From: Rudanella paleaurantiibacter | GTDB taxonomy: Bacteria; Bacteroidota; Bacteroidia; Cytophagales; Spirosomataceae | Assembly (NCBI RefSeq): GCF_009184635.1 | Contig: NZ_WELI01000003.1 | Coordinates: 744,001 to 808,000, forward strand | DNA: 64,000 bases | Direction: 5' to 3' | Part shown: piece after piece, positions 1 to 64,000 of the stretch | How the letters are laid out: each line of letters begins with the position of its first letter | How positions within the stretch are numbered: the first letter of the stretch is position 1 | Notes under the pieces: generated by a model | Told to the model about the DNA's origin: nothing | Seen by the model: the letters and a program-made list of their open reading frames with translations, nothing else | The model's database searches: none | Program-made: the position numbers and the translations under genes

Positions 1-622
1 GGTTCCCTACGGTAAGCTTCGGCAGGGCCATCTTCTCGGTATGTCCATCTACATATACCAGATCCATACCGGATAAAGGCAGCCCGCCTTCATCCAGAAA
101 CCGAAGCTGCCCGCTTTCTTCCAGCGGCAGAATATTCTCTTTCAGAAACGACGCTTTCTCACGCGGGTTGGGGTGCGTGGCCCAATGCCAATGGGCGCTG
201 TGGGTCCAGTAAGTAGCGTTGCCGAATGTAGGCTCCAGGCGATCGGCCACGCGCCGAATGGCCCCGCCCACATGGTCGAAGTGCAGGTGCGTGAGCAATA
301 CATCCGTAATATCAGCTTCCGAATAGCTCGCCCGCCGAATGGAAGCAATCAGCTCGGCCTTATCGGGGCCGTCGCCGTGGTGGGGCTCATAGTGCCCGAA
401 GAATTTGTCGTCCTGCTTATCGCCCAGACCCGTATCAACCAGCACAAGCCGAGGGCGTCCGTCGGTATCGGTTGTCTCCACGAGCAGGCAGCGCATGGCC
501 CAGGTACAGCGGTTTTGAGCATCGGCCGGGTTGAGTTTATTCCAGAGGGGTTTCGGCACAACACCGAACATGGCTCCCCCGTCGAGTTTGAAGAAGCCGG
601 TATCAATAGTTTTGAGGGTCAT
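1..622 (-). CDS. MBL-fold metallohydrolase (partial, 3' end outside window)
   Basis: Read on the minus strand from ATG at 622, the frame stays open to the first base of the window, so about 207 residues are visible and the C-terminus is missing. It begins MTLKTIDTGFFKLDGGAMFG and contains LLTHLHFDHVGG near residue 100, the HxHxDH zinc-binding signature of the metallo-beta-lactamase fold. Upstream of it DTGLG gives the usual loop. Such proteins are metal-dependent hydrolases (lactonases, thioesterases, glyoxalase-like); the substrate cannot be read from sequence. A later histidine in YVDGHTEKMA fits the third metal-ligand region. No signal peptide is seen, so it is probably cytoplasmic. The gene stands just outside the left end of the integrative element and is probably core chromosome. 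Confidence 0.88.
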   Translation of the reverse strand, partial: MTLKTIDTGFFKLDGGAMFGVVPKPLWNKLNPADAQNRCTWAMRCLLVETTDTDGRPRLVLVDTGLGDKQDDKFFGHYEPHHGDGPDKAELIASIRRASYSEADITDVLLTHLHFDHVGGAIRRVADRLEPTFGNATYWTHSAHWHWATHPNPREKASFLKENILPLEESGQLRFLDEGGLPLSGMDLVYVDGHTEKMALPKLTVGN

Positions 623-712
623 TTTTCGTTTGTCGATTAGGTTGAGGCCGGGCCCAGGTGGGCGTCGGCCTGTGCGTGATGCCCAGCGATTTACGACGGA
701 TGCCTTAAAAAA

Positions 713-749
713 ACAAACCCCCACCTGCCAACGGCAAATGGGGGTTTGT
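713..749 (-). terminator. Rho-independent terminator, probably the original terminator of the interrupted tRNA gene
   Basis: Perfect 11-bp arms (713-723 and 739-749) around a 15-base loop, followed on the minus strand by a run of seven T. No gene on the minus strand ends just to its right. It directly adjoins the tRNA 3'-end copy at 746-763. I infer that it once ended the tRNA transcript now lying at 6427-6500. Confidence 0.75.
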
Positions 750-763
750 GGGCCAACCAGGAC
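746..763 (-). other. Left attachment site (attL), copy of the tRNA 3' end
   Basis: These 18 bases match 6424-6441, the 3' end and immediate flank of the tRNA gene, with one mismatch (A at 756, G at 6434). The copies are in the same orientation and bracket the integrase-bearing segment. That is the pattern left by tyrosine-recombinase integration into a tRNA 3' end. Confidence 0.75.
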
Positions 764-822
764 CCCCACTTTTGGATATAATTCTCTGTAATTCAACTAT
801 TTACTATTCACAATTTTGTATT

Positions 823-845
823 GCGGACGGGTTTACGGACGGTTT
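823..845 (+). repeat. Left subterminal repeat of the element (possible integrase arm site)
   Basis: GGACGG-type motifs repeated here match 6293-6315 in 21 of 23 positions and in the same orientation. A further GGACG motif lies at 857-861. The position just inside attL suggests arm-type binding sites for integrase or excisionase; this is inferred from position only. Confidence 0.5.
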
Positions 846-936
846 AGAGCAGTTACGGACGAAACAGGAATATTTTTATTAGCAAACGGCAAAGTTTCTT
901 TTTTACAACGGAAACAACCGAAACACCCGAATTAAG

Positions 937-1037
937 TAAGTTTGCCGTGTCAGATACTATTCCGGTATCTGGTTTGAGCAGAGTCGGGCGGGTGGTTCCT
1001 CCGGCTCTCCGGCCGGGTGGTTCCCCCGGCCTTTTTT
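937..1037 (+). ncRNA. Candidate small RNA of the element
   Basis: A TAAGTTTG motif near 937-944 fits the Bacteroidota -7 consensus TAnnTTTG. Downstream are a 7-bp stem (951-957/965-971) and a GC-rich hairpin (1011-1017/1025-1031) followed by six T, an intrinsic terminator for the plus strand. No plausible plus-strand protein gene feeds this terminator. A transcript of roughly 90 bases, running convergent to the rep-like gene, would explain it. No clear -33 box was found. Confidence 0.4.
1011..1037 (+). terminator. Intrinsic terminator, plus strand
   Basis: Seven-base GC arms (1011-1017 and 1025-1031) followed directly by T6 at 1032-1037. It serves no visible protein gene on this strand and supports the small RNA call at 937-1037. 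Confidence 0.65.
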
Positions 1038-1049
1038 GTTGCCCGGCCC

Positions 1050-2459
1050 TTACCCGTTACCGTTATTGTCCCCTAATACTGACTGTTGCCGAGGGTCGAG
1101 CCGCAACGTATCAGCCACATCGAACAAAGTAGGCTGTCTGTAAATCTTGTTAATCGAGCGTTTGAGGTTGTTTCGTGGGTTGCTCTGGTCGTTGCGGAGT
1201 AGGTGAGCCGCCCGTTCTGCACGCTCCTCTTTCGAGCCTTTACGGTAACATCTGCGGCCCCGTTCGACCTCCTCCAACAAGGCAGGACACGCCCGTAACA
1301 TTGTAGCCGTTGGGCGCGGGTTTGGGAGTGTTCCACGGCTCCCCGGTTTGGCCCCCTCCCGTGAACCCACTTTGTCCGAAATTGCCCCTACATATAAAGG
1401 GTAAATTTCGGACAAACTGCCCCTTTCACACCCTTCTGACAAGTCGGTAAATTTCGGACAATTTACGCCCGGTTGGGTAAGTGTTCCACGGTCTGACAAG
1501 TCTGTAAATTTCGGACACGTCGGGCGGGTCAACTCCTCCCATTTCTGAATCAGTAGCTCGGCCGTTTCGCTCTGCCATTCATTGCCCGGCCTGCGATCGG
1601 CTAACAGTTTCCTAAATTGCTCCTCCTCCCGTCTGAGCCGTTTCCGTACCCGGTCGTACTCTTTCCCTTTTAGGTCGTTGGGCAACTGCCAGTAACGCGG
1701 GTTTCGTCCCTGTAGCAGTAGCTCACGGTGACGGGTGGGCACATCGTCAACGCTCACGCCCGGCTCATCAAACAAAATGCCCGTAAACACCTCTGCCAGT
1801 AGCCGCCCCAATGCCGGGTAAAGGTCGGTGTTGAGCAGGTCGGCCAGCGTACCCAATTTGATACCCCGGCCGTGTAGGTGTTGCATCTTTAAAACCTTCA
1901 CCTCAAACCGTAGCAGGTTCGCCCCTAAACCGTACTGTTCGCCTTTGTTGTAGACCTTCACGGCATACTGAGAAAACGCGGCCTGATAGTACTCAAACCC
2001 GTTATCGGTGTATCGAGCGAACGGAACCCCCTTGTAACAAATTAAGGCCCGTAGCAGGTCTTTAACCGGGTAGGGTAGTCTGAGGTTTACGCCAAACTCC
2101 AAGTTGTTGAGCGTTGAGGTTTGGGCGTTTATGCCGTAGGTGCTCACCAACTCCTCAACAACCCGCCTTACATCGTCGGCCGTAAAATCGTCGGCATTGT
2201 GCAGACCGCCCCGGCCGTAGCGGTGCAGGCTCCCCGCCAGCTCAACGCGGCCATACGTGGCCCGGTATTTGTCGGCTCCGCTCCGGCTCCGGTTCGTAGG
2301 AATGATTTTGAATGTTAGCCCCCGGTCATTGGCCCGCTGGGTGTGATCGAGCACGGCCCCGGTCTGCAAATCGACTTTACCCCCAAACGTCAGGTTGTGG
2401 TGCATGAGCAGGGCGTGAGCACTCACCGACACATCGAGTATCTTGATACCGTCAAACAT
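1050..2459 (-). CDS. Replication-initiation-like protein of the element
   Basis: About 469 residues from ATG 2459. An earlier in-frame ATG at 2483 lies inside a strong hairpin and is less likely. The N-terminal half has MFDGIKILDV, then GSLHRYGRGGLHN around residue 80 and LRFEVKVLKM around residue 190. This layout resembles gene II/RstA-type replication proteins of filamentous phages and small plasmids, but I cannot confirm the catalytic tyrosine. The C-terminal third is basic and low in complexity, with CPKFTDLS repeated. The DNA there carries three direct copies and one inverted copy of a 13-base motif. It is last in a four-gene minus-strand run after the excisionase-like gene. It could instead be another DNA-binding protein, but a replication role fits the iteron-like repeats. 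Confidence 0.5.
   Translation of the reverse strand: MFDGIKILDVSVSAHALLMHHNLTFGGKVDLQTGAVLDHTQRANDRGLTFKIIPTNRSRSGADKYRATYGRVELAGSLHRYGRGGLHNADDFTADDVRRVVEELVSTYGINAQTSTLNNLEFGVNLRLPYPVKDLLRALICYKGVPFARYTDNGFEYYQAAFSQYAVKVYNKGEQYGLGANLLRFEVKVLKMQHLHGRGIKLGTLADLLNTDLYPALGRLLAEVFTGILFDEPGVSVDDVPTRHRELLLQGRNPRYWQLPNDLKGKEYDRVRKRLRREEEQFRKLLADRRPGNEWQSETAELLIQKWEELTRPTCPKFTDLSDRGTLTQPGVNCPKFTDLSEGCERGSLSEIYPLYVGAISDKVGSREGAKPGSRGTLPNPRPTATMLRACPALLEEVERGRRCYRKGSKEERAERAAHLLRNDQSNPRNNLKRSINKIYRQPTLFDVADTLRLDPRQQSVLGDNNGNG
1373..1517. repeat. Iteron-like repeats inside the rep-like gene
   Basis: TAAATTTCGGACA occurs at 1402-1414, 1448-1460 and 1505-1517, and an inverted 11-base version lies at 1373-1383. 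For the second and third copies, identity extends about 10 bases further upstream. The coding result is the repeated CPKFTDLS peptide. The spacings of 46 and 57 bases are not multiples of one unit. It could be a replication origin or Rep autoregulatory site; the function is inferred. Confidence 0.5.
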
Positions 2460-2475
2460 GGCAGAATGAAAAAGG

Positions 2476-2529
2476 CCCGGCATAGGGACAAACGGCCCGG
2501 TGATCGAGCGCGGCCGTACCTATGCCGGG
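2476..2529. promoter_or_regulatory. Large hairpin before the rep-like gene
   Basis: Outer arms 2476-2486 and 2519-2529 (11 bp) and inner arms 2492-2497 and 2512-2517 (6 bp) form an extended hairpin immediately upstream of the rep-like start at 2459. It may be a rolling-circle nick region, a leader attenuator or a terminator within the operon. No T-run follows, which argues against a simple terminator. Confidence 0.4.
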
Positions 2530-2543
2530 TGTGGTGAGTAGTG

Positions 2544-2966
2544 TCAGATCAAGCCCCGGCCTACAACCTCTGCCACAAACGCGGCCCGGCCATCGGGGTA
2601 GGGGTAGTAGGCCGGAAAGTAGCGGAGGGTGAGCCGCCCGGCATCGTCGGAGAATCGCACGATAACCCCGTTACGGATTCGTTCACCCGCCCGGCCGTAG
2701 GTCATCACATTGCCGAGGTAAACCCCTTTATATTTCGTTTCCTGTAGCCCGGTAAAGAAGGTGATTTTGCGCCCGTTTTCCTTCTTGGTGGTGTTTGGTC
2801 CCCGTAGTATGAGGTTGGCGTTTATATCGTCGTTAAACCGCCTATCTTCTACGATAACCTCACGGGGGACGCGGGTAAAACCGGGTGAGCAGGTAACTAC
2901 GGTGTAACGGCCTTTGTCGGCATCGAGCGCAAACGTGATAAGGTGCGAAGCGGGTAGATAAATCAT
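2544..2966 (-). CDS. Hypothetical protein of the integrative element
   Basis: 140 residues, not recognised. It starts MIYLPASHLITFALDADKGR and its ATG overlaps the stop of the preceding gene by four bases (ATGA), so the two are probably translationally coupled. The protein is rich in beta-forming and charged residues with no membrane segment or signal peptide. The position, after the excisionase-like gene and before the rep-like gene, resembles the small helper or single-strand-binding genes of mobile elements. That is only a positional hint. Confidence 0.65.
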   Translation of the reverse strand: MIYLPASHLITFALDADKGRYTVVTCSPGFTRVPREVIVEDRRFNDDINANLILRGPNTTKKENGRKITFFTGLQETKYKGVYLGNVMTYGRAGERIRNGVIVRFSDDAGRLTLRYFPAYYPYPDGRAAFVAEVVGRGLI

Positions 2967-3655
2967 TGCTCCGGCCCTCCCTTCTGATTTTCGTTGAAGC
3001 CGAGGGCATCAAGAAACTCCGCATTGCCAGCGTTGAGGGCATCAAGAAACTCCTCACTTCCATCATTGACCAGGGTATCAAGATACTCCTCTGATTCAGC
3101 ACGGGCAACGGTGTTTACTTGGGCAGGTTGGGTATTGGTTTGGCTCACTTCTCCAATAACACGAATAAGCCCCTCCGTAAGGTCGTGCAACATCGAATCA
3201 ACCCAACTAAAGGCACATCTGAAATAGTCAGAGTCAGCAGAAGCCGAGCAATTTTCTTGGTTCTGCAACTCGAATTTATAGGTTGCCAAGGCATCAAAAA
3301 CAACCTTACACTCACTCAGGCCGTGCCCGTCGGTCAAATAACCTAAACCCATACACGGTAACGGTTTGCCTTTAATGGCTGGTTTGGCGTACTCTGTGAG
3401 TTTGGCCCTTAGTCGGTCAATTATTGGCTCTATTGCCTTCCAATATTCCTTATCCCCGTAGCCTTGTTCTTGCTCAAGCTGTAAATCAAAATGTAGCTCA
3501 TCAATGGCATAGAACAAGATACCGTAGTCGCTCAAGCCGTGTTCATCAGGCCGTGACGATAACGGCAGGCACACCGTAGGAATAGGCAAAGGCGGAATCG
3601 GGGGTATTGGTGGAATCGGTGGTAAACCTTGTGCTGGGCTCTGGTTGTTGCTCAT
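2963..3655 (-). CDS. Hypothetical protein of the integrative element, with C-terminal repeats
   Basis: 230 residues, not recognised. The N-terminus is low in complexity (LPPIPPIPPIPPLPIPT). The middle is acidic and probably helical. The C-terminus has three copies of an (E)E(Y/F)LD(T/A)L motif, matched by DNA repeats at about 3001-3089. Two matching segments, DEHGLSDYGILFYAIDEL and DGHGLSECKVVFDALATY, suggest that the middle is a tandem duplication of one domain. The start overlaps the excisionase-like stop by four bases and its own stop overlaps the next gene by four, so it sits in a tight operon. No catalytic motif is visible. Confidence 0.65.
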   Translation of the reverse strand: MSNNQSPAQGLPPIPPIPPIPPLPIPTVCLPLSSRPDEHGLSDYGILFYAIDELHFDLQLEQEQGYGDKEYWKAIEPIIDRLRAKLTEYAKPAIKGKPLPCMGLGYLTDGHGLSECKVVFDALATYKFELQNQENCSASADSDYFRCAFSWVDSMLHDLTEGLIRVIGEVSQTNTQPAQVNTVARAESEEYLDTLVNDGSEEFLDALNAGNAEFLDALGFNENQKGGPEQ

Positions 3656-3954
3656 TTCTGTTTGTATTTGAGGGTGTCAACTTGAGCAATGAGGTTTACC
3701 ACGTCGTCTCGACGGTAACGGATTCGGCCGTTCATGTTGAATGATTGCAACGTACCCGCCTTTGTCCATTCGTGGAGTGTTACCAGCGCAATACGTAACA
3801 GTTTGGCCGTTTCCTTGCGCGTCAGGTATTCCGGTAGATCGGGGTGCGCTGGGGCTGGTGGGGTGTAGTTCGCTAACTCCGAGCGAACGGCCCCCAGTAC
3901 CAGTTCCGTGAGCTGGTCGGGGGTGACTTGAATTTGTGTGACTGTGCCGTACAT
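3652..3954 (-). CDS. Excisionase-like helix-turn-helix protein
   Basis: 100 residues. The C-terminal half, LPEYLTRKETAKLLRIALVT followed by LHEWTKAGTLQSF and RIRYRRDDVVNLI, is the MerR-like winged HTH (HTH_17) of excisionases and small element-encoded regulators. The N-terminus is a short helical segment. It is the first gene of the run 3954 to 1050, whose members overlap or nearly touch. By family it would bind the element ends and steer integrase toward excision or control the operon. Binding sites could be the GGACGG repeats near both ends. Confidence 0.75.
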   Translation of the reverse strand: MYGTVTQIQVTPDQLTELVLGAVRSELANYTPPAPAHPDLPEYLTRKETAKLLRIALVTLHEWTKAGTLQSFNMNGRIRYRRDDVVNLIAQVDTLKYKQK

Positions 3955-4048
3955 GGCCGTAATGGGGTTTGATTACAGCTCAAATTTGGCGGGGGTGAAG
4001 TGGTAGAGTTTTACGGGTGTAATATTTCCCGTAACAAAATGGAGATGG

Positions 4049-4846
4049 TTACTCTCTATAAATATTCAGGTCAATACGCCCCCGTTTGACCTTCTCAATA
4101 CCTTCTATTTCTCTCATTTTTTCTAACTCTCTTTCAATTGTTGAGGCCTTTGGAAACCCCTCTATACTCTGAGCGAGAAATAGAGCAATATCTTTCAACG
4201 AGTTGTCAATTAGCGGTTTGCCTGAATAGGTATTTGTCAATGTCAGTTGAGCAAACAAGTCATATAGAACCCTTTTGTTTGCATTCCAACGAAGTTTTAC
4301 CCCCGGCTCCGGTTGTGGTGGCTCCGGTTGTGGTGGCTCCTGTTGCGGGGTTGTGGGTTGTGATCCGTAAACACTCAAATAGTCATCTATCACGGTGAGG
4401 GTTTGGAGACAAGCCGAAACAGCGCAACAAACGTAATCCACTGTGGTGTAACTCTCTCCCCTGTCGGCATCGTCATACGCCCAAAAAGGTACGTCAGCAC
4501 ATTTCTGGTAAAGTAGTTGTGTCGGCACGTCGAGCAATAGGCCAGCAATCGAAACAAAGCGGGTTAAATCCCTCCTCAATTCGTCTGATTTTATTCTCAG
4601 CAGTTCCGCGTATTTGTCGGCCCGGTGGTCAGTCGTAACGTTCTCCTCAATTTCCTGTCTGAACAGTTCAAACAATTCATCCGATGGGATTACATGAGAA
4701 ATCAGCAAGCCCCAAACCGTATCTTCTATATACCGTTTGGTGCGTTTCACATAATCATCATACTCATTTTCCGAATGAATATTTGTATCAATTCTAAGAC
4801 ATTGGTGTAGGTTACTCAACCATGCGTTTAGGTGCAGAAATTTCAT
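4049..4846 (-). CDS. RteC-like protein of the integrative element
   Basis: 265 residues in two parts. The N-terminal 180 residues are helical, starting MKFLHLNAWLSNLHQC. A proline-rich linker of QPEPP repeats follows (about residues 184-200). The C-terminal 65 residues contain WNANKRVLYDLFAQL and end with a KASTIERELEKMREIEGIEK helix. A helical N-terminus plus this C-terminal block resembles RteC-type regulators of Bacteroides conjugative transposons, which control excision and transfer. The match is from memory of the family and is weak. It stands alone between integrase and the excisionase-like operon, with short gaps of 68 and 94 bases. Confidence 0.5.
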   Translation of the reverse strand: MKFLHLNAWLSNLHQCLRIDTNIHSENEYDDYVKRTKRYIEDTVWGLLISHVIPSDELFELFRQEIEENVTTDHRADKYAELLRIKSDELRRDLTRFVSIAGLLLDVPTQLLYQKCADVPFWAYDDADRGESYTTVDYVCCAVSACLQTLTVIDDYLSVYGSQPTTPQQEPPQPEPPQPEPGVKLRWNANKRVLYDLFAQLTLTNTYSGKPLIDNSLKDIALFLAQSIEGFPKASTIERELEKMREIEGIEKVKRGRIDLNIYRE

Positions 4847-4914
4847 TTCCGAGCCAGTTGTAAAATGAGGAAAAGAGACAAGCCCCGGCCAGATCGGGAC
4901 GGGGCGAGGTGTGT

Positions 4915-6225
4915 TTAGGCGATTCGGATTGCTGATTGCCGAAAGTGAGGATGGTTGAGCAACTTAATAGCCGTTTCCTCTGCCGTGATTTTTATGTACC
5001 TCATAAACGAGGTCTCTGTTTTGTGCCCCGTCAGCCGCATAATATCAATGGTAGGAATGCCAGCGCGGTAGGCATTGGTAGCAAACGAGCGTCGGGCTGT
5101 GTGCGTCGTTACAACCTCCCACTTTTCCGCATTGCGCGTAATCTTGACCCCGCCCTCTGTTCGGCTCCGCTGTACAGGCTCCGCAATTTCGGCCAACTTT
5201 GCCAACTCCTTTAGGTACTCGTTAAACTTCTGGTTGCTGATCGTGCGAGGTAGCCGATAGGCGTATTTATGGAGAATAACAGACACTTTCGGGTTTAATG
5301 GTATGCAAACCCGTTGCCCCGTCTTTCGTGTCACCACGTTAAGTATTTGGCCCCCAAACGTCACGTTTTCGGGTGTCAACTGCGTAAAGTCTGAGAAACG
5401 TAAGCCCGTGTAGCAACCAATCAGAAACAAATCACGAACCCGGTCTAACTTCTGGCTCTTGCTGAGGTCAAGATCATAAAGCCGTTGTAGTTCCTCCTCA
5501 TCGAGATACACGTTATCAACCTCCTCCGAGCACTTCTTAAAATCTTCGTGCCGAAAAATCATGTTCGCATGATACCCGGCCCGGTATGCCTGTTTGAGCA
5601 GGATTTTAATATTCTTGATCGTTGAACCTATCGTGTTCAGGCTGTAGCCCTCCGTGGTGAGGTACTTCTTAAAACGTTCGTAGAACGGTAGGGTAAAGGC
5701 ATCGAAGCCGAGCCGTTCGGGGTGCCGTTTTTGGTATCGCTCAATGACCTTACCCGTTTTCCGATAGTCTTTGATTGTGTAGTTGCTGTAGCGTCGGTTT
5801 TGGGCTGTCAGGTTCTTGCCAGATTCGCAACCATTGGCGAACTCCTCTACAAATTCTACAAACGTCAGTTTGGGTTTTACTGCCTTTACCTGTTTGGGTT
5901 TCAGCCGTTCGTTGAGGTGTGTTTTAAAGTTCTCCGGTGTCAGCGGGGTTTTTGATAGCGCGAACGAGTTAGCCAGTTTGACCACTTCCACCCCGTAGTT
6001 ATCCAGAATGGTGTTTAGGTCAACGAAGGGCTGACGCTCCTTCTTAGTTGGCTGGTTTGTTTTGGCCCGTTGCCGGGTTATATCCCATTGGTCGGGGTGT
6101 ACCTTCTTACCCGTTGAGTGCTTGAGCCGGGTATTGTTGAAACGGTAAAGGAGAATGATAAACGTGGGCGCGTCCGACTGCGGACGGTCAAGTACAAATT
6201 TGACTTGGTTTGAGGTCGTCGTCAT
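4915..6225 (-). CDS. Tyrosine site-specific integrase
   Basis: 436 residues from ATG 6225; a TTG 48 bases upstream is in frame but less likely. The N-terminal arm-binding part (about 1-90) is followed by a SAM-like core-binding domain (about 120-225) and the catalytic domain. Catalytic residues seen are Arg in CYTGLRFSD (about 293), HTARR (His about 375, Arg about 378), His in LTGHKT (about 401) and the nucleophile Tyr in MRYIKIT (about 410). This is the Bacteroidota transposon/ICE integrase type. It lies 200 bases from the tRNA gene carrying attR, which fits its role in inserting this element. Confidence 0.93.
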   Translation of the reverse strand: MTTTSNQVKFVLDRPQSDAPTFIILLYRFNNTRLKHSTGKKVHPDQWDITRQRAKTNQPTKKERQPFVDLNTILDNYGVEVVKLANSFALSKTPLTPENFKTHLNERLKPKQVKAVKPKLTFVEFVEEFANGCESGKNLTAQNRRYSNYTIKDYRKTGKVIERYQKRHPERLGFDAFTLPFYERFKKYLTTEGYSLNTIGSTIKNIKILLKQAYRAGYHANMIFRHEDFKKCSEEVDNVYLDEEELQRLYDLDLSKSQKLDRVRDLFLIGCYTGLRFSDFTQLTPENVTFGGQILNVVTRKTGQRVCIPLNPKVSVILHKYAYRLPRTISNQKFNEYLKELAKLAEIAEPVQRSRTEGGVKITRNAEKWEVVTTHTARRSFATNAYRAGIPTIDIMRLTGHKTETSFMRYIKITAEETAIKLLNHPHFRQSAIRIA

Positions 6226-6292
6226 AATTCCGGCACTTGGTTGGTTTGAGCAAGAGCAAATAAAATAGTTCAAACACGAACGAGCAAGATTT

Positions 6293-6315
6293 ACGGACGG
6301 GTTTGCGGACGGTTT
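6293..6315 (+). repeat. Right subterminal repeat of the element
   Basis: Partner of 823-845 (21 of 23 identical, same orientation), located between the integrase gene and the tRNA. Possible arm-type site for the integrase or excisionase. Confidence 0.5.
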
Positions 6316-6360
6316 TCCTGTATTACTTCATACTTATTTCGATACGTTTAGATACGAAAA

Positions 6361-6413
6361 TCGCCCTAACTGACTGATAAACAATGTTTTTTTGTTTAGG
6401 TCAATTAGGGCGA
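6361..6413 (-). terminator. Hairpin next to the tRNA 3' end
   Basis: Outer 14-bp arms (6361-6374/6400-6413, one mismatch) and inner 7-bp arms (6378-6384/6392-6398). On the minus strand it begins 13 bases after the tRNA and is followed by TTTT. It may be an element-supplied terminator that replaces the tRNA terminator stranded at 713-749, or a structure used in recombination. Confidence 0.5.
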
Positions 6414-6423
6414 ATAAGTAAGG

Positions 6424-6441
6424 TTGTGGGCCAGCCAGGAC
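6424..6441 (-). other. Right attachment site (attR) in the tRNA 3' end
   Basis: These 18 bases cover the tRNA T-arm end, the acceptor 3' strand and three flanking bases. They match 746-763 with one mismatch. The tRNA stays complete on this side. Confidence 0.75.
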
Positions 6442-6500
6442 TCGAACCTGGGACTTACTGATTATGAGTCAGGCACTCTAACCGACTGAGTTACAAGCCC
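6427..6500 (-). tRNA. tRNA-Met type (anticodon CAU)
   Basis: A 74-base cloverleaf on the minus strand. The anticodon loop CUCAUAA gives CAU. The T-loop is UUCGAGU between 5-bp arms, the D-arm is ACUC/GAGU, and no 3' CCA is encoded. The acceptor stem GGGCUUG pairs with CUGGCCC, with one U-U mismatch and one G-U pair. CAU also fits the lysidine-modified Ile2 tRNA, and the two cannot be separated by eye; initiator tRNA is unlikely because the first pair is a normal G-C. It is the integration target of the element to its left. Confidence 0.9.
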
Positions 6501-6555
6501 ATACAGAGAAAGCGTAGCCTTTCTGTATGGCAAATATACAACGATAAAGACCGGT

Positions 6556-7911
6556 TTGCAAGAGGTACAGCCCCCGTTCGAGCGAACGAGCCCCAAAACA
6601 TTCTGCCCGGATTCTGTTATCTTTGATACAAACCAGTCGCTGCTCGCCTTGTCCTCCATCAACAAAAAGAAAATCCTGAACGACCCCGTTTACGGGTTCA
6701 TTACCATCCCCTCCGAACTGCTTTACGACCTGGTCGAACATCCGTATTTCCAACGGCTTCGACGCATTAAGCAGCTCGGCATGTCGGAGTATGTGTACCC
6801 CGGTGCCCTGCACACGCGGTTCCATCACGCTCTCGGGGCAATGCACCTGATGGGACAGGCGATTCAGACGCTGCGGGGCAAGGGACACGCCATCAGCGAC
6901 GAGGAATGTGAGGCCGCCCAAATTGCCATTCTGCTGCACGACGTGGGACACGGGCCTTTTTCGCACGTGCTGGAGTCCTGTTTTTTGCAGGATGTACCCC
7001 ACGAAGAGGTTTCGCTCCTGCTCATGCACGACCTCAACCGGCAGTTCGGCGGGCGGCTGTCAACTGCCATTCGGATGTTTGAGGGCACCTACGAACGGCC
7101 GTTTTTTCACCAGCTGGTTTCGAGTCAGCTCGACATGGACCGGATGGATTACCTCAACCGCGACAGTTTTTATACGGGTGTCGCCGAGGGAACTATCGGG
7201 GCCGACCGGATCATCAAAATGCTCGACTTAGTCGACGATCAGCTGGCGGTAGAAGCCAAGGGCATTCTGAGCATCGAAAACTTCCTGAACTCCCGCCGGA
7301 TTATGTACTGGCAGGTGTACCTGCACAAAACGTCGATCTGCGTGGAGTCGATGCTGGTTCAGGTGTTGCGCCGGGCGCGGTTTCTCGTACATCAGTACGG
7401 GGCCGATACCCTATTTGCGTCGCCGGCGTTTCGGCTTTTTCTGGAAAACGACATCAGTATTGTGGAGTTCAGAACGGAACCCCGGTACCTGAAAGCCTTT
7501 ACCGAGCTGGACGATTTCGACGTGTGGGCCTGCATCAAGCTCTGGAGTAAACACCCAGACCGGGTACTGTCGAGCATTTGTCAGATGCTTCTCAACCGGC
7601 ATTTGTACAAGATTATTCACGCCACCGAACCATTTGATGCCGCTTTGGTGGGCGAAATAGAAACGCAACTGCGGCAGCGCGGTATTACCGACGACGAAAT
7701 GTCCTATTTTCTGGTAGAGGGACAAGCAACTAATGCGGCTTATTTGCCCTCGGGCGACAAAATAAACATCAAGCTGAAGTCAGGTCAGGTAATTGATATT
7801 GCCGACGCGTCGGACCTACCAAATATCAAGGCGTTAACGCACATTGTTCGGCGGCATTATATCTGCTGGGCCCGAAATATAAGCCTGCCCGTTGCCGAAG
7901 TTGCCCTGTAA
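6556..7911 (+). CDS. HD-domain phosphohydrolase (dNTPase-like)
   Basis: Up to 451 residues. Metal-binding motifs of the HD superfamily are visible: His in RFHHALG (about 90), LLHDVGHGPFSH (His-Asp about 128-129), and a later Asp in DMDRMDYLNRD. This is the SAMHD1/YdhJ-like subgroup of nucleotide phosphohydrolases, cytoplasmic; the substrate is not shown. The start is uncertain. Recognisable homology begins around SINKKKILND, and a TATCTTTG promoter motif lies at 6618-6625 inside the longest frame. A TTG start at 6649 (about 420 residues) is therefore quite possible. The gene is divergent from the tRNA. Confidence 0.88.
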   Translation: MQEVQPPFERTSPKTFCPDSVIFDTNQSLLALSSINKKKILNDPVYGFITIPSELLYDLVEHPYFQRLRRIKQLGMSEYVYPGALHTRFHHALGAMHLMGQAIQTLRGKGHAISDEECEAAQIAILLHDVGHGPFSHVLESCFLQDVPHEEVSLLLMHDLNRQFGGRLSTAIRMFEGTYERPFFHQLVSSQLDMDRMDYLNRDSFYTGVAEGTIGADRIIKMLDLVDDQLAVEAKGILSIENFLNSRRIMYWQVYLHKTSICVESMLVQVLRRARFLVHQYGADTLFASPAFRLFLENDISIVEFRTEPRYLKAFTELDDFDVWACIKLWSKHPDRVLSSICQMLLNRHLYKIIHATEPFDAALVGEIETQLRQRGITDDEMSYFLVEGQATNAAYLPSGDKINIKLKSGQVIDIADASDLPNIKALTHIVRRHYICWARNISLPVAEVAL

Positions 7912-8059
7912 AATGACACCCCTTTGGGGCTGGACTATGGCGTTCCGGGTAATTTATTGAAATAATCGGACAAATAACCGAATAGTCCTATTTGTTGGCT
8001 ACCTTAGCGCCCGAAAAATCGCCCGTTCGCGGGTCTCTATTTAGCGCTACCAATCTTGT

Positions 8060-9094
8060 ATGGAGTTTACTGTCAGGCAAATTGCGGCCCTGATCAATGG
8101 CAAAGTACAGGGCAACGATGCCCTGCCAATCAACCAGTTAGCCAAAATAGAAGAAGGCCAACCAGGTAGCATTTCTTTTTTATCGAACCTGAAGTACGAG
8201 CCCTTCTTGTACACGACACAGGCTTCGGCCGTGATTGTCGATGGGTCGTTTGAGCCTAAGAAACCGGTAGCGGCTACGCTCATTTTTGTAGAAAACTCCT
8301 ATTCGGCCTTTACCCGATTGCTCGAAGAGTACCACCGACAGATGTCGTTTGCCCGTGTGGGCGTTGAGCAACCCAGTTATCTGGCCGACAACAGCACCGT
8401 TGGCGAGCAGGTGTACCGGGGGGCCTTTTCGTACATTGGCCGCAACTGCCGCATTGGCAACAATGTAAAAATTTACCCGCACGTATTTATCGGCGACAAC
8501 GTGCAGATTGGCGATAACACCATTCTGCACCCCGGTGTACGGGTACTCGAAAATTGCGTGGTAGGTAGCCATTGCACCCTGCACCCCAATGCCGTAATCG
8601 GTAGCGACGGGTTCGGGTTTGCCCCACAGCCCGACGGTACGTACAAAACGATTCCGCAACTGGGCAACGTGATTCTGGAAGACCACGTAAGCGTAGGAGC
8701 CAACACCACGATCGACTGCGCCACGATGGGCTCAACAATTATCCGGCGCGGAGCTAAGCTTGACAACCTAATTCAGATCGGCCACAATGTAGAAATTGGG
8801 GCCAACACCGTCATTGCGGCCCAAACCGGCATTTCGGGCTCCACCAAAATTGGGGCTAACTGCACCATTGGCGGGCAGGCAGGCATTGGCGGACACATTA
8901 GCATTGCCGACCATACGCGCATCGGCGCACAGTCGGGGGTGGGCAAAAGCATTAAGGAGCCGGGGCAGGCCATCAATGGTACGCCCTCGCAGGATCTCAA
9001 AGAAAGTTTAAAGTCGCAGGTGCTCATTCGGCAGCTCCCGCAACTGGAAAAACGCATTTCGGCTTTAGAAAAAAAGGGGATTGGTGACCAATAA
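8060..9094 (+). CDS. lpxD: UDP-3-O-(3-hydroxyacyl)glucosamine N-acyltransferase LpxD
   Basis: 344 residues, normal for LpxD. It transfers a 3-hydroxyacyl chain from ACP to the 2-amino group of UDP-3-O-acyl-glucosamine, the third step of lipid A synthesis. The N-terminal uridine-binding domain ([18 protein letters not shown] to about 100) is followed by a long left-handed beta-helix of hexapeptide repeats ([17 protein letters not shown] and others, about 110-310). The expected catalytic His is in [13 protein letters not shown]-terminal helix ([18 protein letters not shown]) completes it. It is first of the cluster lpxD, lpxC/fabZ, lpxA with gaps of 75 and 109 bases. Confidence 0.97.
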
Positions 9095-9169
9095 CTGCCT
9101 CTGGGCAATCTGACACGGCCTCACCGGGCAGAACAGACAAACTCACCACCAACCACGAACGATTACTCT

Positions 9170-10564
9170 ATGAATATCAAGCAGCAGACTATCCAGAAGG
9201 CCGTTTCGGTATCAGGCGTGGGCCTGCATACGGGTGTACAGGCAACTATGACCTTTTTGCCCGCCCCGTCGAATCACGGCTACAAGTTCCAACGTGTCGA
9301 CCTACCCGGCCAACCTATTGTGGATGCCGACGTAGACAACGTGGTAGACCTCTCGCGGGGTACAACCATCGAGCAGAGTGGAGCCCGTATCCACACCGTT
9401 GAGCACACGTTGGCCGCTTTGGTAGGCTTGCAGATCGACAACGTGCTGATTCAGCTCGATGGCCCCGAGCCACCGATTATGGATGGCAGCTCGATTAAGT
9501 TTGTAGAGGCCCTGCGCGACGCCGGTATCGAAGAACAAAACGCAGCGCGTAATTATTTCGAGGTCAACGAGTACGTACACTACCGCAACGACGATAAAGA
9601 CATTGAGATTGCCGCCCTGCCGCTCAACGACTACCGCCTGACGGTGATGGTAGATTACAACTCACGGTTTTTGAGCAGCCAACACGCCTACCTCAACGAC
9701 CTGACGCTGTTTCCGGAAGAGATTGCCATGTGCCGTACGTTTGTGTTTCTGCACGAGCTGGAGGCCCTTTACAAACAAAATCTGATCAAAGGCGGTGACC
9801 TCAGCAACGCTATCGTGATTGTTGATCGTAAGGTAGAAGAAGGCGAGCTCGACCACCTGGCGCAGTTGCTCAACAAACCCAAAGTGAGTGTTAACAGAGA
9901 AGTCGGTATTCTGAACAATCTGGATCTGCACTACCCCAATGAAATGGCCCGGCACAAGCTGCTTGACATGATCGGCGATCTGGCCCTGGTGGGTCGTCCG
10001 ATCAAGGCGCAGATTCTGGCGGCCCGTCCGGGTCATGCCGCTAACGTGGCCTTTGCCAAGAAGATAAAGAAATTAATGCTCAAAAACGCCCAGAATCAGG
10101 TACCGCAGTTCGACCCCACGCAGCCGGCCGTGATGGATATGAATCGGATCTCGCAGCTGCTCCCCCACCGGTACCCGTTCCAGCTGATCGACCGAATCAT
10201 TGCGCTGGACGAAAACAGCGTGGTTGGCATTAAAAACGTGACGATGAACGAGCCGTTCTTCCCCGGTCACTTCCCCGGCAATCCGGTGATGCCCGGCGTG
10301 ATGCAGCTCGAAGCGATGGCCCAAACCGGCGGAATTTTGGTGTTGAGCACCGTGTCGGACCCCGAAAACTACTGGCCGTACCTGATCGGCATTGAGAACT
10401 GCCGGTTCCGGCGCAACGTAGTACCCGGCGATACGCTCATTTTGCGGTGCGAGTTTACGTCGCCCATGAAACGCGGCATTGTGAAAATGCAGGGACGCGG
10501 CTATGTGGCTGGGCAACTGGTTTGCGAAGCCGATATGATTGCAAGCTTAGTCAAAAAGAAATGA
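9170..10564 (+). CDS. lpxC: Bifunctional LpxC deacetylase / FabZ dehydratase
   Basis: 464 residues, a fusion of two enzymes. The N-terminal LpxC part (about 1-300) removes acetyl from UDP-3-O-acyl-GlcNAc, the committed lipid A step. Zinc ligands are visible in HTVEHTLAAL and HKLLDMIGD, and the catalytic His in GHAANV. The C-terminal FabZ part (about 315-464) dehydrates 3-hydroxyacyl-ACP: HRYPFQLIDRI and FFPGHFPGNPVMPGV with the catalytic His and the downstream Glu in QLEAMAQ. The fusion is known in Bacteroidota and joins the pathways that compete for 3-hydroxyacyl-ACP. Linker around residue 305. It lies between lpxD and lpxA. Confidence 0.97.
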   Translation: MNIKQQTIQKAVSVSGVGLHTGVQATMTFLPAPSNHGYKFQRVDLPGQPIVDADVDNVVDLSRGTTIEQSGARIHTVEHTLAALVGLQIDNVLIQLDGPEPPIMDGSSIKFVEALRDAGIEEQNAARNYFEVNEYVHYRNDDKDIEIAALPLNDYRLTVMVDYNSRFLSSQHAYLNDLTLFPEEIAMCRTFVFLHELEALYKQNLIKGGDLSNAIVIVDRKVEEGELDHLAQLLNKPKVSVNREVGILNNLDLHYPNEMARHKLLDMIGDLALVGRPIKAQILAARPGHAANVAFAKKIKKLMLKNAQNQVPQFDPTQPAVMDMNRISQLLPHRYPFQLIDRIIALDENSVVGIKNVTMNEPFFPGHFPGNPVMPGVMQLEAMAQTGGILVLSTVSDPENYWPYLIGIENCRFRRNVVPGDTLILRCEFTSPMKRGIVKMQGRGYVAGQLVCEADMIASLVKKK

Positions 10565-10660
10565 GTTTACAGTTTATAGTTTACAGTTTACAGTTGGTTT
10601 AATCTCGGGTACCGACCTTACACGCACTACTGAAAACTGGAAACAGTACTCTGAAAACAG
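10565..10660. repeat. Low-complexity inverted repeat between lpxC/fabZ and lpxA
   Basis: Repeated AGTTTAC/CAGTTT units on the left are mirrored by AAACTG/CAGTAAACTG units on the right. The same kind of repeat occurs at 47440-47525. It interrupts the lpx operon with a likely RNA hairpin. Confidence 0.55.
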
Positions 10661-10673
10661 TAAACTGTTTATC

Positions 10674-11465
10674 ATGATTCAACCATTAGCCTACGTCCAC
10701 CCCGAAGCGAAGATTGCCCAAAATGTGGTAATTGAACCGTTCGCCATCATTCACAAGGACGTAGAAATCGGCGAGGGCACCTGGATTGGGTCGCACGCCG
10801 TCATCAACGAAGGTTCCCGTATTGGTAAAAACTGCCGTATCTACCCCGGTGCGGTTATCTCCTCTATCCCACAGGATCTGAAGTTTAAGGGCGAATATAC
10901 CCTCACGTACATCGGCGATAATACCACCATCCGGGAGTATGCCACCATCAGCCGCGGTACCGAAGAACACTACAAGACCGAAATTGGCAGCAACTGCCTG
11001 ATTATGGCCTATGCCCACGTGGCACACGACTGCCGTATTGGCAACAACTGCATTATGACGAACAATGTGCAGATGGCCGGTCACGTATACATGGGCGACT
11101 GGGCCATTATTGGCGGGTCGAGCTCGGTATTGCAGTTTACGCGCATCGGCGCACACGCCATGATTTCGGGCGGGTCGCTGGTGCGGAAAGATGTGCCGCC
11201 GTTTACCAAGGCAGCCCGCGAACCGCTGTCGTACACGGGCATCAACTCCATCGGTTTGCGTCGGCGGGGCTTTACCAACGAGCAGATCAACGACATTCAG
11301 GAAATTTACCGATACCTGTACCTGCGCGGCCTTAACAATGCCGAAGCGCTCACCCGCATTGAGCTGGAACTACCCGCTTCCGACGCCCGCGACGAGGTCT
11401 TGAACTTCATTCGTACGTCGGAGCGCGGCATCATGCGCGGCCCCGGCGGCCATGATCGGGAATAG
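10674..11465 (+). CDS. lpxA: UDP-N-acetylglucosamine acyltransferase LpxA
   Basis: 263 residues, standard length. It catalyses the first lipid A step, adding 3-hydroxyacyl to the 3-OH of UDP-GlcNAc. The first 190 residues are hexapeptide repeats (IAQNVVIEPFAIIHKDVEIG and others) forming a beta-helix. The catalytic His lies in AYAHVAHDCRIGNNC. The C-terminal helical part (QINDIQEIYRYLYLRGLN) is typical for the family. The start at 10674 follows a structured intergenic repeat, so expression may be partly separate from lpxC. It is followed by a strong bidirectional terminator. Confidence 0.97.
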   Translation: MIQPLAYVHPEAKIAQNVVIEPFAIIHKDVEIGEGTWIGSHAVINEGSRIGKNCRIYPGAVISSIPQDLKFKGEYTLTYIGDNTTIREYATISRGTEEHYKTEIGSNCLIMAYAHVAHDCRIGNNCIMTNNVQMAGHVYMGDWAIIGGSSSVLQFTRIGAHAMISGGSLVRKDVPPFTKAAREPLSYTGINSIGLRRRGFTNEQINDIQEIYRYLYLRGLNNAEALTRIELELPASDARDEVLNFIRTSERGIMRGPGGHDRE

Positions 11466-11522
11466 GTTTATTGTTTTTAGGTTTGTTGTTTTTGGTTTGT
11501 GGTTTATCGTAAAACAAACCGC

Positions 11523-11565
11523 AAAAAGCAGGGGGCTGGTGTGAAAACCAGCCCCCTGCTTTTTT
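11523..11565. terminator. Bidirectional terminator after lpxA
   Basis: Eighteen-base perfect arms (11523-11540 and 11547-11564) with a six-base loop and A/T runs on both flanks. It ends the lpx cluster and the convergent gene at 11598. Confidence 0.85.
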
Positions 11566-11597
11566 ACAATACTAATTTTTCAGAGTTAGTGTCAAAT

Positions 11598-11975
11598 CTA
11601 AGGTTTTAAAGCTTTAGACTGACTTGCTTGAAATTCTTTATAAGCCCGTTCTCCCTCAGGAATACTGTGCAATCGCCACCTACCGTAAATAAAGCTAATA
11701 CCCAATAAAGCTATGGCAGTGTAAGTTAACACCAATATTCTTTTCACTGGAGGCTGGTTGGTATTATTAAACTCATCTTTGAGTATAAAGAAGCGTAAAA
11801 TCAATGCCATAAATATGAACATCAAAATAGCTCCACCTAAGAACCAAAAAACAGAGTCTGAAAACCGAAGTCTGTAAAGTGAGCTGATTAGGATATAAAG
11901 CATACAAGAAAATGATAACGATAAGCCTGTTACCATCAGGAACCTTGACAACATTTGAACTTTTGAGCTTTTCAT
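11598..11975 (-). CDS. Small integral membrane protein
   Basis: 125 residues from ATG 11975 (MKSSKVQMLSRFLMVTG); an upstream in-frame ATG at 12041 would overlap the preceding gene. Three hydrophobic segments are seen: about 10-32, 45-68 and 82-100. A short charged tail ends it. Not recognised. It follows a lipoprotein gene by about 50 bases on the same strand, in an AT-rich stretch unlike the GC-rich neighbours, which suggests recent acquisition. It may act with the lipoprotein, for example as a membrane partner or immunity-like protein; no motif proves that. Confidence 0.6.
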   Translation of the reverse strand: MKSSKVQMLSRFLMVTGLSLSFSCMLYILISSLYRLRFSDSVFWFLGGAILMFIFMALILRFFILKDEFNNTNQPPVKRILVLTYTAIALLGISFIYGRWRLHSIPEGERAYKEFQASQSKALKP

Positions 11976-12024
11976 AGTGATCTGTTTCTCAAACAAAAAT
12001 ATCATTAAATCTCCGATCTCAAAA

Positions 12025-12759
12025 TTAATCTGGGCAAGCACTAAAGCAATCTCCTAATGTAGTTAGTGCAGCGTCTTCAGCTATAAGATATGCAGCAGCA
12101 ACACCAGCTATTCCTAAAGCCCCAGCGGCCATGCCGGCAGGCCCACCGAGAAGTCCAGCACCATAGGATACAATAGTACCTGCAATAGCAGCATATCCAG
12201 CATACTCTAATGTATGGTAATAGACCGTATTACAATCACCACCACAATCATGCACGCGTGCTTGAGCTGCATTTGCTTTGAAAGCCTGAGTAAATGCCAC
12301 TTTTGATGCAGAGTGTTCAGATACTCTTTTCATTAACTCTTTACGTTTTTCTGTAGAAAGAGTGGAAAAGCGAGTTTCGGCATCTAAGCGTTTAAGAAGT
12401 ACATTGAGTTTTTCAGTTGCTCCTATTACTAAGCTCGGCTTGCTGAACTTTTCTCCCAGATTGGCTTCAAGTTCTCTTACAGTACGACTAGAAGCCAATC
12501 TATTCTCAAAGTCTACGACATTAACTTGGTTAACAACAAGCTGCTTTTGTTTCACTAATTCGCTCATGTTCGCCATTTCAGAGAAAAGGGCTTTATAAGC
12601 TGAACTTGTGGCGACCTTTTCTACAAGCAACACCATTTGCTCCTCGGTTATACTTTGTACAGGTGCCAAATCTGACTCGTTCCGGCAAGATGGAGAAATG
12701 AGCATTGTTGAACAAACAATCAGCAGCGTTCCGCACTTTCTGAGTAATAGACTATTCAT
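12025..12759 (-). CDS. Lipoprotein with glycine/alanine-rich hydrophobic C-terminal segment
   Basis: 244 residues. A type II signal peptide ends at a Cys in LISPSC (about 25), so it is probably lipid-anchored. Residues 35-165 are helical and charged. After paired Cys (HDCGGDC, about 170) comes a long Gly/Ala-rich hydrophobic stretch (AGYAAIAGTIVSYGAGLLGG and on to about 228), then GDCFSAC at the end. A soluble helical part plus a glycine-zipper-like membrane segment is reminiscent of pore-forming peptides, but no known family is recognised. AT-rich codon use and the adjacent membrane protein mark an acquired two-gene unit. Confidence 0.65.
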   Translation of the reverse strand: MNSLLLRKCGTLLIVCSTMLISPSCRNESDLAPVQSITEEQMVLLVEKVATSSAYKALFSEMANMSELVKQKQLVVNQVNVVDFENRLASSRTVRELEANLGEKFSKPSLVIGATEKLNVLLKRLDAETRFSTLSTEKRKELMKRVSEHSASKVAFTQAFKANAAQARVHDCGGDCNTVYYHTLEYAGYAAIAGTIVSYGAGLLGGPAGMAAGALGIAGVAAAYLIAEDAALTTLGDCFSACPD

Positions 12760-13049
12760 TGTTTCAGAATTTGTTTAAGTTAAAAAATATTCAGTTAATT
12801 GATTTAGACACAACAAACCTAGTTACTTACCTTTTAAACTGTTATGCAAATACTATGAAATAATATATCATATTTATGCACCAACTCACTCACCATTAAA
12901 CATTTACATCCATCAAATACAGGTAAACAATTAACTATGAGAGAATTAATGCGCTCATAAAATGCATAAAGCAAAATATAAAATATTTTTATAATACAGT
13001 TACAAAGCGTAGTTTTAATAAGTATTTTTAACTAACTGATTATACCACC
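12760..13049. promoter_or_regulatory. AT-rich divergent intergenic region
   Basis: 290 bases between the divergent lipoprotein and HTH regulator genes. It is strongly AT-rich with several TATA-like blocks (for example 12975-13035) and no convincing coding frame. Promoters for both sides are expected here, but no single TAnnTTTG motif stands out. Confidence 0.4.
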
Positions 13050-13424
13050 ATGCAATTGAACGACAATATCCGCCATTACTGTAAAGATAAAGGCTATACG
13101 CAGGAATGCCTTGCCGAGCACCTCCACATGTCGCAGTCTAATTGGTCGCGCACACTACAAAAACCGATCCCCGACAGCTTACTCCTGCAAATTGCCAAAG
13201 CCCTCGCTACCAGGCCTGATGAATTGAAAAACTACCATTTGCCGGTCACTTCTACTGAAAACGAATTATTACATACCGAACTCCGACACAAAGACGAACT
13301 AATTGGGTTGCAACAAAAACAAATTGAGCATTTACAGGAACAAAACCGGCTCCTTCATGCCCGTTTGGCAGATTGTTTGCGGGGGGGGGGTAGAACAATA
13401 GGAAGTAGCCATAATGCACCCTAA
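13050..13424 (+). CDS. Small XRE-family HTH protein with coiled coil and G10 tract
   Basis: 124 residues. An HTH of the XRE/Cro type occupies about 1-62 (YTQECLAEHLHMSQSNWSRT is helices 2-3). A predicted coiled coil follows (ELRHKDELIGLQQKQIEHLQ and on). Ten consecutive G at 13381-13390 encode the RGGG near the end. Loss of one G would give a stop after about five codons, and gain of one G an immediate stop after GGG. The tract thus changes only the last residues but is prone to slippage. The gene is divergent from the AT-rich lipoprotein pair and could regulate it. Similar short HTH proteins are common in Cytophagales. Confidence 0.75.
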   Translation: MQLNDNIRHYCKDKGYTQECLAEHLHMSQSNWSRTLQKPIPDSLLLQIAKALATRPDELKNYHLPVTSTENELLHTELRHKDELIGLQQKQIEHLQEQNRLLHARLADCLRGGGRTIGSSHNAP

Positions 13425-13454
13425 TGCAGGCAGCCTACACACGCGCTAAAAAAA

Positions 13455-15245
13455 TCAAACTTCTTCGCCCTGCAACTGCTTGTCGTACAGCTCGCGGTAG
13501 GTGCCGTTGAGCGCCATCAGTTCATGGTGCGTACCCTGCTCCACCACGTTACCGTCGTCGAGCACAATAATCCGGTCGGCAAGTTTGGCCGACGACACCC
13601 GGTGCGAAATAATTACCGACGTCCGGTCGGCCATGATCCGCTTAAGGTTGTTCAGAATGATGTTTTCGGTATTGGTATCGACCGCCGAAAGGCAATCGTC
13701 GAGAATCAGAATTTTAGGGTCGCGGGCAATAGCACGGGCAATGCTAAGACGCTGTTTCTGCCCGCCCGATAGCGTAATACCCCGCTCGCCAATCCGGGTT
13801 TCAAATCCTTCGGGGAAGCCCACAATGTTGCCGTAGAGGTCGGCATCGCGCACGGCCTCTTCTACGCGCTCCTGCGGCATGTCGGGCTTGCCAAAACGCA
13901 CGTTGTTGCTGATGGAATCAGAAAATAGAAACACATCCTGCGGCACGTAGCCCATCTGCTCGCGTAACGAGGTCAGGTTGTAATCGCTGATAGGCCGCCC
14001 GTCGATGAGCACCTCCCCGGCCGATACGTCGTACATGCGGGTGATAAGATTAGCCAACGTGCTTTTGCCCGAACCCGTAGTACCCAGAATAGCCACACTC
14101 TCCCCCGAACGTGCGTGGAGCGAGAAGTTTTTCAGGGCCACAATGCCCGAATCGGGGTACACAAACCGGACATTACGCAGCTCAATTTCACCCTCGATTT
14201 CGCGTATCAGATTTTTCTGCGAAACAATGTTCGTTTTCTCGTTCAGAAACTCGTTGATCCGTTGCTGCGAAGCCGCGGCCCGCTGGGTTTGACTTGTAGT
14301 CCAGCCCAAAGCCATTACGGGCCAGGTAAGCATATTCACGTAGATTAGAAACTCCGTGATGTTGCCCGGTGTGAGCCGCCCGGCCAGAATCTCCTGCCCG
14401 CCCACATACACCACCAGCACGTTGCTGAGGCCAATGAGCATTACGGTCATAGGCTGCCAAAGGGCATCGACCATCGTGAGCCGGAGCGATTTCTGACGGT
14501 ATTCGTTGCTTTCGCGCTCAAAATTAGCCGCCGACACATCTTCCTGCACAAACGACTTAAGCACCCGAATCCCCGAAAAAGCCTCCTGTACCGACGTACT
14601 CATGCGCGAGAGTGACCGCTGAATCTCTTCAGAACGCGAAATAACGATGTTCTCAACCAGGTAAATACCAATTGAGAGAATAGGCAACGGCAACAGGACA
14701 TAGGCCGTCAGGCGGGCGTTGATGCTGACCATGTAGCCAATTACAAGCACAAACAAAACCAGCAGGTTCACCCCATACATAATGCTGGGGCCTACGTACA
14801 TCCGCACCTTGCTTACGTCTTCCGAAATACGGGCCATCAAATCGCCGGTATTGTGCTGCCGGTAAAAGCTCAGGGGCAGGGTCTGGTAATGATCGTAGAT
14901 CTCGTTTTTGAGGTCGTACTCAATATGGCGCGACATCACGATGAGCGTTTGCCGCACCAGAAACAAAAAGAAGCCTTTGAGCAGGGCCAGCCCCAGAATC
15001 AGGAATCCGTAAAGCAGAATACTAAAGGCAAAAATGTCGTACAAAGCCGACTGTAGCCCTGAGCCAGCGTAGAGATAATAAATATCGAGGGTTTCGCTCA
15101 CCAGATCGAGCGCGTAGCGAACCAGTTGGGCCGGGAAGATACCAAACAGGTTAGAGACAAACGTAAAAACCGTTCCCCAAATCAGGTACCACTTGTATTT
15201 GGCGAGGTACTTGTTGAGGTGAGCTAAATGGGCAAATGTCTTCAC
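13455..15245 (-). CDS. ABC exporter, MsbA/MdlB type (fused permease and ATPase)
   Basis: 596 residues. The N-terminal membrane domain (about 1-330) has six segments, and the C-terminal ATPase domain follows: Walker A GTTGSGKST (about 390), ABC signature LSGGQKQRLS, Walker B ILILDDCLSA, and the switch His in IISHR. One polypeptide carries a half-transporter that works as a homodimer, exporting lipids, lipid A precursors or drugs. In family terms MsbA-like is likely, but the substrate is not proven. Walker B ends in Asp-Asp-Cys where most family members have Asp-Glu; this variant is seen in other Bacteroidota exporters and I would not call it dead. Convergent with the HTH gene. Confidence 0.93.
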   Translation of the reverse strand: MKTFAHLAHLNKYLAKYKWYLIWGTVFTFVSNLFGIFPAQLVRYALDLVSETLDIYYLYAGSGLQSALYDIFAFSILLYGFLILGLALLKGFFLFLVRQTLIVMSRHIEYDLKNEIYDHYQTLPLSFYRQHNTGDLMARISEDVSKVRMYVGPSIMYGVNLLVLFVLVIGYMVSINARLTAYVLLPLPILSIGIYLVENIVISRSEEIQRSLSRMSTSVQEAFSGIRVLKSFVQEDVSAANFERESNEYRQKSLRLTMVDALWQPMTVMLIGLSNVLVVYVGGQEILAGRLTPGNITEFLIYVNMLTWPVMALGWTTSQTQRAAASQQRINEFLNEKTNIVSQKNLIREIEGEIELRNVRFVYPDSGIVALKNFSLHARSGESVAILGTTGSGKSTLANLITRMYDVSAGEVLIDGRPISDYNLTSLREQMGYVPQDVFLFSDSISNNVRFGKPDMPQERVEEAVRDADLYGNIVGFPEGFETRIGERGITLSGGQKQRLSIARAIARDPKILILDDCLSAVDTNTENIILNNLKRIMADRTSVIISHRVSSAKLADRIIVLDDGNVVEQGTHHELMALNGTYRELYDKQLQGEEV

Positions 15246-15470
15246 AGAAAAGGGGCAACGTTTAGTTGGCTAACTGCCAGTTTGGGCGAAAAGTTGCAGT
15301 GATTGGAGGGGCTGTTGGTCCGGTTATTTGTTCATACAGATATTGCCTTGTCAGGAATTGATTCGCTTACCAACGCACCAACGTCTTTTGCCCCGTCGGG
15401 GCTGCCTGTCAATAGCTCAGGTCATGTGCCAGACCCGTTTTACCCCAATAGGGGTTTTCCAATGACCCAA

Positions 15471-15540
15471 CCTGTAAACCATCTGGTCGGATGGTTTACA
15501 GGTTTGTAACAAAGAAGGGTCAGCCTCAGCCGACCCTTCT
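15471..15540. terminator. Two hairpins between the ABC exporter promoter region and prfC
   Basis: 13-bp arms 15471-15483/15490-15502, and 9-bp arms 15513-15521/15532-15540. The second lies 29 bases past the prfC stop and probably ends that transcript. The first is a longer palindrome with TTTG after it on the plus strand. Confidence 0.6.
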
Positions 15541-15568
15541 CCTTTTCTCCCTTCCTTCTTTTTCCCCT

Positions 15569-17164
15569 CTAATACACCTCACTCGTTTTAAACTCCGAGG
15601 TTTGATGGAACTGAATATCGGGGTTATTCTGACTGTTCATGCGCAGAATCCAGTCTGACTCAGCCAGAAAAACAGGATTTTTGTCTTTATCGTAACCAAT
15701 CTGATTGCCTTTAAGCCGGATAAACTCGGTTAGCTTTACCGGGTTTTCGGCCGTAATCCAGGTGGCTTTGGTGTAATTCATCGGCACCCAGCGGCATTTG
15801 GCCCCGTACTCGTTTTCGAGCCGGTACTGAATTACCTCAAACTGAAGTTCGCCCACGGTACCCACAATCTTGCGGTTGCCGGGTTGCAGCGTAAACAGCT
15901 GTGCTACGCCCTCATCGGTCAGTTGCTCAATCCCTTTGTCTAATTGCTTCGACTTCATGGGGTCGAGGTTGATAAGCTCCTTGAAAATTTCGGGCGAAAA
16001 GCTCGGAATGCCCTGAAATTGCAGGTCTTCGCCCTCGGTGAGCGTATCGCCAATTTTGAAGTTACCAGTATCGTACAGGCCCACCACATCGCCGGGGAAA
16101 CCCTCGTCCATCACGGCTTTGGCATCGGCCATGAAGCTGAACGGGCTGCTAAACCGCACGTCTTTGTCGAGCCGGGTATGGTGGTAAAACTTACCACGCT
16201 CAAACTTACCCGAACAGATACGCAGAAAAGCGATCCGGTCGCGGTGGCGGGGGTCGAGGTTGGCGTGGATTTTAAACACAAACCCGGTAAACCGCTTCTC
16301 GTCGGGCGTTACGGGGCGCTTGTCGGTAGGCCGACCTACGGGCTCAGGCGAGAGCGAGCAGAACGCATCGAGCAGCTCTTTCACCCCGAAGTTGTTTACC
16401 GCTGACCCAAAAAATACCGGCGCCAGTTTGCCGTTCAGATAAGCTTCCCGGTCGAAAGCGTCGTACACACCCTCAATCAGTTCAACATCTTCGCGGAGCT
16501 GATCGGCATCGCGTTGGCCTACTTTCTCATCGAGTACGGGCGTGTTGATGTCGATTTCGAGTACATCGTCTTCCAGCCGGGTTTTATTTACCTTAAAGAA
16601 GTTCAGTTTCTGATCAATCAGGCTGTACACCCCTTTGAAGTTCTGCCCCATGTTGACGGGCCATGCCAATGGGCGCACCCGGATGTTCAGTTTTTCTTCG
16701 AGTTCATCGAGCAGGTCGAACGGGTTTTTGCCTTCCCGGTCCATCTTGTTCACAAAGATCATCACGGGGGTATCGCGCATCCGGCATACCTCCATGAGTC
16801 GCTCGGTTTGTTCCTCCACCCCTTTCACGCAGTCGATAACCAGAATAACGCTATCCACAGCCGTAAGGGTGCGGTACGTATCTTCGGCAAAATCTTTGTG
16901 GCCCGGCGTATCGAGAATATTAATTTTCAGATCGTTATACTCGAACGTCATTACCGACGTAGCCACCGAAATACCCCGTTGCTTCTCGATTTCCATGAAG
17001 TCGGAGGTGGCCGTTTTCTTGATTTTGTTCGATTTTACGGCCCCGGCCACCTGAATGGCTCCCCCGAAAAGCAGCAACTTTTCGGTGAGGGTGGTTTTAC
17101 CGGCGTCGGGGTGGCTGATAATGGCAAACGTCCGCCGACGGGCAATCTCCTGCTGTATACTCAT
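15569..17164 (-). CDS. prfC: Peptide chain release factor 3 (RF3)
   Basis: 531 residues, usual RF3 length. It is a translational GTPase that recycles RF1/RF2 from ribosomes after peptide release. G1 is SHPDAGKTT, then the switch region [10 protein letters not shown]3 DTPGHKDF, G4 NKMD. Domains 2 and 3 follow to about 530, including the YTKATWI region typical of RF3 rather than EF-G or TetM. A TATCTTTG promoter motif lies at 17191-17198 on the minus strand, just upstream of the start. The gene is single, with a hairpin terminator downstream. Confidence 0.96.
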
Positions 17165-17190
17165 CGCGTATTTTCCTCAGAAATAAAGGA

Positions 17191-17198
17191 CAAAGATA
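17191..17198 (-). promoter_or_regulatory. Promoter -7 element of prfC
   Basis: The minus strand reads TATCTTTG, a full match to the Bacteroidota -7 consensus TAnnTTTG, 27 bases before the prfC ATG. A GAGGAAA ribosome-binding site lies between. No clear TTG at -33. Confidence 0.55.
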
Positions 17199-17341
17199 CG
17201 AAAAAAAGGGCGGACTGCCCGCGACCCTCGCCCGACAAACCCGGCGCGGTTTGCCATTTACTCATACTTCAAAAAATATAGATCATCATGGAACCCAAAG
17301 CCCCCAGCCTGTGTGTTGCTTAGGAAAGTACAATTTTAGGT

Positions 17342-18259
17342 ATGCAGTCTGTTGCTTCTCCAATTGCCGCACAGCCCCGTCGGTTGACGCTGTGGCTGGC
17401 CCTCGCTTCGGTTTATATTCTGTGGGGGTCAACGTATCTGTTTATCCATTTTATGACCGAACAGATGCCTCCGCTCTACATGGCGTCGATGCGGTTTTTG
17501 GTGGCGGGTACGCTCCTGTACACCTACGCCCGCGTAACGGGCACGCCCCGGCCTACGTTGAACCAGATTCGCTCAGCAGGGGCTGTTGGTATTCTGCTGC
17601 TGGGCATTGCCAACGGATGTTTGACCATTGCCATTCAGCACATCCCAACGGGTATGGCCGCGCTCATTGCGGGCACTCTGCCGGTGTTTTTGCTGTCGCT
17701 CAACTGGGTGTCGTTTGGCAAAACCCGCCCCTCGAATCTGGCATTAGCGGGCCTTTTACTCGGCTTTGTAGGCGTCTATTTTCTGATCAAGCCCGATAAA
17801 TTGCAGGGCGGTTCGGCCGACCATAACCTCATTGGGGCCGGACTTATCATGATCGGAAACCTGGCCTGGGCTATGGGCACCCTCATGTCGCCCCGACTCA
17901 ATTTACCCTCACCGTTTATGTCGAGCGGTATTCAGATGCTGGCCGGTGCGGCAGCCCTGCTCACGGTCAGCCTCCTGACCGAGCCGGTTACGCTGTTTAG
18001 TATTGTCGATGCCCCTACCAAAGCCATTGGCTCGTTGTGGTATCTGGTCATTTTTGGGTCTATCATCGGGTTTTCGTCGTATGCGTGGCTAGCCCGCAAC
18101 GCGCCCCCTACCCTCCTGTCGACCTACGCCTACGTTAACCCTGTGGTGGCGATGTTGCTCGGCACCTTGTTTGCCGGCGAAATTCTCACCAGCCAATCGC
18201 TCATTGGGGCGGGCATCGTGGTAGCGGGCGTGGTACTCATCACGCTGGGACGGAAGTAA
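17342..18259 (+). CDS. EamA-family (DMT superfamily) transporter
   Basis: 305 residues with about ten hydrophobic segments and two internal EamA repeats (LASVYILWGSTYLFIHFM near residue 25; LAWAMGTLM near residue 175). YedA/RhaT-like inner-membrane drug/metabolite exporters have this layout; the substrate is unknown. It is divergent from prfC with about 177 bases between. ATG follows TTTTAGGT. The end of the gene is followed by repeat-rich DNA. Confidence 0.9.
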   Translation: MQSVASPIAAQPRRLTLWLALASVYILWGSTYLFIHFMTEQMPPLYMASMRFLVAGTLLYTYARVTGTPRPTLNQIRSAGAVGILLLGIANGCLTIAIQHIPTGMAALIAGTLPVFLLSLNWVSFGKTRPSNLALAGLLLGFVGVYFLIKPDKLQGGSADHNLIGAGLIMIGNLAWAMGTLMSPRLNLPSPFMSSGIQMLAGAAALLTVSLLTEPVTLFSIVDAPTKAIGSLWYLVIFGSIIGFSSYAWLARNAPPTLLSTYAYVNPVVAMLLGTLFAGEILTSQSLIGAGIVVAGVVLITLGRK

Positions 18260-18324
18260 ACGTAACGCGAACTATTCGATTTTTTAGGTTGTAAGAAGCT
18301 GACCGGTACGCCGGTGCGGCATAG

Positions 18325-18421
18325 CCCTTCGACACCTTCAACAGGCTCAGAGAGACCCAGAACTTGAATCTAATTGACTAATTTGGTTCTATTTGACCGT
18401 CACCCTGAGCCTGTCGAAGGG
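18325..18421. repeat. Copy of a dispersed palindrome (CCTTCGACAGGCTCAG type)
   Basis: The right arm 18399-18421 contains CCTGAGCCTGTCGAAGG. The left arm 18325-18350 is its complement with a 9-base internal insertion. The same core occurs at 26821-26835 and 26885-26898. Intergenic, non-coding. Confidence 0.7.
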
Positions 18422-18514
18422 CTACGCGCCAGCATTTTTATACAACTCGCTGTTAATCAAGAGCATTTCTCAATAAAACTCACAGTTCGCGTTAAACGTA
18501 AACTCTGGATCATT

Positions 18515-18610
18515 GCTGGCGCGAGTGAGCCGCAATAGGGGTCTTGTAAAATCCCGTAAATAGGATGCCAGATTCCAATCCAACTTTGGGCTGGCGCGAG
18601 TGAGCCGCAA
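18515..18610 (+). repeat. 21-bp direct repeat pair
   Basis: Identical 21-base copies begin at 18515 and 18590 (GCTGGCGCGAGTGAGCCGCAA is the sequence class, 75 bases apart). A TTGCGGCT inversion follows the second. They lie downstream of the SDR gene on its antisense side. Function unknown. Confidence 0.65.
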
Positions 18611-18622
18611 GATATTGCGGCT

Positions 18623-19384
18623 CTACGGGGTTGGCGGGGGGCTAACGCTCGTCCAGCCACCGTCGACAACGAGGCTTTGGCCGGTGATGTGCCGCGAGGC
18701 CGGGTGAAGCAAAAACAGGGCAGCATGGGTCATGTCGGCCACAGTTGCCGGGCGGCCCATGGGCGTAATCCGCGACCAGATGGGTACGTAGGCCGGGTCG
18801 TCAAGGGTGCGCTCGGTTTGGGTAGCACCGGGTGCCAATGCGTTGATGGTGATACCCTGGGGCGACAGGTCGAGCACGAGGTTTTTAGCCAGCATTTCCA
18901 AAGCCGCTTTGGTCATGGCGTAGGCCGCCAAACCGGGGTGCGCCTGATGCCCCACGACCGACGACATCAGCAACACGCTACCGCCCCGCCCCTGTTCACG
19001 CATTTGCCGGGCTGCGGCCTGCGTCAGAAAGAAACTACCCCGCAAATTCAGGTTGAGCACCCGCTCGAAATGGGCCGGGTCGTACGAGAAAAAATCACCG
19101 AACAGGGTCAGGCCTGCGTTGGCAACCACCAAATCGACTCCACCAAACCGGTCAACGGCCGTATCGACCAACTGCTGAATAAAGGGCACCTGGGCGGCAT
19201 CGCCGGGTAACGCTTCGCAACGCCCCCCTGCCTGACGGATACGCTCGGCCGCTTCAAAACAGAGCGTTTCGTCTAAGTCATTGAGCAGCACGCTGGCCCC
19301 CTGCTGGCAAAGGCCCTCGGCAATGGCAAACCCGATACCCTGGCCGGCACCGGTTACAATAGCAGTTTGATTCAGAAAAGACAT
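18623..19384 (-). CDS. Short-chain dehydrogenase/reductase (SDR)
   Basis: 253 residues from ATG 19384; an earlier ATG at 19426 would overlap the Nudix gene. NAD(P) binding is by TGAGQGIG (about 11-18), then NAG at about 88. The catalytic Ser lies in MSSVVG and the YxxxK in YAMTKAA. Classical SDR fold, like FabG and sugar or steroid dehydrogenases; Asp in LLNDLDE near residue 37 may point to NADH. The substrate is unknown. The start lies 8 bases after the Nudix stop, so they form an operon with the hexosaminidase upstream. Confidence 0.9.
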   Translation of the reverse strand: MSFLNQTAIVTGAGQGIGFAIAEGLCQQGASVLLNDLDETLCFEAAERIRQAGGRCEALPGDAAQVPFIQQLVDTAVDRFGGVDLVVANAGLTLFGDFFSYDPAHFERVLNLNLRGSFFLTQAAARQMREQGRGGSVLLMSSVVGHQAHPGLAAYAMTKAALEMLAKNLVLDLSPQGITINALAPGATQTERTLDDPAYVPIWSRITPMGRPATVADMTHAALFLLHPASRHITGQSLVVDGGWTSVSPPPTP

Positions 19385-19391
19385 TCGGGTG

Positions 19392-20045
19392 TTAGGTTCC
19401 TTGCTGGGGTATTTCGGCCGAGGCAATTACCGCCAGCAATTCGCTGATCATCATGGCCGTAGCCCCCCATACTTTGTGATTTTGAATCTGAAAAAAGGGG
19501 GCATCAATCAGTACCCCCCGTACCTCAATCTGGGTATCACCCACAATAGTTTCGTCCAGAAACGTAGCCAAAGGCACTTCTACCACCTCCTCCACCTCGC
19601 GCGGGTCGGGGTAAAAATCGGGGCGGTGTGGCATAATCCCCACCACGGGCTGCACAAAAAAGTTGCTCGGCGGAATATACAGCTCCGTCAGTTGACCCAG
19701 TACCTGCACATCTGTCACCCGGATACCAATTTCCTCCTGAGCCTCGCGCAGCGCCGTTCGGATCAGATTTTCGTCGGTACGCTCCATACGCCCTCCCGGA
19801 AACGCCATCTGCCCCGCGTGTACACCGTCGTAAATGGGCCGCAGAATAAGCGGCAGGTAGATTTCGCCCCGGTACGGGTAAAACAAAATCAGGACCGCAC
19901 TCCGCCGGGCTTTCTCGTTAGGGCGCACACTCATCCGCTGCCGCGACCCCGACATCATGCGCCGGTGTGCAGCCTCGCCGGGTAAAGGTTGCTGCAATCG
20001 GCGCCGAAGCGATTCGGTAAAGGTGGCGAATGAGGTATGAGGCAT
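19392..20045 (-). CDS. Nudix hydrolase, CoA pyrophosphatase type
   Basis: 217 residues from ATG 20045. The Nudix box is complete: GGRMERTD...ALREAQEEIGI at about residues 83-106, matching GX5EX7REUXEEXGU. The preceding region (RRSAVLILFYPYRGEIYLPL) and AGQMAFPGGR are typical of the CoA/NudL-like subfamily, which cleaves CoA or related pyrophosphates. It is cytoplasmic. It lies between the hexosaminidase gene and the SDR gene, all on the minus strand with short gaps; a functional link is not evident. Confidence 0.88.
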   Translation of the reverse strand: MPHTSFATFTESLRRRLQQPLPGEAAHRRMMSGSRQRMSVRPNEKARRSAVLILFYPYRGEIYLPLILRPIYDGVHAGQMAFPGGRMERTDENLIRTALREAQEEIGIRVTDVQVLGQLTELYIPPSNFFVQPVVGIMPHRPDFYPDPREVEEVVEVPLATFLDETIVGDTQIEVRGVLIDAPFFQIQNHKVWGATAMMISELLAVIASAEIPQQGT

Positions 20046-20096
20046 GGTGTCAAGTGGAAAAAAGAAGCGGGTAGGCAGCCCTGGGGCTTTGCCCAC

Positions 20097-22409
20097 TTAA
20101 TCAACAATAACTTCGTCCATTTCAATCGAGGTCGACTTACCGGCTTCGGGATGACCCACCGGGGCTTTACCCGCGTTTTTGGCCTTGAGCCGCACATAGC
20201 GCGCCTTGGCCGTTTTGAAATCGGCCACAACCGGCACCACCGCCCAGGTTCCTTCGAGGGGTACATTGACCGGCTGGGCAATAGCCTCCTTGAAATCGCT
20301 ACCATCGCGGCTGAGGGCAATCTCGACCGATGTCGGTGGGAATATCCGATACGGAATCCGTTTGAGGAAATTCGCCGATACCTTTGTTACTGAACGAACC
20401 TCGCCGAGGTCAATTGTGACCTCCAGGTCATTCCCCCACGAGTCGACCCACTCGGTTTGACTTTGCGGCCCCTGAGCCACTTCACCATCGGTCAGTTTGC
20501 GGCCGTCAGGGTCTACCTGTTTTACCAGATTGCTCGTGTACGATTTCCCCTTGGCGCGGTGAATCACAAACGTCTCGTTAAGAGTGGCCCCTGTTGTGGT
20601 CACGGCCCGGAGCGTAGTGGTTTTGTTCAGCGTAATGGGCCCAATATACTCGGTTGAGCTCGTGTTAGGCTGCCGACCGTTGGTGGTATAATAAATCTTG
20701 CTGTCGGAATCCGATTTTTCGAGACGCACCTGCAATTGGCCCTCATTGCCAAACTGCGTAGTGGCCCGCACATCGAACAGGCGCTTGCTGTAGTTGACGC
20801 CCAGATAATCGAGTCGTCGGAGGTGGTTTTTGAGCCGCACGGCAAAGTCCTCGAAATTGCGCGGGCCCTCGGGCATCCAGCCAATTTCGGCCAGGGCAAT
20901 AGCCCGTGGGTAGCTCATGTACTCCACCTGTTCGGGGGTTTTCATGTACTCCGTCCAGACGTTGCCCTGTACGCCCAGAATGTATTTTTTCTGCTCCGGC
21001 GTCAGCTCGGCGGGGGTAGGTTCGTACCCATATATTTTCTCAACGGTCAGCAGGCCCCCAATTGCCAGCGGCTCCTGCGTGGGTTCGCCCTGATACTTGT
21101 CGAGGTAGCAAAACGCACCCGGCGTCATCACAACCGTATGCTTTTGTTTGGCCGCTTCGATACCGCCCTCGGTACCGCGCCAGCTCATCACGGTCGCGTT
21201 GGGGGCCAGGCCGCCCTCCAGAATTTCGTCCCAGCCGATAATAGCGCGGCCTTTGGCGGTCACAAACTTATCGATCCGGCGGATGAAATAGCTTTGCAGC
21301 TCCTCCTCGGTTTTGAGTTTCTGCTGCTTCATCAGGTTCTGGCAAAAGGCGCTCTTTTTCCAGGCTTCCTTGGGGCACTCATCGCCCCCGATATGGATGT
21401 ATTTACCCGGAAAGAGGGCCATCACCTCCGTCAGTACGTCCTGCAAAAACGTAAAGGTTTTTTCGGTGGGGCAGTACACATCCTCGTACACACCCCAGAT
21501 TTTGCCTACTTCGTACCGTTTGGTGGGCTCGCACGACAGTTCGGGGTAAGCCGAGATAGCCGCCAACGCGTGACCCGGCAGTTCAATTTCGGGGATAATG
21601 GTCACGTGCCGGGCGGCCGCGTACCGAACCACGTCTTTGATCTGCTCCTGGGTGTAAAAGCCGCCATGGGGCTGCCCGTCGTACCGGAAGGGATAATTTT
21701 CGCCGTAATGCCCGGCCAACGTTTCGGTACGGGTGCTACCCACCTGCGTTAGTTTGGGGTACTTTTTGATTTCGATGCGCCAGCCCTGATCGTCGGTCAG
21801 GTGCCAGTGAAACGTATTCATTTTGTGCCGGGCCAGTAGGTCGATATACTTCTTCACAAACGCCACGGGCATGAAATGGCGGCTTACATCGAGCATCAGC
21901 CCCCGGTAGGCGTAGCGGGGCCGGTCGAGAATCTGGCAGGCTGGCATGGCCCACGTCACGCCCGACACCGTTTTGGGGCTGAAGGCTTCGGTAGGCAGCA
22001 GTTGCAACAGCGTTTGCACGGCGTAGAAATACCCTTTGGGCGTTTCGGCCTCAACCGTGACACGGTCGGGCGTTACGCGGAGCAGGTAGCCCTCGGACCC
22101 GCAACGGCCACCCGTATGCGCCTGAAAAACAATGTGCTTACCCTTAGCAAAGGCGGGCGTTGGCGCCATTACTGTTACGGGCAAGCCCGTAGCCGTGCGA
22201 AGCTGCGTCGACAGCAGTTGGGCAGCGGCCTGTTGTTTGGCGTCTTTGGGCGCGGCCAGAATCCGGGTGAAGGCCGTCAGGGTAAACTGCCCATCCTGCC
22301 CCGCAAATTGCGCCGGAAACGGAATCAGGTTATATGTATTTTCGGTCTGGGCAAACACTCCCCCCGATACAGACACAAACAGCCAAAGGGCCAAAACACA
22401 ACGAAGCAT
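20097..22409 (-). CDS. Beta-N-acetylhexosaminidase, GH20
   Basis: 770 residues with a signal peptide cleaved after GGVFAQ (about 21), so periplasmic or surface. Domains: GH20b (about 25-155), GH20 catalytic barrel (about 160-520) with the Asp-Glu pair in HIGGDECPKEAW, then a chitobiase C-terminal beta segment (STEYIGPITLNKTTTLRAV) and a discoidin-like carbohydrate-binding domain (about 630-770) with DEVIVD at the end. It removes terminal GlcNAc/GalNAc from glycans or chitin oligomers by substrate-assisted catalysis. No T9SS domain is visible. It is first in the run with the Nudix and SDR genes. Confidence 0.95.
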   Translation of the reverse strand: MLRCVLALWLFVSVSGGVFAQTENTYNLIPFPAQFAGQDGQFTLTAFTRILAAPKDAKQQAAAQLLSTQLRTATGLPVTVMAPTPAFAKGKHIVFQAHTGGRCGSEGYLLRVTPDRVTVEAETPKGYFYAVQTLLQLLPTEAFSPKTVSGVTWAMPACQILDRPRYAYRGLMLDVSRHFMPVAFVKKYIDLLARHKMNTFHWHLTDDQGWRIEIKKYPKLTQVGSTRTETLAGHYGENYPFRYDGQPHGGFYTQEQIKDVVRYAAARHVTIIPEIELPGHALAAISAYPELSCEPTKRYEVGKIWGVYEDVYCPTEKTFTFLQDVLTEVMALFPGKYIHIGGDECPKEAWKKSAFCQNLMKQQKLKTEEELQSYFIRRIDKFVTAKGRAIIGWDEILEGGLAPNATVMSWRGTEGGIEAAKQKHTVVMTPGAFCYLDKYQGEPTQEPLAIGGLLTVEKIYGYEPTPAELTPEQKKYILGVQGNVWTEYMKTPEQVEYMSYPRAIALAEIGWMPEGPRNFEDFAVRLKNHLRRLDYLGVNYSKRLFDVRATTQFGNEGQLQVRLEKSDSDSKIYYTTNGRQPNTSSTEYIGPITLNKTTTLRAVTTTGATLNETFVIHRAKGKSYTSNLVKQVDPDGRKLTDGEVAQGPQSQTEWVDSWGNDLEVTIDLGEVRSVTKVSANFLKRIPYRIFPPTSVEIALSRDGSDFKEAIAQPVNVPLEGTWAVVPVVADFKTAKARYVRLKAKNAGKAPVGHPEAGKSTSIEMDEVIVD

Positions 22410-22840
22410 ACAGAGTGGGGTAATTAGTAGGGTTTATAGTTTTGAGTAAATGTATAGGGCAAAATGTATAATGATGGAGCCGATTATCAGCAGAGAAACC
22501 AATTATTCATTATCCATTTTACATTGTTCATTCACTTAAGTAATCAAGCAGAATTAAACTGAAGTACTTAAAATAGACGTTTTTGTCATCCCGACGCAGG
22601 AGGGATCTTTCTAATTGACTGACTGTAAGATCCCTCCTGCGTCGGAATGACAAAGCAAAATCTAAACTGATTCTGATCCACTACTTACAAGGCAACGGAT
22701 TCACGAACGGAACCTTGTGTGAATCGTTAAGGCGGACCAAAGACCACCAAAACCGGAACGCCAACCGCCAGAAACTAAAAGCTAAGAACTAAAAACTAAA
22801 TAAAGTAAACGACAAAAGTACGGAGCGGAAACCGAAGTTT
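22410..22840. repeat. Intergenic region with a 28-bp-arm hairpin
   Basis: Arms 22582-22609 and 22627-22654 match over 28 bases with one mismatch, around a 17-base loop. The core (GACGCAGGAGGGATCTT) looks like a dispersed repeat. The rest of the 430 bases is non-coding and AT-rich, with no gene recognised. Confidence 0.7.
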
Positions 22841-24613
22841 TTACTGACGCACCACCCGCCGATTGAGCACCGTGCCGCCTACCTGCACCCGAATAGTGTA
22901 CACGCCCGGCTGGGGCAGCGTAATCCGGCGCTGATGCGTGAGGGCCGACCGGAGCACGATATGCTGCACCGACCGCCCTGCGGCATCTACCACGTCGATG
23001 GTGCTTTCCTGCGGTTTGTTCAGGCTTAGTTCGAGCTGTACCGACTCCGTAGTAGGGTTCGGAAATACCCGCAACTGCCCCTCGGCAAAGGTTTCGGTGG
23101 CGGTAGGAGCCTGTACTGTCAGGTTGAACTCGTCGCGGAGACATCTCTGCTCGTCGGTCACGGCCACGGTGAAGGTGCCCGCCTGCCGGGCCACATACCG
23201 GGCCGTGCGCTCGGTTTGGCCGGCTTCGGTCCAGTTGTACCGGGGGGCCGGCCAAGACGCCCGCAATTGCAGCGTATCGCCGTAGTTGAGCCGCAACGAC
23301 TCGGTTTTGCCTACGTTTTTCATGATCGTGAACCGGTCTCGCACCACGCCATCGGCCGCTACAAACTGCGCGTCGAGCCGGTTGTCGTTAACGTCCAGAA
23401 TCATAGACCCGCCGGGGTTACGGTGCGTAGCCGCCATAGCCGGGTGATCGGGGTTACCCGCAAAACGACCACCCAAAGCACCACCCGACCCGTTGACCAC
23501 GTACACCGTACCCTGGCCTTTGGTGAGTATAGGGCACGAGTTGGCCGACCCATCGTACCGGCCGGTGGTGGTTTCGGCCAGGTGAACGGCCGGGTTAAAG
23601 GTATTGGCTTTACCCTGAAAATTGCGGATCCGGTACGAGCGTTCGTAGGTATGGCTATGACCGCTCATGACGATGTCGACGTTGTACCGCTCCAGAATGG
23701 GCGTCAGGTTTTCGCGCAGGTGTTGCAGCACAATTTCCACGTCGGAGTCGCGGGCCGAGCGGGTGTAGGGCGGATGGTGGAAAAACACCACCGTCCAGGG
23801 CTGTTTATTGGCGGCCAGGTCGCGTTCGAGCCAGCGCACCTGTGGGCTGGAGGGGTCGTAGAGGGCCCACTGGCCACCCTCCATCCCAAACGAATCGAGC
23901 GATACAAAATGCACATTGCCGTAATCGAACGAGTAGTACATTTTGGAGCCGGAGGGCACCCCGCCAGCCTGCCCGGTTTGCGGAAAACTGAAAATATTGA
24001 AATACGGGCTATCGAATTTCTGGTTCTGATCGGCGTAGTCGTGATTGCCGGGGGTAGCGTACGAAGGCAAGCTTCGGAGGTGCTCAGGGTACACATCGAA
24101 CACATAGCGTTGAAACTCTTCTTCGGTACCGCAGCAGTAGGCGTTATCGCCGAGCCAGATCCAGAGTTCGGCGGGTTGGTTAGCGGTTGCCTTGCGGTAC
24201 TGCTCGTACACGGCCATCTGGTTGGGGGTACCATCACCAAAATCGCCCAGCGACCAGATCCGAAACGGGCGGGTGTCGCCCGGGGGCAGGGCTGTTTTGA
24301 AGGTATGGCCCGCATCGCCCGCCAGCCGGGTATCGGCCTGCCCAATGGCATAGTAGTAGCGGGTGGCCGGGCTGAGCCCCGTGAGCGACAGAACGTGCTC
24401 GGTAACCGGGGTTTTATCTTCGACCGACTGGGTCAGGCTATTGGGTGTGGTTCCGTACCAAACCCGTGTTTCGGTGGGAACATTGGTGCGCCAGCGGATG
24501 GTTATGCCCGTAGACGTGACCACTTGCAGGTAGGGCCCTCGTGTGAGGGTGGGCGTTTGCGCCAAACTGCCCGTAAACAGAAAAAGAAGAAGTGCCGTCA
24601 GTAGATAGTGCAT
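22841..24613 (-). CDS. Secreted purple-acid-phosphatase-like metallophosphoesterase with T9SS domain
   Basis: 590 residues from ATG 24613 (MHYLLTALLLFLF signal peptide). An Fn3-like purple acid phosphatase N-terminal domain (about 20-120; GPYLQVVTSTGITIRWRT) precedes a calcineurin-like catalytic domain (about 130-420). Metal motifs are GDFGDG, GDNAY, GNHDY, HHPPY and GHSHTYER. The C-terminal 75 residues (VFPNPTTESVQLEL to VVRQ) form a type A sorting domain for T9SS secretion. It likely releases phosphate from organic esters outside the cell. It is divergent from a small lipoprotein gene. Confidence 0.94.
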   Translation of the reverse strand: MHYLLTALLLFLFTGSLAQTPTLTRGPYLQVVTSTGITIRWRTNVPTETRVWYGTTPNSLTQSVEDKTPVTEHVLSLTGLSPATRYYYAIGQADTRLAGDAGHTFKTALPPGDTRPFRIWSLGDFGDGTPNQMAVYEQYRKATANQPAELWIWLGDNAYCCGTEEEFQRYVFDVYPEHLRSLPSYATPGNHDYADQNQKFDSPYFNIFSFPQTGQAGGVPSGSKMYYSFDYGNVHFVSLDSFGMEGGQWALYDPSSPQVRWLERDLAANKQPWTVVFFHHPPYTRSARDSDVEIVLQHLRENLTPILERYNVDIVMSGHSHTYERSYRIRNFQGKANTFNPAVHLAETTTGRYDGSANSCPILTKGQGTVYVVNGSGGALGGRFAGNPDHPAMAATHRNPGGSMILDVNDNRLDAQFVAADGVVRDRFTIMKNVGKTESLRLNYGDTLQLRASWPAPRYNWTEAGQTERTARYVARQAGTFTVAVTDEQRCLRDEFNLTVQAPTATETFAEGQLRVFPNPTTESVQLELSLNKPQESTIDVVDAAGRSVQHIVLRSALTHQRRITLPQPGVYTIRVQVGGTVLNRRVVRQ

Positions 24614-24761
24614 AAAATTGTGGGTCAGTCCACAAAGGTAACACCGTTCGGTCAGTCGCGTCAAAGAGACTCAATACTTCGGGGATGATCTTCGTTTATC
24701 GGTTGCAATCCCGACAACTTTCCGCACCTTTTTCACGAATAAACCTAATTCTCTCTGGTGT

Positions 24762-25046
24762 ATGAAACGTTTTTTGTCGCTATCGCTGATCGGTAGTGTG
24801 CTTTGGCTGACGAATTGTAAAAAACAGGATGAAGTGGCTCCGGTGGGCTGCGATGGGCTTGCCAGCCGGGCCTCGGCGGTATCTAGCGCGGCCCAAGGTT
24901 ACGCGGCTACGTTCACCAAAACCAACTGCGACGCCTACCGGGCCGCCCTCACGGCCTACATACAAGCGGGCGAGCAATGCCCCGGCACCAGCACCACCGA
25001 CCTTGCCAACGCCAAAGCCGCCCTTGCCGCGCTCAAGTGCCAGTGA
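24762..25046 (+). CDS. Small lipoprotein
   Basis: 94 residues. The signal peptide ends in the lipobox LTNC (Cys 19). The mature part is Ala-rich and helical with Cys at about 30, 56, 73 and 93, possibly two disulfides. It begins KKQDEVAPVGC. The function is not recognised; such short lipoproteins are common in Cytophagales. A strong terminator (25098-25139) follows, so it is a single-gene transcript. Confidence 0.75.
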   Translation: MKRFLSLSLIGSVLWLTNCKKQDEVAPVGCDGLASRASAVSSAAQGYAATFTKTNCDAYRAALTAYIQAGEQCPGTSTTDLANAKAALAALKCQ

Positions 25047-25097
25047 GGGGAAAAGGTACAGGTCTCAAAGACCTACAAGGTTTGCGGGTATGCCTGC

Positions 25098-25139
25098 AAG
25101 AGCTGTCCATCTCGTTTGGAGAGATGACAGCTCTTTTTT
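25098..25139 (+). terminator. Intrinsic terminator
   Basis: AAGAGCTGTC(C)ATCTC pairs with GAGATGACAGCTCTT with one bulge, followed by six T. It ends the small lipoprotein transcript. Confidence 0.8.
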
Positions 25140-25334
25140 GACGCCACTCACTCAAGTCACTCAGTATTTACTCACATTTTAAGATCTTATAGACATGAAC
25201 AATTACAAAAAACACCTTTCTTTGCAATAGAATACTACTTCAATAGAGTATAAATACTAAAACTCTATCTGGAATAGGGACAATACCAATCATCCTGTGA
25301 CCCTACGCGTGTCGCCCATCGTTACTGCCAGCTT

Positions 25335-25514
25335 ATGGAACTGATCGAAAAACAAACCGCCCCGCTGAACCCATTTGCCCGTTTGTTTGTGGTTCTGTGG
25401 GTAATGGCCCTAGTGGCCGTTGCCGGATTCCAGGCCGTGAAACCAGCCGTATCGAAAGGAGGACCGCATTACGAAACAGGGAAAAAAGTCGTTCTGATCC
25501 GCCATGCTCGCTAA
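25335..25514 (+). CDS. Small single-pass membrane protein overlapping the aminotransferase start
   Basis: 59 residues from ATG 25335. One hydrophobic segment (ARLFVVLWVMALVAVAGF, about 15-33) is followed by a basic tail ending KKVVLIRHAR. The stop overlaps the aminotransferase ATG (25504) by 11 bases, the ATGCTCGCTAA arrangement, which suggests translational coupling. Codon use matches the GC-rich neighbours. Not recognised; it could be a leader peptide or an accessory membrane protein. It may also be only a chance frame, though the upstream frame is otherwise empty for about 290 bases. Confidence 0.45.
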   Translation: MELIEKQTAPLNPFARLFVVLWVMALVAVAGFQAVKPAVSKGGPHYETGKKVVLIRHAR

Positions 25515-26715
25515 CGGCCCCCTACCTACCCTACCCGACAAACTTCCCCATGTAGGCACCACCATTTTCACGGTCATGTCGGCGCTGGCTAACCAAACCG
25601 GTGCCCTCAACTTATCACAAGGATTTCCGAGTTTCCCAGCCGACCCGGCCCTGCTCGCACTTGTGACCGAGGCTATGGCGCAACACCATAATCAGTATGC
25701 CCCCATGCCGGGCGTGCCCGACCTTCGGGAAGCCATTGCAGGCAAGATACAGGCCGATTACGAGGTCGATTACCACCCGGCCGACGAAATTACGGTGACT
25801 TCAGGCGCAACCGAGGCTCTGTTCGCGGCTATTTCAACGGTGGTACAGGCCACGGGTACGGGCGGTGGCCCCGACGAGGTAATTGTCTTTGAGCCCGCTT
25901 ACGATAGCTACGTACCGGCCATTGAACTGAACGGCGGGGTACCGGTGTACGTGTCGCTGGCTCCACCCCATTACGCCATTGACTGGGATGCGGTTCGGGC
26001 CAAAATCACCCCGCGTACCCGGCTCATAATGGTTAATACGCCCCACAATCCGACGGGGCGCGTCTGGACCCGCGACGATGTAAATCAACTGGCCGCCATT
26101 GCTGAAGCGCACAATTTACTCATTATCAGCGATGAGGTATACGAACACATCGTATTCGATCAGGACACCGGTGCGGGCCGGCAACATCACTCGCTCATGA
26201 CCCACCCCGGCCTGCGCGAGCGGACGTTTGTGTGTGGGTCGTTCGGGAAAACATTCCACGTAACGGGCTGGAAAATTGGGTACTGCCTCGCCCCCAAAGT
26301 CCTGACGGCCGCGTTCCGGAAAATCCATCAGTTTGTAACGTTCAGCGTTCCGACGCCCATGCAGTATGCGCTTGCCCGGTACCTGCAAGAGCCCGAACGC
26401 TACCAGACCCTTTCGGCTTTTTACGAACAGAAACGAAATACGTTCCTCGACGCCATTGCCGGTTCGCCGTTTCGGTACATCCCAACGGAGGGCACATTTT
26501 TCCAGACACTCGCGTACGGGCACCTCACCGACGAGCCCGACACTGAACTGGCCATCCGCCTGACCCACGAAATTGGGGTAGCTTCTATCCCGCTATCGGT
26601 GTTTTACCACGACCGGCGCGACTACCGGATGCTGCGCTTTTGCTTTGCCAAAGACGACGCCATGCTCCGCGAAGCCGGCTCGCGGCTGAAAGCCTGGGCC
26701 AACGGCCTGGTTTAA
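25504..26715 (+). CDS. PLP-dependent aminotransferase, methionine/kynurenine type
   Basis: 403 residues, class I/II fold. PLP Lys lies in SFGKTFHVTGWKIGY (about 243). Other signature residues: NLSQGFPSFP near the start, TSGATEALFAAI, NTPHNPTGRVW, ISDEVYEH. This pattern is that of methionine aminotransferase YbdL and the kynurenine aminotransferase group. The start is marked by the overlap with the 59-residue frame. Cytoplasmic; probable role in methionine salvage or aromatic amino acid transamination. Confidence 0.92.
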   Translation: MLANGPLPTLPDKLPHVGTTIFTVMSALANQTGALNLSQGFPSFPADPALLALVTEAMAQHHNQYAPMPGVPDLREAIAGKIQADYEVDYHPADEITVTSGATEALFAAISTVVQATGTGGGPDEVIVFEPAYDSYVPAIELNGGVPVYVSLAPPHYAIDWDAVRAKITPRTRLIMVNTPHNPTGRVWTRDDVNQLAAIAEAHNLLIISDEVYEHIVFDQDTGAGRQHHSLMTHPGLRERTFVCGSFGKTFHVTGWKIGYCLAPKVLTAAFRKIHQFVTFSVPTPMQYALARYLQEPERYQTLSAFYEQKRNTFLDAIAGSPFRYIPTEGTFFQTLAYGHLTDEPDTELAIRLTHEIGVASIPLSVFYHDRRDYRMLRFCFAKDDAMLREAGSRLKAWANGLV

Positions 26716-27082
26716 GGTTTTTGGTTAAAACTGAGTGCTCCTTTGCGCTTAATCCAATGTGAGTTATGGATAAGACACATTGCAAAATTCCTGTTATACA
26801 AGTAGTTGCTGACGCAAGGGCCTTCGACAGGCTCAGGCTGACGGGCAGCTCACAAATTTGCGGTCAGCCCGGCCCGCGTGCGGTTGAGCCTGTCGAAGGC
26901 CCGTGCGTCAGCCATTATGCATAATTCACGTTAATCTAAAACCGGAGAGCCAGCCACTCATTTTAAATGATAATATAGAATACACAATGAACAACTGACT
27001 TATCTACTGATAATCAACCCTTTCACTATACATTTTTCGTTATTCATTATGCATTTAATTCTGCCCAATTACTCAAAAACAA
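26716..27082. repeat. Intergenic region with a compound palindrome
   Basis: Arms 26808-26835 and 26885-26912 (28 bases, one mismatch) contain the CCTTCGACAGGCTCA core also seen at 18325-18421. The right flank 26890-26933 continues as a sequence whose reverse complement matches the element at 41264-41300. The rest is AT-rich non-coding. Confidence 0.7.
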
Positions 27083-27868
27083 TCAAATCTCCAGCAAGCT
27101 TTTAACGGCATCGGCGTAGGTTGAGCCACTGGTGAGTTTGGTACTTTTTTTGTCGCTCAGAACAATCAGAAACTTACCGTCGAAATGCTTCACCACCTCG
27201 CTGATACGGTGCACGTTGACCAGCGCCGAACGGCTGATTCGGACAAACGTATTGGGGAGTTTCTCGGCCAGGGTGGTGATGGTGTACGAGGTCAGAAACT
27301 TCTGTCCATCAGTAGTTGAGAGGAATACATACTTGTCTTCAGCCTCGAAAAACGCAATATCGGGCAGCGGAATGAGTTTGATTTTGTCGCCCGTTTTGAC
27401 CGAAATCGAGTGAATTTCCTTTTTGGGCTGCATCCGTTCGAGCAACTTGAACAGATTGTCGGCATTGGGAAAGTGGTTGGCACTTTCTGACCGGCTCCCC
27501 AGCTCCACCACCGACCGGATTTTATGAATCGTTCGCTCCAGCCGTTCGCCTTCAATGGGCTTGAGCAGGTAATCGATGGAGTGCTCTTCAAACGCCCGAA
27601 TAGCGTATTGGTCGTAAGCCGTCGCGAAAATGACGAGCGGCATATAGGTCAGGCGGGCAAGCATTTCGAACCCGTTGAGCAGAGGCATTTCAATATCGAG
27701 AAAGATCACATCAGGCCGTTGGGCTTCAACCAGAGCCAACCCCTCGGCCCCGTTGGCCGCTTCGCCAATCACGGTAAACACATCGGGTTGTTTGCCCAAT
27801 AGCCGTTTCAGGCGCGAAATAGCCAATGCTTCGTCGTCAATCAGAATCGTTTTTAGAGGGAAGGTCAT
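27083..27868 (-). CDS. LytTR-family response regulator
   Basis: 261 residues from ATG 27868 (MTFPLKTILIDDEAL); earlier in-frame ATG codons lie in repeat DNA and are not credible. The receiver domain (about 1-125) has the acidic pair DDE and the phospho-acceptor Asp in IFLDIEMP. The LytTR DNA-binding domain (about 150-260) includes FFEAEDKYVFL and SRSALVN. It is the natural partner of the LytS-type kinase encoded just upstream on the same strand, separated by about 100 bases of inverted repeats. Target genes are unknown. Confidence 0.93.
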   Translation of the reverse strand: MTFPLKTILIDDEALAISRLKRLLGKQPDVFTVIGEAANGAEGLALVEAQRPDVIFLDIEMPLLNGFEMLARLTYMPLVIFATAYDQYAIRAFEEHSIDYLLKPIEGERLERTIHKIRSVVELGSRSESANHFPNADNLFKLLERMQPKKEIHSISVKTGDKIKLIPLPDIAFFEAEDKYVFLSTTDGQKFLTSYTITTLAEKLPNTFVRISRSALVNVHRISEVVKHFDGKFLIVLSDKKSTKLTSGSTYADAVKSLLEI

Positions 27869-27871
27869 ATT

Positions 27872-27967
27872 GCAGTGGCAGTGAGCAGTGGCAGTAAATA
27901 GTGGCAGTGGGCAGTGACAGTGGCAGTGGGCTGTTCGTTGTTCACTGTTACTGCTTACTGCCACTGC
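27872..27967. repeat. Inverted repeat between the kinase and regulator genes
   Basis: 18-base arms 27872-27889 and 27950-27967 (17 of 18 matched), filled with CAGTGGCAGTG-like units. It has separated the two genes of an otherwise compact two-component operon and may form a hairpin in their mRNA. Confidence 0.65.
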
Positions 27968-27970
27968 ATA

Positions 27971-29449
27971 CTACTTACTGTTCGTTGTCAATCTGTTGAG
28001 TTTAATTCCGAGCAGCACCTGTTTGTACGGCTCGTTCTGGAGTTCGACGCGGGCATCGTCGCCGTAGAGGAGCCGAAGTTTTTCCCCAATGCTTCGCAGC
28101 CCATAGCCGCTGCCCATTTCTTCGGGAAACGCCGGGCCGTTGTCGTGTACACTCAGAAATACCCAGTCGTCCTGCTGGTAAATTTTAACGTCGATTCGCC
28201 CCTGCCCGGCCCGTTTGCTGATACCGTGCTTCACCGCATTCTCCACGATGGGCTGCAACAAAAACTGGGGTACTTTCAGCGCATTAAGCGACTCGTCGGC
28301 CAGCGAAACACCAAACTGAAGCCGGTCGCCGAAACGCACGTGCTCCACCTGCAAATAGGTGCGTACCATGTCGAGTTCATCGGCAAGAGTACTCGTATGC
28401 GTGCCATCACGACCGGTTGAGTACCGAAACAGCTTCGACAGCAGCAGGGTCATTTCTTCGGCCTTGTCGGGGTCGTCGTGCACCAGACTGGCAATGCTAT
28501 TGAGGGCATTGTACAGAAAATGCGGGTTTATTTTGGCCTGAAGCGCGTCGAGTTCGGCCTGCGTTTTGAGCTTTTCGAGGTTAAGCAGTTCAAACTCCTG
28601 CTCGGTTATTTTGCGCGACAACTGCCGCCCCTGCCGGAGCACATACAGAAACAGATTACCCACGAGTAAGCCCCCTAACACGTAGAGGTACCAGGGAGCC
28701 GATTGGGTGCTCATTGGCTGTTGCGTGGCCTGCCGGGCGAGTTGTTTGAACACCTCTTTTCCAAACAATGTGTACGTGACCCAGGCCATAGTCACGTAAA
28801 CGGGTATAATGGCGAGGCTAACCAACAGATGCCGCAGCCAGATACGCCGAACGGCCCGGTCTAACCAATCGGACATGAAGTAGACCAGCAAAAACACCGT
28901 GACCCCCTCGGTCAGATTCTGCCAGACAATGAACCGGTTCAGGTCGGCAATGAGTTTGTTGCTGGATGTGGCAATCAGGTTAGTGAAATACACAATGCCG
29001 CTCACGCCATACATGAGCAAGGCCCCCAACACCATCCCGATCAAGACCCCCCAAACGGGTTTTTTGAGCAGATACGTAAGTGTGATGGGCGTGGCCGGGA
29101 GCTTGGCCCGCTCCACGTTGTGCGCCCGACCCGTAAACGACATCGATACCCCCGTCAGGTTGGCACCGGTCAGGTCGGCACCGGCCAGCCCGCTGAAATT
29201 GAGGTTAGCCCCCGTCAGGTCAGCATCTACAAACGAGGCATTCACTAGCGACGCAAAACTCAGGTTGGCATTCTGGAGCGTAGCCCGGCTGAAATTAGCC
29301 CCCGACAGGTCGGAGAAGCTAAAATCAGCATCGGTCAGGTCGAGCCCGCTAAAGTCGAAGTGGGCCAAAGCAGAGCCGCGCATCCGCACGGGCTGTACGG
29401 GCCGGTTGGCCGACTGATGCAGTTGTCGTTCGAGTTGTTCGCGGGTCAT
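27971..29449 (-). CDS. LytS-type sensor histidine kinase with N-terminal pentapeptide repeats
   Basis: 492 residues. The N-terminal part (about 22-120) is built of A(N/D)LXX pentapeptide repeats, such as LTDADFSFSDLSGANFS. Four membrane segments follow (about 145-285). Then comes a His_kinase domain with the phosphorylated His in NPHFLYNALNSI (about 330) and an HATPase domain with NAVKHG and GYGLRSIGEKL. Pentapeptide repeats form a stiff beta-helix; fused to a membrane kinase they may sense or scaffold, which is inference. The regulator gene lies directly downstream. Unusual domain join within a common LytS/LytTR layout. Confidence 0.93.
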   Translation of the reverse strand: MTREQLERQLHQSANRPVQPVRMRGSALAHFDFSGLDLTDADFSFSDLSGANFSRATLQNANLSFASLVNASFVDADLTGANLNFSGLAGADLTGANLTGVSMSFTGRAHNVERAKLPATPITLTYLLKKPVWGVLIGMVLGALLMYGVSGIVYFTNLIATSSNKLIADLNRFIVWQNLTEGVTVFLLVYFMSDWLDRAVRRIWLRHLLVSLAIIPVYVTMAWVTYTLFGKEVFKQLARQATQQPMSTQSAPWYLYVLGGLLVGNLFLYVLRQGRQLSRKITEQEFELLNLEKLKTQAELDALQAKINPHFLYNALNSIASLVHDDPDKAEEMTLLLSKLFRYSTGRDGTHTSTLADELDMVRTYLQVEHVRFGDRLQFGVSLADESLNALKVPQFLLQPIVENAVKHGISKRAGQGRIDVKIYQQDDWVFLSVHDNGPAFPEEMGSGYGLRSIGEKLRLLYGDDARVELQNEPYKQVLLGIKLNRLTTNSK

Positions 29450-29453
29450 GGGC

Positions 29454-30107
29454 TTATTTGCACTTTTCCAGCATGGGGGCTATCTGGGCCTGCCCCCAGT
29501 TGGGCGAGAGGTCGCTCTTGGGTTTAAAGGTAGCAAATTTCTCGGCCGCCTTTTTCAGCACCGGACAGGCTGTGGCCGTGCCACCCCCAAACTGCTCAGG
29601 CGTGTACATGAGCGACGAGCCTTCGAGTACGTACGGGCGGGGATTGTCGGGGTTGAGCGATTTTGCTTTTTCGATACCCGCCTGAAACTGCGGGCCGTAC
29701 TGCTGCCAGCGCGCCATTGGGTCGACCACCATCCGGGCCTGCGCAATGTAGGCCCGCAACACGGCCAGTTCGTCGTTGTCGGGCGAGATGGCGTCGGCGG
29801 CTTTCAGATGGGCATCGGCTTTGTCGAGATAGGCATCTTTTTCGGCGGCATCTTTCCCCATAAAGCCCAGAAACACGTACTCCAGCCCAGCATAGTAGCG
29901 GGGTAGCCACTCCTTTGTTTCAACACTTGCGATGCGCTCAAATCCGTTGGCCGCGGCCAGCATCTCGGCCGGGGGCGTTTTCATATTCTGTCCTTTGAGG
30001 GTATTCAGGGCTGCGGTCATGGCCTGTGTGTACTGTTCCGACTGAGCCATTACCGGACTAACAACGCCCATCAGGGCTGCAACAAGCGATACAATCAGGG
30101 TTTTCAT
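29454..30107 (-). CDS. Periplasmic TPR-like protein
   Basis: 217 residues with a signal peptide cleaved after SPVMAQ (about 22). Helical repeats resembling TPR appear (AHLKAADAISPDNDELAVL; AGIEKAKSLNPDNPRPY). No catalytic motif. The stop is 5 bases from the kinase gene start, so the two are probably co-transcribed. TPR proteins of this kind often act as accessory factors for secretion or receptor complexes; function here unknown. Confidence 0.8.
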   Translation of the reverse strand: MKTLIVSLVAALMGVVSPVMAQSEQYTQAMTAALNTLKGQNMKTPPAEMLAAANGFERIASVETKEWLPRYYAGLEYVFLGFMGKDAAEKDAYLDKADAHLKAADAISPDNDELAVLRAYIAQARMVVDPMARWQQYGPQFQAGIEKAKSLNPDNPRPYVLEGSSLMYTPEQFGGGTATACPVLKKAAEKFATFKPKSDLSPNWGQAQIAPMLEKCK

Positions 30108-30146
30108 ACGAAAATTATTAAAAGGTAAACGTTTGGAATTGAGCCG

Positions 30147-32375
30147 TTAGAGCTTGTTCAGATCGACTTTGGCGCGCTTACCGAGCATGATAATGCCGCC
30201 CACAAAGAAGGTTCGGTACGTGGTGGGGCCAACAGCGTAGCGGGTACGGCCGGGTTGCCCCTCGGGGTTGGCTGCATACCGGTACGTGAATACGTTACGG
30301 GTATTGAGCAAATTATCGACCGAGGCATAGATCACCACAAAATTGCCCTTGAAAGCCGTGATGTAATTGGCCGAAAAACTCACGTTGTGCACGGCTGGGG
30401 TACGATCGGTCAGAAACTCGCGCTCAGGCCGGTTGGGATTGTAGTAAGGCCGACCGCTTGTGTACGCATACGTCAGACTCAGATTGGTCCGAATTTTTTC
30501 GAAGTACCGACGGGTAATCAGGCTCAGGTTGTGGGTCGATACAAACGTGGGCGTAGCCTGCGTGAGGTAGTTCCGAAACAGCCGCTTCGTATCCACGTAG
30601 CTGTATGTCAACCAGTAATCCAGCCCTTTAACACTTGTCTGGTCACGCCAGAACACGTCGAACCCGCCGGCGTATCCCCGGCCCGTGTTATCGGTCGGGC
30701 CAAACGGAAACCGGTACGGATTACCCAGATCGGCTCGCCAGTCGAAGCCAGCCGCGCTGCTGGTATCAACCCGCTCGCGTACTAATTGAGCGTAGTTTTT
30801 GTAAAACGTCTCGACTCGGAACGTCCGTTTGTTTTTGATTACCTGATAGTTCAGAATCAGGTGGTCGGCCCGCTCATAAGCAAGGGTTCGGTTCCGAAAC
30901 AGGTAGCTGTAATCGGGTGTCTGGTAAAACTGCCCGGCTGCTAGTGCCACCTGACTGTAAGTCCCCGTTTTGTAGGCCATCGACAGGCGGGGAGCCATAT
31001 TCATCCGGCCGATTACCGAGGTATATTCGACCCGACCGCCTATTTGCAAAGCCAGTTTACGACCCGCATACACCTGCCATTCGGCAAACGTAGCCGCGTA
31101 TTGGTCAGTCAGGCTGAAGGCGTTGCCAAACACCGTGTTCCCGAGCCGGATCGCGTGCCATTCGGCCCCAAAAAGGAGCTGACTGTTGCCGGGTAGCGCA
31201 CGGGTCAGCACGGCCCGCACCTGCGCCCGGCTGTTCTGCCGCGAAAAATCGAACGCCCCCATCGTCATGTCGTCGGTGTCGTGGCTGATCGAAACGCCCG
31301 TGTTCAGCGCCCATTTGCCCTCATCCCACGAGTCGGTGTAGGTGCTGTTAATAAACAGGTTTCGGTTGTGTTGATTGAGCGTAGCACGGCCCATTTCGTT
31401 GCCAGCCTGCGCCTGAGCCGGGTCGCGGAACACCATTCCCAAACGCGAATCGGAATACATGCCGTAGGCTTTAATCAGGCCATTTTTGGTCGGCTGATAC
31501 CGGTACGTCAGCGAGGTACCGCCATAGACCGGGGCCTTGAGCCACTCTACATTCTGGGGCACGAGCGCAAAAAACGGGCGCAAGTCGCCATAATACACCG
31601 AGGCCGACACCGACGATTTTTCGGTGGCATTGTCGTACGTAACACCCGCACTGGCCAGGTTCAGGCTGAGGCTGACCCCATCCTGTGAGCCCTTGTCGGT
31701 GGTATTGAGCAGCAACACGCTCGACAATGCCTGCCCGTACTGTGCCGAATAACCACCCGTGCTGAACGACGTACCTTTGAACTGAAACGGGTTGAAACGC
31801 CCCCGCTGCTGCACATCGGGCAGGGATGAGAAAAACGGATTTTGCACAATCAACCCATCAATGACTACTTTGGCTTCGAGGTTAGAGCCACCGCGCACAA
31901 ACAAACCCGCCTGCTCGCCCACGCGCTGGGCACCGGGCATAAAATTGACAGCACCCGTAATATCGCCGGCTGCCCCGGCGATATTCACGATATCGAGCGC
32001 CTTCAGCATCGTCATCCGTTTCGTGTCCGACGCTTCAAACGCCCCGGCCGTAATCACCACGGTATTCAGCTCATTGGCCGACTCCGTCATTTGGACGGTC
32101 AGCTCCAGGGGGGTACCGGTAAGGTTTACGGGTTGGGCATAATTCTCGAAACCAACAAACGTTACCAGCAGCGTAGCGGTGTCGCGCCGGGTGGTTGTAA
32201 ACCGGAAACTACCCGTACTGTCGGCATTGGCTCCGTCGTAGGTGCCCTTGAGGTAGATGTTAGCACCCGGCAGGGCACGGCCACGCTCATCGAGTACGCG
32301 CCCCCGGAGCAGGGTTTGGGCCGACGCTCCGGCGGCTATCAGGGCGAAGAAAAAGAAAAGGTAAATGGGCTTCAT
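30147..32375 (-). CDS. TonB-dependent receptor with carboxypeptidase-like N-terminal domain
   Basis: 742 residues from ATG 32375; a longer start at 32426 would place extra residues before the signal peptide. Signal peptide cleaved after GASAQ. A CarboxypepD_reg-like domain follows (RGRVLDERGRALPGANIYLK, about 25-105), then a plug domain (VNFMPGAQRVGEQAGLFVRG) and a beta-barrel to the end (LGKRAKVDLNKL). It imports a ligand, such as a siderophore, vitamin or glycan, through the outer membrane with TonB energy. No SusD-like partner or ligand-specific gene is next to it. About 40 bases upstream of the TPR gene, so possibly one operon. Confidence 0.93.
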   Translation of the reverse strand: MKPIYLFFFFALIAAGASAQTLLRGRVLDERGRALPGANIYLKGTYDGANADSTGSFRFTTTRRDTATLLVTFVGFENYAQPVNLTGTPLELTVQMTESANELNTVVITAGAFEASDTKRMTMLKALDIVNIAGAAGDITGAVNFMPGAQRVGEQAGLFVRGGSNLEAKVVIDGLIVQNPFFSSLPDVQQRGRFNPFQFKGTSFSTGGYSAQYGQALSSVLLLNTTDKGSQDGVSLSLNLASAGVTYDNATEKSSVSASVYYGDLRPFFALVPQNVEWLKAPVYGGTSLTYRYQPTKNGLIKAYGMYSDSRLGMVFRDPAQAQAGNEMGRATLNQHNRNLFINSTYTDSWDEGKWALNTGVSISHDTDDMTMGAFDFSRQNSRAQVRAVLTRALPGNSQLLFGAEWHAIRLGNTVFGNAFSLTDQYAATFAEWQVYAGRKLALQIGGRVEYTSVIGRMNMAPRLSMAYKTGTYSQVALAAGQFYQTPDYSYLFRNRTLAYERADHLILNYQVIKNKRTFRVETFYKNYAQLVRERVDTSSAAGFDWRADLGNPYRFPFGPTDNTGRGYAGGFDVFWRDQTSVKGLDYWLTYSYVDTKRLFRNYLTQATPTFVSTHNLSLITRRYFEKIRTNLSLTYAYTSGRPYYNPNRPEREFLTDRTPAVHNVSFSANYITAFKGNFVVIYASVDNLLNTRNVFTYRYAANPEGQPGRTRYAVGPTTYRTFFVGGIIMLGKRAKVDLNKL

Positions 32376-32501
32376 GGCTTGGAAAACGGGGTGTCGTTCG
32401 ATTGACGATTCAAACGTACAGCCCACTTCCAGCGTTATTCCCTAAAATCAGACGAACACCCGACCCACGGGAGTCAACTGCCCATTATTGCCGATAGAAT
32501 T

Positions 32502-33368
32502 ATGCTCAACTTGCCCGAAATCTCCCACCTCTTGTATCAGAAAGTAGCGTTGTGGTTCAACAGTGCGGTTCGTTTTCTGCCCGAAATTGGTATTGCCCTA
32601 CTGGTTATTTTACTGGCCCGTTTTCTGTCCAACGTGGTCAGTCGGCTTATTGCAAGCGGGCTCGGGCGCGTGAGCGACAATGCCTCGCTCGTAGGGCTGT
32701 TGGGCACCGTGGTCAGGATTTTGATTCTGGCCGTCGGTTTGTTTATAGCCCTCGGCATATTGGGCCTCGACAAAACCGTGACCTCGCTACTGGCTGGCGC
32801 GGGGGTCATTGCCTTGGCTGTGGGCTTTGCGTTTCAGGATTTGACCGCCAATTTTATTTCGGGCTCCATGATTGCCATTGCCCGCCCTCTCCAAACGGGC
32901 GACACCGTCGAAACAAACGGGTTTACGGGCCGGGTGGTAGAGGTAAAACTCCGGTCCATTGTGCTCGACAACGGGCAGGGGCAAACGATCGAAATTCCGA
33001 GTAAGGATGTGTTTCAGAAACCCATTACCAACCTTTCGCGGTCGGGGCATCGGCGGCTCGAAATACCTTTTGGGGTTTCGTACCTCGATGACCTGGAGCG
33101 GGTGCAACAGGTGGCCCTCGAAGCCATTCGGGCCTTACCGTTTGTGGAGGCCAATTACCCGGTTCAGGTGTATTTTCGGTCGTTCACGCTCGATAACATT
33201 CAGGGGTATGTGTGGTTTTGGATCGACGGGCGGGCCACCTCACAACCCGAAGCCCAGAGCGAAGCTATCAAAGCCATCAAAACCGCTTTTGAGCGCGAAC
33301 AGATTCTGCTGATGTTCCGCCCCGATACACTGGACCTCAAAAAGCGGCTTTCAGAAGCGGGGGGATAA
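32502..33368 (+). CDS. Small-conductance mechanosensitive channel (MscS family)
   Basis: 288 residues. Three hydrophobic segments lie at about 25-45, 65-90 and 95-125, the last being the pore helix rich in Gly/Ala (LLAGAGVIALAVGFAFQDLT). The MscS beta domain follows (GDTVETNGFTGRVVEVKLRS), then an alpha/beta C-terminus. It opens on membrane tension to release solutes during osmotic downshock. Divergent from the TonB receptor. Length matches E. coli MscS. Confidence 0.94.
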   Translation: MLNLPEISHLLYQKVALWFNSAVRFLPEIGIALLVILLARFLSNVVSRLIASGLGRVSDNASLVGLLGTVVRILILAVGLFIALGILGLDKTVTSLLAGAGVIALAVGFAFQDLTANFISGSMIAIARPLQTGDTVETNGFTGRVVEVKLRSIVLDNGQGQTIEIPSKDVFQKPITNLSRSGHRRLEIPFGVSYLDDLERVQQVALEAIRALPFVEANYPVQVYFRSFTLDNIQGYVWFWIDGRATSQPEAQSEAIKAIKTAFEREQILLMFRPDTLDLKKRLSEAGG

Positions 33369-33703
33369 CAGACTACGACCGGACCGACGGTCCGCTGGAC
33401 CACCCCCAACCCGGACCGCCCTCCTTGAACTAAGGAGGAGGTGGGAAAAACGTCAACCCTGACATACAAAAAGGAAATATACAGGCTTTCTTGACAAAAA
33501 AAGTATATCATACACCGATATACAGTATACAAAAGCTATATACAAACTATTTAAATAAAAAATATTTACACAATCGTTACATTTCTTATTTTCATTAGTC
33601 TTAAGAACTCATTCGCTAATTAGTCTATCTGTGGTTACTCAAATTCATACTTGAGGACGCCACTATCCCTACACGTATTTATCATTATTCTTTCTCAATT
33701 ACT
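33369..33703. promoter_or_regulatory. Intergenic region, AT-rich
   Basis: 335 bases. The first 70 are GC-rich with a short AGGAGG palindrome, the remainder AT-rich with repeated TATAC words (33490-33545) and no coding frame. It probably holds the promoter of the beta-propeller gene at 33704; no clear -33/-7 pair identified. Confidence 0.35.
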
Positions 33704-34675
33704 ATGATCTACAAGTCAATTGCTCAGTCTGCTTATGTCATAGCTACCTGCTTGCTTACGCTCAGCTTCAGCACAATCTCGTATGCACAAAAGAGTAGCT
33801 TCCCGTCTTCACCCGAAGCAACAGGCAGTGCAGAGGGTTTAACGCGCGAAACTTCAGACCCCGGCCAAGAAGATTACCCCAAAGTAAGCCCCGATGGTAA
33901 ATGGCTACTATACAATTCGTTGGAAACGACGAGTTATTTAGTGTTACAACCTTCCTGGAAGTTGGATGTCAAAACAAATCGTAAGCTTCAAATTGTAAAG
34001 AAACAGATTGGGGTGCCAACCACGAATCCCCTGGTTACACATGCAGCTTACCCAACCTGGCTCCCTGACGGCTCTGGTATTATTTATTCATACGTAGCAC
34101 CCGAAAAACCCGTCATTGTGCGCTCTAATACCAACGGTGTCGGCCTGAACTACATCTCACAAGCAGCCCTCGGTGACGATGATGCCGAACCTATTATCAC
34201 CAAGGACGGTAAAACGATCATTTTCACGACTATCCACAGTGGCGAGCGGAAAATTTGCTCGATGGATATCAAAGGCGGCAACTTCTCCATTATTGGCACG
34301 GGAAGCCACATAGCTTTCAATCCCAAAAACCCTGATCAGATTATTTACAATGCAATGAGTGGCAAGTTTATCCAGATTTTCACCATGAATCTGAAAACCG
34401 GCGAACGAAGCCAGCTAACCACCGGGGATTACAACAACCGCGATGGTGCCTTCTCTCAGGATGGTAAATACATTGCTTTTGTCAGCAATCGCGATGCCCC
34501 CAAAAAGCCAAATCATCACCTCTATATTATGAATGTAGACGGGTCGAACATGGTACAGCTCTCGCGGGGCGATACCAACGAAGCCAACCCTTGCTTTGGA
34601 CCAGACGGCACCATCTTCTTCTCCAGCAATGCCGATAAGAACTACAACATCTGGAAAGTAAAGCCTAAATTTTAA
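33704..34675 (+). CDS. Secreted TolB-like beta-propeller protein
   Basis: 323 residues with a signal peptide (cleavage after SYAQ, about 28). At least five PD40/WD40-like blades are recognisable by the xSPDGKW or xxDGKTI words (YPKVSPDGKW, ITKDGKTIIF, FSQDGKYIAFVSNRD, FGPDGTIFFSSN). TolB-type propellers act as interaction scaffolds in the periplasm. It is less GC-rich than its neighbours. It precedes a small membrane protein by 35 bases; the pair may be one unit. Confidence 0.85.
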   Translation: MIYKSIAQSAYVIATCLLTLSFSTISYAQKSSFPSSPEATGSAEGLTRETSDPGQEDYPKVSPDGKWLLYNSLETTSYLVLQPSWKLDVKTNRKLQIVKKQIGVPTTNPLVTHAAYPTWLPDGSGIIYSYVAPEKPVIVRSNTNGVGLNYISQAALGDDDAEPIITKDGKTIIFTTIHSGERKICSMDIKGGNFSIIGTGSHIAFNPKNPDQIIYNAMSGKFIQIFTMNLKTGERSQLTTGDYNNRDGAFSQDGKYIAFVSNRDAPKKPNHHLYIMNVDGSNMVQLSRGDTNEANPCFGPDGTIFFSSNADKNYNIWKVKPKF

Positions 34676-34710
34676 TCACCTGAAACACATAACCCCTACC
34701 TATTTCTCCC

Positions 34711-34992
34711 ATGGAAGACAATCAGGCTACCAATCTCAACAGTAACCCTGCTCAACCCCAAAGCATCATTGTTACACAGCCCAAAAGCAAGGGACTTGCC
34801 TTTCTGTTGTGTTTCCTGTTTGGGCCACTCGGCATGCTCTACACCACCATAACCGGGGCTATTGTCATGTTCATTGTTTCCTTGCTTGCAGCCCTTATCA
34901 CATTCGGCCTTGGCTTCTTTTTTACCTGGCCTATTTGCATCATCTGGGGCGTTTTGGCCGCTGGCAAAGGCAGTGTAACCGTAGTAAAATAG
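34711..34992 (+). CDS. Small membrane protein, TM2-like
   Basis: 93 residues: polar N-terminus of about 25, then two or three hydrophobic segments (GLAFLLCFLFGPLGMLYTTI; VMFIVSLLAALITFGLGF). The GPLGMLY turn resembles TM2-domain proteins. Function unknown. It ends at a long palindromic terminator shared with the convergent peroxidase gene. Confidence 0.75.
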   Translation: MEDNQATNLNSNPAQPQSIIVTQPKSKGLAFLLCFLFGPLGMLYTTITGAIVMFIVSLLAALITFGLGFFFTWPICIIWGVLAAGKGSVTVVK

Positions 34993-34995
34993 TGA

Positions 34996-35052
34996 ACACG
35001 GGTAAATGCAGAGAGGTAACCAGACTGGTTACCTCTCTGCATTTACCCGTGT
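34996..35052. terminator. Near-perfect 57-bp palindrome between convergent genes
   Basis: Arms 34996-35023 and 35025-35052, 28 bases each and fully complementary, with a single central base. No T-run. A cruciform or a very strong bidirectional hairpin. Confidence 0.8.
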
Positions 35053-35070
35053 GAAGGTTGGGGGTGGTCC

Positions 35071-36150
35071 TCAATTCGCTATAAACCGACGGTCGCTCAG
35101 GAACTCGGTATCGGTGAGGGTGCGCAGAAACGCAATCAGGTCGGTTTGCTCCTGCCGACTCAGTGTGAAGCCCGCTTTAAGCGCCGGGTCGAGCGTGGGC
35201 GAGTCGGTGATGCCGCCCGCGTAGTGGGTCAGCACCTGCTCCAGCGTCCAAAACCGGCCATCGTGCATGTACGGGGGCGTACGCTCCACGTTGCGCAGGC
35301 TCGGCACCCGGAATTTGTAGCGGTCGTCGGGGTTAAGCGAAATAGCCCCCCGACCAATATCATCCACCTTAGCCGTCGGAATCCGGGGCAGGCCGTTGTT
35401 CCGAAACGAGCCATCGGTAAACAAATCGGTGGCGTGGCAACTGGCGCATTTAGCTTTGAATACGGTAAGCCCACGGGTTTCGGTATCGGTCAGGGCCGGG
35501 CCCTCGCCCCGCACCGCCTTGTCGTACCGCGAATTGGCCGACACGAGCATCACCATAAACTGCGACAACGCCTTCATCATTCGCTCGGTATTAATCTCTT
35601 TGGTGCCAAAAGCCGCTTCGAACAAACCGGGGTACTGCGGGTCTTTGCGGAGTTTAGCCAGCACATTAGCCAGGGTATCGCCCATCTCGACCGGGTTTTG
35701 AATAGGCGAAATAGGCAGTAAATCCAGGTCTTGCACACCCCCATCCCAGAAAAACTCCCGCTGCCAGGCCACATTCTGAATGGCAGGTACATTGCGCGTA
35801 CCAATCTGGTCGCGGATGCCGTGGCTCAGGGCATGGTCGGTATGGGCAAAAGCGGCCGATGGCTGATGACAAAACCCGCACGAAACGGTTCCATCGTGCG
35901 AGAGCAGCCCATCGTAAAACAACGCCCGGCCGAGCGCAAACCCCTGTACCGTCACCGGGTTTTTGGCCAGATCGTACACCGGCTCTGGAAAGTTAGCCGG
36001 TTTTTTCCAGGCCATTGGCGTGGGTTTGAAACCCGGCGTAGTCGGTTCGGGAGCGGGCTCAGGACTGCCCGCTTCGTTGGGCTGACACGACCAGATACCG
36101 CACCAGAGAGCCACCATACCCGCCAGCGTAATCAGATGCCGGTACGTCAT
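35071..36150 (-). CDS. Di-heme cytochrome c peroxidase / MbnH-like
   Basis: 359 residues with a lipoprotein-type signal (IWSC, about 22). Two c-type heme motifs are present: CGFCH (about 92) and CASCH (about 240). This is the CcpA/MauG superfamily. Its ATG overlaps the stop of the MbnP-like gene by four bases (ATGA), so they are translated together. By analogy with MbnH, it may oxidise a Trp of its partner to kynurenine; a conventional peroxidase function is the alternative. It is periplasmic or outer-membrane anchored. Confidence 0.9.
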   Translation of the reverse strand: MTYRHLITLAGMVALWCGIWSCQPNEAGSPEPAPEPTTPGFKPTPMAWKKPANFPEPVYDLAKNPVTVQGFALGRALFYDGLLSHDGTVSCGFCHQPSAAFAHTDHALSHGIRDQIGTRNVPAIQNVAWQREFFWDGGVQDLDLLPISPIQNPVEMGDTLANVLAKLRKDPQYPGLFEAAFGTKEINTERMMKALSQFMVMLVSANSRYDKAVRGEGPALTDTETRGLTVFKAKCASCHATDLFTDGSFRNNGLPRIPTAKVDDIGRGAISLNPDDRYKFRVPSLRNVERTPPYMHDGRFWTLEQVLTHYAGGITDSPTLDPALKAGFTLSRQEQTDLIAFLRTLTDTEFLSDRRFIAN

Positions 36151-36953
36151 CGCTCCAGAGGGGTTATTTGTCGGAAAGAAAACATGCGGGCGTAGTTGTT
36201 AGCTACATCGGCCGACTCCGGCGATACCATGATGTCGGATTTCTGAGCCAGACTGAGCCGCTTCGGCCCGTCGAAAACCTTCAGCACATCGGCCCGAATC
36301 TGCACGGCCGAAACCGGACCCGTAGTAGCCGTTACAGCCTGTCCGCCAAAATCAAGCGAAACCGTGCGTAGGTTGTTGAGCGTACGGGCTCGGTAGCCGC
36401 CAAACAGGCCCACATGAAACCGGTAGTTGCGCTGTCCGGTGGCATCGGGTGCTACGGCGGGCGATGTTCCTTCCAGTTTCAGAAAAATATAACCCGTGTT
36501 CCAGTCCCAGTACATACCCGACGTGTGGCCCAGGCCGGGGTCCAGAACGCCTTTGCGCTGCTCAATTCCCGAAACACTCCGCAAACTATCGACCCCAACC
36601 ATAAACGACAGCCCGGTGTAGGTGCCTTCGGGGAGGTTGTTGAGCCGGAGCGTCCGCGATGCCTCGTCGGAGGCTCGCACCAGAAAATAGCTACTATCCT
36701 GAGGAACAACGTACTCCGAGCCGTCGGCCCGGCGCAGTCGGATATTGCTCACAAAATAATCGAGTCGGCTAACAGTGAATGACTCACCAGCCGCGTTGGT
36801 GTAGGTGGCATTGCCAAGCGTAAGCGGAGCAGCGCTCACTACGTGCTCAAACTGTAGGGCAAGTGCCCCCGTTTTGGGCGTCATGGTGTCGCGACCACAG
36901 GCCCACACCAGCCCCACTATGCCAATCAGAAAGGCGTACAAATTATGTTTCAT
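36147..36953 (-). CDS. MbnP-family copper-binding-like lipoprotein
   Basis: 268 residues from ATG 36953. Lipobox LVWAC (about 20). The body matches the MbnP-like fold from memory: LALQFEHVVSAAPLTLGNATY, LPEGTYTGLSFMVGVD, and MYWDWNTGYIFLKLEG, the Trp-containing motif. In methanobactin producers MbnP is paired with the di-heme enzyme MbnH, which turns a Trp into kynurenine that binds copper. Here the same pair is coupled by a 4-base overlap, without methanobactin genes nearby. Copper handling is an inference from family. Confidence 0.85.
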   Translation of the reverse strand: MKHNLYAFLIGIVGLVWACGRDTMTPKTGALALQFEHVVSAAPLTLGNATYTNAAGESFTVSRLDYFVSNIRLRRADGSEYVVPQDSSYFLVRASDEASRTLRLNNLPEGTYTGLSFMVGVDSLRSVSGIEQRKGVLDPGLGHTSGMYWDWNTGYIFLKLEGTSPAVAPDATGQRNYRFHVGLFGGYRARTLNNLRTVSLDFGGQAVTATTGPVSAVQIRADVLKVFDGPKRLSLAQKSDIMVSPESADVANNYARMFSFRQITPLER

Positions 36954-37045
36954 ACCAGACAACCGGTTGTGCCGGTAGGTGCATAACGTTTTGGTTAGCC
37001 TCTTGGATATGTAAACTGGCCGGAAATAGGCGGTATTTTGTGTAC

Positions 37046-37858
37046 TCAGGCCGCTAACGCAACCGCTCGGCCAACCGGAACGACAAACGCGATCCGGGTA
37101 CCCCGGCCGGGTGCCGTATCAATCGTGCATTTTCCACCAATTAGCTCGGCCCGGCGTTGCATATTTCGCAGGCCCGCGCCCGAATTGACAATCGACTGAT
37201 TCATGACTCCCTCGTAATCGAAGCCCTTACCGTCATCTTCGAGCTGGAGCAGCAATTGCCCATCGCGGGTTTGCAGACTTACGTGCAACGACCGTGCCTG
37301 CGCGTGTTTAAGGAGATTGTTGATAGCCTCCTGTACCATCCGAAACAGGATAATTTCGCGCTCAAACCCAAGTGGCTGCATGTCGGGTTGCACACGCAGG
37401 CTTGCGTTGAGCCGCCCTGTACCATTGAGCCGCTCCACCTCAAACGCCAGCGTTTCGATCAGGCCAAAGTCCCGGATAAAATCACCATCCAGGCTTTTGC
37501 TGAGTGCCCGCACCCCGCTGATGGTCTGATCGATAACGCCGTTGGTTTTTATCGTCAGCGGTCGTACCTGGGCGAGGTCTTCGGCATCTTCGAGCTGATT
37601 GAGATACAATTTCGTGACCGACAGAAGCTGCCCGATGTTGTCGTGCAGTTCGCGCCCAATGGCTTGCAGGGTTTGGTTCTGCATCTCGATCTGTGCTTTG
37701 AGGATTTCCTCTTCGTAAGCCGCCTTCAGGGCCGAGCGTTCGCGGAGGTTTTCGAGCTGACGACGCTGAAACACAAGCGCGAAACTGACGATAAACACCG
37801 CCAGCAGCAGGAACACAACGGTGCTCGTAACGGCCAAAACATACACACTATCACCCAT
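37046..37858 (-). CDS. NarL-type sensor histidine kinase
   Basis: 270 residues from ATG 37858, which overlaps the upstream stop by 8 bases (ATGGGTGA). One membrane segment (about 5-30), then a coiled linker, HisKA_3 with the phospho-acceptor His in GRELHDNIGQL (about 75), and HATPase_c (about 165-265) with GAGLRNMQRRAELIGG. No periplasmic domain, so it probably takes its signal from the seven-segment membrane protein encoded just upstream. No response regulator gene is adjacent in the window. Confidence 0.9.
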   Translation of the reverse strand: MGDSVYVLAVTSTVVFLLLAVFIVSFALVFQRRQLENLRERSALKAAYEEEILKAQIEMQNQTLQAIGRELHDNIGQLLSVTKLYLNQLEDAEDLAQVRPLTIKTNGVIDQTISGVRALSKSLDGDFIRDFGLIETLAFEVERLNGTGRLNASLRVQPDMQPLGFEREIILFRMVQEAINNLLKHAQARSLHVSLQTRDGQLLLQLEDDGKGFDYEGVMNQSIVNSGAGLRNMQRRAELIGGKCTIDTAPGRGTRIAFVVPVGRAVALAA

Positions 37859-38504
37859 ACGGTAATTTTCGGGCAGCAACCAGGAAAGCTACAGAATACA
37901 GAACTGACCGAAAGATACCAAGAACCAGATTGACCTTGAACAGGCTAACCGCAAAATGGGCTGATTTTTTGTAGAACGCGTGATAAAATCCGGTGGCGAT
38001 AATCGATCCGGCGTAAAAGAATAGCAGCGCCGTAGCAATCCAGAAAAGGGGCTCCTGTAGCAGATAGATAACCTCTTTACTTTGCAGCAGACTCCAAAAA
38101 TACAGTAAACTCAAAATCAGCGACATAACCGCCACCATACTGAACACATCGGTAGCCGCTGAGCTGTTTTGCTGGTTCAGCAGGGCATTGTATAAACCAA
38201 AAGTGGCCAGCACGCCAACGGTTCCCATCAGCCAGTAGCGACTACCTCCGAACGCGGCCAGTTTTTCCCGAAACATACACACGTACAGGGCGTACTCCAC
38301 CGGAAACGCCAGGCAATAATACACCCGCGTCAGGGTGGCCTGAGTCTCCAGTGTCGGGATAAACTCCAGCGCCAGCTCAATCAGACAGAGGTTGCCAATG
38401 TATAAAATAAGCCAGCGCACCCACGGATTTCGGATGCGCTGAAAGAAAAAGAGACCAATCAGAAAACTGAGTGCCTGTATGATGGATACAACGTAAAAAA
38501 ACAT
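37851..38504 (-). CDS. Seven-segment membrane protein, partner of the kinase
   Basis: 217 residues, about seven hydrophobic helices and almost no loops. No named family recognised. Its stop overlaps the kinase start by 8 bases, which means coupled translation. Pairing of such membrane proteins with NarL-type kinases without sensor domains occurs in other Bacteroidota, where the membrane protein is presumed to be the sensor. That role is inferred. Confidence 0.8.
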   Translation of the reverse strand: MFFYVVSIIQALSFLIGLFFFQRIRNPWVRWLILYIGNLCLIELALEFIPTLETQATLTRVYYCLAFPVEYALYVCMFREKLAAFGGSRYWLMGTVGVLATFGLYNALLNQQNSSAATDVFSMVAVMSLILSLLYFWSLLQSKEVIYLLQEPLFWIATALLFFYAGSIIATGFYHAFYKKSAHFAVSLFKVNLVLGIFRSVLYSVAFLVAARKLPYG

Positions 38505-38519
38505 CCGGTCGGGTCGGCA

Positions 38520-39155
38520 TTAAAAAGATAACGATGGCTCATCTCCCTCACAGTTGGGTCGGCAGAGGAAATGGGCACTCTTCGCTTCTAAACTGTGATT
38601 AGTACCCAAATGCGTGTGATCCGGACACCAGGCCACCACGTTTAATCCTTTGAAAATGCGGAAGGTGGCTTTATCGTCGGCAAAATGGGCGGTATCTAAC
38701 GTTAAAGACACGATATAGACCACCAGATACTCGTTGGCACCGCGCTGCTTAAACGGGTAGATACGGATGCCTTTATATCGGGTCGTATCGAAACCGGGCA
38801 GTTGGGCAACTTTCAGATTCGTGTGCGCTTCAATACCCTTTGTTTCCAGACGAACGCTGCCGGTGGTTTTGCTATCCGTTTCGCACTCGTTCCGGGGCCA
38901 GCCGGTAGCTGCCCCTTTGATTTTAGCCGAACGCTCGGCATACAGCCTCCTGGCCATTTCGAACGATATAGTTTCGGAAGAGGCCGCCGTGACCAGGGCC
39001 GAATCCGGTGAAGCCTGAGTGGCAGTGCCCCCTGTGGAGTCGGCCCCCGAGGAGTCTGCCGCCGTGTCGTCTGTAGTTTTGTCGTTTGTTTGGCCAGCAC
39101 AGGCGCTTAGGCAAGCCAGTAGGGCTGCGTACAGGTAAAGTGGTTTAGGTGTCAT
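38520..39155 (-). CDS. Lipoprotein of unknown function
   Basis: 211 residues from ATG 39155 (MTPKPLYLYAALLACLSAC; lipobox LSAC about 19). A long acidic Thr/Ser/Asp linker (about 22-65) precedes a globular domain with two Cys near the end (FLCRPNCEG). The domain is not recognised. It is 15 bases upstream of the seven-segment protein gene, on the same strand, so probably in the same operon as the kinase. Confidence 0.75.
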   Translation of the reverse strand: MTPKPLYLYAALLACLSACAGQTNDKTTDDTAADSSGADSTGGTATQASPDSALVTAASSETISFEMARRLYAERSAKIKGAATGWPRNECETDSKTTGSVRLETKGIEAHTNLKVAQLPGFDTTRYKGIRIYPFKQRGANEYLVVYIVSLTLDTAHFADDKATFRIFKGLNVVAWCPDHTHLGTNHSLEAKSAHFLCRPNCEGDEPSLSF

Positions 39156-39285
39156 GGAGTCGGTTACGTGTATGTGAGTGATTCGACAGCTAATGTCCGG
39201 TGCCGCCCCCTTCCAGACAACGGGGGATTTCCCGTATTTCGCGACCAAAAACTACGTATCATTGCACAAAACAAATCACTCATCA

Positions 39286-41265
39286 ATGCGTCCTTTGCTT
39301 TACCTCTTTTGCCTGCTGTGGTCAGGGCTGTCGCTCGCCCAAAACCCAGCCCCTGTCGCCAGCACCTACGTGCGCGACAACTACCAGAAGTACGAGTACA
39401 AAATTCCGATGCGCGACGGCACCAAACTGCATACCGCGGTTTACGTACCCAAAGACGCATTGGCTACCAACCGTAGCGACGGACCGAAATACCCGTTTAT
39501 GATGCAACGTACTTGCTACAGCGTGGCACCGTACGGCGTTGACAAGTACCCGCAACAACTGGGGCCGTCGGGCACGTTGATGCGCGACAAATACATTTTT
39601 GTGTATCAGGACGTGCGCGGCCGCTGGATGTCGGAAGGCACCTGGACCAACATGACGCCCAACGTTCCCGACGCACCGGCTCCCGTAGCAACCAAAGGCC
39701 GGAAAGCGGCCAAAACGCCCGCTGCCCCTTTCACACCCGACGAAAGCTCGGATACATACGACACCATCGAGTGGCTGCTCAAGAACATCCCGAACAACAC
39801 GGGCCGCGTGGGTCAGTGGGGCATCTCGTACCCAGGCTTTTACACGGCAGCCTCACTCCCCGATGCACACCCGGCCCTCAAAGCAGCTTCGCCCCAGGCG
39901 CCAGTTTCCGACTTTTTCTTTGACGATTTTCACCATAACGGGGCCTTTATTCAGGCCTATCTGTTCACCTATCCGGTGTTTGGCGTACAGCACCCCACTC
40001 CCACCTCAGAGTCGTGGTACGACAAGCAGTACATTCTCGAGTTTGTGAAGGCTATGCAAACCGGCGGACGGGATGGCTACTCGTTTCAGCTCGGTATTGG
40101 GCCACTCAAAAACGTAACGAGCAAATATTACCCCGACAATTTCTATTGGAAAGAAACGGTTGAGCACCCCAACTACGACGAATTCTGGCAGAAACGAAGC
40201 ATTTTGCCCCACCTCAAAGGCATCAAGCCGGCCGTGATGACTGTAGGCGGCTGGTTCGACGCTGAAGACCTCTACGGGCCGCTCAATGTGTACAAAACCA
40301 TTGAAAAAAACAGCCCCGGCGCGTACAACACGCTCGTAATGGGGCCGTTTGGGCACGGCCGCTGGTCGCGCGAGACGGGCCGTACGCTCCACTCAAACAT
40401 CTACTTTGGCGATAGCATTGCTACGTTCTACCAGCGCAACATTGAGGCCCGGTTCTTCAACCATTTTCTCAAAGGAGCGGGCGACGGCAAAACCGATTTG
40501 CCCGAAGCCTACCTGTTCGATACGGGCCGTAAGGAGTGGAAAACGTTTGACAAATGGCCCAGCCCGGCCGCTCAAACCCTCTCGTACAGTCTAATGCCGG
40601 GCGGAGCCCTCGCTACTAACCGGGTGATGGGTTCTACCAACCCAAGTGGTAACGACTTCACGGAGTTTGTATCGGACCCCAACAAGCCGGTGCCGTACAC
40701 CGAAGACAACACCACGACCATGAGCTTTACGCCCTTCAACTACATGTCGGAAGATCAGCGTTTCGCCAGCCGCCGACCCGATGTACTCACGTTCCAGACC
40801 GACGTGCTGACCGAAGACCTGACTTTGGGGGGTGAAATCATGGCGAAGCTAAAGGTGAGCACCACTGGCACCGACGCCGACTGGGTGGTGAAACTGATTG
40901 ATGTATACCCCGACAATGAGCCGAATCACCCGTACCTGCCTAACAAAAACATTATCCTCAGCGGCTACCAGCAAATGGTACGCTCGGAGGTGATGCGCGG
41001 GCGGTTCCGCAACTCGTTTGAAAAGCCGGAGCCGTTTAAACCGGGCGAAATTACCGACGTTAACTTCCGCCTGCAGGATGTGCTGCACACCTTCAAAAAA
41101 GGTCACCGCGTCATGATTCAGGTGCAGAGTACGTGGTTCCCGCTTATCGACCGCAACCCGCAAACGTTTGTCCCGAATATTTTCCTCGCCGATGAGAAAG
41201 ACTTCCAGAAACAAACCCACCGGGTGTACAGCAACTCGACCATTGAGGTACAAGTCCTGAAATAA
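39286..41265 (+). CDS. CocE/NonD-family hydrolase (X-Pro dipeptidyl-peptidase-like)
   Basis: 659 residues from ATG 39286 (MRPLLYLFCLLWSGLSLAQ signal peptide). The alpha/beta hydrolase domain has the nucleophile in GQWGISYPGFY and the oxyanion-hole region near QDVRGRWMSEG. A C-terminal jelly-roll domain (about 430-655) completes the CocE/PepX architecture. A Lys/Ala/Pro-rich insertion (KGRKAAKTPAAP) near residue 145 looks like a flexible loop. It cleaves ester or amide bonds such as N-acyl amino compounds; specificity unknown. Exported. Confidence 0.92.
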   Translation: MRPLLYLFCLLWSGLSLAQNPAPVASTYVRDNYQKYEYKIPMRDGTKLHTAVYVPKDALATNRSDGPKYPFMMQRTCYSVAPYGVDKYPQQLGPSGTLMRDKYIFVYQDVRGRWMSEGTWTNMTPNVPDAPAPVATKGRKAAKTPAAPFTPDESSDTYDTIEWLLKNIPNNTGRVGQWGISYPGFYTAASLPDAHPALKAASPQAPVSDFFFDDFHHNGAFIQAYLFTYPVFGVQHPTPTSESWYDKQYILEFVKAMQTGGRDGYSFQLGIGPLKNVTSKYYPDNFYWKETVEHPNYDEFWQKRSILPHLKGIKPAVMTVGGWFDAEDLYGPLNVYKTIEKNSPGAYNTLVMGPFGHGRWSRETGRTLHSNIYFGDSIATFYQRNIEARFFNHFLKGAGDGKTDLPEAYLFDTGRKEWKTFDKWPSPAAQTLSYSLMPGGALATNRVMGSTNPSGNDFTEFVSDPNKPVPYTEDNTTTMSFTPFNYMSEDQRFASRRPDVLTFQTDVLTEDLTLGGEIMAKLKVSTTGTDADWVVKLIDVYPDNEPNHPYLPNKNIILSGYQQMVRSEVMRGRFRNSFEKPEPFKPGEITDVNFRLQDVLHTFKKGHRVMIQVQSTWFPLIDRNPQTFVPNIFLADEKDFQKQTHRVYSNSTIEVQVLK

Positions 41266-41328
41266 CGTGAATTATGCATAATAGCTGACGCAAGGGCTTT
41301 ACCGTGCGTATTGTCCATAATTCACGTT
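41264..41328. repeat. Dispersed inverted repeat abutting a stop codon
   Basis: Left arm 41264-41282 and right arm 41310-41328 are near-complementary (AACGTGAATTATG cores). The inner GCTGACGCA(A/C)GGGC sequence matches the right flank at 26890-26933. The left arm begins in the CocE stop codon. Confidence 0.7.
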
Positions 41329-41344
41329 GAAATAACAACCATCC

Positions 41345-41422
41345 AAACGCCTTGAGGGGCTGGGAGCAGATGACATCTTGTTTCAGAAAGATGTCATCTG
41401 TCCCCAGCCCCTCAAGGCGTTT
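41345..41422. terminator. Large hairpin between convergent genes
   Basis: Arms of about 35 bases (41345-41379 and 41388-41422) with two mismatches and a short loop. It separates the CocE gene from the convergent gene at 41451. Probably terminates both. Confidence 0.8.
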
Positions 41423-41450
41423 ATCTACGTTCAACCGAACGCGGCCCGAC

Positions 41451-42137
41451 CTACGCGGCCCGACTACTGCTGGGCCGACGGAGCGTGGTTGAGCGAATTG
41501 GTTGGCGGTTGTTCAGGTTTTCTTCCAGCACCTCCTCGGTAATGGCCCCAATGTGCAAAGCCCGTTTCATAACCGACTCAAACGGCAGGTTGAAATAATT
41601 GGATACTTCGCTGCGGAAACTATCGGGGAAGCGCGACAACCGAATGCCGAAAAACTTCCGCACCTCTTCTTCGGGCAGCAAAGCCGCCAAAGCCACACGC
41701 TCGGCTTCGGGCAGTAGCTCCTGCTTACTTGTATAGGCATGGTCGAGGCCGATAGCCGCCGTCAGGATATTCAAAAACAGATTCTTGTACATTCCCGACA
41801 GTTCGGCGGGCAGAATTACCCAACCCTGCTCCCGGAACTTAGCCGCAAAGCCAGTTAGCCCTTCTACGCCCCGCAGTTCGCCGGCAATCATCTCGTCGGG
41901 AAACCGCAAGCGGCTATCCTGCTTCTGAAGCCGGTACACCACCGCTTCGACCGGGCTTTTCTGGAAAAGCAGGTCGGCGGGAATCACCCGCTTGCTTTCC
42001 CATTGATCGGTCAGGCGCGTAAACACCGACTCGTTGTATATCAGTTTGTCGGCCGAGCCGAGGCTGACCAACATCCGCCGAAACGACGCCAGAAAATCAA
42101 TTGAAAGCTGATTCGGATTGTTTTTAGTTCGTGCCAT
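41451..42137 (-). CDS. Conserved hypothetical protein
   Basis: 228 residues, not recognised. It is mostly helical and starts MARTKNNPNQLSIDFLASF. A C-terminal region (SEVSNYFNLPFESVMKRALH) resembles the substrate-recognition helices of ImmA/XRE-linked proteins, but there is no HExxH metal site. No membrane segment. The end is Arg/Ser-rich. Single gene upstream of GldD in reverse. Confidence 0.65.
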   Translation of the reverse strand: MARTKNNPNQLSIDFLASFRRMLVSLGSADKLIYNESVFTRLTDQWESKRVIPADLLFQKSPVEAVVYRLQKQDSRLRFPDEMIAGELRGVEGLTGFAAKFREQGWVILPAELSGMYKNLFLNILTAAIGLDHAYTSKQELLPEAERVALAALLPEEEVRKFFGIRLSRFPDSFRSEVSNYFNLPFESVMKRALHIGAITEEVLEENLNNRQPIRSTTLRRPSSSRAA

Positions 42138-42302
42138 GAGCCATTTTGAACGGCCGAAAAAATCGGCTCATTAGTATAGTTGTCCTGTTGATAATGAACA
42201 GTAAATCTACCAAAATCACTCCATAAAAACAACCCCATTTCCGGGCAAAACAAGGTCTGTAAGCACGGGGTTACTGGGCTATAGCCTGGCGGTACCACTG
42301 AC

Positions 42303-42896
42303 TTATTTCCGCCATTTAAGCGTTTTGAGCATGTGGAGAATATCCTGCCGAACATACTGAATCACAGGTGCTAATGAATCGTTGGCCGTAGCGGTATTGA
42401 AGTAAAGCGCCCCCCGCAAAAAATGCGTGGTGGTATCGGTGGTGATAAACTGTACCTGGGTAGGTACCTCCCCCTCCAGCTCGATCACGTTGGCCCACAA
42501 CCCCGAGGGTAGTTTCTGAATTTGTTCCCGAATAGCTGTTGCTTTGATTTTGTGCTTACCGGCCAGTTTATACGAATCCTGCAACATGGATTTCAGCCGC
42601 TCGGGGCTGTTCAAAACGGGTTTGTAGGTGAGCTGCACACTCGCCTGAAAAGCCGGGTAGTAGATAAAAATCCAGTGCGGCTCGGCCCGCGCAAACGAGT
42701 CGGGCAGCACCCGGGCCATACGATTCACTTCGAACTGATACGGGTGGTTAGGCGGCAACGTCACATACCGGTGCGGAGGCAGGTCGATGCGGGGGTATCC
42801 TTTGGGCTTTGGAATGTAATCGACATCGCTCGAAGTGGACGATGAGCCGCAGGCTGTCAGCCCCAAAAGGGCCGCTAAAATCAAATGCTTGGACAC
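42303..42896 (-). CDS. gldD: Gliding motility lipoprotein GldD
   Basis: 197 residues. Lipobox LTAC (Cys 16). The family hallmark YIPKPKGYPRIDLPPHRY is at about 27-44, followed by FEVNRMARV and the ESTPF-like core ending LKWRK. GldD is an envelope lipoprotein needed for gliding and T9SS function in Flavobacterium. It stands alone here. The presence of T9SS-sorted proteins in this window agrees with it. Confidence 0.95.
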   Translation of the reverse strand: MSKHLILAALLGLTACGSSSTSSDVDYIPKPKGYPRIDLPPHRYVTLPPNHPYQFEVNRMARVLPDSFARAEPHWIFIYYPAFQASVQLTYKPVLNSPERLKSMLQDSYKLAGKHKIKATAIREQIQKLPSGLWANVIELEGEVPTQVQFITTDTTTHFLRGALYFNTATANDSLAPVIQYVRQDILHMLKTLKWRK

Positions 42897-42928
42897 GGTA
42901 GTGGGAATTTACAATGAACCTTTACAGA

Positions 42929-42964
42929 ACGAAAAACCCGGCCGTTTCGTGCCGGGTTTTTCGT
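42929..42964 (-). terminator. Intrinsic terminator
   Basis: 14-base arms (42929-42942 and 42951-42964) with ACGAAAAACCCGGC cores. It ends the transcript of the small gene at 42982-43272 on the minus strand. Confidence 0.75.
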
Positions 42965-42981
42965 TTCGGGAAGGTTAGCCA

Positions 42982-43272
42982 TCAGGTATTTACCTCTTCC
43001 AGAGCTTCCTCTTTCACGGGCTGCCCCATGAGCGTAGCAAACCGGTTGATATTAAACGTTGGCTCAAACCAGACCTCACCCAGCACCGGGTGCTTCACAG
43101 GCACCTCGGGGTTCTGAATTTCATTGAGCAGCACCCCCGTTTCGCCGTGGGTATGGCGCTTCACCATCCGGATGGTGTACAACTGATCCTGCTTGGGCGT
43201 TTGAACACCAAACTCCGCATAAAAAGCCAGCACCGGGGCCGGAAATTTATCGTTAATGCAAATGACTTCCAT
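42982..43272 (-). CDS. Conserved small protein of unknown function
   Basis: 96 residues, not recognised. It begins MEVICINDKFPAP and contains EVWFEPTFNINRF. No membrane segment and no motif. It is a small cytoplasmic protein with a beta-rich start. Terminated by a strong hairpin at 42929-42964. Confidence 0.65.
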   Translation of the reverse strand: MEVICINDKFPAPVLAFYAEFGVQTPKQDQLYTIRMVKRHTHGETGVLLNEIQNPEVPVKHPVLGEVWFEPTFNINRFATLMGQPVKEEALEEVNT

Positions 43273-43424
43273 TCTCTAAACCTTAATGCTCCTGATTACA
43301 AACACCTGGCCTGTAGGAAGGCCCGTCTGTTGTCGGTATTTTCGTGTAGAACACGAAGTTAGCAGAATGCATTCGTCCGAAAATTGATGAAGTCATAAAA
43401 ATCCGGCGAATCATGATTCGGGCA

Positions 43425-44201
43425 CTAATCCAGCAACCCGCCGAGGTTACCCAGTACGGAGCCACTTTCTTTATGCGACTGACCACTGTACGGCGCCAGA
43501 CGCTGCACCAGCTTCGAAATCGGCATCGACTGGATCCAGACCCGACCCGTGCCACTCAGCGTAGCCAGAAACAGCCCTTCACCCCCGAAAATCATGCTTT
43601 TCAGACCACCCGACCGCTGAATATCAAAATGTACCTGCGGCTCAAAAGCCACCACACAGCCCGTATCAACGCGTAGGGTTTCGTTGTTCAGCTGCCGCTC
43701 AATCACAACCCCGCCCGCGTGTACAAACGCCATGCCGTCGCCCTGCAACTTTTGCATAATGAAGCCCTCGCCCCCGAAGAAACCCGAGCCCAGCCGCTGA
43801 TTGAAATGGATGCTCATGCGCGTACCCATTGCCGCGCACAGGAAACCATCTTTTTGTACAATGAGTGAATTACCGTAAATATTGGCCAGGTTAATGGGCA
43901 TTACGGTACCGGGGTACGGTGCCGCAAACGCCAGCTTGCGCTTGATGCCCGCCCGGTTGGTAAAATGCGTCATAAACAACGACTCGCCCGTGATGAGCCG
44001 CGAGCCTGCCTGCAACAGCTTGCCCATGAGGCCCTGCGTAGGCTGCGAGCCGTCGCCCATTTTGGTTTCAAACTGAATGCCGTCTTCCATAAACAGCATA
44101 GAGCCTGCTTCGGCAATAACGGTTTCGTTTGGGTCCAGCTCGATTTCTACGATCTGAATGTCTTCGCCAATGATTTTGTAATCGATTTCGTGTGAGTACA
44201 T
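43425..44201 (-). CDS. AIM24/TIGR00266-family protein
   Basis: 258 residues, complete. The beta-barrel-like fold is recognised by the acidic-Gly start ([18 protein letters not shown]), MGDGS, SSLIVQK-like [13 protein letters not shown] and the FGGEGLF close. AIM24 proteins are widespread and of uncertain role; in mitochondria the relative aids the MICOS complex. Bacterial members are cytoplasmic or membrane-associated. Single gene. Confidence 0.92.
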
Positions 44202-44265
44202 GGTTGAACGTTTACTGTTAAGTGTTTAAGATACAATAGTCGACTGCTGCGCCGACCTACGGAAA

Positions 44266-44553
44266 TCATTTTTCGTCGTCCTGCTCCTTGAAGAATGCCT
44301 CTTCATCAAAGTCATCCTCATCTTCTTCCTCTTCGGCTGCTTTGGGCTCCTCTTCACCCCGCAGCGCCTTCAGGTCGTCGCGGTGCCGGAGCTTCTTGTC
44401 GTCGACGGTCTTGTTCAGAAACTGGTTGATCTTGTCAATATCGTAGCTCGTCGTGATTTCGCCGAACGAGTTAATCTGAATATCGAATCCTTCGAGGTCT
44501 TTGTGGACCCGGGGTTTTTCGTTTTCGTCGAGGTTTGATTTCTTCTTTGCCAT
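44266..44553 (-). CDS. Small acidic protein
   Basis: 95 residues from ATG 44553 (MAKKKSN). A basic N-terminus, a central helix (INSFGEITTSYDIDKINQFL) and a C-terminus of Asp/Glu (EEEEDEDDFDEEAFF). Not recognised; similar small acidic proteins are conserved in Cytophagales. It sits between AIM24 and gltX on the same strand. Confidence 0.7.
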   Translation of the reverse strand: MAKKKSNLDENEKPRVHKDLEGFDIQINSFGEITTSYDIDKINQFLNKTVDDKKLRHRDDLKALRGEEEPKAAEEEEDEDDFDEEAFFKEQDDEK

Positions 44554-44703
44554 GTTGATCACCGTTTGTCTTTCTGGTGAATTAACACCCAGACCGGTTC
44601 AAAGTTTAGGGCCGGGGTAAGCGGGTGGCCCGTTCAAAAAAATGTCCGACGTTTCAAACCTACCCGATTTCGAAACGCCGGACAACTTCTGTTGTGTAAA
44701 TGG

Positions 44704-46233
44704 TTAATTCAGGCGCTCCAGGGCCCGGTTCAGCCGGATAAGCGTCTCCTCCCGACCAATGATTTCCATGGTCAGCATCAGGTCGGGGCCAGCCCCCGTA
44801 CCCGTCAGGGCCAGGCGCATGGCCTGCATCACTTTCCCCTGCTTGATGCCGGCCTGTTGCAGTGTCTCAGCCAGCAGATGCTTGATGGCGTCGGCCATAA
44901 ACTCGCCTTCGTAGGTATTCAGGGCATCCCGAAATGCGGTAGCAGCCCCCTGAGCATCGGCATTCCATTTAGCCGCCCGCACGGCTTCGTCGTAGCTATC
45001 GGGCGAATAGAAAATGGTGCGGGCTTCGGGGAAAATCTCGTGCGCAAAGTTGACGCGCTCTTTCAGCAGAGCCGTGATTTTGGTTGCCTTTTCGAGCGTA
45101 CACGGGAAACCAGCCCCTTCGGCCGCTTGCTGCACCACCGGAGCCAAACTGGCGTCGGTCTGCTGCCGGATGTACTGATGGTTGAACCATTTGGCTTTCT
45201 CCACGTCGAAGCGGGCACCGCCTTTGTGGATGTTCTCAATCGAAAACGCTTCGATCAGTTCGTCCATCGTGAACAGTTCCTGCTCAGTGCCGGGGTTCCA
45301 GCCCAGAAACGCCAGGAAGTTGACCAGTGCCTGTGGCAAGTAGCCATCTTCGCGGAAGCCCCGCGCTACCGTACCCGTGAAGGGGTCGGTCCACTCGAGT
45401 GGGAACACCGGAAAACCACCCAAATCAGCATCGCGCTTGCTTAGCTTACCGTTGCCTTCAGGCTTGAGCAGAAGAGGCAAGTGCGCAAACTGCGGCATGG
45501 TGCTTTCCCAACCGAGGTAGCGGTACAGCAGCACGTGCAACGGAGCCGAGGGCAGCCACTCTTCGCCCCGAATGACGTGGGTGATGCCCATCAGGTGATC
45601 GTCGACCACGTTGGCGAGGTGGTACGTCGGCAGACCGTCGGACTTGAGCAGAACTTTGTCATCAATGGCCGACGAATGCACGTTGACCCAGCCCCGAATC
45701 AGGTCGTTGAGCCGGACTTCTTCTTTGCGGGGCGTTTTGAGCCGAATCACGTAGGGGTCGCCCGCGTCGATACGTGCCTTCACGTCAGCGGCAGGCAGCG
45801 TGAGCGAGTTTTTCATCTGCAACCGCGTGATGGCGTTGTACTGAGCCGCGGGGGCGTTGGCTTCTTCGAGCCGCTGCCGCATGGCGTCAAGTTCCTCGGG
45901 GGTATCAAAAGCGTAGTAGGCTTTTCCCTCGTCGACAAGTCGGAAAGCCTCTTTCTGGTAAATTTCTTTCCGCTCCGACTGCCGGTAGGGCGCATCAGGG
46001 CCACCTACACTTTGCCCCTCGTCGATCTGGATACCCACCCACTTGAGGGCTTCGATAATGTAATCTTCGGCGCCCGGCACAAACCGATTCTGGTCGGTGT
46101 CTTCAATGCGCAGAAGCATTTTGCCGCCCATTTTGCGGGCAAACAGGTAATTGTATAAAGCGGTGCGCACCCCGCCAATGTGTAGTGGACCGGTGGGGCT
46201 GGGCGCGAAACGAACGCGAACGGGATTGGACAT
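44704..46233 (-). CDS. gltX: Glutamyl-tRNA synthetase
   Basis: 509 residues, standard for GluRS. It charges tRNA-Glu with glutamate. HIGH motif in SPTGPLHIGGVRTALYN (about 10-25) and KMSKS variant KLSKRDADLGG (about 265). The catalytic core is followed by the helical anticodon-binding domain to the end. Essential gene; upstream lies a 34-base-arm inverted repeat. Confidence 0.97.
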   Translation of the reverse strand: MSNPVRVRFAPSPTGPLHIGGVRTALYNYLFARKMGGKMLLRIEDTDQNRFVPGAEDYIIEALKWVGIQIDEGQSVGGPDAPYRQSERKEIYQKEAFRLVDEGKAYYAFDTPEELDAMRQRLEEANAPAAQYNAITRLQMKNSLTLPAADVKARIDAGDPYVIRLKTPRKEEVRLNDLIRGWVNVHSSAIDDKVLLKSDGLPTYHLANVVDDHLMGITHVIRGEEWLPSAPLHVLLYRYLGWESTMPQFAHLPLLLKPEGNGKLSKRDADLGGFPVFPLEWTDPFTGTVARGFREDGYLPQALVNFLAFLGWNPGTEQELFTMDELIEAFSIENIHKGGARFDVEKAKWFNHQYIRQQTDASLAPVVQQAAEGAGFPCTLEKATKITALLKERVNFAHEIFPEARTIFYSPDSYDEAVRAAKWNADAQGAATAFRDALNTYEGEFMADAIKHLLAETLQQAGIKQGKVMQAMRLALTGTGAGPDLMLTMEIIGREETLIRLNRALERLN

Positions 46234-46241
46234 AGAAAATG

Positions 46242-46325
46242 ATTGAGTGAATGAGTGAATGAGTGATTGAGCGAAGGCTAACTCAGCCCTTTTCGCTCAA
46301 TCACTCATTCACTCATTCACTCAAT
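46242..46325. repeat. Perfect 34-base-arm inverted repeat
   Basis: Arms 46242-46275 and 46292-46325 are exact complements, built of TGAGTGAA/TGAGTGAT units. It lies between gltX and ridA and touches the ridA stop region. Likely a hairpin and an intergenic low-complexity repeat. Confidence 0.8.
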
Positions 46326-46328
46326 TTG

Positions 46329-46694
46329 TTAAATCGCTATAACTGAAATTTCGACATTCACATCTTTGGGCAGCCGCGCTACCTCTACGGTTTCGCGGGC
46401 GGGGTACTCGCCCGTGAAAAAGGAGCCGTACACCTCGTTGATGAGGCCAAAGTTGTTCAGGTCTTTGACAAAAATGGTGGCTTTCACCACGTGGCTGTAG
46501 TCTTTACCGGCTGTTTTCAGGATCGCGCCGATATTTTCCATTACCTTGCGCGTTTCGGCCTGAATATCGCCCGCCGGAGCCAGATCGGCAGCAATCTGAC
46601 CCGATACAAACAAAAAGCCACCTGCCTGTACAGCCTGGCTATACGGACCAATCGGGGCCGGGGCCTGATCGGTGTAAACAATTTCTTTTGACAT
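46329..46694 (-). CDS. ridA: RidA-family enamine/imine deaminase
   Basis: 121 residues, matching the family. It hydrolyses reactive 2-aminoacrylate and other enamines or imines made by PLP enzymes. Signature residues: QAPAPIGPYSQAV at the start, SGQI, the conserved Arg in YPARETVEVARLP and the C-terminal VEISVIAI. It forms trimers in the cytosol. A TAACTTTG motif at 46814-46821 could be its promoter. Confidence 0.94.
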   Translation of the reverse strand: MSKEIVYTDQAPAPIGPYSQAVQAGGFLFVSGQIAADLAPAGDIQAETRKVMENIGAILKTAGKDYSHVVKATIFVKDLNNFGLINEVYGSFFTGEYPARETVEVARLPKDVNVEISVIAI

Positions 46695-46837
46695 AGTCTT
46701 ATAGTCGATAGTCGGCAGTTTAGCGTCAGATTTATTGCTTCATCGGCGGTTGGTTGCCGACCTTTGTCGTCGCAACCGGGCCCGGCAAGTAAGTATTTGA
46801 CCTGACTGGCCCGCAAAGTTACGACGTAAACCACCTT

Positions 46838-47431
46838 ATGCAGGATTTCTCCCTGATCATCTTCGTGAAAAATCCGGTTCCGGGAACCGTGAAAACCCGA
46901 ATTGCCCGTACCGTAGGCAACGAGCGTGCTACGGCTGTGTACCGCCATTTGCTTGCCCATACCCAACAGATTAGCCGAATGCTGCCCTGGAAACGACTGG
47001 TTTACTACGGCGACTTTATTAACTCGGCCGACGGTTGGATGGGGTACCACAAACGGCTACAAACCGGTCAGGATCTGGGCGAGCGTATGCACAATGCCTT
47101 CGCCGAACAGTTTGCCGCCGGGGCCAAACGGGCCGTAATTATTGGTAGCGATTGCCTCACTATTCAGCCTGATCACCTGAAACAGGCTTTTCGCGCACTC
47201 GACACCACCGACGTAGTCATCGGCCCGGCTACCGATGGTGGGTATTACCTGTTGGGCATGAATCGGTTGCACCCGTTTTTGTTCCAGAACAAACCCTGGA
47301 GCGAGCCCCAATTGCTCGAACAAACCCTCGCCGAAATCACCCAAAACGGCCTGACTCACACGCTTCTGGAACCCCTCACCGACATCGACGAGTGGGAAGA
47401 CTACCTCAACCAGTCGAACGTTGGCATTTAA
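46838..47431 (+). CDS. TIGR04282-family (DUF2064) glycosyltransferase-like protein
   Basis: 197 residues. The nucleotidyl/glycosyl transferase-like fold is marked by IIFVKNPVPGTVKTRIA (start), IIGSDCLTIQPDHL and GPATDGGYYLLGMN. Members are linked to arsenosugar synthesis in some bacteria, but many Bacteroidota carry one without arsenic genes. No arsenic gene is seen here. Cytoplasmic. Divergent from ridA. Confidence 0.9.
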   Translation: MQDFSLIIFVKNPVPGTVKTRIARTVGNERATAVYRHLLAHTQQISRMLPWKRLVYYGDFINSADGWMGYHKRLQTGQDLGERMHNAFAEQFAAGAKRAVIIGSDCLTIQPDHLKQAFRALDTTDVVIGPATDGGYYLLGMNRLHPFLFQNKPWSEPQLLEQTLAEITQNGLTHTLLEPLTDIDEWEDYLNQSNVGI

Positions 47432-47439
47432 TGGATGTA

Positions 47440-47525
47440 AAGTTTTCAGTTTTCAGTCTACTGTTTTCAGTTTACGGTTTATGCTTGCGTCAGCTCACTG
47501 AAAACTGGAGACCGTAAACTGAAAA
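47440..47525. repeat. Low-complexity inverted repeat
   Basis: TTTTCAGTTTACGG on the left is mirrored by CCGTAAACTGAAAA on the right. It belongs to the same type as 10565-10660. Intergenic, before the kinase-phosphatase gene. Confidence 0.6.
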
Positions 47526-47543
47526 CTCCTAAATTTCACCTCC

Positions 47544-48488
47544 ATGCAACACCTCCTTATTCTGATCGGTATCAGCGGCAGTGGGAAATCGACGTTTGCC
47601 CGGCAGTTTGTGCAGGATAAACCCAACTACCTGCGCCTGAACCGCGACGAGCTGCGCCGAAGCGTACTGCCGGTTTCGCTGGGGGAATACTGGAAGTGGG
47701 ACGAAAAGCGTAAAAATCGCATTGAACGGCTGGTGTCGGACCTCGAACAAACCGCCCTCCACTCGGCGCTCGATGGAGGCTGGAATGTGGTTATGGACAA
47801 CACGCACCTGCGCGCCCGGTATATTCATGAGTTGCTGAAACGGGTGGAAAGCCGCGAAATTGAAGTCACGTTCCGGCTGCTGGAGGTACCGCTCGATGAA
47901 GCCATTCGGCGCGATGCCAACCGACCCGACTCCGTGGGCGAAACCGCTATTCGGGAGCAGTCTGAGCGCCTGAAACAGTTTCGGAAGCAGTTCGACGTGG
48001 GGCAACGGCTCATCTTCCCCAAAGCAAACCCGGTGCCGGTACCCACCGTTCAGAGCAGCAATCTGCCTAAGTGTATTCTGGTTGATATTGACGGAACAGT
48101 CGCCAAAATTCATGACCGCTCGCCCTTCGACTGGCTCAAAGTGGGCCGCGACAAGCCCAACCCGCCCGTGCTGAACGTGGTGCGGGCCATGCACGAGGCC
48201 GGGTACGCCATCATTTTTATGTCGGGCCGCGACAGCCTCGCCCGTCCCGAAACAATCAACTGGCTTTGGCGACACATGGGCTGGCGCGAAGGCACCGATT
48301 ATCAGCTGTTTATGCGCAAACAGAACGATATGCGCAAAGACGCCATCGTAAAACGCGAACTGTTCGACGCCCACATCCGGGGTCGCTATTTCGTTGAAGT
48401 AATCCTCGACGACCGCGATCAGGTGGTAGCCCTCTGGCGTCGCGATTTGGGTCTCCCCTGCTTTCAGGTCGACTACGGCAACTTTTAA
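47544..48488 (+). CDS. Polynucleotide kinase-phosphatase, T4 Pnkp type
   Basis: 314 residues in two parts. The P-loop kinase has Walker A GISGSGKST (about 8-16), and RLNRDELRR near residue 32. The HAD phosphatase part (about 170-314) has the nucleophile in VDIDGTVAKIHDR (about 175), and ILDDRDQVVALWRR at its end. The order kinase then phosphatase is that of phage T4 Pnkp, which heals 5'-OH/3'-phosphate RNA or DNA ends before ligation. No ligase gene is next to it, so it may work with a distant RNA or DNA ligase. Probably cytoplasmic. Confidence 0.88.
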   Translation: MQHLLILIGISGSGKSTFARQFVQDKPNYLRLNRDELRRSVLPVSLGEYWKWDEKRKNRIERLVSDLEQTALHSALDGGWNVVMDNTHLRARYIHELLKRVESREIEVTFRLLEVPLDEAIRRDANRPDSVGETAIREQSERLKQFRKQFDVGQRLIFPKANPVPVPTVQSSNLPKCILVDIDGTVAKIHDRSPFDWLKVGRDKPNPPVLNVVRAMHEAGYAIIFMSGRDSLARPETINWLWRHMGWREGTDYQLFMRKQNDMRKDAIVKRELFDAHIRGRYFVEVILDDRDQVVALWRRDLGLPCFQVDYGNF

Positions 48489-48490
48489 AC

Positions 48491-48527
48491 AGACGAAGGG
48501 CCTCGCCATTGGCGAGGCCCTTCGTCT
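48491..48527. terminator. Bidirectional hairpin terminator
   Basis: 17-base perfect arms (48491-48507 and 48511-48527) with a 3-base loop between the kinase gene end and the convergent giant surface gene. Confidence 0.8.
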
Positions 48528-48550
48528 TATAGGTAGTCGATGCCCGGTTT

Positions 48551-51500
48551 TTACTGCCGAACCACCTTCACTGTTTTCTGTCCGTTGGGCGTACTCACCT
48601 GTAGGAAATACATCCCGACCGAACGGCCCAACTGCACCCGGCGGGTTTCGGTAGCCCCAGCCTGCTCAACCAGTTGATCGCTCACCAGCTGACCCGTAGC
48701 GTCGGCCACGCGCAACCGCAGCGAACCGCCAGCGGCCCCGCGTACCACAACCTGCACGACATCGGCCGAGGTCGGGTTGCCCATCACGGTCACGTCCAGC
48801 GCAGCAGACGCTTCGGCATTGGCCAGACGACCGGGTGCTCCACCGCTGCACACCGCTTTGAAATCCCAGCTGTAGCTTACCTCACTGGCCGGATTCCCCA
48901 CGTAACGAGCCTGAAGAGCAAATGGCTGTGCATCGGAAAAAGGCCGCACCGTGTAAGGCCCAGCCACCGTCGACCAGTCGGTGATACCCACCGCCCGGAA
49001 CTCAACCGGCTGCCCGGTACCGCCCGTGGTATTGAAGGTAAATGCCCCCGTCGAGCAGTTGTAGGTAGGCGCAACAAGCGCCAGCGGTGCCGGTTGTGTG
49101 GGGCTAACAGGCGTAGTGGCCGTGCCGCTAATCAGAATAGCGAAACTCACCGACGACGACAGGTTGCCCGGATCGGTAGCCGACACGGTCAGGCCAAGAA
49201 CTCCGCTTTGGCTCGGTGTTCCCGAAATAGTGCGCGAGCCTGCATTAAACGACAGGCCGTTGGCCGGTAAGCCCGTAGCCGTGTACGTGAGTACATCGGC
49301 GTTGGGATCAGTAAAGGCAGGCACCACAAACGTAAACGGAACGCCTACCGTAGCCGACTGCGGGCCCACGGCTGGCGGCACAGGTGCGCCATTGACCGGT
49401 GGTGTGCCCGAGCAGAACGCCCGGAAATCGAACGTCCGGTTGAGCGTAACGCCGTCTTGCTGCACCCGCAGAATCACCGTCGAGTTGTTCGGATCGTTTA
49501 CAATGGCGGCATCAATAAACTGCACTGGGTTACCCGAGGGCACCGTTACGAACACAATAGAGTACAACAAGGGCGAGCCTGAGCCCCCGGCCGTCTGGAA
49601 CGTTACCTGACGCGTAGCACAGTTATACAGCGGAGCCAGCAGGGTCAGGCTGGTGGGTGCCACGCCCGTACCCGAAGGCGGTGCTGTAGTTGTGCTCGAC
49701 GGTGGGCTTACCGGATCGGGGTTTTGCGTGCAGAACTGACGGAAATTGAACGACAGCGGCTGGGCCATCTGGCCATCCTGCGAGGCCCCGATAGTAACAA
49801 TGCCCGAACTGTTGGGGTCGAGCCGAACACCGGCTTCGATAACACCTGTGGGGCTCGTAGCCGACGACCGTTGCACGCCAATGGCCGTGAATGTGATAGG
49901 CGAACCGCTGCCCCCACTCGTACGGAAGGTGATCTGACCGGTTGCGCAGTCGTACAGCGGAGTCAGCAACGTAAGCGGGCTGCCCGGCGTGACCGGCGGG
50001 TTTTCCGTTGGCGGGGCCAACACACCCCGTACCGTCAGGCGAATCTCGTCGGTATCGTCGTCGTAGTTGTTACAGATCGCATTGTCGAACACCGAATCAT
50101 GGTCGAACTGATCGGCGCTTTTAATTTCGGCCTGCATCCGCAAAGCCGTGTTTTCGGGAGCCGTTACCGAGGCTGTAAACACAAACTGAGCCGTAGCGTT
50201 GGCGGCAATACTACCCGCTGTAAACGTCAGCTCACGGCTTTCGGTGTTGTAGTTTACGCCGGGCGTGCTGCTGCTCACGTACGACAGGCCCACCGGCAAC
50301 GTAGCGCGGGCAATTACGTTGGTAGCCACCTGCGGACCGAGGTTATTCTTGATCCCAACCCGAATGGTAACGACTTCGTTTTGCGCGGGCGTTGTGTTGC
50401 TCACACTCATATTCCCGAACAGCTCCACATCGGCTCCGGCATTGGTAGGCACATTGATACGGGTATCGATGCTCTGTGTGTCGTCTTCGCCGTTGCAGAA
50501 ACCATTTCCGTGCGGGCTATCGGGATCGTTGTTATCGGCTGACACAATCTCCCAGTACGTATAATACTTGTTGGCGTTCGATGCCGTGCTGGTAGTTGGC
50601 GTAGGCGGAACCGTGGCATAGAAATACAGCAACCGACGCTCGCCCGGAGCCAACCCATCCACGTGTAGCATTACCCGACCGGTGCCCGCATCAAAGGTGG
50701 TGCCGGGCGTAGTGGGTGTCATGGTCCAGGTGGTCGAGGCCGGGTCGGTAGTGGGGCTATTGTCGGTCGTGTAGCCCGACCCAGCGGGCAGTTGCACCGC
50801 AATGTGGATGTTGGTAGCCGGGGTGCTGTCTTCGTTCAGCACGTGGGTCACGTAGCGCACCCGCTCACCGGGCGCGGGCGTCCGGCGGCTCACGTCCACT
50901 TTAGGCAAGGCCAAATCGACCGTGGGGAAAGGGTTCTCAGGCAGGTTGATTGTCGCAGTAACAGGGGTTTCGGTACTACGGCAACCCGCATCCGACACGC
51001 AAATAGCGCTGTAGTTGTAGAATCCCGAAGCCGAGGGGCTAATCAATACACTCCCCTTGGTACCGTCGGTCCACTCAGGGGTACCCATAATACAACTCGC
51101 CGTGAGAGTTACTGATGTTCCATCGGTCGTGGTAAACGAGGCCGGATTACCCGTTACCGTGGGGGCTTTGGGCTGCGCTTCGATCAACAGGGTGCCAGCT
51201 ACGGATTCGATCAGCAAGCCAGCAAGACGCGCTGTTCCATCCGGCACACAATCCACCGTGTAGGAGAATACCCCCGCTACCGACCCATCAACCCCGTAGG
51301 TACTTTGTAGCAGAGCCGACCCACCGGCCGGGGTTATTTGCGGAACAAAAGCCGTGGGGCAACTTGCCGTTATACTCAACGGGGTACCCAAACAGGCAGT
51401 CAGGTTCGGGGCAGGGCTTACCGTAGGCCGAATAGGGGCCGGTAACACCTGGATAGTCACTTCAACCTCACTACTCCTGCATCCCCCTCCAGACGACTGG

Positions 51501-52066
51501 CAGGCTACGTAGTACCACACATCCTGCGGACTGGACGGGGCCACTACTGTTCGGATGGAGCCCGCATCCGGGTCGTCCGCCCAAACCGCCGTTGAACCCG
51601 TTGGACAGGTGGCCGTCAGCGAAAAGCTGGCATTTACCTCCACCGTTCCGCTGGCCGGATTACTCACCACAACCGGATCGCTGGGGGCATCGATGCCATA
51701 AATCGTAAACTCGGTTGAGCTGCTCTCCTGAGCTGCGTTGGTGCAGGTAAAGGTGTAACTTTCTACGCCCGGATTCACGTTGTAGATCACCAGAAATCCG
51801 TTGGACCCCGATGCCGTGCGGCTCTGCGGTCCACTGTACGATGCCGTTGTGTTGACCGGGCAACTGAATTCGATTCCCCGCTCGGTGCCACCCACACAGA
51901 GCGACAAAGTGCTGGGTCCGTCGATTGTGGGCGAGGTAGGGCTTGTTTCAATAGCTGCCGATAGCGTTTTGGGCGGATCGGCAGCCAGGGCGGTACTGCA
52001 AAGTGCCAATAGACAGCTTACGCATACAATCCAGCACCGGATGACTGACGTAATGGTTCTATTCAT
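48551..52066 (-). CDS. Giant T9SS-sorted surface protein with DUF11 and Ig-like repeats
   Basis: 1171 residues. Signal peptide cleaved after TALAA (about 29). Ig/PKD-like segments (about 30-380), two DUF11-like domains (about 380-560, DVSRRTPAPGERVRYVTHVL; about 560-690, SNTTPAQNEVVTIRVGIKNN), three copies of a C-rich repeat (LTLLTPLYDCATGQITF; LTLLAPLYNCATRQVTF; LALVAPTYNCSTGAFTF), a putative Ig domain (about 915-1000) and a T9SS C-terminal domain (ALDVTVMGNP to VKVVRQ). It is most likely a cell-surface or adhesin-like protein exported by T9SS. The repeats suggest internal duplication. Confidence 0.9.
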   Translation of the reverse strand: MNRTITSVIRCWIVCVSCLLALCSTALAADPPKTLSAAIETSPTSPTIDGPSTLSLCVGGTERGIEFSCPVNTTASYSGPQSRTASGSNGFLVIYNVNPGVESYTFTCTNAAQESSSTEFTIYGIDAPSDPVVVSNPASGTVEVNASFSLTATCPTGSTAVWADDPDAGSIRTVVAPSSPQDVWYYVACQSSGGGCRSSEVEVTIQVLPAPIRPTVSPAPNLTACLGTPLSITASCPTAFVPQITPAGGSALLQSTYGVDGSVAGVFSYTVDCVPDGTARLAGLLIESVAGTLLIEAQPKAPTVTGNPASFTTTDGTSVTLTASCIMGTPEWTDGTKGSVLISPSASGFYNYSAICVSDAGCRSTETPVTATINLPENPFPTVDLALPKVDVSRRTPAPGERVRYVTHVLNEDSTPATNIHIAVQLPAGSGYTTDNSPTTDPASTTWTMTPTTPGTTFDAGTGRVMLHVDGLAPGERRLLYFYATVPPTPTTSTASNANKYYTYWEIVSADNNDPDSPHGNGFCNGEDDTQSIDTRINVPTNAGADVELFGNMSVSNTTPAQNEVVTIRVGIKNNLGPQVATNVIARATLPVGLSYVSSSTPGVNYNTESRELTFTAGSIAANATAQFVFTASVTAPENTALRMQAEIKSADQFDHDSVFDNAICNNYDDDTDEIRLTVRGVLAPPTENPPVTPGSPLTLLTPLYDCATGQITFRTSGGSGSPITFTAIGVQRSSATSPTGVIEAGVRLDPNSSGIVTIGASQDGQMAQPLSFNFRQFCTQNPDPVSPPSSTTTAPPSGTGVAPTSLTLLAPLYNCATRQVTFQTAGGSGSPLLYSIVFVTVPSGNPVQFIDAAIVNDPNNSTVILRVQQDGVTLNRTFDFRAFCSGTPPVNGAPVPPAVGPQSATVGVPFTFVVPAFTDPNADVLTYTATGLPANGLSFNAGSRTISGTPSQSGVLGLTVSATDPGNLSSSVSFAILISGTATTPVSPTQPAPLALVAPTYNCSTGAFTFNTTGGTGQPVEFRAVGITDWSTVAGPYTVRPFSDAQPFALQARYVGNPASEVSYSWDFKAVCSGGAPGRLANAEASAALDVTVMGNPTSADVVQVVVRGAAGGSLRLRVADATGQLVSDQLVEQAGATETRRVQLGRSVGMYFLQVSTPNGQKTVKVVRQ

Positions 52067-52403
52067 CGACTGATAGGAAGAGTAGGTTATTAATAAGCCC
52101 TAAGTTACATTAAATCCACATTAACAAAGCAAGTTCTTTCATATATAAACTACCCTTTATATCCTACTAATCAACTAGTTAAATCTGACTATCAATTACT
52201 TACCCAAACACCAACAATCAGGTTTAGTGTAGTATTTTTGTATTCGGTTTATATTTATCTGACAACCGGCCTTTCAGTACTGGCCATTCGGACTTCAGAC
52301 ACCGGACGTTAGACTTACTACCTTTATAGAGGGAGGTCCAACGTCTAATGTCCAGTACTGACAAACAGGCCTAACCGTCCTTCATTCACCGCTCGTATCC
52401 GTT
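52067..52403. promoter_or_regulatory. Intergenic region, AT-rich with an imperfect inverted repeat
   Basis: 337 bases between divergent genes. A CAGTACTGG core at about 52276 is mirrored near 52350. The left 170 bases are AT-rich and likely hold the surface protein promoter; no gene seen. Confidence 0.4.
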
Positions 52404-53135
52404 TTGTTTCGATTCAAACAGTTTACCATTCAGCAGCACCAGACCGCCATGAAGGTTTGTACCGACGCCTGTGTGCTGGGGGCCTACACGCACCCCGGCA
52501 CCACGCACGTACAACCGGCCCCCACCCTGCTCGATATTGGCACCGGCACCGGATTACTGGCTCTGATGGCCGCCCAGAATTACCCCACCGCCCACCGCAT
52601 CGACGCTGTGGAGCTCGACCCCGACGCCTTCGGGCAGGCCACCGACAACGTGGCCGCCAGCCCCTTTGCCAACCGCGTCCGGGTACATCAAACCGCCATT
52701 CAGGACTTTCGGCCCGGCTACCAGTACGATCTTATTCTGAGCAACCCCCCGTTTTTTACGAATCATCTCCGCTCGCCCGATGCGGCCACCAACCGGGCCC
52801 TCCATACCGAAACCCTGCCGTTTACCGATCTTGTAGCGGCCGCCAACCGGTTGTTGCATCCCGAAGGCGAGTGGTGGGTGTTGTTGCCCCCCTATGAGGC
52901 CGGGCAGCTCGAAACCCTCGCGCAGCAAGCCAACTTGTGGCCATTCAGCCGGTTGAGCCTGCGCCATAACGCCCGCAAGGCCCCGTTTCGGCACATTACG
53001 GGCTACCGCCGAAACCCCACCTCCCTACACACCGACACCCTGACGGTGTACGAATCCGACCCCGCCAACCCCGGCCGAGAAACGTACACCCGCCCCTTCC
53101 GCCAACTTCTAAGCCCGTTTTACCTTATTTTTTAA
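52404..53135 (+). CDS. tRNA1(Val) A37 N6-methyltransferase-like protein (TrmN6)
   Basis: 243 residues from a TTG start (MFRFKQFTIQQHQTAMKVCT), the normal N-terminus of this family. SAM binding by DIGTGTGLLAL (about 45). The catalytic NPPF motif of amino-methyltransferases is ILSNPPFF (about 112). It methylates A37 of tRNA-Val in E. coli YfiC. The TTG start would lower its expression. It precedes a glycosyltransferase gene by 14 bases. Confidence 0.88.
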   Translation: MFRFKQFTIQQHQTAMKVCTDACVLGAYTHPGTTHVQPAPTLLDIGTGTGLLALMAAQNYPTAHRIDAVELDPDAFGQATDNVAASPFANRVRVHQTAIQDFRPGYQYDLILSNPPFFTNHLRSPDAATNRALHTETLPFTDLVAAANRLLHPEGEWWVLLPPYEAGQLETLAQQANLWPFSRLSLRHNARKAPFRHITGYRRNPTSLHTDTLTVYESDPANPGRETYTRPFRQLLSPFYLIF

Positions 53136-53149
53136 GAACTTTGTGTTCT

Positions 53150-54121
53150 ATGTCTGACTTGCAATTAACCGTTCTGATCCCCCTCTATAACGAAGATGAG
53201 TCGCTGCCCGAACTGCACGACTGGATCGTTCGGGTGGTGACGGAGCATCGCTATACGTACGAAATCCTGTTTATCGACGACGGTTCCACCGACCGGTCGT
53301 GGTCGGTAATCGAACAGTTGGCCGCGCGCAACCCCGTCCATGTACGCGGGGTTCGGTTTGGCCGCAACTACGGCAAAACAGCCGCCCTCCAGGTGGGCTT
53401 CAAGGCCAGCCGGGGTAAGGTGGTGATTACGATGGATGCCGACCTGCAAGACAGCCCCGACGAAATTCCGGATCTGTACCGCATGATTACCCAGGATGGG
53501 TACGATCTGGTATCGGGCTGGAAGAAAAAGCGGTACGACCCCATCACCAAAACCCTGCCCACCAAGCTTTTCAACGGCGTATCGCGCTGGGTATCGGGCG
53601 TGGAGTTACACGACTTCAATTGTGGGCTGAAAGCCTACCGGCAGGCCGTGGTCAAATCGTTTGATCTTTACGGCGAGATGCACCGTAACTTACCCATTGT
53701 GGCCAAATGGAACGGGTTTGGGCGCATTGGCGAAAAAGTGGTGCAGCATCAGGCCCGCAAATACGGTAGCACCAAGTTCGGGCTCGACCGGTTTATCAAC
53801 GGCTTCCTCGACTTGCTCGTCATTGCGTTCATGCACCGGTTCAGCAAGCGGCCCATGCACTTTTTTGGGGGCTTCGGTACACTGTCGTTTTTTATCGGTA
53901 CGGTGTTGGCCTTTTACCTCATCGGGCTCAAACTGTACAATATTTCGCAGGGGCTCCGGTTCCGTAACGTTACCGACAACCCTCTGTTCTTCTTTGCTTT
54001 AGTGGCTATTATTCTGGGGGTTCAGCTGTTTCTGGCGGGGTTTGTGGGCGAGCTGCTCATCCGCCAAAATCATCATCGGCCCGAAGATTATTTGATTGCC
54101 GAACGAATCGAAACCGAGTAG
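53150..54121 (+). CDS. GT2 glycosyltransferase with C-terminal membrane segments
   Basis: 323 residues from ATG 53150 (MSDLQLTVLIPLYNE). GT-A fold with the DxD-like MDADLQDSPDE (about 96). Two C-terminal membrane segments (about 240-265 and 280-305) resemble GtrB/DPM1-type polyprenyl-phosphate sugar transferases, which load glucose or mannose onto the lipid carrier. It follows the methyltransferase closely. The sugar is not identifiable. Confidence 0.9.
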   Translation: MSDLQLTVLIPLYNEDESLPELHDWIVRVVTEHRYTYEILFIDDGSTDRSWSVIEQLAARNPVHVRGVRFGRNYGKTAALQVGFKASRGKVVITMDADLQDSPDEIPDLYRMITQDGYDLVSGWKKKRYDPITKTLPTKLFNGVSRWVSGVELHDFNCGLKAYRQAVVKSFDLYGEMHRNLPIVAKWNGFGRIGEKVVQHQARKYGSTKFGLDRFINGFLDLLVIAFMHRFSKRPMHFFGGFGTLSFFIGTVLAFYLIGLKLYNISQGLRFRNVTDNPLFFFALVAIILGVQLFLAGFVGELLIRQNHHRPEDYLIAERIETE

Positions 54122-54175
54122 TCTGGCGCCCTAAATACTTACTAATTTGTTACTAATCCCTACCCCCTACCAACC

Positions 54176-54628
54176 ATGATTCAGATTCGCCCCGGCGTTG
54201 CGGCCGACATTCCGCAGGTGTTTGATTTAGTGATGGAGTTGGCCGTCTACGAAAAAGCGGCCGATCAGGTAACCAATACCCCCGAGCAAATGCTGCAGGA
54301 CGGCTTCGGCCCCAACCCTTCATTTGGTTTTCTGGTTGCCGAAGACGACGAAAAAAACCAGATAGTCGGCATTGCCCTGTACTACTACCGTTACTCGACC
54401 TGGAAAGGCAAGCGCCTGTACCTGGAAGACATCATCGTGACCGAAGATTACCGGGGTATGGGCATCGGCAAACTCCTCCTCGACGAGACCATCGTGACGG
54501 CCCGCCAAACCAACTGCACCGGCATGATGTGGCAGGTACTTGACTGGAACAAACCCGCCATTGGGTTCTACCAGCAGTTTGGCACCCGCTTCGACGATGG
54601 CTGGACAAACTGTCACCTCGATTTTTAG
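54176..54628 (+). CDS. GNAT-family N-acetyltransferase
   Basis: 150 residues. GNAT fold: IRPGVAADIPQVFDLV start, YRGMGIGKLLLDE (acetyl-CoA motif A, about 95-107), WNKPAIGFYQQFG (motif B). The pattern resembles diamine or spermidine acetyltransferases (SAT/PaiA). Substrate unknown. 55 bases after the glycosyltransferase. Confidence 0.9.
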   Translation: MIQIRPGVAADIPQVFDLVMELAVYEKAADQVTNTPEQMLQDGFGPNPSFGFLVAEDDEKNQIVGIALYYYRYSTWKGKRLYLEDIIVTEDYRGMGIGKLLLDETIVTARQTNCTGMMWQVLDWNKPAIGFYQQFGTRFDDGWTNCHLDF

Positions 54629-54663
54629 TTTAGCGTATACCCGTTCATCAACTCGCACGAGCC

Positions 54664-56142
54664 TTGTCACTCCCCTCCGATCACATCCGTCTTTTGTTTG
54701 GCCTCAAACTGCGTCAGCTTCGTATCGACAGAGGCTTGTCGGTGAGCGAGCTGGCACAGGCTTCGGGCATGGCTGTTTCGTACATCTCCGAAATCGAAAA
54801 AGGCCGCAAATACCCCAAAGCGGATAAAATTTCGGCCCTGGCCACGGCCATGAACGTGGATTACGATACACTGGTATCGCTGAAACTGAGCAAAAAGCTC
54901 GAACCCATCTCGGACCTGCTTCGCTCCAAGTTTCTGACCGAAATCCCGCTCGAACTGTTCGGCATCGACCCGGCCGATTTGCTGGAGTTGCTCGCCGAAG
55001 CCCCCGCCAAGGTGAGTGCTATGATTCGGACGTTTATGGACATTGCCCTCAGCTACAACATGTCGGTTGAGCGGCTGTACATGACCATGCTCCGGTCGTA
55101 TCAGGAACTACACGACAACCATTTTGAGGACATTGAGGCCGATGCCGACCGGTTTCTGGCCGAGTTTGCTCCAGCCAATGCCCCCGTAACCGAAGGCCTG
55201 CTGACTAACCTGCTCAAAACGCGGTACAACGTCACGATTCAGCCCTTCGACCCCGATACCCAGCCCGATTTGGCCACGCTGCGGTCGGTGTACCGGCCCG
55301 AAAGTCGGGTGCTGCACCTCAACCGCCACATGGCCCCCGGTCAGCGGGCCTACGTGCTTGCCCGCGAGGTTGGGTTTCAGTACCTCAACCTCAAAGTTCG
55401 GCCCTACGCCTATGCTTTTGTCGAAGCCGAGTCGTTTGAGCAGGTTCTTAACAATTATAAGGCTTCATACTTCGCCGGGGCCATTCTGATTCGGCGCGAG
55501 CAGCTCATTGCGCGGCTGAGCGAGCTGTTTGCCCGCCCAACCTGGAGCAACGACGATTTCCTGGCCCTGATTGGGGAGTGCGGCTCAACCCCGGAGCGTT
55601 TTTTTTACCGGCTCAGCAACGTACTGCCCAAATACTTCGGCATCGACCAATTGTTTTTCTACCGGTTCAACAACACGGCGGGGGAGAATATTTTCCACCT
55701 CACCAAAGAGATGCACCTCTCACGCACGCAGGGCCCGCGCGGCATGGTCGATGAGCACTACTGTCGGCGCTGGATTGCGCTGACCATTTTGCAGGAGCTT
55801 TCGTTTCTGCAACGCCACAAACAGTTCAGCGGGGCCGTGTGCCGGGCCCAGCTTTCAACCTACGCCGACTCCCGGCAGCAGTACCTGATTGTGTCGGTTG
55901 CCTACCCCCACCGAACCACCGAGCAGGAAAACATGAGCGTTTCAATGTGTTTTGTGGTCAACGACGCCCTGCGGAGCAAAATGCAGTTTCTGAGCGACCC
56001 CGCCCTCTCGCACCGAATCGTGAACGAAGCCTGCGAACGTTGTGGCATTTTCGACTGCAAAGAGCGGGTCTCGGCCCCCATTGTGCTCCAGAAACGCCGA
56101 CAACAGGAGGCCACTAAAGCCGCCATGAGCCAGTTGCTGTAA
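54664..56142 (+). CDS. XRE-family regulator with DUF2083-like C-terminus (ScfR/PrpC-like)
   Basis: 492 residues from a TTG start. An N-terminal HTH (about 8-65; LSVSELAQASGMAVSYISEI) is followed by a long helical ImmA-like middle and a C-terminal DUF2083-like region with CERCGIFDCKER (about 462-473), a Cys-rich site that may bind metal. Relatives regulate short-chain fatty acid or propionate metabolism. The last 282 bases exist a second time at 58102-58383 with 21 differences. The complete gene ends at a long hairpin (56141-56216). Confidence 0.9.
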   Translation: MSLPSDHIRLLFGLKLRQLRIDRGLSVSELAQASGMAVSYISEIEKGRKYPKADKISALATAMNVDYDTLVSLKLSKKLEPISDLLRSKFLTEIPLELFGIDPADLLELLAEAPAKVSAMIRTFMDIALSYNMSVERLYMTMLRSYQELHDNHFEDIEADADRFLAEFAPANAPVTEGLLTNLLKTRYNVTIQPFDPDTQPDLATLRSVYRPESRVLHLNRHMAPGQRAYVLAREVGFQYLNLKVRPYAYAFVEAESFEQVLNNYKASYFAGAILIRREQLIARLSELFARPTWSNDDFLALIGECGSTPERFFYRLSNVLPKYFGIDQLFFYRFNNTAGENIFHLTKEMHLSRTQGPRGMVDEHYCRRWIALTILQELSFLQRHKQFSGAVCRAQLSTYADSRQQYLIVSVAYPHRTTEQENMSVSMCFVVNDALRSKMQFLSDPALSHRIVNEACERCGIFDCKERVSAPIVLQKRRQQEATKAAMSQLL

Positions 56143-56216
56143 AGATAGAAGCCCGCAAGGGGCCTCATGTGCTTGAACAGGCTTTTACATGAGACCCCTT
56201 GCGGGCTTCTATCTTT
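56141..56216. terminator. Large hairpin at the end of the XRE regulator
   Basis: 30-base arms (56141-56170 and 56187-56216) with one mismatch, starting inside the TAA stop. It marks the junction between the regulator gene and the low-GC cassette. Confidence 0.8.
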
Positions 56217-56231
56217 ATGCAGAAAAAGGGT

Positions 56232-56633
56232 CTATTGAACCGAAAACCTAATTCGGAGCTGACCAACCGTTGACTTTGGGGCTGTAACTTCAATAATCAA
56301 CTCTTCATTACGCCCATAATAGTCGCTTTGTCTTTTACTCGGCAGGTCATTACCCGCATACGTTCCTTTGGGAATTTCCTCTGTGAAAATACCAGCCGCA
56401 TTCCCGGCTGTTGGGTTTTTATACCGAACCCGGACAGTAACCGGCTCACTGATAGTCCCCTGTAACCAGTACGTAATCATATTATTTCGGTGGTCGGCTG
56501 ATGTGATCTCTTTACGCATGGGTACGCTAAAGTCTGCTATCAACACCTCCGTTTCTACCGGATCAATTGAGGAAATGCAACCCGACACGACCAAAAGCAA
56601 GGCCGTAATTGTGAAAACCGCAACGTTTTTCAT
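56232..56633 (-). CDS. Small lipoprotein of the low-GC cassette
   Basis: 133 residues with a lipobox VVSGC (Cys about 19). A single beta-sandwich-like domain follows (TISEPVTVRVRYKNP, LRIRFSVQ). Not recognised. It lies 8 bases after the larger lipoprotein gene, so the two are probably co-transcribed. It may be a partner or protective protein for it, which is inferred from the pairing only. Confidence 0.7.
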   Translation of the reverse strand: MKNVAVFTITALLLVVSGCISSIDPVETEVLIADFSVPMRKEITSADHRNNMITYWLQGTISEPVTVRVRYKNPTAGNAAGIFTEEIPKGTYAGNDLPSKRQSDYYGRNEELIIEVTAPKSTVGQLRIRFSVQ

Positions 56634-56641
56634 GTTGGTTA

Positions 56642-57880
56642 TTATTGACAGGGTACGTCATCAACCCGGTTATCATTCCGGGAACCGTCTCTGTTATTTA
56701 ATGGAAGAGAAACTAGAAAAGTACTGCGATAATCTGCCGAATAATTCCAGTCAGTCAAAGCGCCATAATCATTCCCATAGTAATTGAGAACTTCATTACG
56801 ATAATGCTTCCGATTTGATGTACAAGCGTATTCTTTTAGGTAATTTAGAATTCGATCGAATCCCGGCCTGTACGTCACAATGCCAAACCAACCTGTTCGA
56901 ACTTCATTATACATAAAGGTACGACCTACCATGTTGTTGTGAAGGTCCATAGCAGTCCTGTCACCAGCAATATCATCACTAGTTGGAATTGTACCTGTAA
57001 TCGTGTAGCCATCATCGAACAAATAACCTAAAGCATACCTTGGACAACCATCGCATACAGAAACCGTTTCATGAGCAGTAGCAAACATTTTCATTTTGTC
57101 TAACGCTACCCATTTATTACCCCTAAACTCAATAATCCACCAAACCCCCAAAGCATTCCAAGCCGCATGTTTAAACGCGTTTGCATTATGATTATCGTTA
57201 TTACCTGAGCCACCAAAAAAAGAAGGAGATTCTATAATACTTTCTATCATAGTTCGTGCATTATCTACAGCCTGTGCAGATGTAGGATTCCAAGCAATCA
57301 ACGCGTTTTCAAGCGGGTTACTGCTTAGACTAGAGGCCATCTTCCCTCCTTTTTTAGCCTTCATTCTTTTGGCTAACTCAGGGGCTATATCAAGTTTAAT
57401 TAAGTCGGAGTAATAGTCAAAAATAAACTGGCCATTTTTGTCAACATCCTGCTCAGTCTTTATATCAGGAAAGTCTTTGCGTATGCGAGCCAAGTCATTT
57501 GCTCGCAAAGGGTGCCGACTCAGATCAGGGTATTTGCTGGATGCATTGATAATAAGCTGCATGATTTCCTCTTGCGTCAACAGCTCCCAACCTGATCTAT
57601 CCTGCCCTGCTATACGTGCAGTAGCTTTGCTTTGCCCCATCATATTCTGATCAAACCAAGCCATATATTGGTCGAACGTTTGACCAAATATTTCCGTGGG
57701 AACACCAGCGGGAACCCGCATATGCACCTCCTTCATTGAAATATAGCGGTCATCGGAAGTAGTTGTAGCTAATAAGTCGGCCGTTTCTAACTCAGGTTTA
57801 CAGGAGATGAGAGTTACGCTCAGAAGAATAAACTGAAAAAAAAGTTTAACTTCACAAATAGAAAAAACTTTATTTAACAT
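56642..57880 (-). CDS. Lipoprotein with a DUF6973-like domain
   Basis: 412 residues, lipobox LISC (about 27). The C-terminal half holds FKHAAWNALGVWW (about 235), ATAHE (about 265) and AMDLHNNMVGRTF (about 305), an H-x-x-WN, HE, DLHNN array that resembles DUF6973-type domains with likely metal-binding residues. The catalytic role is not established. The AT-rich codon use, the tandem repeat 8 bases upstream of the start and the partner lipoprotein suggest a switchable, horizontally acquired envelope function. Confidence 0.7.
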   Translation of the reverse strand: MLNKVFSICEVKLFFQFILLSVTLISCKPELETADLLATTTSDDRYISMKEVHMRVPAGVPTEIFGQTFDQYMAWFDQNMMGQSKATARIAGQDRSGWELLTQEEIMQLIINASSKYPDLSRHPLRANDLARIRKDFPDIKTEQDVDKNGQFIFDYYSDLIKLDIAPELAKRMKAKKGGKMASSLSSNPLENALIAWNPTSAQAVDNARTMIESIIESPSFFGGSGNNDNHNANAFKHAAWNALGVWWIIEFRGNKWVALDKMKMFATAHETVSVCDGCPRYALGYLFDDGYTITGTIPTSDDIAGDRTAMDLHNNMVGRTFMYNEVRTGWFGIVTYRPGFDRILNYLKEYACTSNRKHYRNEVLNYYGNDYGALTDWNYSADYRSTFLVSLPLNNRDGSRNDNRVDDVPCQ

Positions 57881-57887
57881 AACAGGT

Positions 57888-57983
57888 GGTTGTTTAGTCC
57901 GCCTGCGGGTTGTTTAGTCCGCCTGCGGGTTGTTTAGTCCGCCTGCGGGTTGTTTAGTCCGCCTGCGGGTTGTTTAGTCCGCC
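57888..57983. repeat. 20-bp tandem repeat before the DUF6973-like gene
   Basis: Unit GGTTGTTTAGTCCGCCTGCG with four full copies and a partial fifth, beginning 8 bases upstream of the ATG at 57880 (minus strand). It occupies the leader or ribosome-binding region. Copies are identical, so length change by slippage is likely. Confidence 0.85.
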
Positions 57984-58101
57984 ACAAATATAAAGTTATG
58001 TACAAGACAGGCACAAATGCATTTATTTACCGGTTAGTTACATAACTATATCTACGATAACATACTGAAATACAATGTTTACACTTTCAACTTGATCGGA
58101 T

Positions 58102-58383
58102 TACGCCGACTCCCGGCAGCAGTACCTGATTGTGTCGGTGGCCTACCCCCACCGAACCACCGAGCAGGAAAACATGAGCGTTTCAATGTGTTTTGTGGTC
58201 AACGACGCCCTGCGCAGTAAGATGCAGTTTCTGAGCGACCCCGCCCTCTCGCACCGGATTGTCAATGAAGCCTGCGAACGTTGTGGCATTTTCGATTGCA
58301 AAGAGCGGGTGTCGGCCCCCATTGTGCTCCAGAAACGTCGGCAGCAGGAGGCTACCAAAATCGCCATGAGGCAATTGCTTTGA
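58102..58383 (+). pseudogene. 3' fragment of the XRE/DUF2083 regulator gene
   Basis: Matches 55861-56142 at 261 of 282 positions. The first 112 bases differ once; the rest differ at 20 positions. Only two amino acids change (Ala to Ile, Ser to Arg) and the stop differs (TGA against TAA); the others are silent. This is the mark of two functional genes that diverged before coming together. An internal ATG at 58174 could be used, but the fragment is only about 93 codons and lacks the HTH. Confidence 0.85.
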
Positions 58384-58421
58384 GGGGATCGATAAAATCT
58401 GGCCATAATAACATACTACCC

Positions 58422-58458
58422 AAAAAGTGAGACACCCAAAAGCGTCTTACTTTTTTTT
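58422..58458 (+). terminator. Intrinsic terminator after the duplicated fragment
   Basis: 12-base arms (58422-58433 and 58444-58455) with one G-T pair and a T8 run (58451-58458). Confidence 0.7.
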
Positions 58459-58571
58459 GATATGCCTGTTACTTTTCTCTGAAGTGGAAGTATTAACAGA
58501 TGCTTGGGCACAAGTACAAGTACCTGACGTCAGGCCCGAGACTATATCCACATGCATTTAGAAATGCCCCT

Positions 58572-58618
58572 GAGGTCGGAAGCGCTAATCGAAATCCTGT
58601 CGATTAGCCTCCGACCTC
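58572..58618. terminator. Hairpin after the 845-residue gene
   Basis: GAGGTCGGA and GCTAATCG arms (58572-58591) pair with 58600-58618 with two bulges. It lies just past the stop at 58626 on the minus strand. Confidence 0.6.
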
Positions 58619-58625
58619 GTTGGTT

Positions 58626-61163
58626 TTAAGCACTTACCAATGCCCGATATTCATCCATATCACCCCACAAGCGTTCCACCAGATCGTTCAGATCTGCATG
58701 GCCCAGCTCGGTAGGATCGTCGTAGGCCGAAACCAGAAGTACATGATCCCGAATCAGATCGCGGAAGTCCCCTTTCAGTTTTATCAAATAAACGTCATCA
58801 ATGCCATGCTGTGCTAAAAACTGCACTAATCGCTCCGGCCTTGACCCTTTTGCTCCCAATTCTCTGACCAACGCGCCCCCAAACCGAAGCGTAGCGAATC
58901 CGTGCCGAAAGGATTCGAAAAGGTAACTCTTTATATCGTTACGCAAATCCACCATCTTTTCGTCTTCGTGGCCGGAAACCAATCGTTGTTGACCATAGTA
59001 CTTTGCCAAATGACAGGCAGCAAAAAAGGCTGTCCGGCGATCTTGCACCCGCCGGGGTCGAAACGGATGGTTAGGCGTTTTAGGTAGCCGAATCAGCCGG
59101 TAAGCCTCCCCTTCGAGTGTCGAAAGCAAACCAGCCAACTGCCTGTCGTACGAATCGAAACCTACTCGGGTTTGATTTTGCTGCTCTACCGACATTTGCC
59201 GGTGAAAGCGAATCGGGAGGGGGTCAATCGGAACCAGACCTTCATCTGTCGGCGGAGAGGGCTTTAGCACCGCCACCATCGCCATAACTCGGTCCTGATC
59301 TACGAGTGTAGCCATACCAAACAGGTGCCGAATCTGATCGTGACGCTCGATATGCCCTTTATCATCGCACAAGGATACCAGCAACGAGCCTTGCAGCAGC
59401 TGATTGGTAGGTAAGCCAAATTGTATCCGTAACAAATGATCGCGGCTTACCTCAGCGATCCCCTCTCCGGAGCGACCATTCCCCGACAACAGGGCCTTCC
59501 CCGACCGGTTTATTTCCAGCCGATACCGAAATATCTCCGGGTAGTCATTGGGGTTTCGGCGTTCGGTCATGTACAAATCATACGTACCCGCCAGCCGGGC
59601 CAGGGGGCGCGCCCGCGTGATATTTTTGAGTTCTTCCACCGCCTGACTGTCGGTGGCGGCTGCCAACCCCTGCTGGCCACTCAGGTACTGCCCTACCTCC
59701 TGATACTGAGAACTTTGACAAAAGGTAAACAGATCGAGGTCGGCCACGATTGGGTCGGCTTGTTTCTGCAACACAACCCGCCCCGACGTGGGGTGCGTAA
59801 AGCTGTGATCAAAACCAGCGTACACGCCCAGCAGGTAGCGATTATCGGTAAGGCCACCCTCCAGAAAATAGTGCAGCCGGTAGGCTCCATTTTCGTAGTC
59901 AAAATCCAGATCGACCCGAATACCGTGGTTAAGGGGGCTTGCAAAGCCCTGCAAACGGGGATGCTTATGCTGAGTCGGGTACCGGCAATCGACCCGGCCC
60001 GCCCGCGAGATTTTGCAGGAGAACAAGGTCACATGCCCCGTAATTGGATGCACAAAAAAGCCTTGATACGAATCGGCAACCTCGGCCAGTAACCAGGCGT
60101 TTTTGGCACGAGGTAATGCATCAAACGATTCAACAACCCCATCAACGGGCACATCGACCCGCTGCCCCAGCAAAAAATGAAACACATCGTCGGGGATGCT
60201 TTCGGGGTTCTGAATATACTGCCGGATAAGGTCTTCGCACGCTTCGACCGATGCCTGCCGCCACCATACCATGAGCCCCGCAGCCGGATGAGCCTGATTA
60301 AACTTACCACTCAAACTGGCAAAAGCGCCCACATAGATCGGAGCCTTGTCGCTCGTCCAGTCGAGGGTAATCTGTGTCCAGACACCGGTCCGTTTCTGAC
60401 CGGGGGCGTCTACCAGTCGTAACGACAACATACGCCCGTCCGATGGGTTGCTTTCGGTCACTACTGTTTTATGCGCCCCGTCGCTGTACCAGTACGTGAT
60501 TTCGGTTTCCACCCACGAATCATCGAGCGAGTTAGCCCCGGCCGATGGTTGTACCAGAGCATACCCTACTTTCTCTTTAGTCTTTTTACGGTGTGGACGC
60601 CAGTAGAACGCCAGAAAACACGGTTGCCCCGGCGTGGGGGCCGGGCTACCGCCCCCCGACGGTTCTGTTTCTACCTGCCTGGGCTTGCGGCCCAGCCCTT
60701 CTTTTTTCCGAAGTCTCCCCGCATGCGTATCGATAGGCTGATTCTGATTCAGAAAAACAAGCTGCCCGTTCTGCTCACTTACCGATAACCGCCCGCCCGA
60801 TTTGGCTATCAGGTAATGCACCAGCGCTATAGTCCGAAACTTGAGCCACTTAATGGGGCGCAACCTACTTTGTTCAATGTTGGGGTTTAGCAGATAACTC
60901 AAATTGGTGGTACTGATGGTGTCAGGTTCCTGATGGCTGATATACAGCAACGATTTATAGGGTTCCCTGGCCAGATCGGAGTAAATGGTTTTCTGACTTA
61001 TCCGTAGTGCCAGTACAAAAGCCCGCAAACCGAGTACCACCTCTCTGCGGTTAGGATGGTCGAAAAATGAAGCTGAATCCGTATCGTCGGGTAGGTAGCG
61101 TTGAAGAAGCTCTTCAACCGTTTCATCCCGATGAACACCTTCATCAGTAAACGTTTTTGTCAT
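58626..61163 (-). CDS. Large unrecognised cytoplasmic protein
   Basis: 845 residues from ATG 61163; a longer start at 61217 is in AT-rich leader DNA. No signal peptide or membrane segment. Residues 1-165 are helical and charged. The middle (about 185-690) appears to hold three beta-rich domains of about 130 residues each, with similar closing motifs (YVGAFASLSGKFNQAHP; LGVYAGFDHSFTHPTSG; HLFGMATLVDQDR). The last 150 residues are helical and acidic (RLWGDMDEYRALVSA). No catalytic motif found. A ligand-binding or scaffold role is a guess. It is divergent from a small lipoprotein gene and a CHAT protein gene. Confidence 0.7.
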   Translation of the reverse strand: MTKTFTDEGVHRDETVEELLQRYLPDDTDSASFFDHPNRREVVLGLRAFVLALRISQKTIYSDLAREPYKSLLYISHQEPDTISTTNLSYLLNPNIEQSRLRPIKWLKFRTIALVHYLIAKSGGRLSVSEQNGQLVFLNQNQPIDTHAGRLRKKEGLGRKPRQVETEPSGGGSPAPTPGQPCFLAFYWRPHRKKTKEKVGYALVQPSAGANSLDDSWVETEITYWYSDGAHKTVVTESNPSDGRMLSLRLVDAPGQKRTGVWTQITLDWTSDKAPIYVGAFASLSGKFNQAHPAAGLMVWWRQASVEACEDLIRQYIQNPESIPDDVFHFLLGQRVDVPVDGVVESFDALPRAKNAWLLAEVADSYQGFFVHPITGHVTLFSCKISRAGRVDCRYPTQHKHPRLQGFASPLNHGIRVDLDFDYENGAYRLHYFLEGGLTDNRYLLGVYAGFDHSFTHPTSGRVVLQKQADPIVADLDLFTFCQSSQYQEVGQYLSGQQGLAAATDSQAVEELKNITRARPLARLAGTYDLYMTERRNPNDYPEIFRYRLEINRSGKALLSGNGRSGEGIAEVSRDHLLRIQFGLPTNQLLQGSLLVSLCDDKGHIERHDQIRHLFGMATLVDQDRVMAMVAVLKPSPPTDEGLVPIDPLPIRFHRQMSVEQQNQTRVGFDSYDRQLAGLLSTLEGEAYRLIRLPKTPNHPFRPRRVQDRRTAFFAACHLAKYYGQQRLVSGHEDEKMVDLRNDIKSYLFESFRHGFATLRFGGALVRELGAKGSRPERLVQFLAQHGIDDVYLIKLKGDFRDLIRDHVLLVSAYDDPTELGHADLNDLVERLWGDMDEYRALVSA

Positions 61164-61300
61164 ATGGGTGAGAATATAGTGGGACTGAAAATTGGCTGAA
61201 AATAAAGTGATTATCAATGAATAAACGTGAAAATAAAGTGATTTGTAACTGATAATTTAAATATTTATATTTAAGGAAGTCAACCGGGACCTTTGCATGG

Positions 61301-61474
61301 ATGAAACCCATATGCAAGGTCTTGTTTGTCATGGCATTCGGAATGAGTGCCTGCCGTGAGGTGGCTCCTCAGCCTCAACCCCAAACAGAGGATCAGGTTC
61401 GTGTGCGCCCCACCGGGCCAACGCCAATCGCAAAGCCCGATAGTACGGCTAGCCGGCCCCGGTACGACTACTAA
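61301..61474 (+). CDS. Tiny lipoprotein
   Basis: 57 residues from ATG 61301. The lipobox is MSAC (about 17), then a Pro-rich tail (VAPQPQPQTEDQ, RPTGPTPIAKP). Not recognised. It has its own terminator (61489-61530) and lies in the gap between the divergent large genes. Too short to be sure, but codon use, signal and terminator support it. Confidence 0.55.
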   Translation: MKPICKVLFVMAFGMSACREVAPQPQPQTEDQVRVRPTGPTPIAKPDSTASRPRYDY

Positions 61475-61488
61475 GTAACCCTTCAGTA

Positions 61489-61530
61489 AAAACCACTATC
61501 CCGGCAGTCGGGGTAGTGGTTTTTTTTTAT
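61489..61530 (+). terminator. Intrinsic terminator
   Basis: 15-base arms (61489-61503 and 61509-61523) with one mismatch, followed by a run of T. It ends the tiny lipoprotein transcript just before the CHAT gene. Confidence 0.8.
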
Positions 61531-61576
61531 GAATTTAGGCGGCAATATTCCTTACCACCCTACCTACCGGCAACTC

Positions 61577-64000
61577 ATGAAACGTACTATTCTTGTTTGG
61601 TTGATACTAAGCGTACAGGCTGTTTGGGCGCAACCCCGTCAGGTAGTTATCAGCCAGATAAAAGCGCTGATTGCGCAAGGAGAGAAAGCCGAAAGTACCC
61701 ATGACAACACCCGGGCCATTGGGTTCTACCAACAGGCCCTCAACCTTAGTCATAAGGCACAACTACCGGCCTACTCCATTCTGCTCTGTGTAGATATTGG
61801 CATTCTGAAAAGCCAGTTAACGCAGGTGTCCGAAGCCCTTACCTACCTCCGGCGGGCCAATGAGTACTACCATACCTTCCGCGAAAAATCAGTACGGCGT
61901 CGGTTCATGATTGACTATAGCTTTGCCATAGTCCATATCGGGTTAACCCAACTTGATTCGGCAACGCACTATTTCAACCAGTGTAGTTACCTCATCAAAA
62001 CCCACAACGACTCACTCAAATCCTTTAACCACTACCTCGACCTCTACTACCTGGAGCGGTCGTATCTGGCGCAGGAAACCATGAACTTCACCGAAAGCAT
62101 TGCGCTCAACGAGGAAGCCATCCGACGCTACAAAGCCCGAAACAAAACCGACGACGGGTCGGGGAATCATTACAACTCACTCGGCAAGTCGTATGCAGCC
62201 TTGGGGCAGTTTGCCCGTGCCGACTCCGCCTTTAGCCGCGCGGCTACTCTGTACGCCAGCACACCTTTGTTTGAGGCTATTATTCTTTGCAACCTTACCG
62301 ACTCCCAGGTGCAGCAAGGCCGGGCGTCGGCGGGGGCGCAAACCCTCCAACGCGCCCAACAGGCTTACAAACGCTACCAGCGCCAAACCGGCGAAACGGA
62401 TGCCGATGTGGAGCGTCGGCTTCGGCAAAACCGGGCGGGGGTATATCTGGCTCAGGGCAATCTACCCCGCGCTGAAGCGGCCTTTAACGAACTGCTCACG
62501 TTCTGCGCCAAATACTTTCCAATGCCCTCTGGCTTCCGGGTCGATGCGTACCTGAGCATGAGCCGCCTGTACGAGCAACAGCGTAACCCGGCGGCCGTAC
62601 GCAAGGCCCTCGATGCCGCAGTGCGCGAAGCCTACGGGCCACGGGCTACCTCACCCGAACAGGCCGTATTGCCACGCTCCCTGGTATCGGCCCTGACGGC
62701 ACGGGCCGATTTCCTGGCCCGTACCCCGGCCCCCTCGCCAACCGAACGGGCCGCCAACGCCCGCGAGGCTCTGACCACCTACGAACAGGCTATCGACCTG
62801 GTAGCCTCGCTCCGGCGGGGTGCCTTGTTGCCCGAATCAAAGGCTTTTCTGGCCGCCAAAGCCGCTCCGCTGTTCGAACCGGCGTTATCGCTCTGCTACG
62901 AACTGGCGCAGCAGCCTACCCAAACCGATGTTTACACCCGCAAAGCATTCGCCCTTTTCGACCGATTTCAGAACAGCCTGCTGGCCGATGCCCAGCTTGA
63001 GCAACGGCTCATGCGGCAGTACTTGCCCGCCCCGATGCAGGCCGAATGGCGTCGGCTGAGTCAACGACTGAGTCAGCTCCGGCTCGTGCGCGAAACGGGC
63101 AACCCTGCCACCGAAGCCGAGTTAAACCAAACCGAGAAAAGCCTGATTGAATGGCAGCAACGCACCGACCGTACGCACCCGCAATACCGGCAGGCACTGA
63201 GTAGGGTAACACAACTGTCGATGACCGATTACCAGACGGTGCTGCAACCAGGCGAAGCGTTGCTATGCTACGCGCCAACCCCGGCCGGGTTGCTGGTGCT
63301 TGCGCTACACAAACGGGGCGCTTTGTTTCGGCGATTGCCGGTAAGCCCGGCCGGGCTGGATCAGGCCCTAAGCCGTTACCGGGCCGAGGTGAGCCGTAAC
63401 CCCGGTATTGTAGGCAGTTACGACAACCGCCCCGGTCAGGCGGTGTACAAGCTGTTGCTGGCCCCAATTCGGGCTCAGTTACCCGACCTTACCGCCCTGA
63501 CTGTGGTACCGCCCCCCAACTGGCAAATACCATTCGAGGCCCTCGAAACCCAGGCGGGGCGTTGGCTTCTTCAAGACGTTGACGTAGGGTATCAGTTTAA
63601 CCTGTCGGGGCGGCTCCTCCCCCCTGACCCGGTGCAAACCCGGCACGAAGCCCTTAGTTTTGCTCCGTTTGCCGCCGATACCGGCCGCAGCCCGTTTCGG
63701 ATGCCCAACGGATTTTTGCTCAGGTCGCTGCGGGCCTCTGCCGAAGAGGCCACCCTCCCCGACGGCCAAAGCTGGCTCGGCAAAGCGGCTTCCAAACAAC
63801 GCTTTTTAGAAGATGCACAACACACCCGGTTGTTGCTGGTTACGACCCATACCTATCCGGGGCCCCGCGAAACGGCACTGGTGTTTCACCCGGCAGAGAC
63901 CGACTACCTGCTTTACCCCTCTGAACTTCAACACGCCGATTTACGGTCGGTAGGGTTAGCGGCCCTGTCGGCCTGCGCCACCGAAAAAGGAGTTCAGTTA
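61577..64000 (+). CDS. TPR-CHAT protease-like protein (partial, runs off the window)
   Basis: At least 808 residues from ATG 61577. A signal peptide (MKRTILVWLILSVQAVWAQ) is followed by several TPR units (about 30-290, for example AIGFYQQALNLSHKAQ). The CHAT domain begins near residue 560. The catalytic His is likely in LLLVTTHTYPGP and the Cys in LAALSACATEKG at the window end. CHAT proteins are caspase-like proteases or their inactive relatives, often in signalling or defence; exported TPR-CHAT proteins are common in Cytophagales. The C-terminal tail is outside the window. Confidence 0.88.
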   Translation, partial: MKRTILVWLILSVQAVWAQPRQVVISQIKALIAQGEKAESTHDNTRAIGFYQQALNLSHKAQLPAYSILLCVDIGILKSQLTQVSEALTYLRRANEYYHTFREKSVRRRFMIDYSFAIVHIGLTQLDSATHYFNQCSYLIKTHNDSLKSFNHYLDLYYLERSYLAQETMNFTESIALNEEAIRRYKARNKTDDGSGNHYNSLGKSYAALGQFARADSAFSRAATLYASTPLFEAIILCNLTDSQVQQGRASAGAQTLQRAQQAYKRYQRQTGETDADVERRLRQNRAGVYLAQGNLPRAEAAFNELLTFCAKYFPMPSGFRVDAYLSMSRLYEQQRNPAAVRKALDAAVREAYGPRATSPEQAVLPRSLVSALTARADFLARTPAPSPTERAANAREALTTYEQAIDLVASLRRGALLPESKAFLAAKAAPLFEPALSLCYELAQQPTQTDVYTRKAFALFDRFQNSLLADAQLEQRLMRQYLPAPMQAEWRRLSQRLSQLRLVRETGNPATEAELNQTEKSLIEWQQRTDRTHPQYRQALSRVTQLSMTDYQTVLQPGEALLCYAPTPAGLLVLALHKRGALFRRLPVSPAGLDQALSRYRAEVSRNPGIVGSYDNRPGQAVYKLLLAPIRAQLPDLTALTVVPPPNWQIPFEALETQAGRWLLQDVDVGYQFNLSGRLLPPDPVQTRHEALSFAPFAADTGRSPFRMPNGFLLRSLRASAEEATLPDGQSWLGKAASKQRFLEDAQHTRLLLVTTHTYPGPRETALVFHPAETDYLLYPSELQHADLRSVGLAALSACATEKGVQL

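What the first reader, a model, noticed from the sequence alone, without database searches (positions are those of the whole stretch)
55861..58383. Regulator 3' end duplicated around a low-GC lipoprotein cassette
The last 282 bases of the XRE/DUF2083 regulator occur twice in the same direction, 261 of 282 identical. Differences are nearly all silent and increase after the first 112 bases. This is what is left when DNA from a related strain, carrying its own copy of the gene end, recombines in and keeps the gene whole. It resembles integrative elements that use gene 3' ends as att sites, but no integrase is present, so a new or passive mechanism is possible.
Basis: partly seen in the sequence, partly recalled or inferred. 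Interest (0 to 1): 0.7.

Follow-up and report, generated by a model that had tools for sequence, protein, structure and literature searches.

The report
Toxin cassette anchored in gene tail
A bacterial regulator gene has been recut by foreign DNA that brought a probable toxin and its antidote, leaving the gene's old tail stranded behind it; the same kind of scar recurs around related toxin pairs in other species, which suggests how such weapons can spread without a recombination enzyme of their own.

Summary
In detail: the last 282 bases of the regulator occur twice, 261 identical, with 1 difference in bases 1-113 and 20 in 114-282. A congener (G001) has an empty site with one copy. The second (orphan) copy runs into DNA homologous to G001's, so it is the native tail. 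The first copy switches after about base 113 to a tail about as diverged as another species', followed by a hairpin and a 42.5% GC cassette. The cassette is a lipoprotein with a DUF6973 domain plus a small lipoprotein. DUF6973 matches a solved Bacteroides fragilis T6SS effector (E 1.4e-9) and tips a 2465-aa protein, so I infer toxin and immunity. The scar recurs: direct repeats straddle 9 of 74 DUF6973 loci against 0 of 40 control regions; in six, this one included, the repeat is the tail of a different protein gene. No integrase was found here, and no shared att motif. Best reading: one-sided homologous recombination in the gene tail, closed by an illegitimate join. The mechanism is known in kind; its repeated use of neighbouring ordinary gene tails looks new.

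The parts
54664..56142 (+). Host gene: XRE-type HTH + Peptidase_M78-like regulator, 492 aa, kept whole
   Evidence: ORF; Pfam; orthologue 98% aa in G001
55861..55973 (+). Host copy of the tail, part 1: same as the orphan at 112 of 113 bases (recipient lineage)
55974..56142 (+). Host copy of the tail, part 2: 20 of 169 bases differ from the orphan; read as donor DNA
   Evidence: orphan/G001 18 of 169, host/G001 16 of 169
56140..56217 (.). 31-nt-arm hairpin starting at the stop codon (possible two-way terminator), incoming DNA
   Evidence: z -11.5; its 19-nt arm core has no other match with fewer than 3 mismatches in the genome
56232..56633 (-). Small lipoprotein, 133 aa, candidate immunity protein
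   Evidence: lipobox; no Pfam family at its cut-off
56642..57880 (-). Lipoprotein with DUF6973, 412 aa, candidate toxin
   Evidence: Pfam PF22322 E 1.2e-13; profile match to 9uu0
57888..57983 (.). 20-bp tandem repeat, 4.8 copies, just upstream of the start codon of the DUF6973 gene
   Evidence: a 21-nt pattern of it with up to 2 mismatches is found nowhere else in the genome; about two units upstream of the gene in G001
58101..58102 (.). Seam: join between incoming DNA and the orphan tail, read as illegitimate; 8-base match CTTTCAAC just upstream on both sides
   Evidence: 7 of 5000 single-base shuffles reach 8 bases
58102..58383 (+). Orphan copy: displaced native tail of the regulator
58384..61217 (-). 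Native right flank: spacer and convergent 863-aa gene (58626-61217), aligned with G001

Best explanation
A linear piece of DNA from a related lineage carried the end of its own copy of this regulator gene and, convergent to it, a toxin-immunity pair (DUF6973 lipoprotein plus small lipoprotein). It paired by homology with the recipient's gene tail and crossed over near base 113 of the repeat, so the gene now ends in the donor's tail. The recipient's tail was thus left a second time, behind the cassette, as an orphan. Shown: empty site, native right flank, mosaic, foreign composition, recurrence of the scar. Inferred: linear donor, RecA-type pairing, uptake by transformation (a ComEC-type gene is present, but such genes also ring in 10 of 14 control genomes), toxin activity and immunity.
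For: Empty site with one copy in G001; one tail and no cassette match in G002 and L205-L211. The orphan is continuous with native flank. The copies match at 112 of 113 bases, including sites where both differ from G001 (11-12 of 113), then differ at 20 of 169 (P of <=1 in 113 at that rate 1e-5): one crossover plus an all-native orphan predicts this. Such pairs move: G001's own pair lies elsewhere, and that place is empty in this genome (47 bp against 2132 bp between the aligned flanks). The scar recurs with different host genes: UDG superfamily, Mg-chelatase (ComM-like), sodium:solute symporter, UPF0029, and HxlR/FBP aldolase. 8-base match near the seam. No integrase and no 5-mer shared by six orphan tails.
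Against: The clear one-sided mosaic is seen only in the window. In L070 (3 of 81), L114 (3 of 70), L126 (10 of 304) and the aldolase tails of L120 (8 of 296) the differences are too few or spread out; L151 shows divergent-identical-divergent copies and the HxlR tails of L120 a swapped pattern against G074, which fit a circle better. L126's orphan is fused to a transposase-like frame (Tnp_DNA_bind below its cut-off), so its seam may have another history. No donor genome with the pair next to this regulator was seen when I compared by eye the coordinates (59 genomes). G001 is about equally far from both tails (16 and 18 of 169), so only the flank tells which is native. HFIR is rare in the laboratory (PMC5361080 passages; PMC3240628 abstract). 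The seam match is offset by 10 and 1 bases and the donor side beyond it is unknown.
Confidence: 0.5

Rival explanations
1. Circle and single crossover: a DNA circle holding the cassette and one regulator tail (closed by ligation, or popped out from another strain's repeats) integrated by one homologous crossover in the tail.
For: Gives the same layout. L151 shows divergence on both sides of a nearly identical tract, and in L120 G074 matches the orphan HxlR tail at 7 of 9 differing sites up to base 221 and the host copy at all 14 from 227 to 290, the reciprocal pattern of a single crossover. Circularisation by ligation and single crossover of linear DNA is reported in E. coli (PMC3240628, abstract).
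Against: Here the copies match at 112 of 113 bases on the seam side and differ by 12% on the other; a diverged circle predicts divergence on both sides unless a conversion tract covered the first 113 bases.
Confidence: 0.27
2. Site-specific integration at gene 3' ends by a recombinase acting in trans or since lost, the repeats being att sites.
For: Gene 3' ends are classical att sites (recalled: icd for phage 21/e14). L124 in the same survey looks like such a case: a 78-bp identical repeat overlapping a tRNA-Met gene and a 72-aa frame with an integrase-type arm DNA-binding domain (PF17293, E 9.8e-17).
Against: No integrase among the proteins scanned from 47.5 kb to the window's end; repeats vary from 70 to 304 bp in different genes; no 5-mer shared by six orphan tails; no match in the phage collection and one weak one in plasmids.
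Confidence: 0.1
3. The tail was first duplicated in tandem and the cassette entered later between the copies; differences arose by mutation and partial gene conversion.
For: Would also leave two copies; 113 near-identical bases could be a conversion tract.
Against: Bases 114-282 differ as much as between species while the first 113 do not; no tandem tail was seen in G001, G002 or L205-L211; the cassette edges coincide with the repeat edges, as in loci of other species.
Confidence: 0.08
4. Assembly artefact.
For: Draft genome of 34 contigs.
Against: The copies differ by 7%, lie inside an 812-kb contig, and the arrangement recurs in independent genomes.
Confidence: 0.01

Closest known systems
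Insertion with long target duplication (Nobusato et al. 2000, Helicobacter pylori restriction-modification genes)
   Same: Cargo with a long duplication of the target, recognised by comparing two strains (known to me only through passages of PMC1643837 and PMC3154945; the original was not seen, and Furuta et al. 2010 was not held)
   Different: Cargo here is a probable toxin-immunity pair; the copy is the tail of the neighbouring gene, and the end of the intact gene is a diverged allele
Displacement of T6SS effector modules by homology-facilitated illegitimate recombination (Kirchberger et al. 2017, PMC5361080, passages read)
   Same: Proposed there: one-sided homology anchors incoming effector-immunity DNA and the other end joins illegitimately; old gene parts are shifted back. 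L158 in this survey resembles that, with DUF6973 as the tip of a giant protein
   Different: There the anchor is the conserved upstream part of the effector locus; here it is the tail of unrelated genes next door
SitA/SitI lipoprotein toxin-immunity pairs of myxobacteria (PMC5562445, passages read)
   Same: Lipoprotein toxin followed by a downstream immunity gene
   Different: Toxin domains named in those passages are nucleases; outer-membrane exchange was not tested here
Bacteroides fragilis T6SS effector, PDB 9uu0 (seen as a database row and alignment only)
   Same: Shares the NAF+H ... HE ... D..NN motif of DUF6973
   Different: The window protein has an N-terminal lipobox; no T6SS was looked for

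Membership tests
Integrase-borne genomic island at a gene 3' end | Encodes a site-specific recombinase | tested here: not met
   Only two genes in the cassette; no integrase among ten proteins scanned from 47.5 kb to the window's end (four of them also with PHROGs)
Integrase-borne genomic island at a gene 3' end | Common att core between insertions | tested here: not met
   No 5-, 6- or 7-mer shared by six orphan tails, both strands counted
Insertion with long target duplication | Empty site in a relative | tested here: met
   G001; for L070, the same neighbours without the pair in G021 and G081; not tested for L114, L126, L151
Insertion with long target duplication | Long direct copies of the target at both edges | tested here: met
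   278-282 bp; 70-304 bp in five other gene-tail loci
Insertion with long target duplication | Cargo is a restriction-modification system | tested here: not met
   Cargo is a DUF6973 lipoprotein and a small lipoprotein; the passages read call the link to RM genes frequent, not obligatory
Homology-facilitated illegitimate recombination | Homology at one end only, seen as a donor/recipient mosaic at that end | tested here: met
   1 of 113 then 20 of 169 differences; not clearly seen in the other five gene-tail loci
Homology-facilitated illegitimate recombination | Short or no homology at the other join | tested here: inconclusive
   8-base match offset by 10 and 1 bases; donor sequence beyond the seam unknown
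Homology-facilitated illegitimate recombination | RecA-dependent | not testable with these tools
   needs bench work
DUF6973 family | PF22322 above the gathering score | tested here: met
   51.2 bits against 27
Toxin-immunity pair | Toxin domain shared with a named effector and a small gene next to it | tested here: met
   9uu0 E 1.4e-9; 66 of 73 DUF6973 genes have a following same-strand ORF of 80 aa or more, some perhaps chance frames
Toxin-immunity pair | Kills and is neutralised by the partner | not testable with these tools
   needs bench work
SitA-type lipoprotein toxins | Lipoprotein signal on the toxin | tested here: met
   lipobox in the window protein and in 35 of 73 by a crude rule; the cysteine is invariant in the 25 proteins aligned
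SitA-type lipoprotein toxins | Delivery by outer-membrane exchange | not tested
   TraA/TraB not searched

The most novel reading that the evidence does not exclude
DUF6973 toxin-immunity pairs are passive mobile cassettes that carry a piece of a neighbouring ordinary gene's tail as their targeting arm. The tail guides recombination into the same gene of another strain, keeps that gene whole, and leaves a second tail that can release the cassette as a circle for the next round: recombinase-free, gene-tail-guided mobility of bacterial weapons, with hotspots such as the HxlR-aldolase gap.
Probability: 0.3. Interest if true: 0.75.

Novelty: new variant of a known kind. Interest (0 to 1): 0.55.

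Why it matters
How toxin-immunity pairs enter chromosomes without integrases is poorly understood. Here one event can be read at base level: where the donor starts, where it crosses over, and what was displaced. The recurrence with different host genes makes a testable rule (look for an orphan gene tail on the far side of the pair) that can date and trace such transfers in other genomes.

Tried and rejected
Which tail is native could not be settled from divergence alone, since G001 is about equidistant; the flank was used instead. The G001 counts printed were made one base out of register and were dropped for those. The aldolase tails of L120 against six relatives were ambiguous. AlphaFold on the single window protein failed (mean pLDDT 33), so no fold search was run. 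Search of viral contigs with the window protein found nothing; phages none, plasmids one weak match at 26%. Rfam: nothing at gathering score in 54-62 kb. PADLOC and PHROGs on four proteins: matches to the regulator only, PADLOC's to its first 93 residues. Three of the nine straddled loci were set aside as other things: L067 (repeats hold a DDE_Tnp_IS1595 transposase frame), L124 (tRNA-Met and integrase arm domain), L158 (DUF6973 tip of a 2465-aa protein with DUF6443; 'Rhs-like' is my recalled label). Off-centre pairs also occur, in 7 of 74 loci, among them the tail of a 598-aa gene in L147 with a styrene-monooxygenase-like gene as cargo and the end of a cyclophilin gene in L107 with other cargo, so the scar is not exclusive to DUF6973. 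Papers with the word DUF6973: none in the library. Two narrow searches that required five or six terms together found none. 'Long target duplication' with toxin and immunity: two papers, not opened.
Full report
What is there. The regulator at 54664-56142 ends in a 282-base stretch that occurs again at 58102-58383 in the same direction. The copies share 261 of 282 bases and differ at two amino acids. One difference lies in bases 1-113 and 20 in bases 114-282 (Fisher p = 3e-4). Between them lie a strong hairpin that starts at the stop codon, a 133-aa lipoprotein gene, a 412-aa lipoprotein gene and a 20-bp tandem repeat, at 42.5% GC over the whole stretch against 56.9% for the regulator.

Empty site and which copy is native. 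In G001, a congener whose regulator is 98% identical, the window's 47543-56138 and 58101-64000 align to two stretches that overlap by one tail: one copy, no cassette. G002 and L205-L211 likewise align only one tail and no cassette. The 200 nt after the stop of the orphan match G001 (172 matches in 202 columns) while those after the host copy do not (109 in 226 columns). So the orphan is the native tail and the host copy continues into incoming DNA. In bases 1-113 the copies differ from G001 at 12 and 11 sites and from each other at 1; in bases 114-282 host and orphan differ at 20 of 169, host and G001 at 16, orphan and G001 at 18. The host tail therefore turns into that of a lineage about as distant as another species.

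What the cassette is. The 412-aa protein carries DUF6973 (51.2 bits, cut-off 27). An alignment of 25 such proteins, chosen by me from the 73 found, has invariant C27, H238, E271, D312 and N315. As a profile it matches chain 9uu0, named as a maltose-binding protein joined to a 'Bacteroides fragilis T6SS effector', at E = 1.4e-9 with the motif aligned; the next PDB match has E = 0.047. In G004 the domain is the tip of a 2465-aa protein, followed by a 126-aa lipoprotein. Of 73 DUF6973 genes with an ORF (74 loci), 66 are followed on the same strand by an ORF of at least 80 aa, some perhaps chance frames, and 31 of those have a lipobox by a crude rule; 35 of 73 DUF6973 proteins have one too. From this I infer toxin and immunity; no killing was tested.

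Movement. G001 has its own pair (52% and 30% identical) at another place, between a same-strand gene and an S41-peptidase gene. The matching place in this genome is empty: 47 bp against 2132 bp between the aligned flanks. No direct repeat lies at the edges in G001. So each of the two species carries a pair where the other has none.

Recurrence. DUF6973 was sought in 222 genomes of the family: 65 have a match, 61 over the cut-off, 96 places in all. I compared 74 loci with themselves, holding 76 of those places; 20 were not fetched (12 over the cut-off, 8 below). Direct repeats (at least 60 bp, 85% identity, 1-6 kb apart) straddle the DUF6973 gene in 9 of 74. In 40 control regions of 19.9 kb from 20 genomes of the family (two fixed fractions of a contig each; one was moved because a DUF6973 gene lay there), 0 of 40 straddle the midpoint and 3 of 40 have any pair (one-sided Fisher p = 0.017). 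The result is the same with equal tolerance for test and control (9 of 74 with none, 0 of 40 with 200 bases). Off-centre pairs occur in 7 of the 74. Of the nine, six involve the tail of a protein gene: this window, a UDG-superfamily gene (L070, 81 bp), a ComM-like Mg-chelatase gene (L114, 70 bp), a sodium:solute symporter (L126, 304 bp), a UPF0029 gene (L151, 177 bp) and FBP aldolase with HxlR (L120, 296 and 296 bp). L067 (IS1595-type transposase copies), L124 (tRNA-Met with an integrase arm domain) and L158 (tip of a giant protein) are other things. In the first five the pair is convergent with the host gene and its small gene lies on the side of the gene tail (in L070 with a 244-aa gene between); in L120 the same holds towards the orphan HxlR tail. 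For L070 the congeners G021 and G081 keep UDG and the sulfatase as near neighbours without the pair, with other genes in the gap. Empty sites for L114, L126 and L151 were not tested.

A hotspot. In the genus of G187, 47 of 48 genomes match its HxlR gene. I looked between HxlR and FBP aldolase in the 15 best besides G187. Four are empty (G188, G214, G201, G097); four hold DUF6973 (G108, G218, G184 split, G074 decayed); three hold two small genes, in G203 one a PIN-domain protein, and G192 has in addition an aldolase tail fragment of 60 residues and a large gene; one holds a 129-aa gene (G224); one ends at a contig edge (G086); in two aldolase was not found within 12 kb (G186, with a DUF6973 remnant and small gene some kb away, and G209). 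G187 has an asparagine synthase allele and a DUF6973 allele in tandem, joined through an aldolase tail and an HxlR tail head to head.

Mechanism. One crossover inside the gene tail, with the far end joined without homology, explains an all-native orphan, a host gene that is recipient up to base 113 and donor after it, and an unbroken regulator. An 8-base match lies near the seam on both sides (7 of 5000 shuffles reach it). The clear one-sided mosaic is peculiar to the window: the other five gene-tail loci have too few or evenly spread differences, or fit a circle integrated by a single crossover better (L151, L120). That rival needs a conversion tract here. Both routes are in print: HFIR for T6SS effector modules (PMC5361080, passages) and for variable segments (PMC2884548, passages), and circularisation with single crossover as a fate of linear DNA in E. 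coli (PMC3240628, abstract). Tandem duplication during pneumococcal transformation is a further relative (PMC3784515, passages). No integrase was found here and no 5-mer is common to six orphan tails. A ComEC-type gene is present, as in 10 of 14 control genomes.

Verdict. Real, and explained in kind. What seems new is the repeated use of ordinary neighbouring gene tails as the entry point for one class of probable toxin-immunity pairs. The library held no paper with the word DUF6973, and two narrow searches for the combination found none (two papers were not opened).

Noticed in passing
57888-57983: 20-bp tandem repeat (4.8 copies) just upstream of the DUF6973 start codon; about two units in G001, none elsewhere in this genome by a 21-nt pattern. 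A TATATTTG box lies just upstream (Bacteroidota promoter motif, recalled). Copy number may tune the toxin gene.
   Followed up: partly
56140-56217: Very strong 31-nt-arm hairpin beginning at the regulator's stop codon, -61 kcal/mol for 101 nt.
   Followed up: partly
L063:7751-8708 (G000:C12): Second DUF6973 locus of this genome is decayed (111-aa frame, stops inside) while the 176-aa gene after it, also in G001 (L062), is kept: looks like a retained orphan immunity gene.
   Followed up: no
L120:6059-12051: Two alleles of the HxlR-aldolase gap in tandem, with two gene tails joined head to head; both repeats are 296 bp.
   Followed up: partly
L147:11296-16442: Tail of a 598-aa gene repeated 3.2 kb away around other cargo (a styrene-monooxygenase-like gene by Pfam and a methyltransferase-like gene by eye), next to a DUF6973 pair.
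   Followed up: partly
L107:1787-5314: End of a cyclophilin gene repeated (94 bp, 97%) around a 539-aa gene and two small genes that share a 444-bp near-identical stretch.
   Followed up: partly
L202:4845-6244: Split DUF6973 frame followed by two related small lipoprotein-like genes: immunity duplication beside a broken toxin.
   Followed up: no
L126:7234-8535: Orphan symporter tail read in one frame with a transposase-like N-terminal part, so an IS may have shaped that seam.
   Followed up: no
58626-61217: 863-aa convergent gene with no match in Pfam, NCBIfam, PHROGs or PADLOC at the thresholds used.
   Followed up: no
61529-64000: TPR + CHAT-domain gene that runs off the window's end.
   Followed up: no
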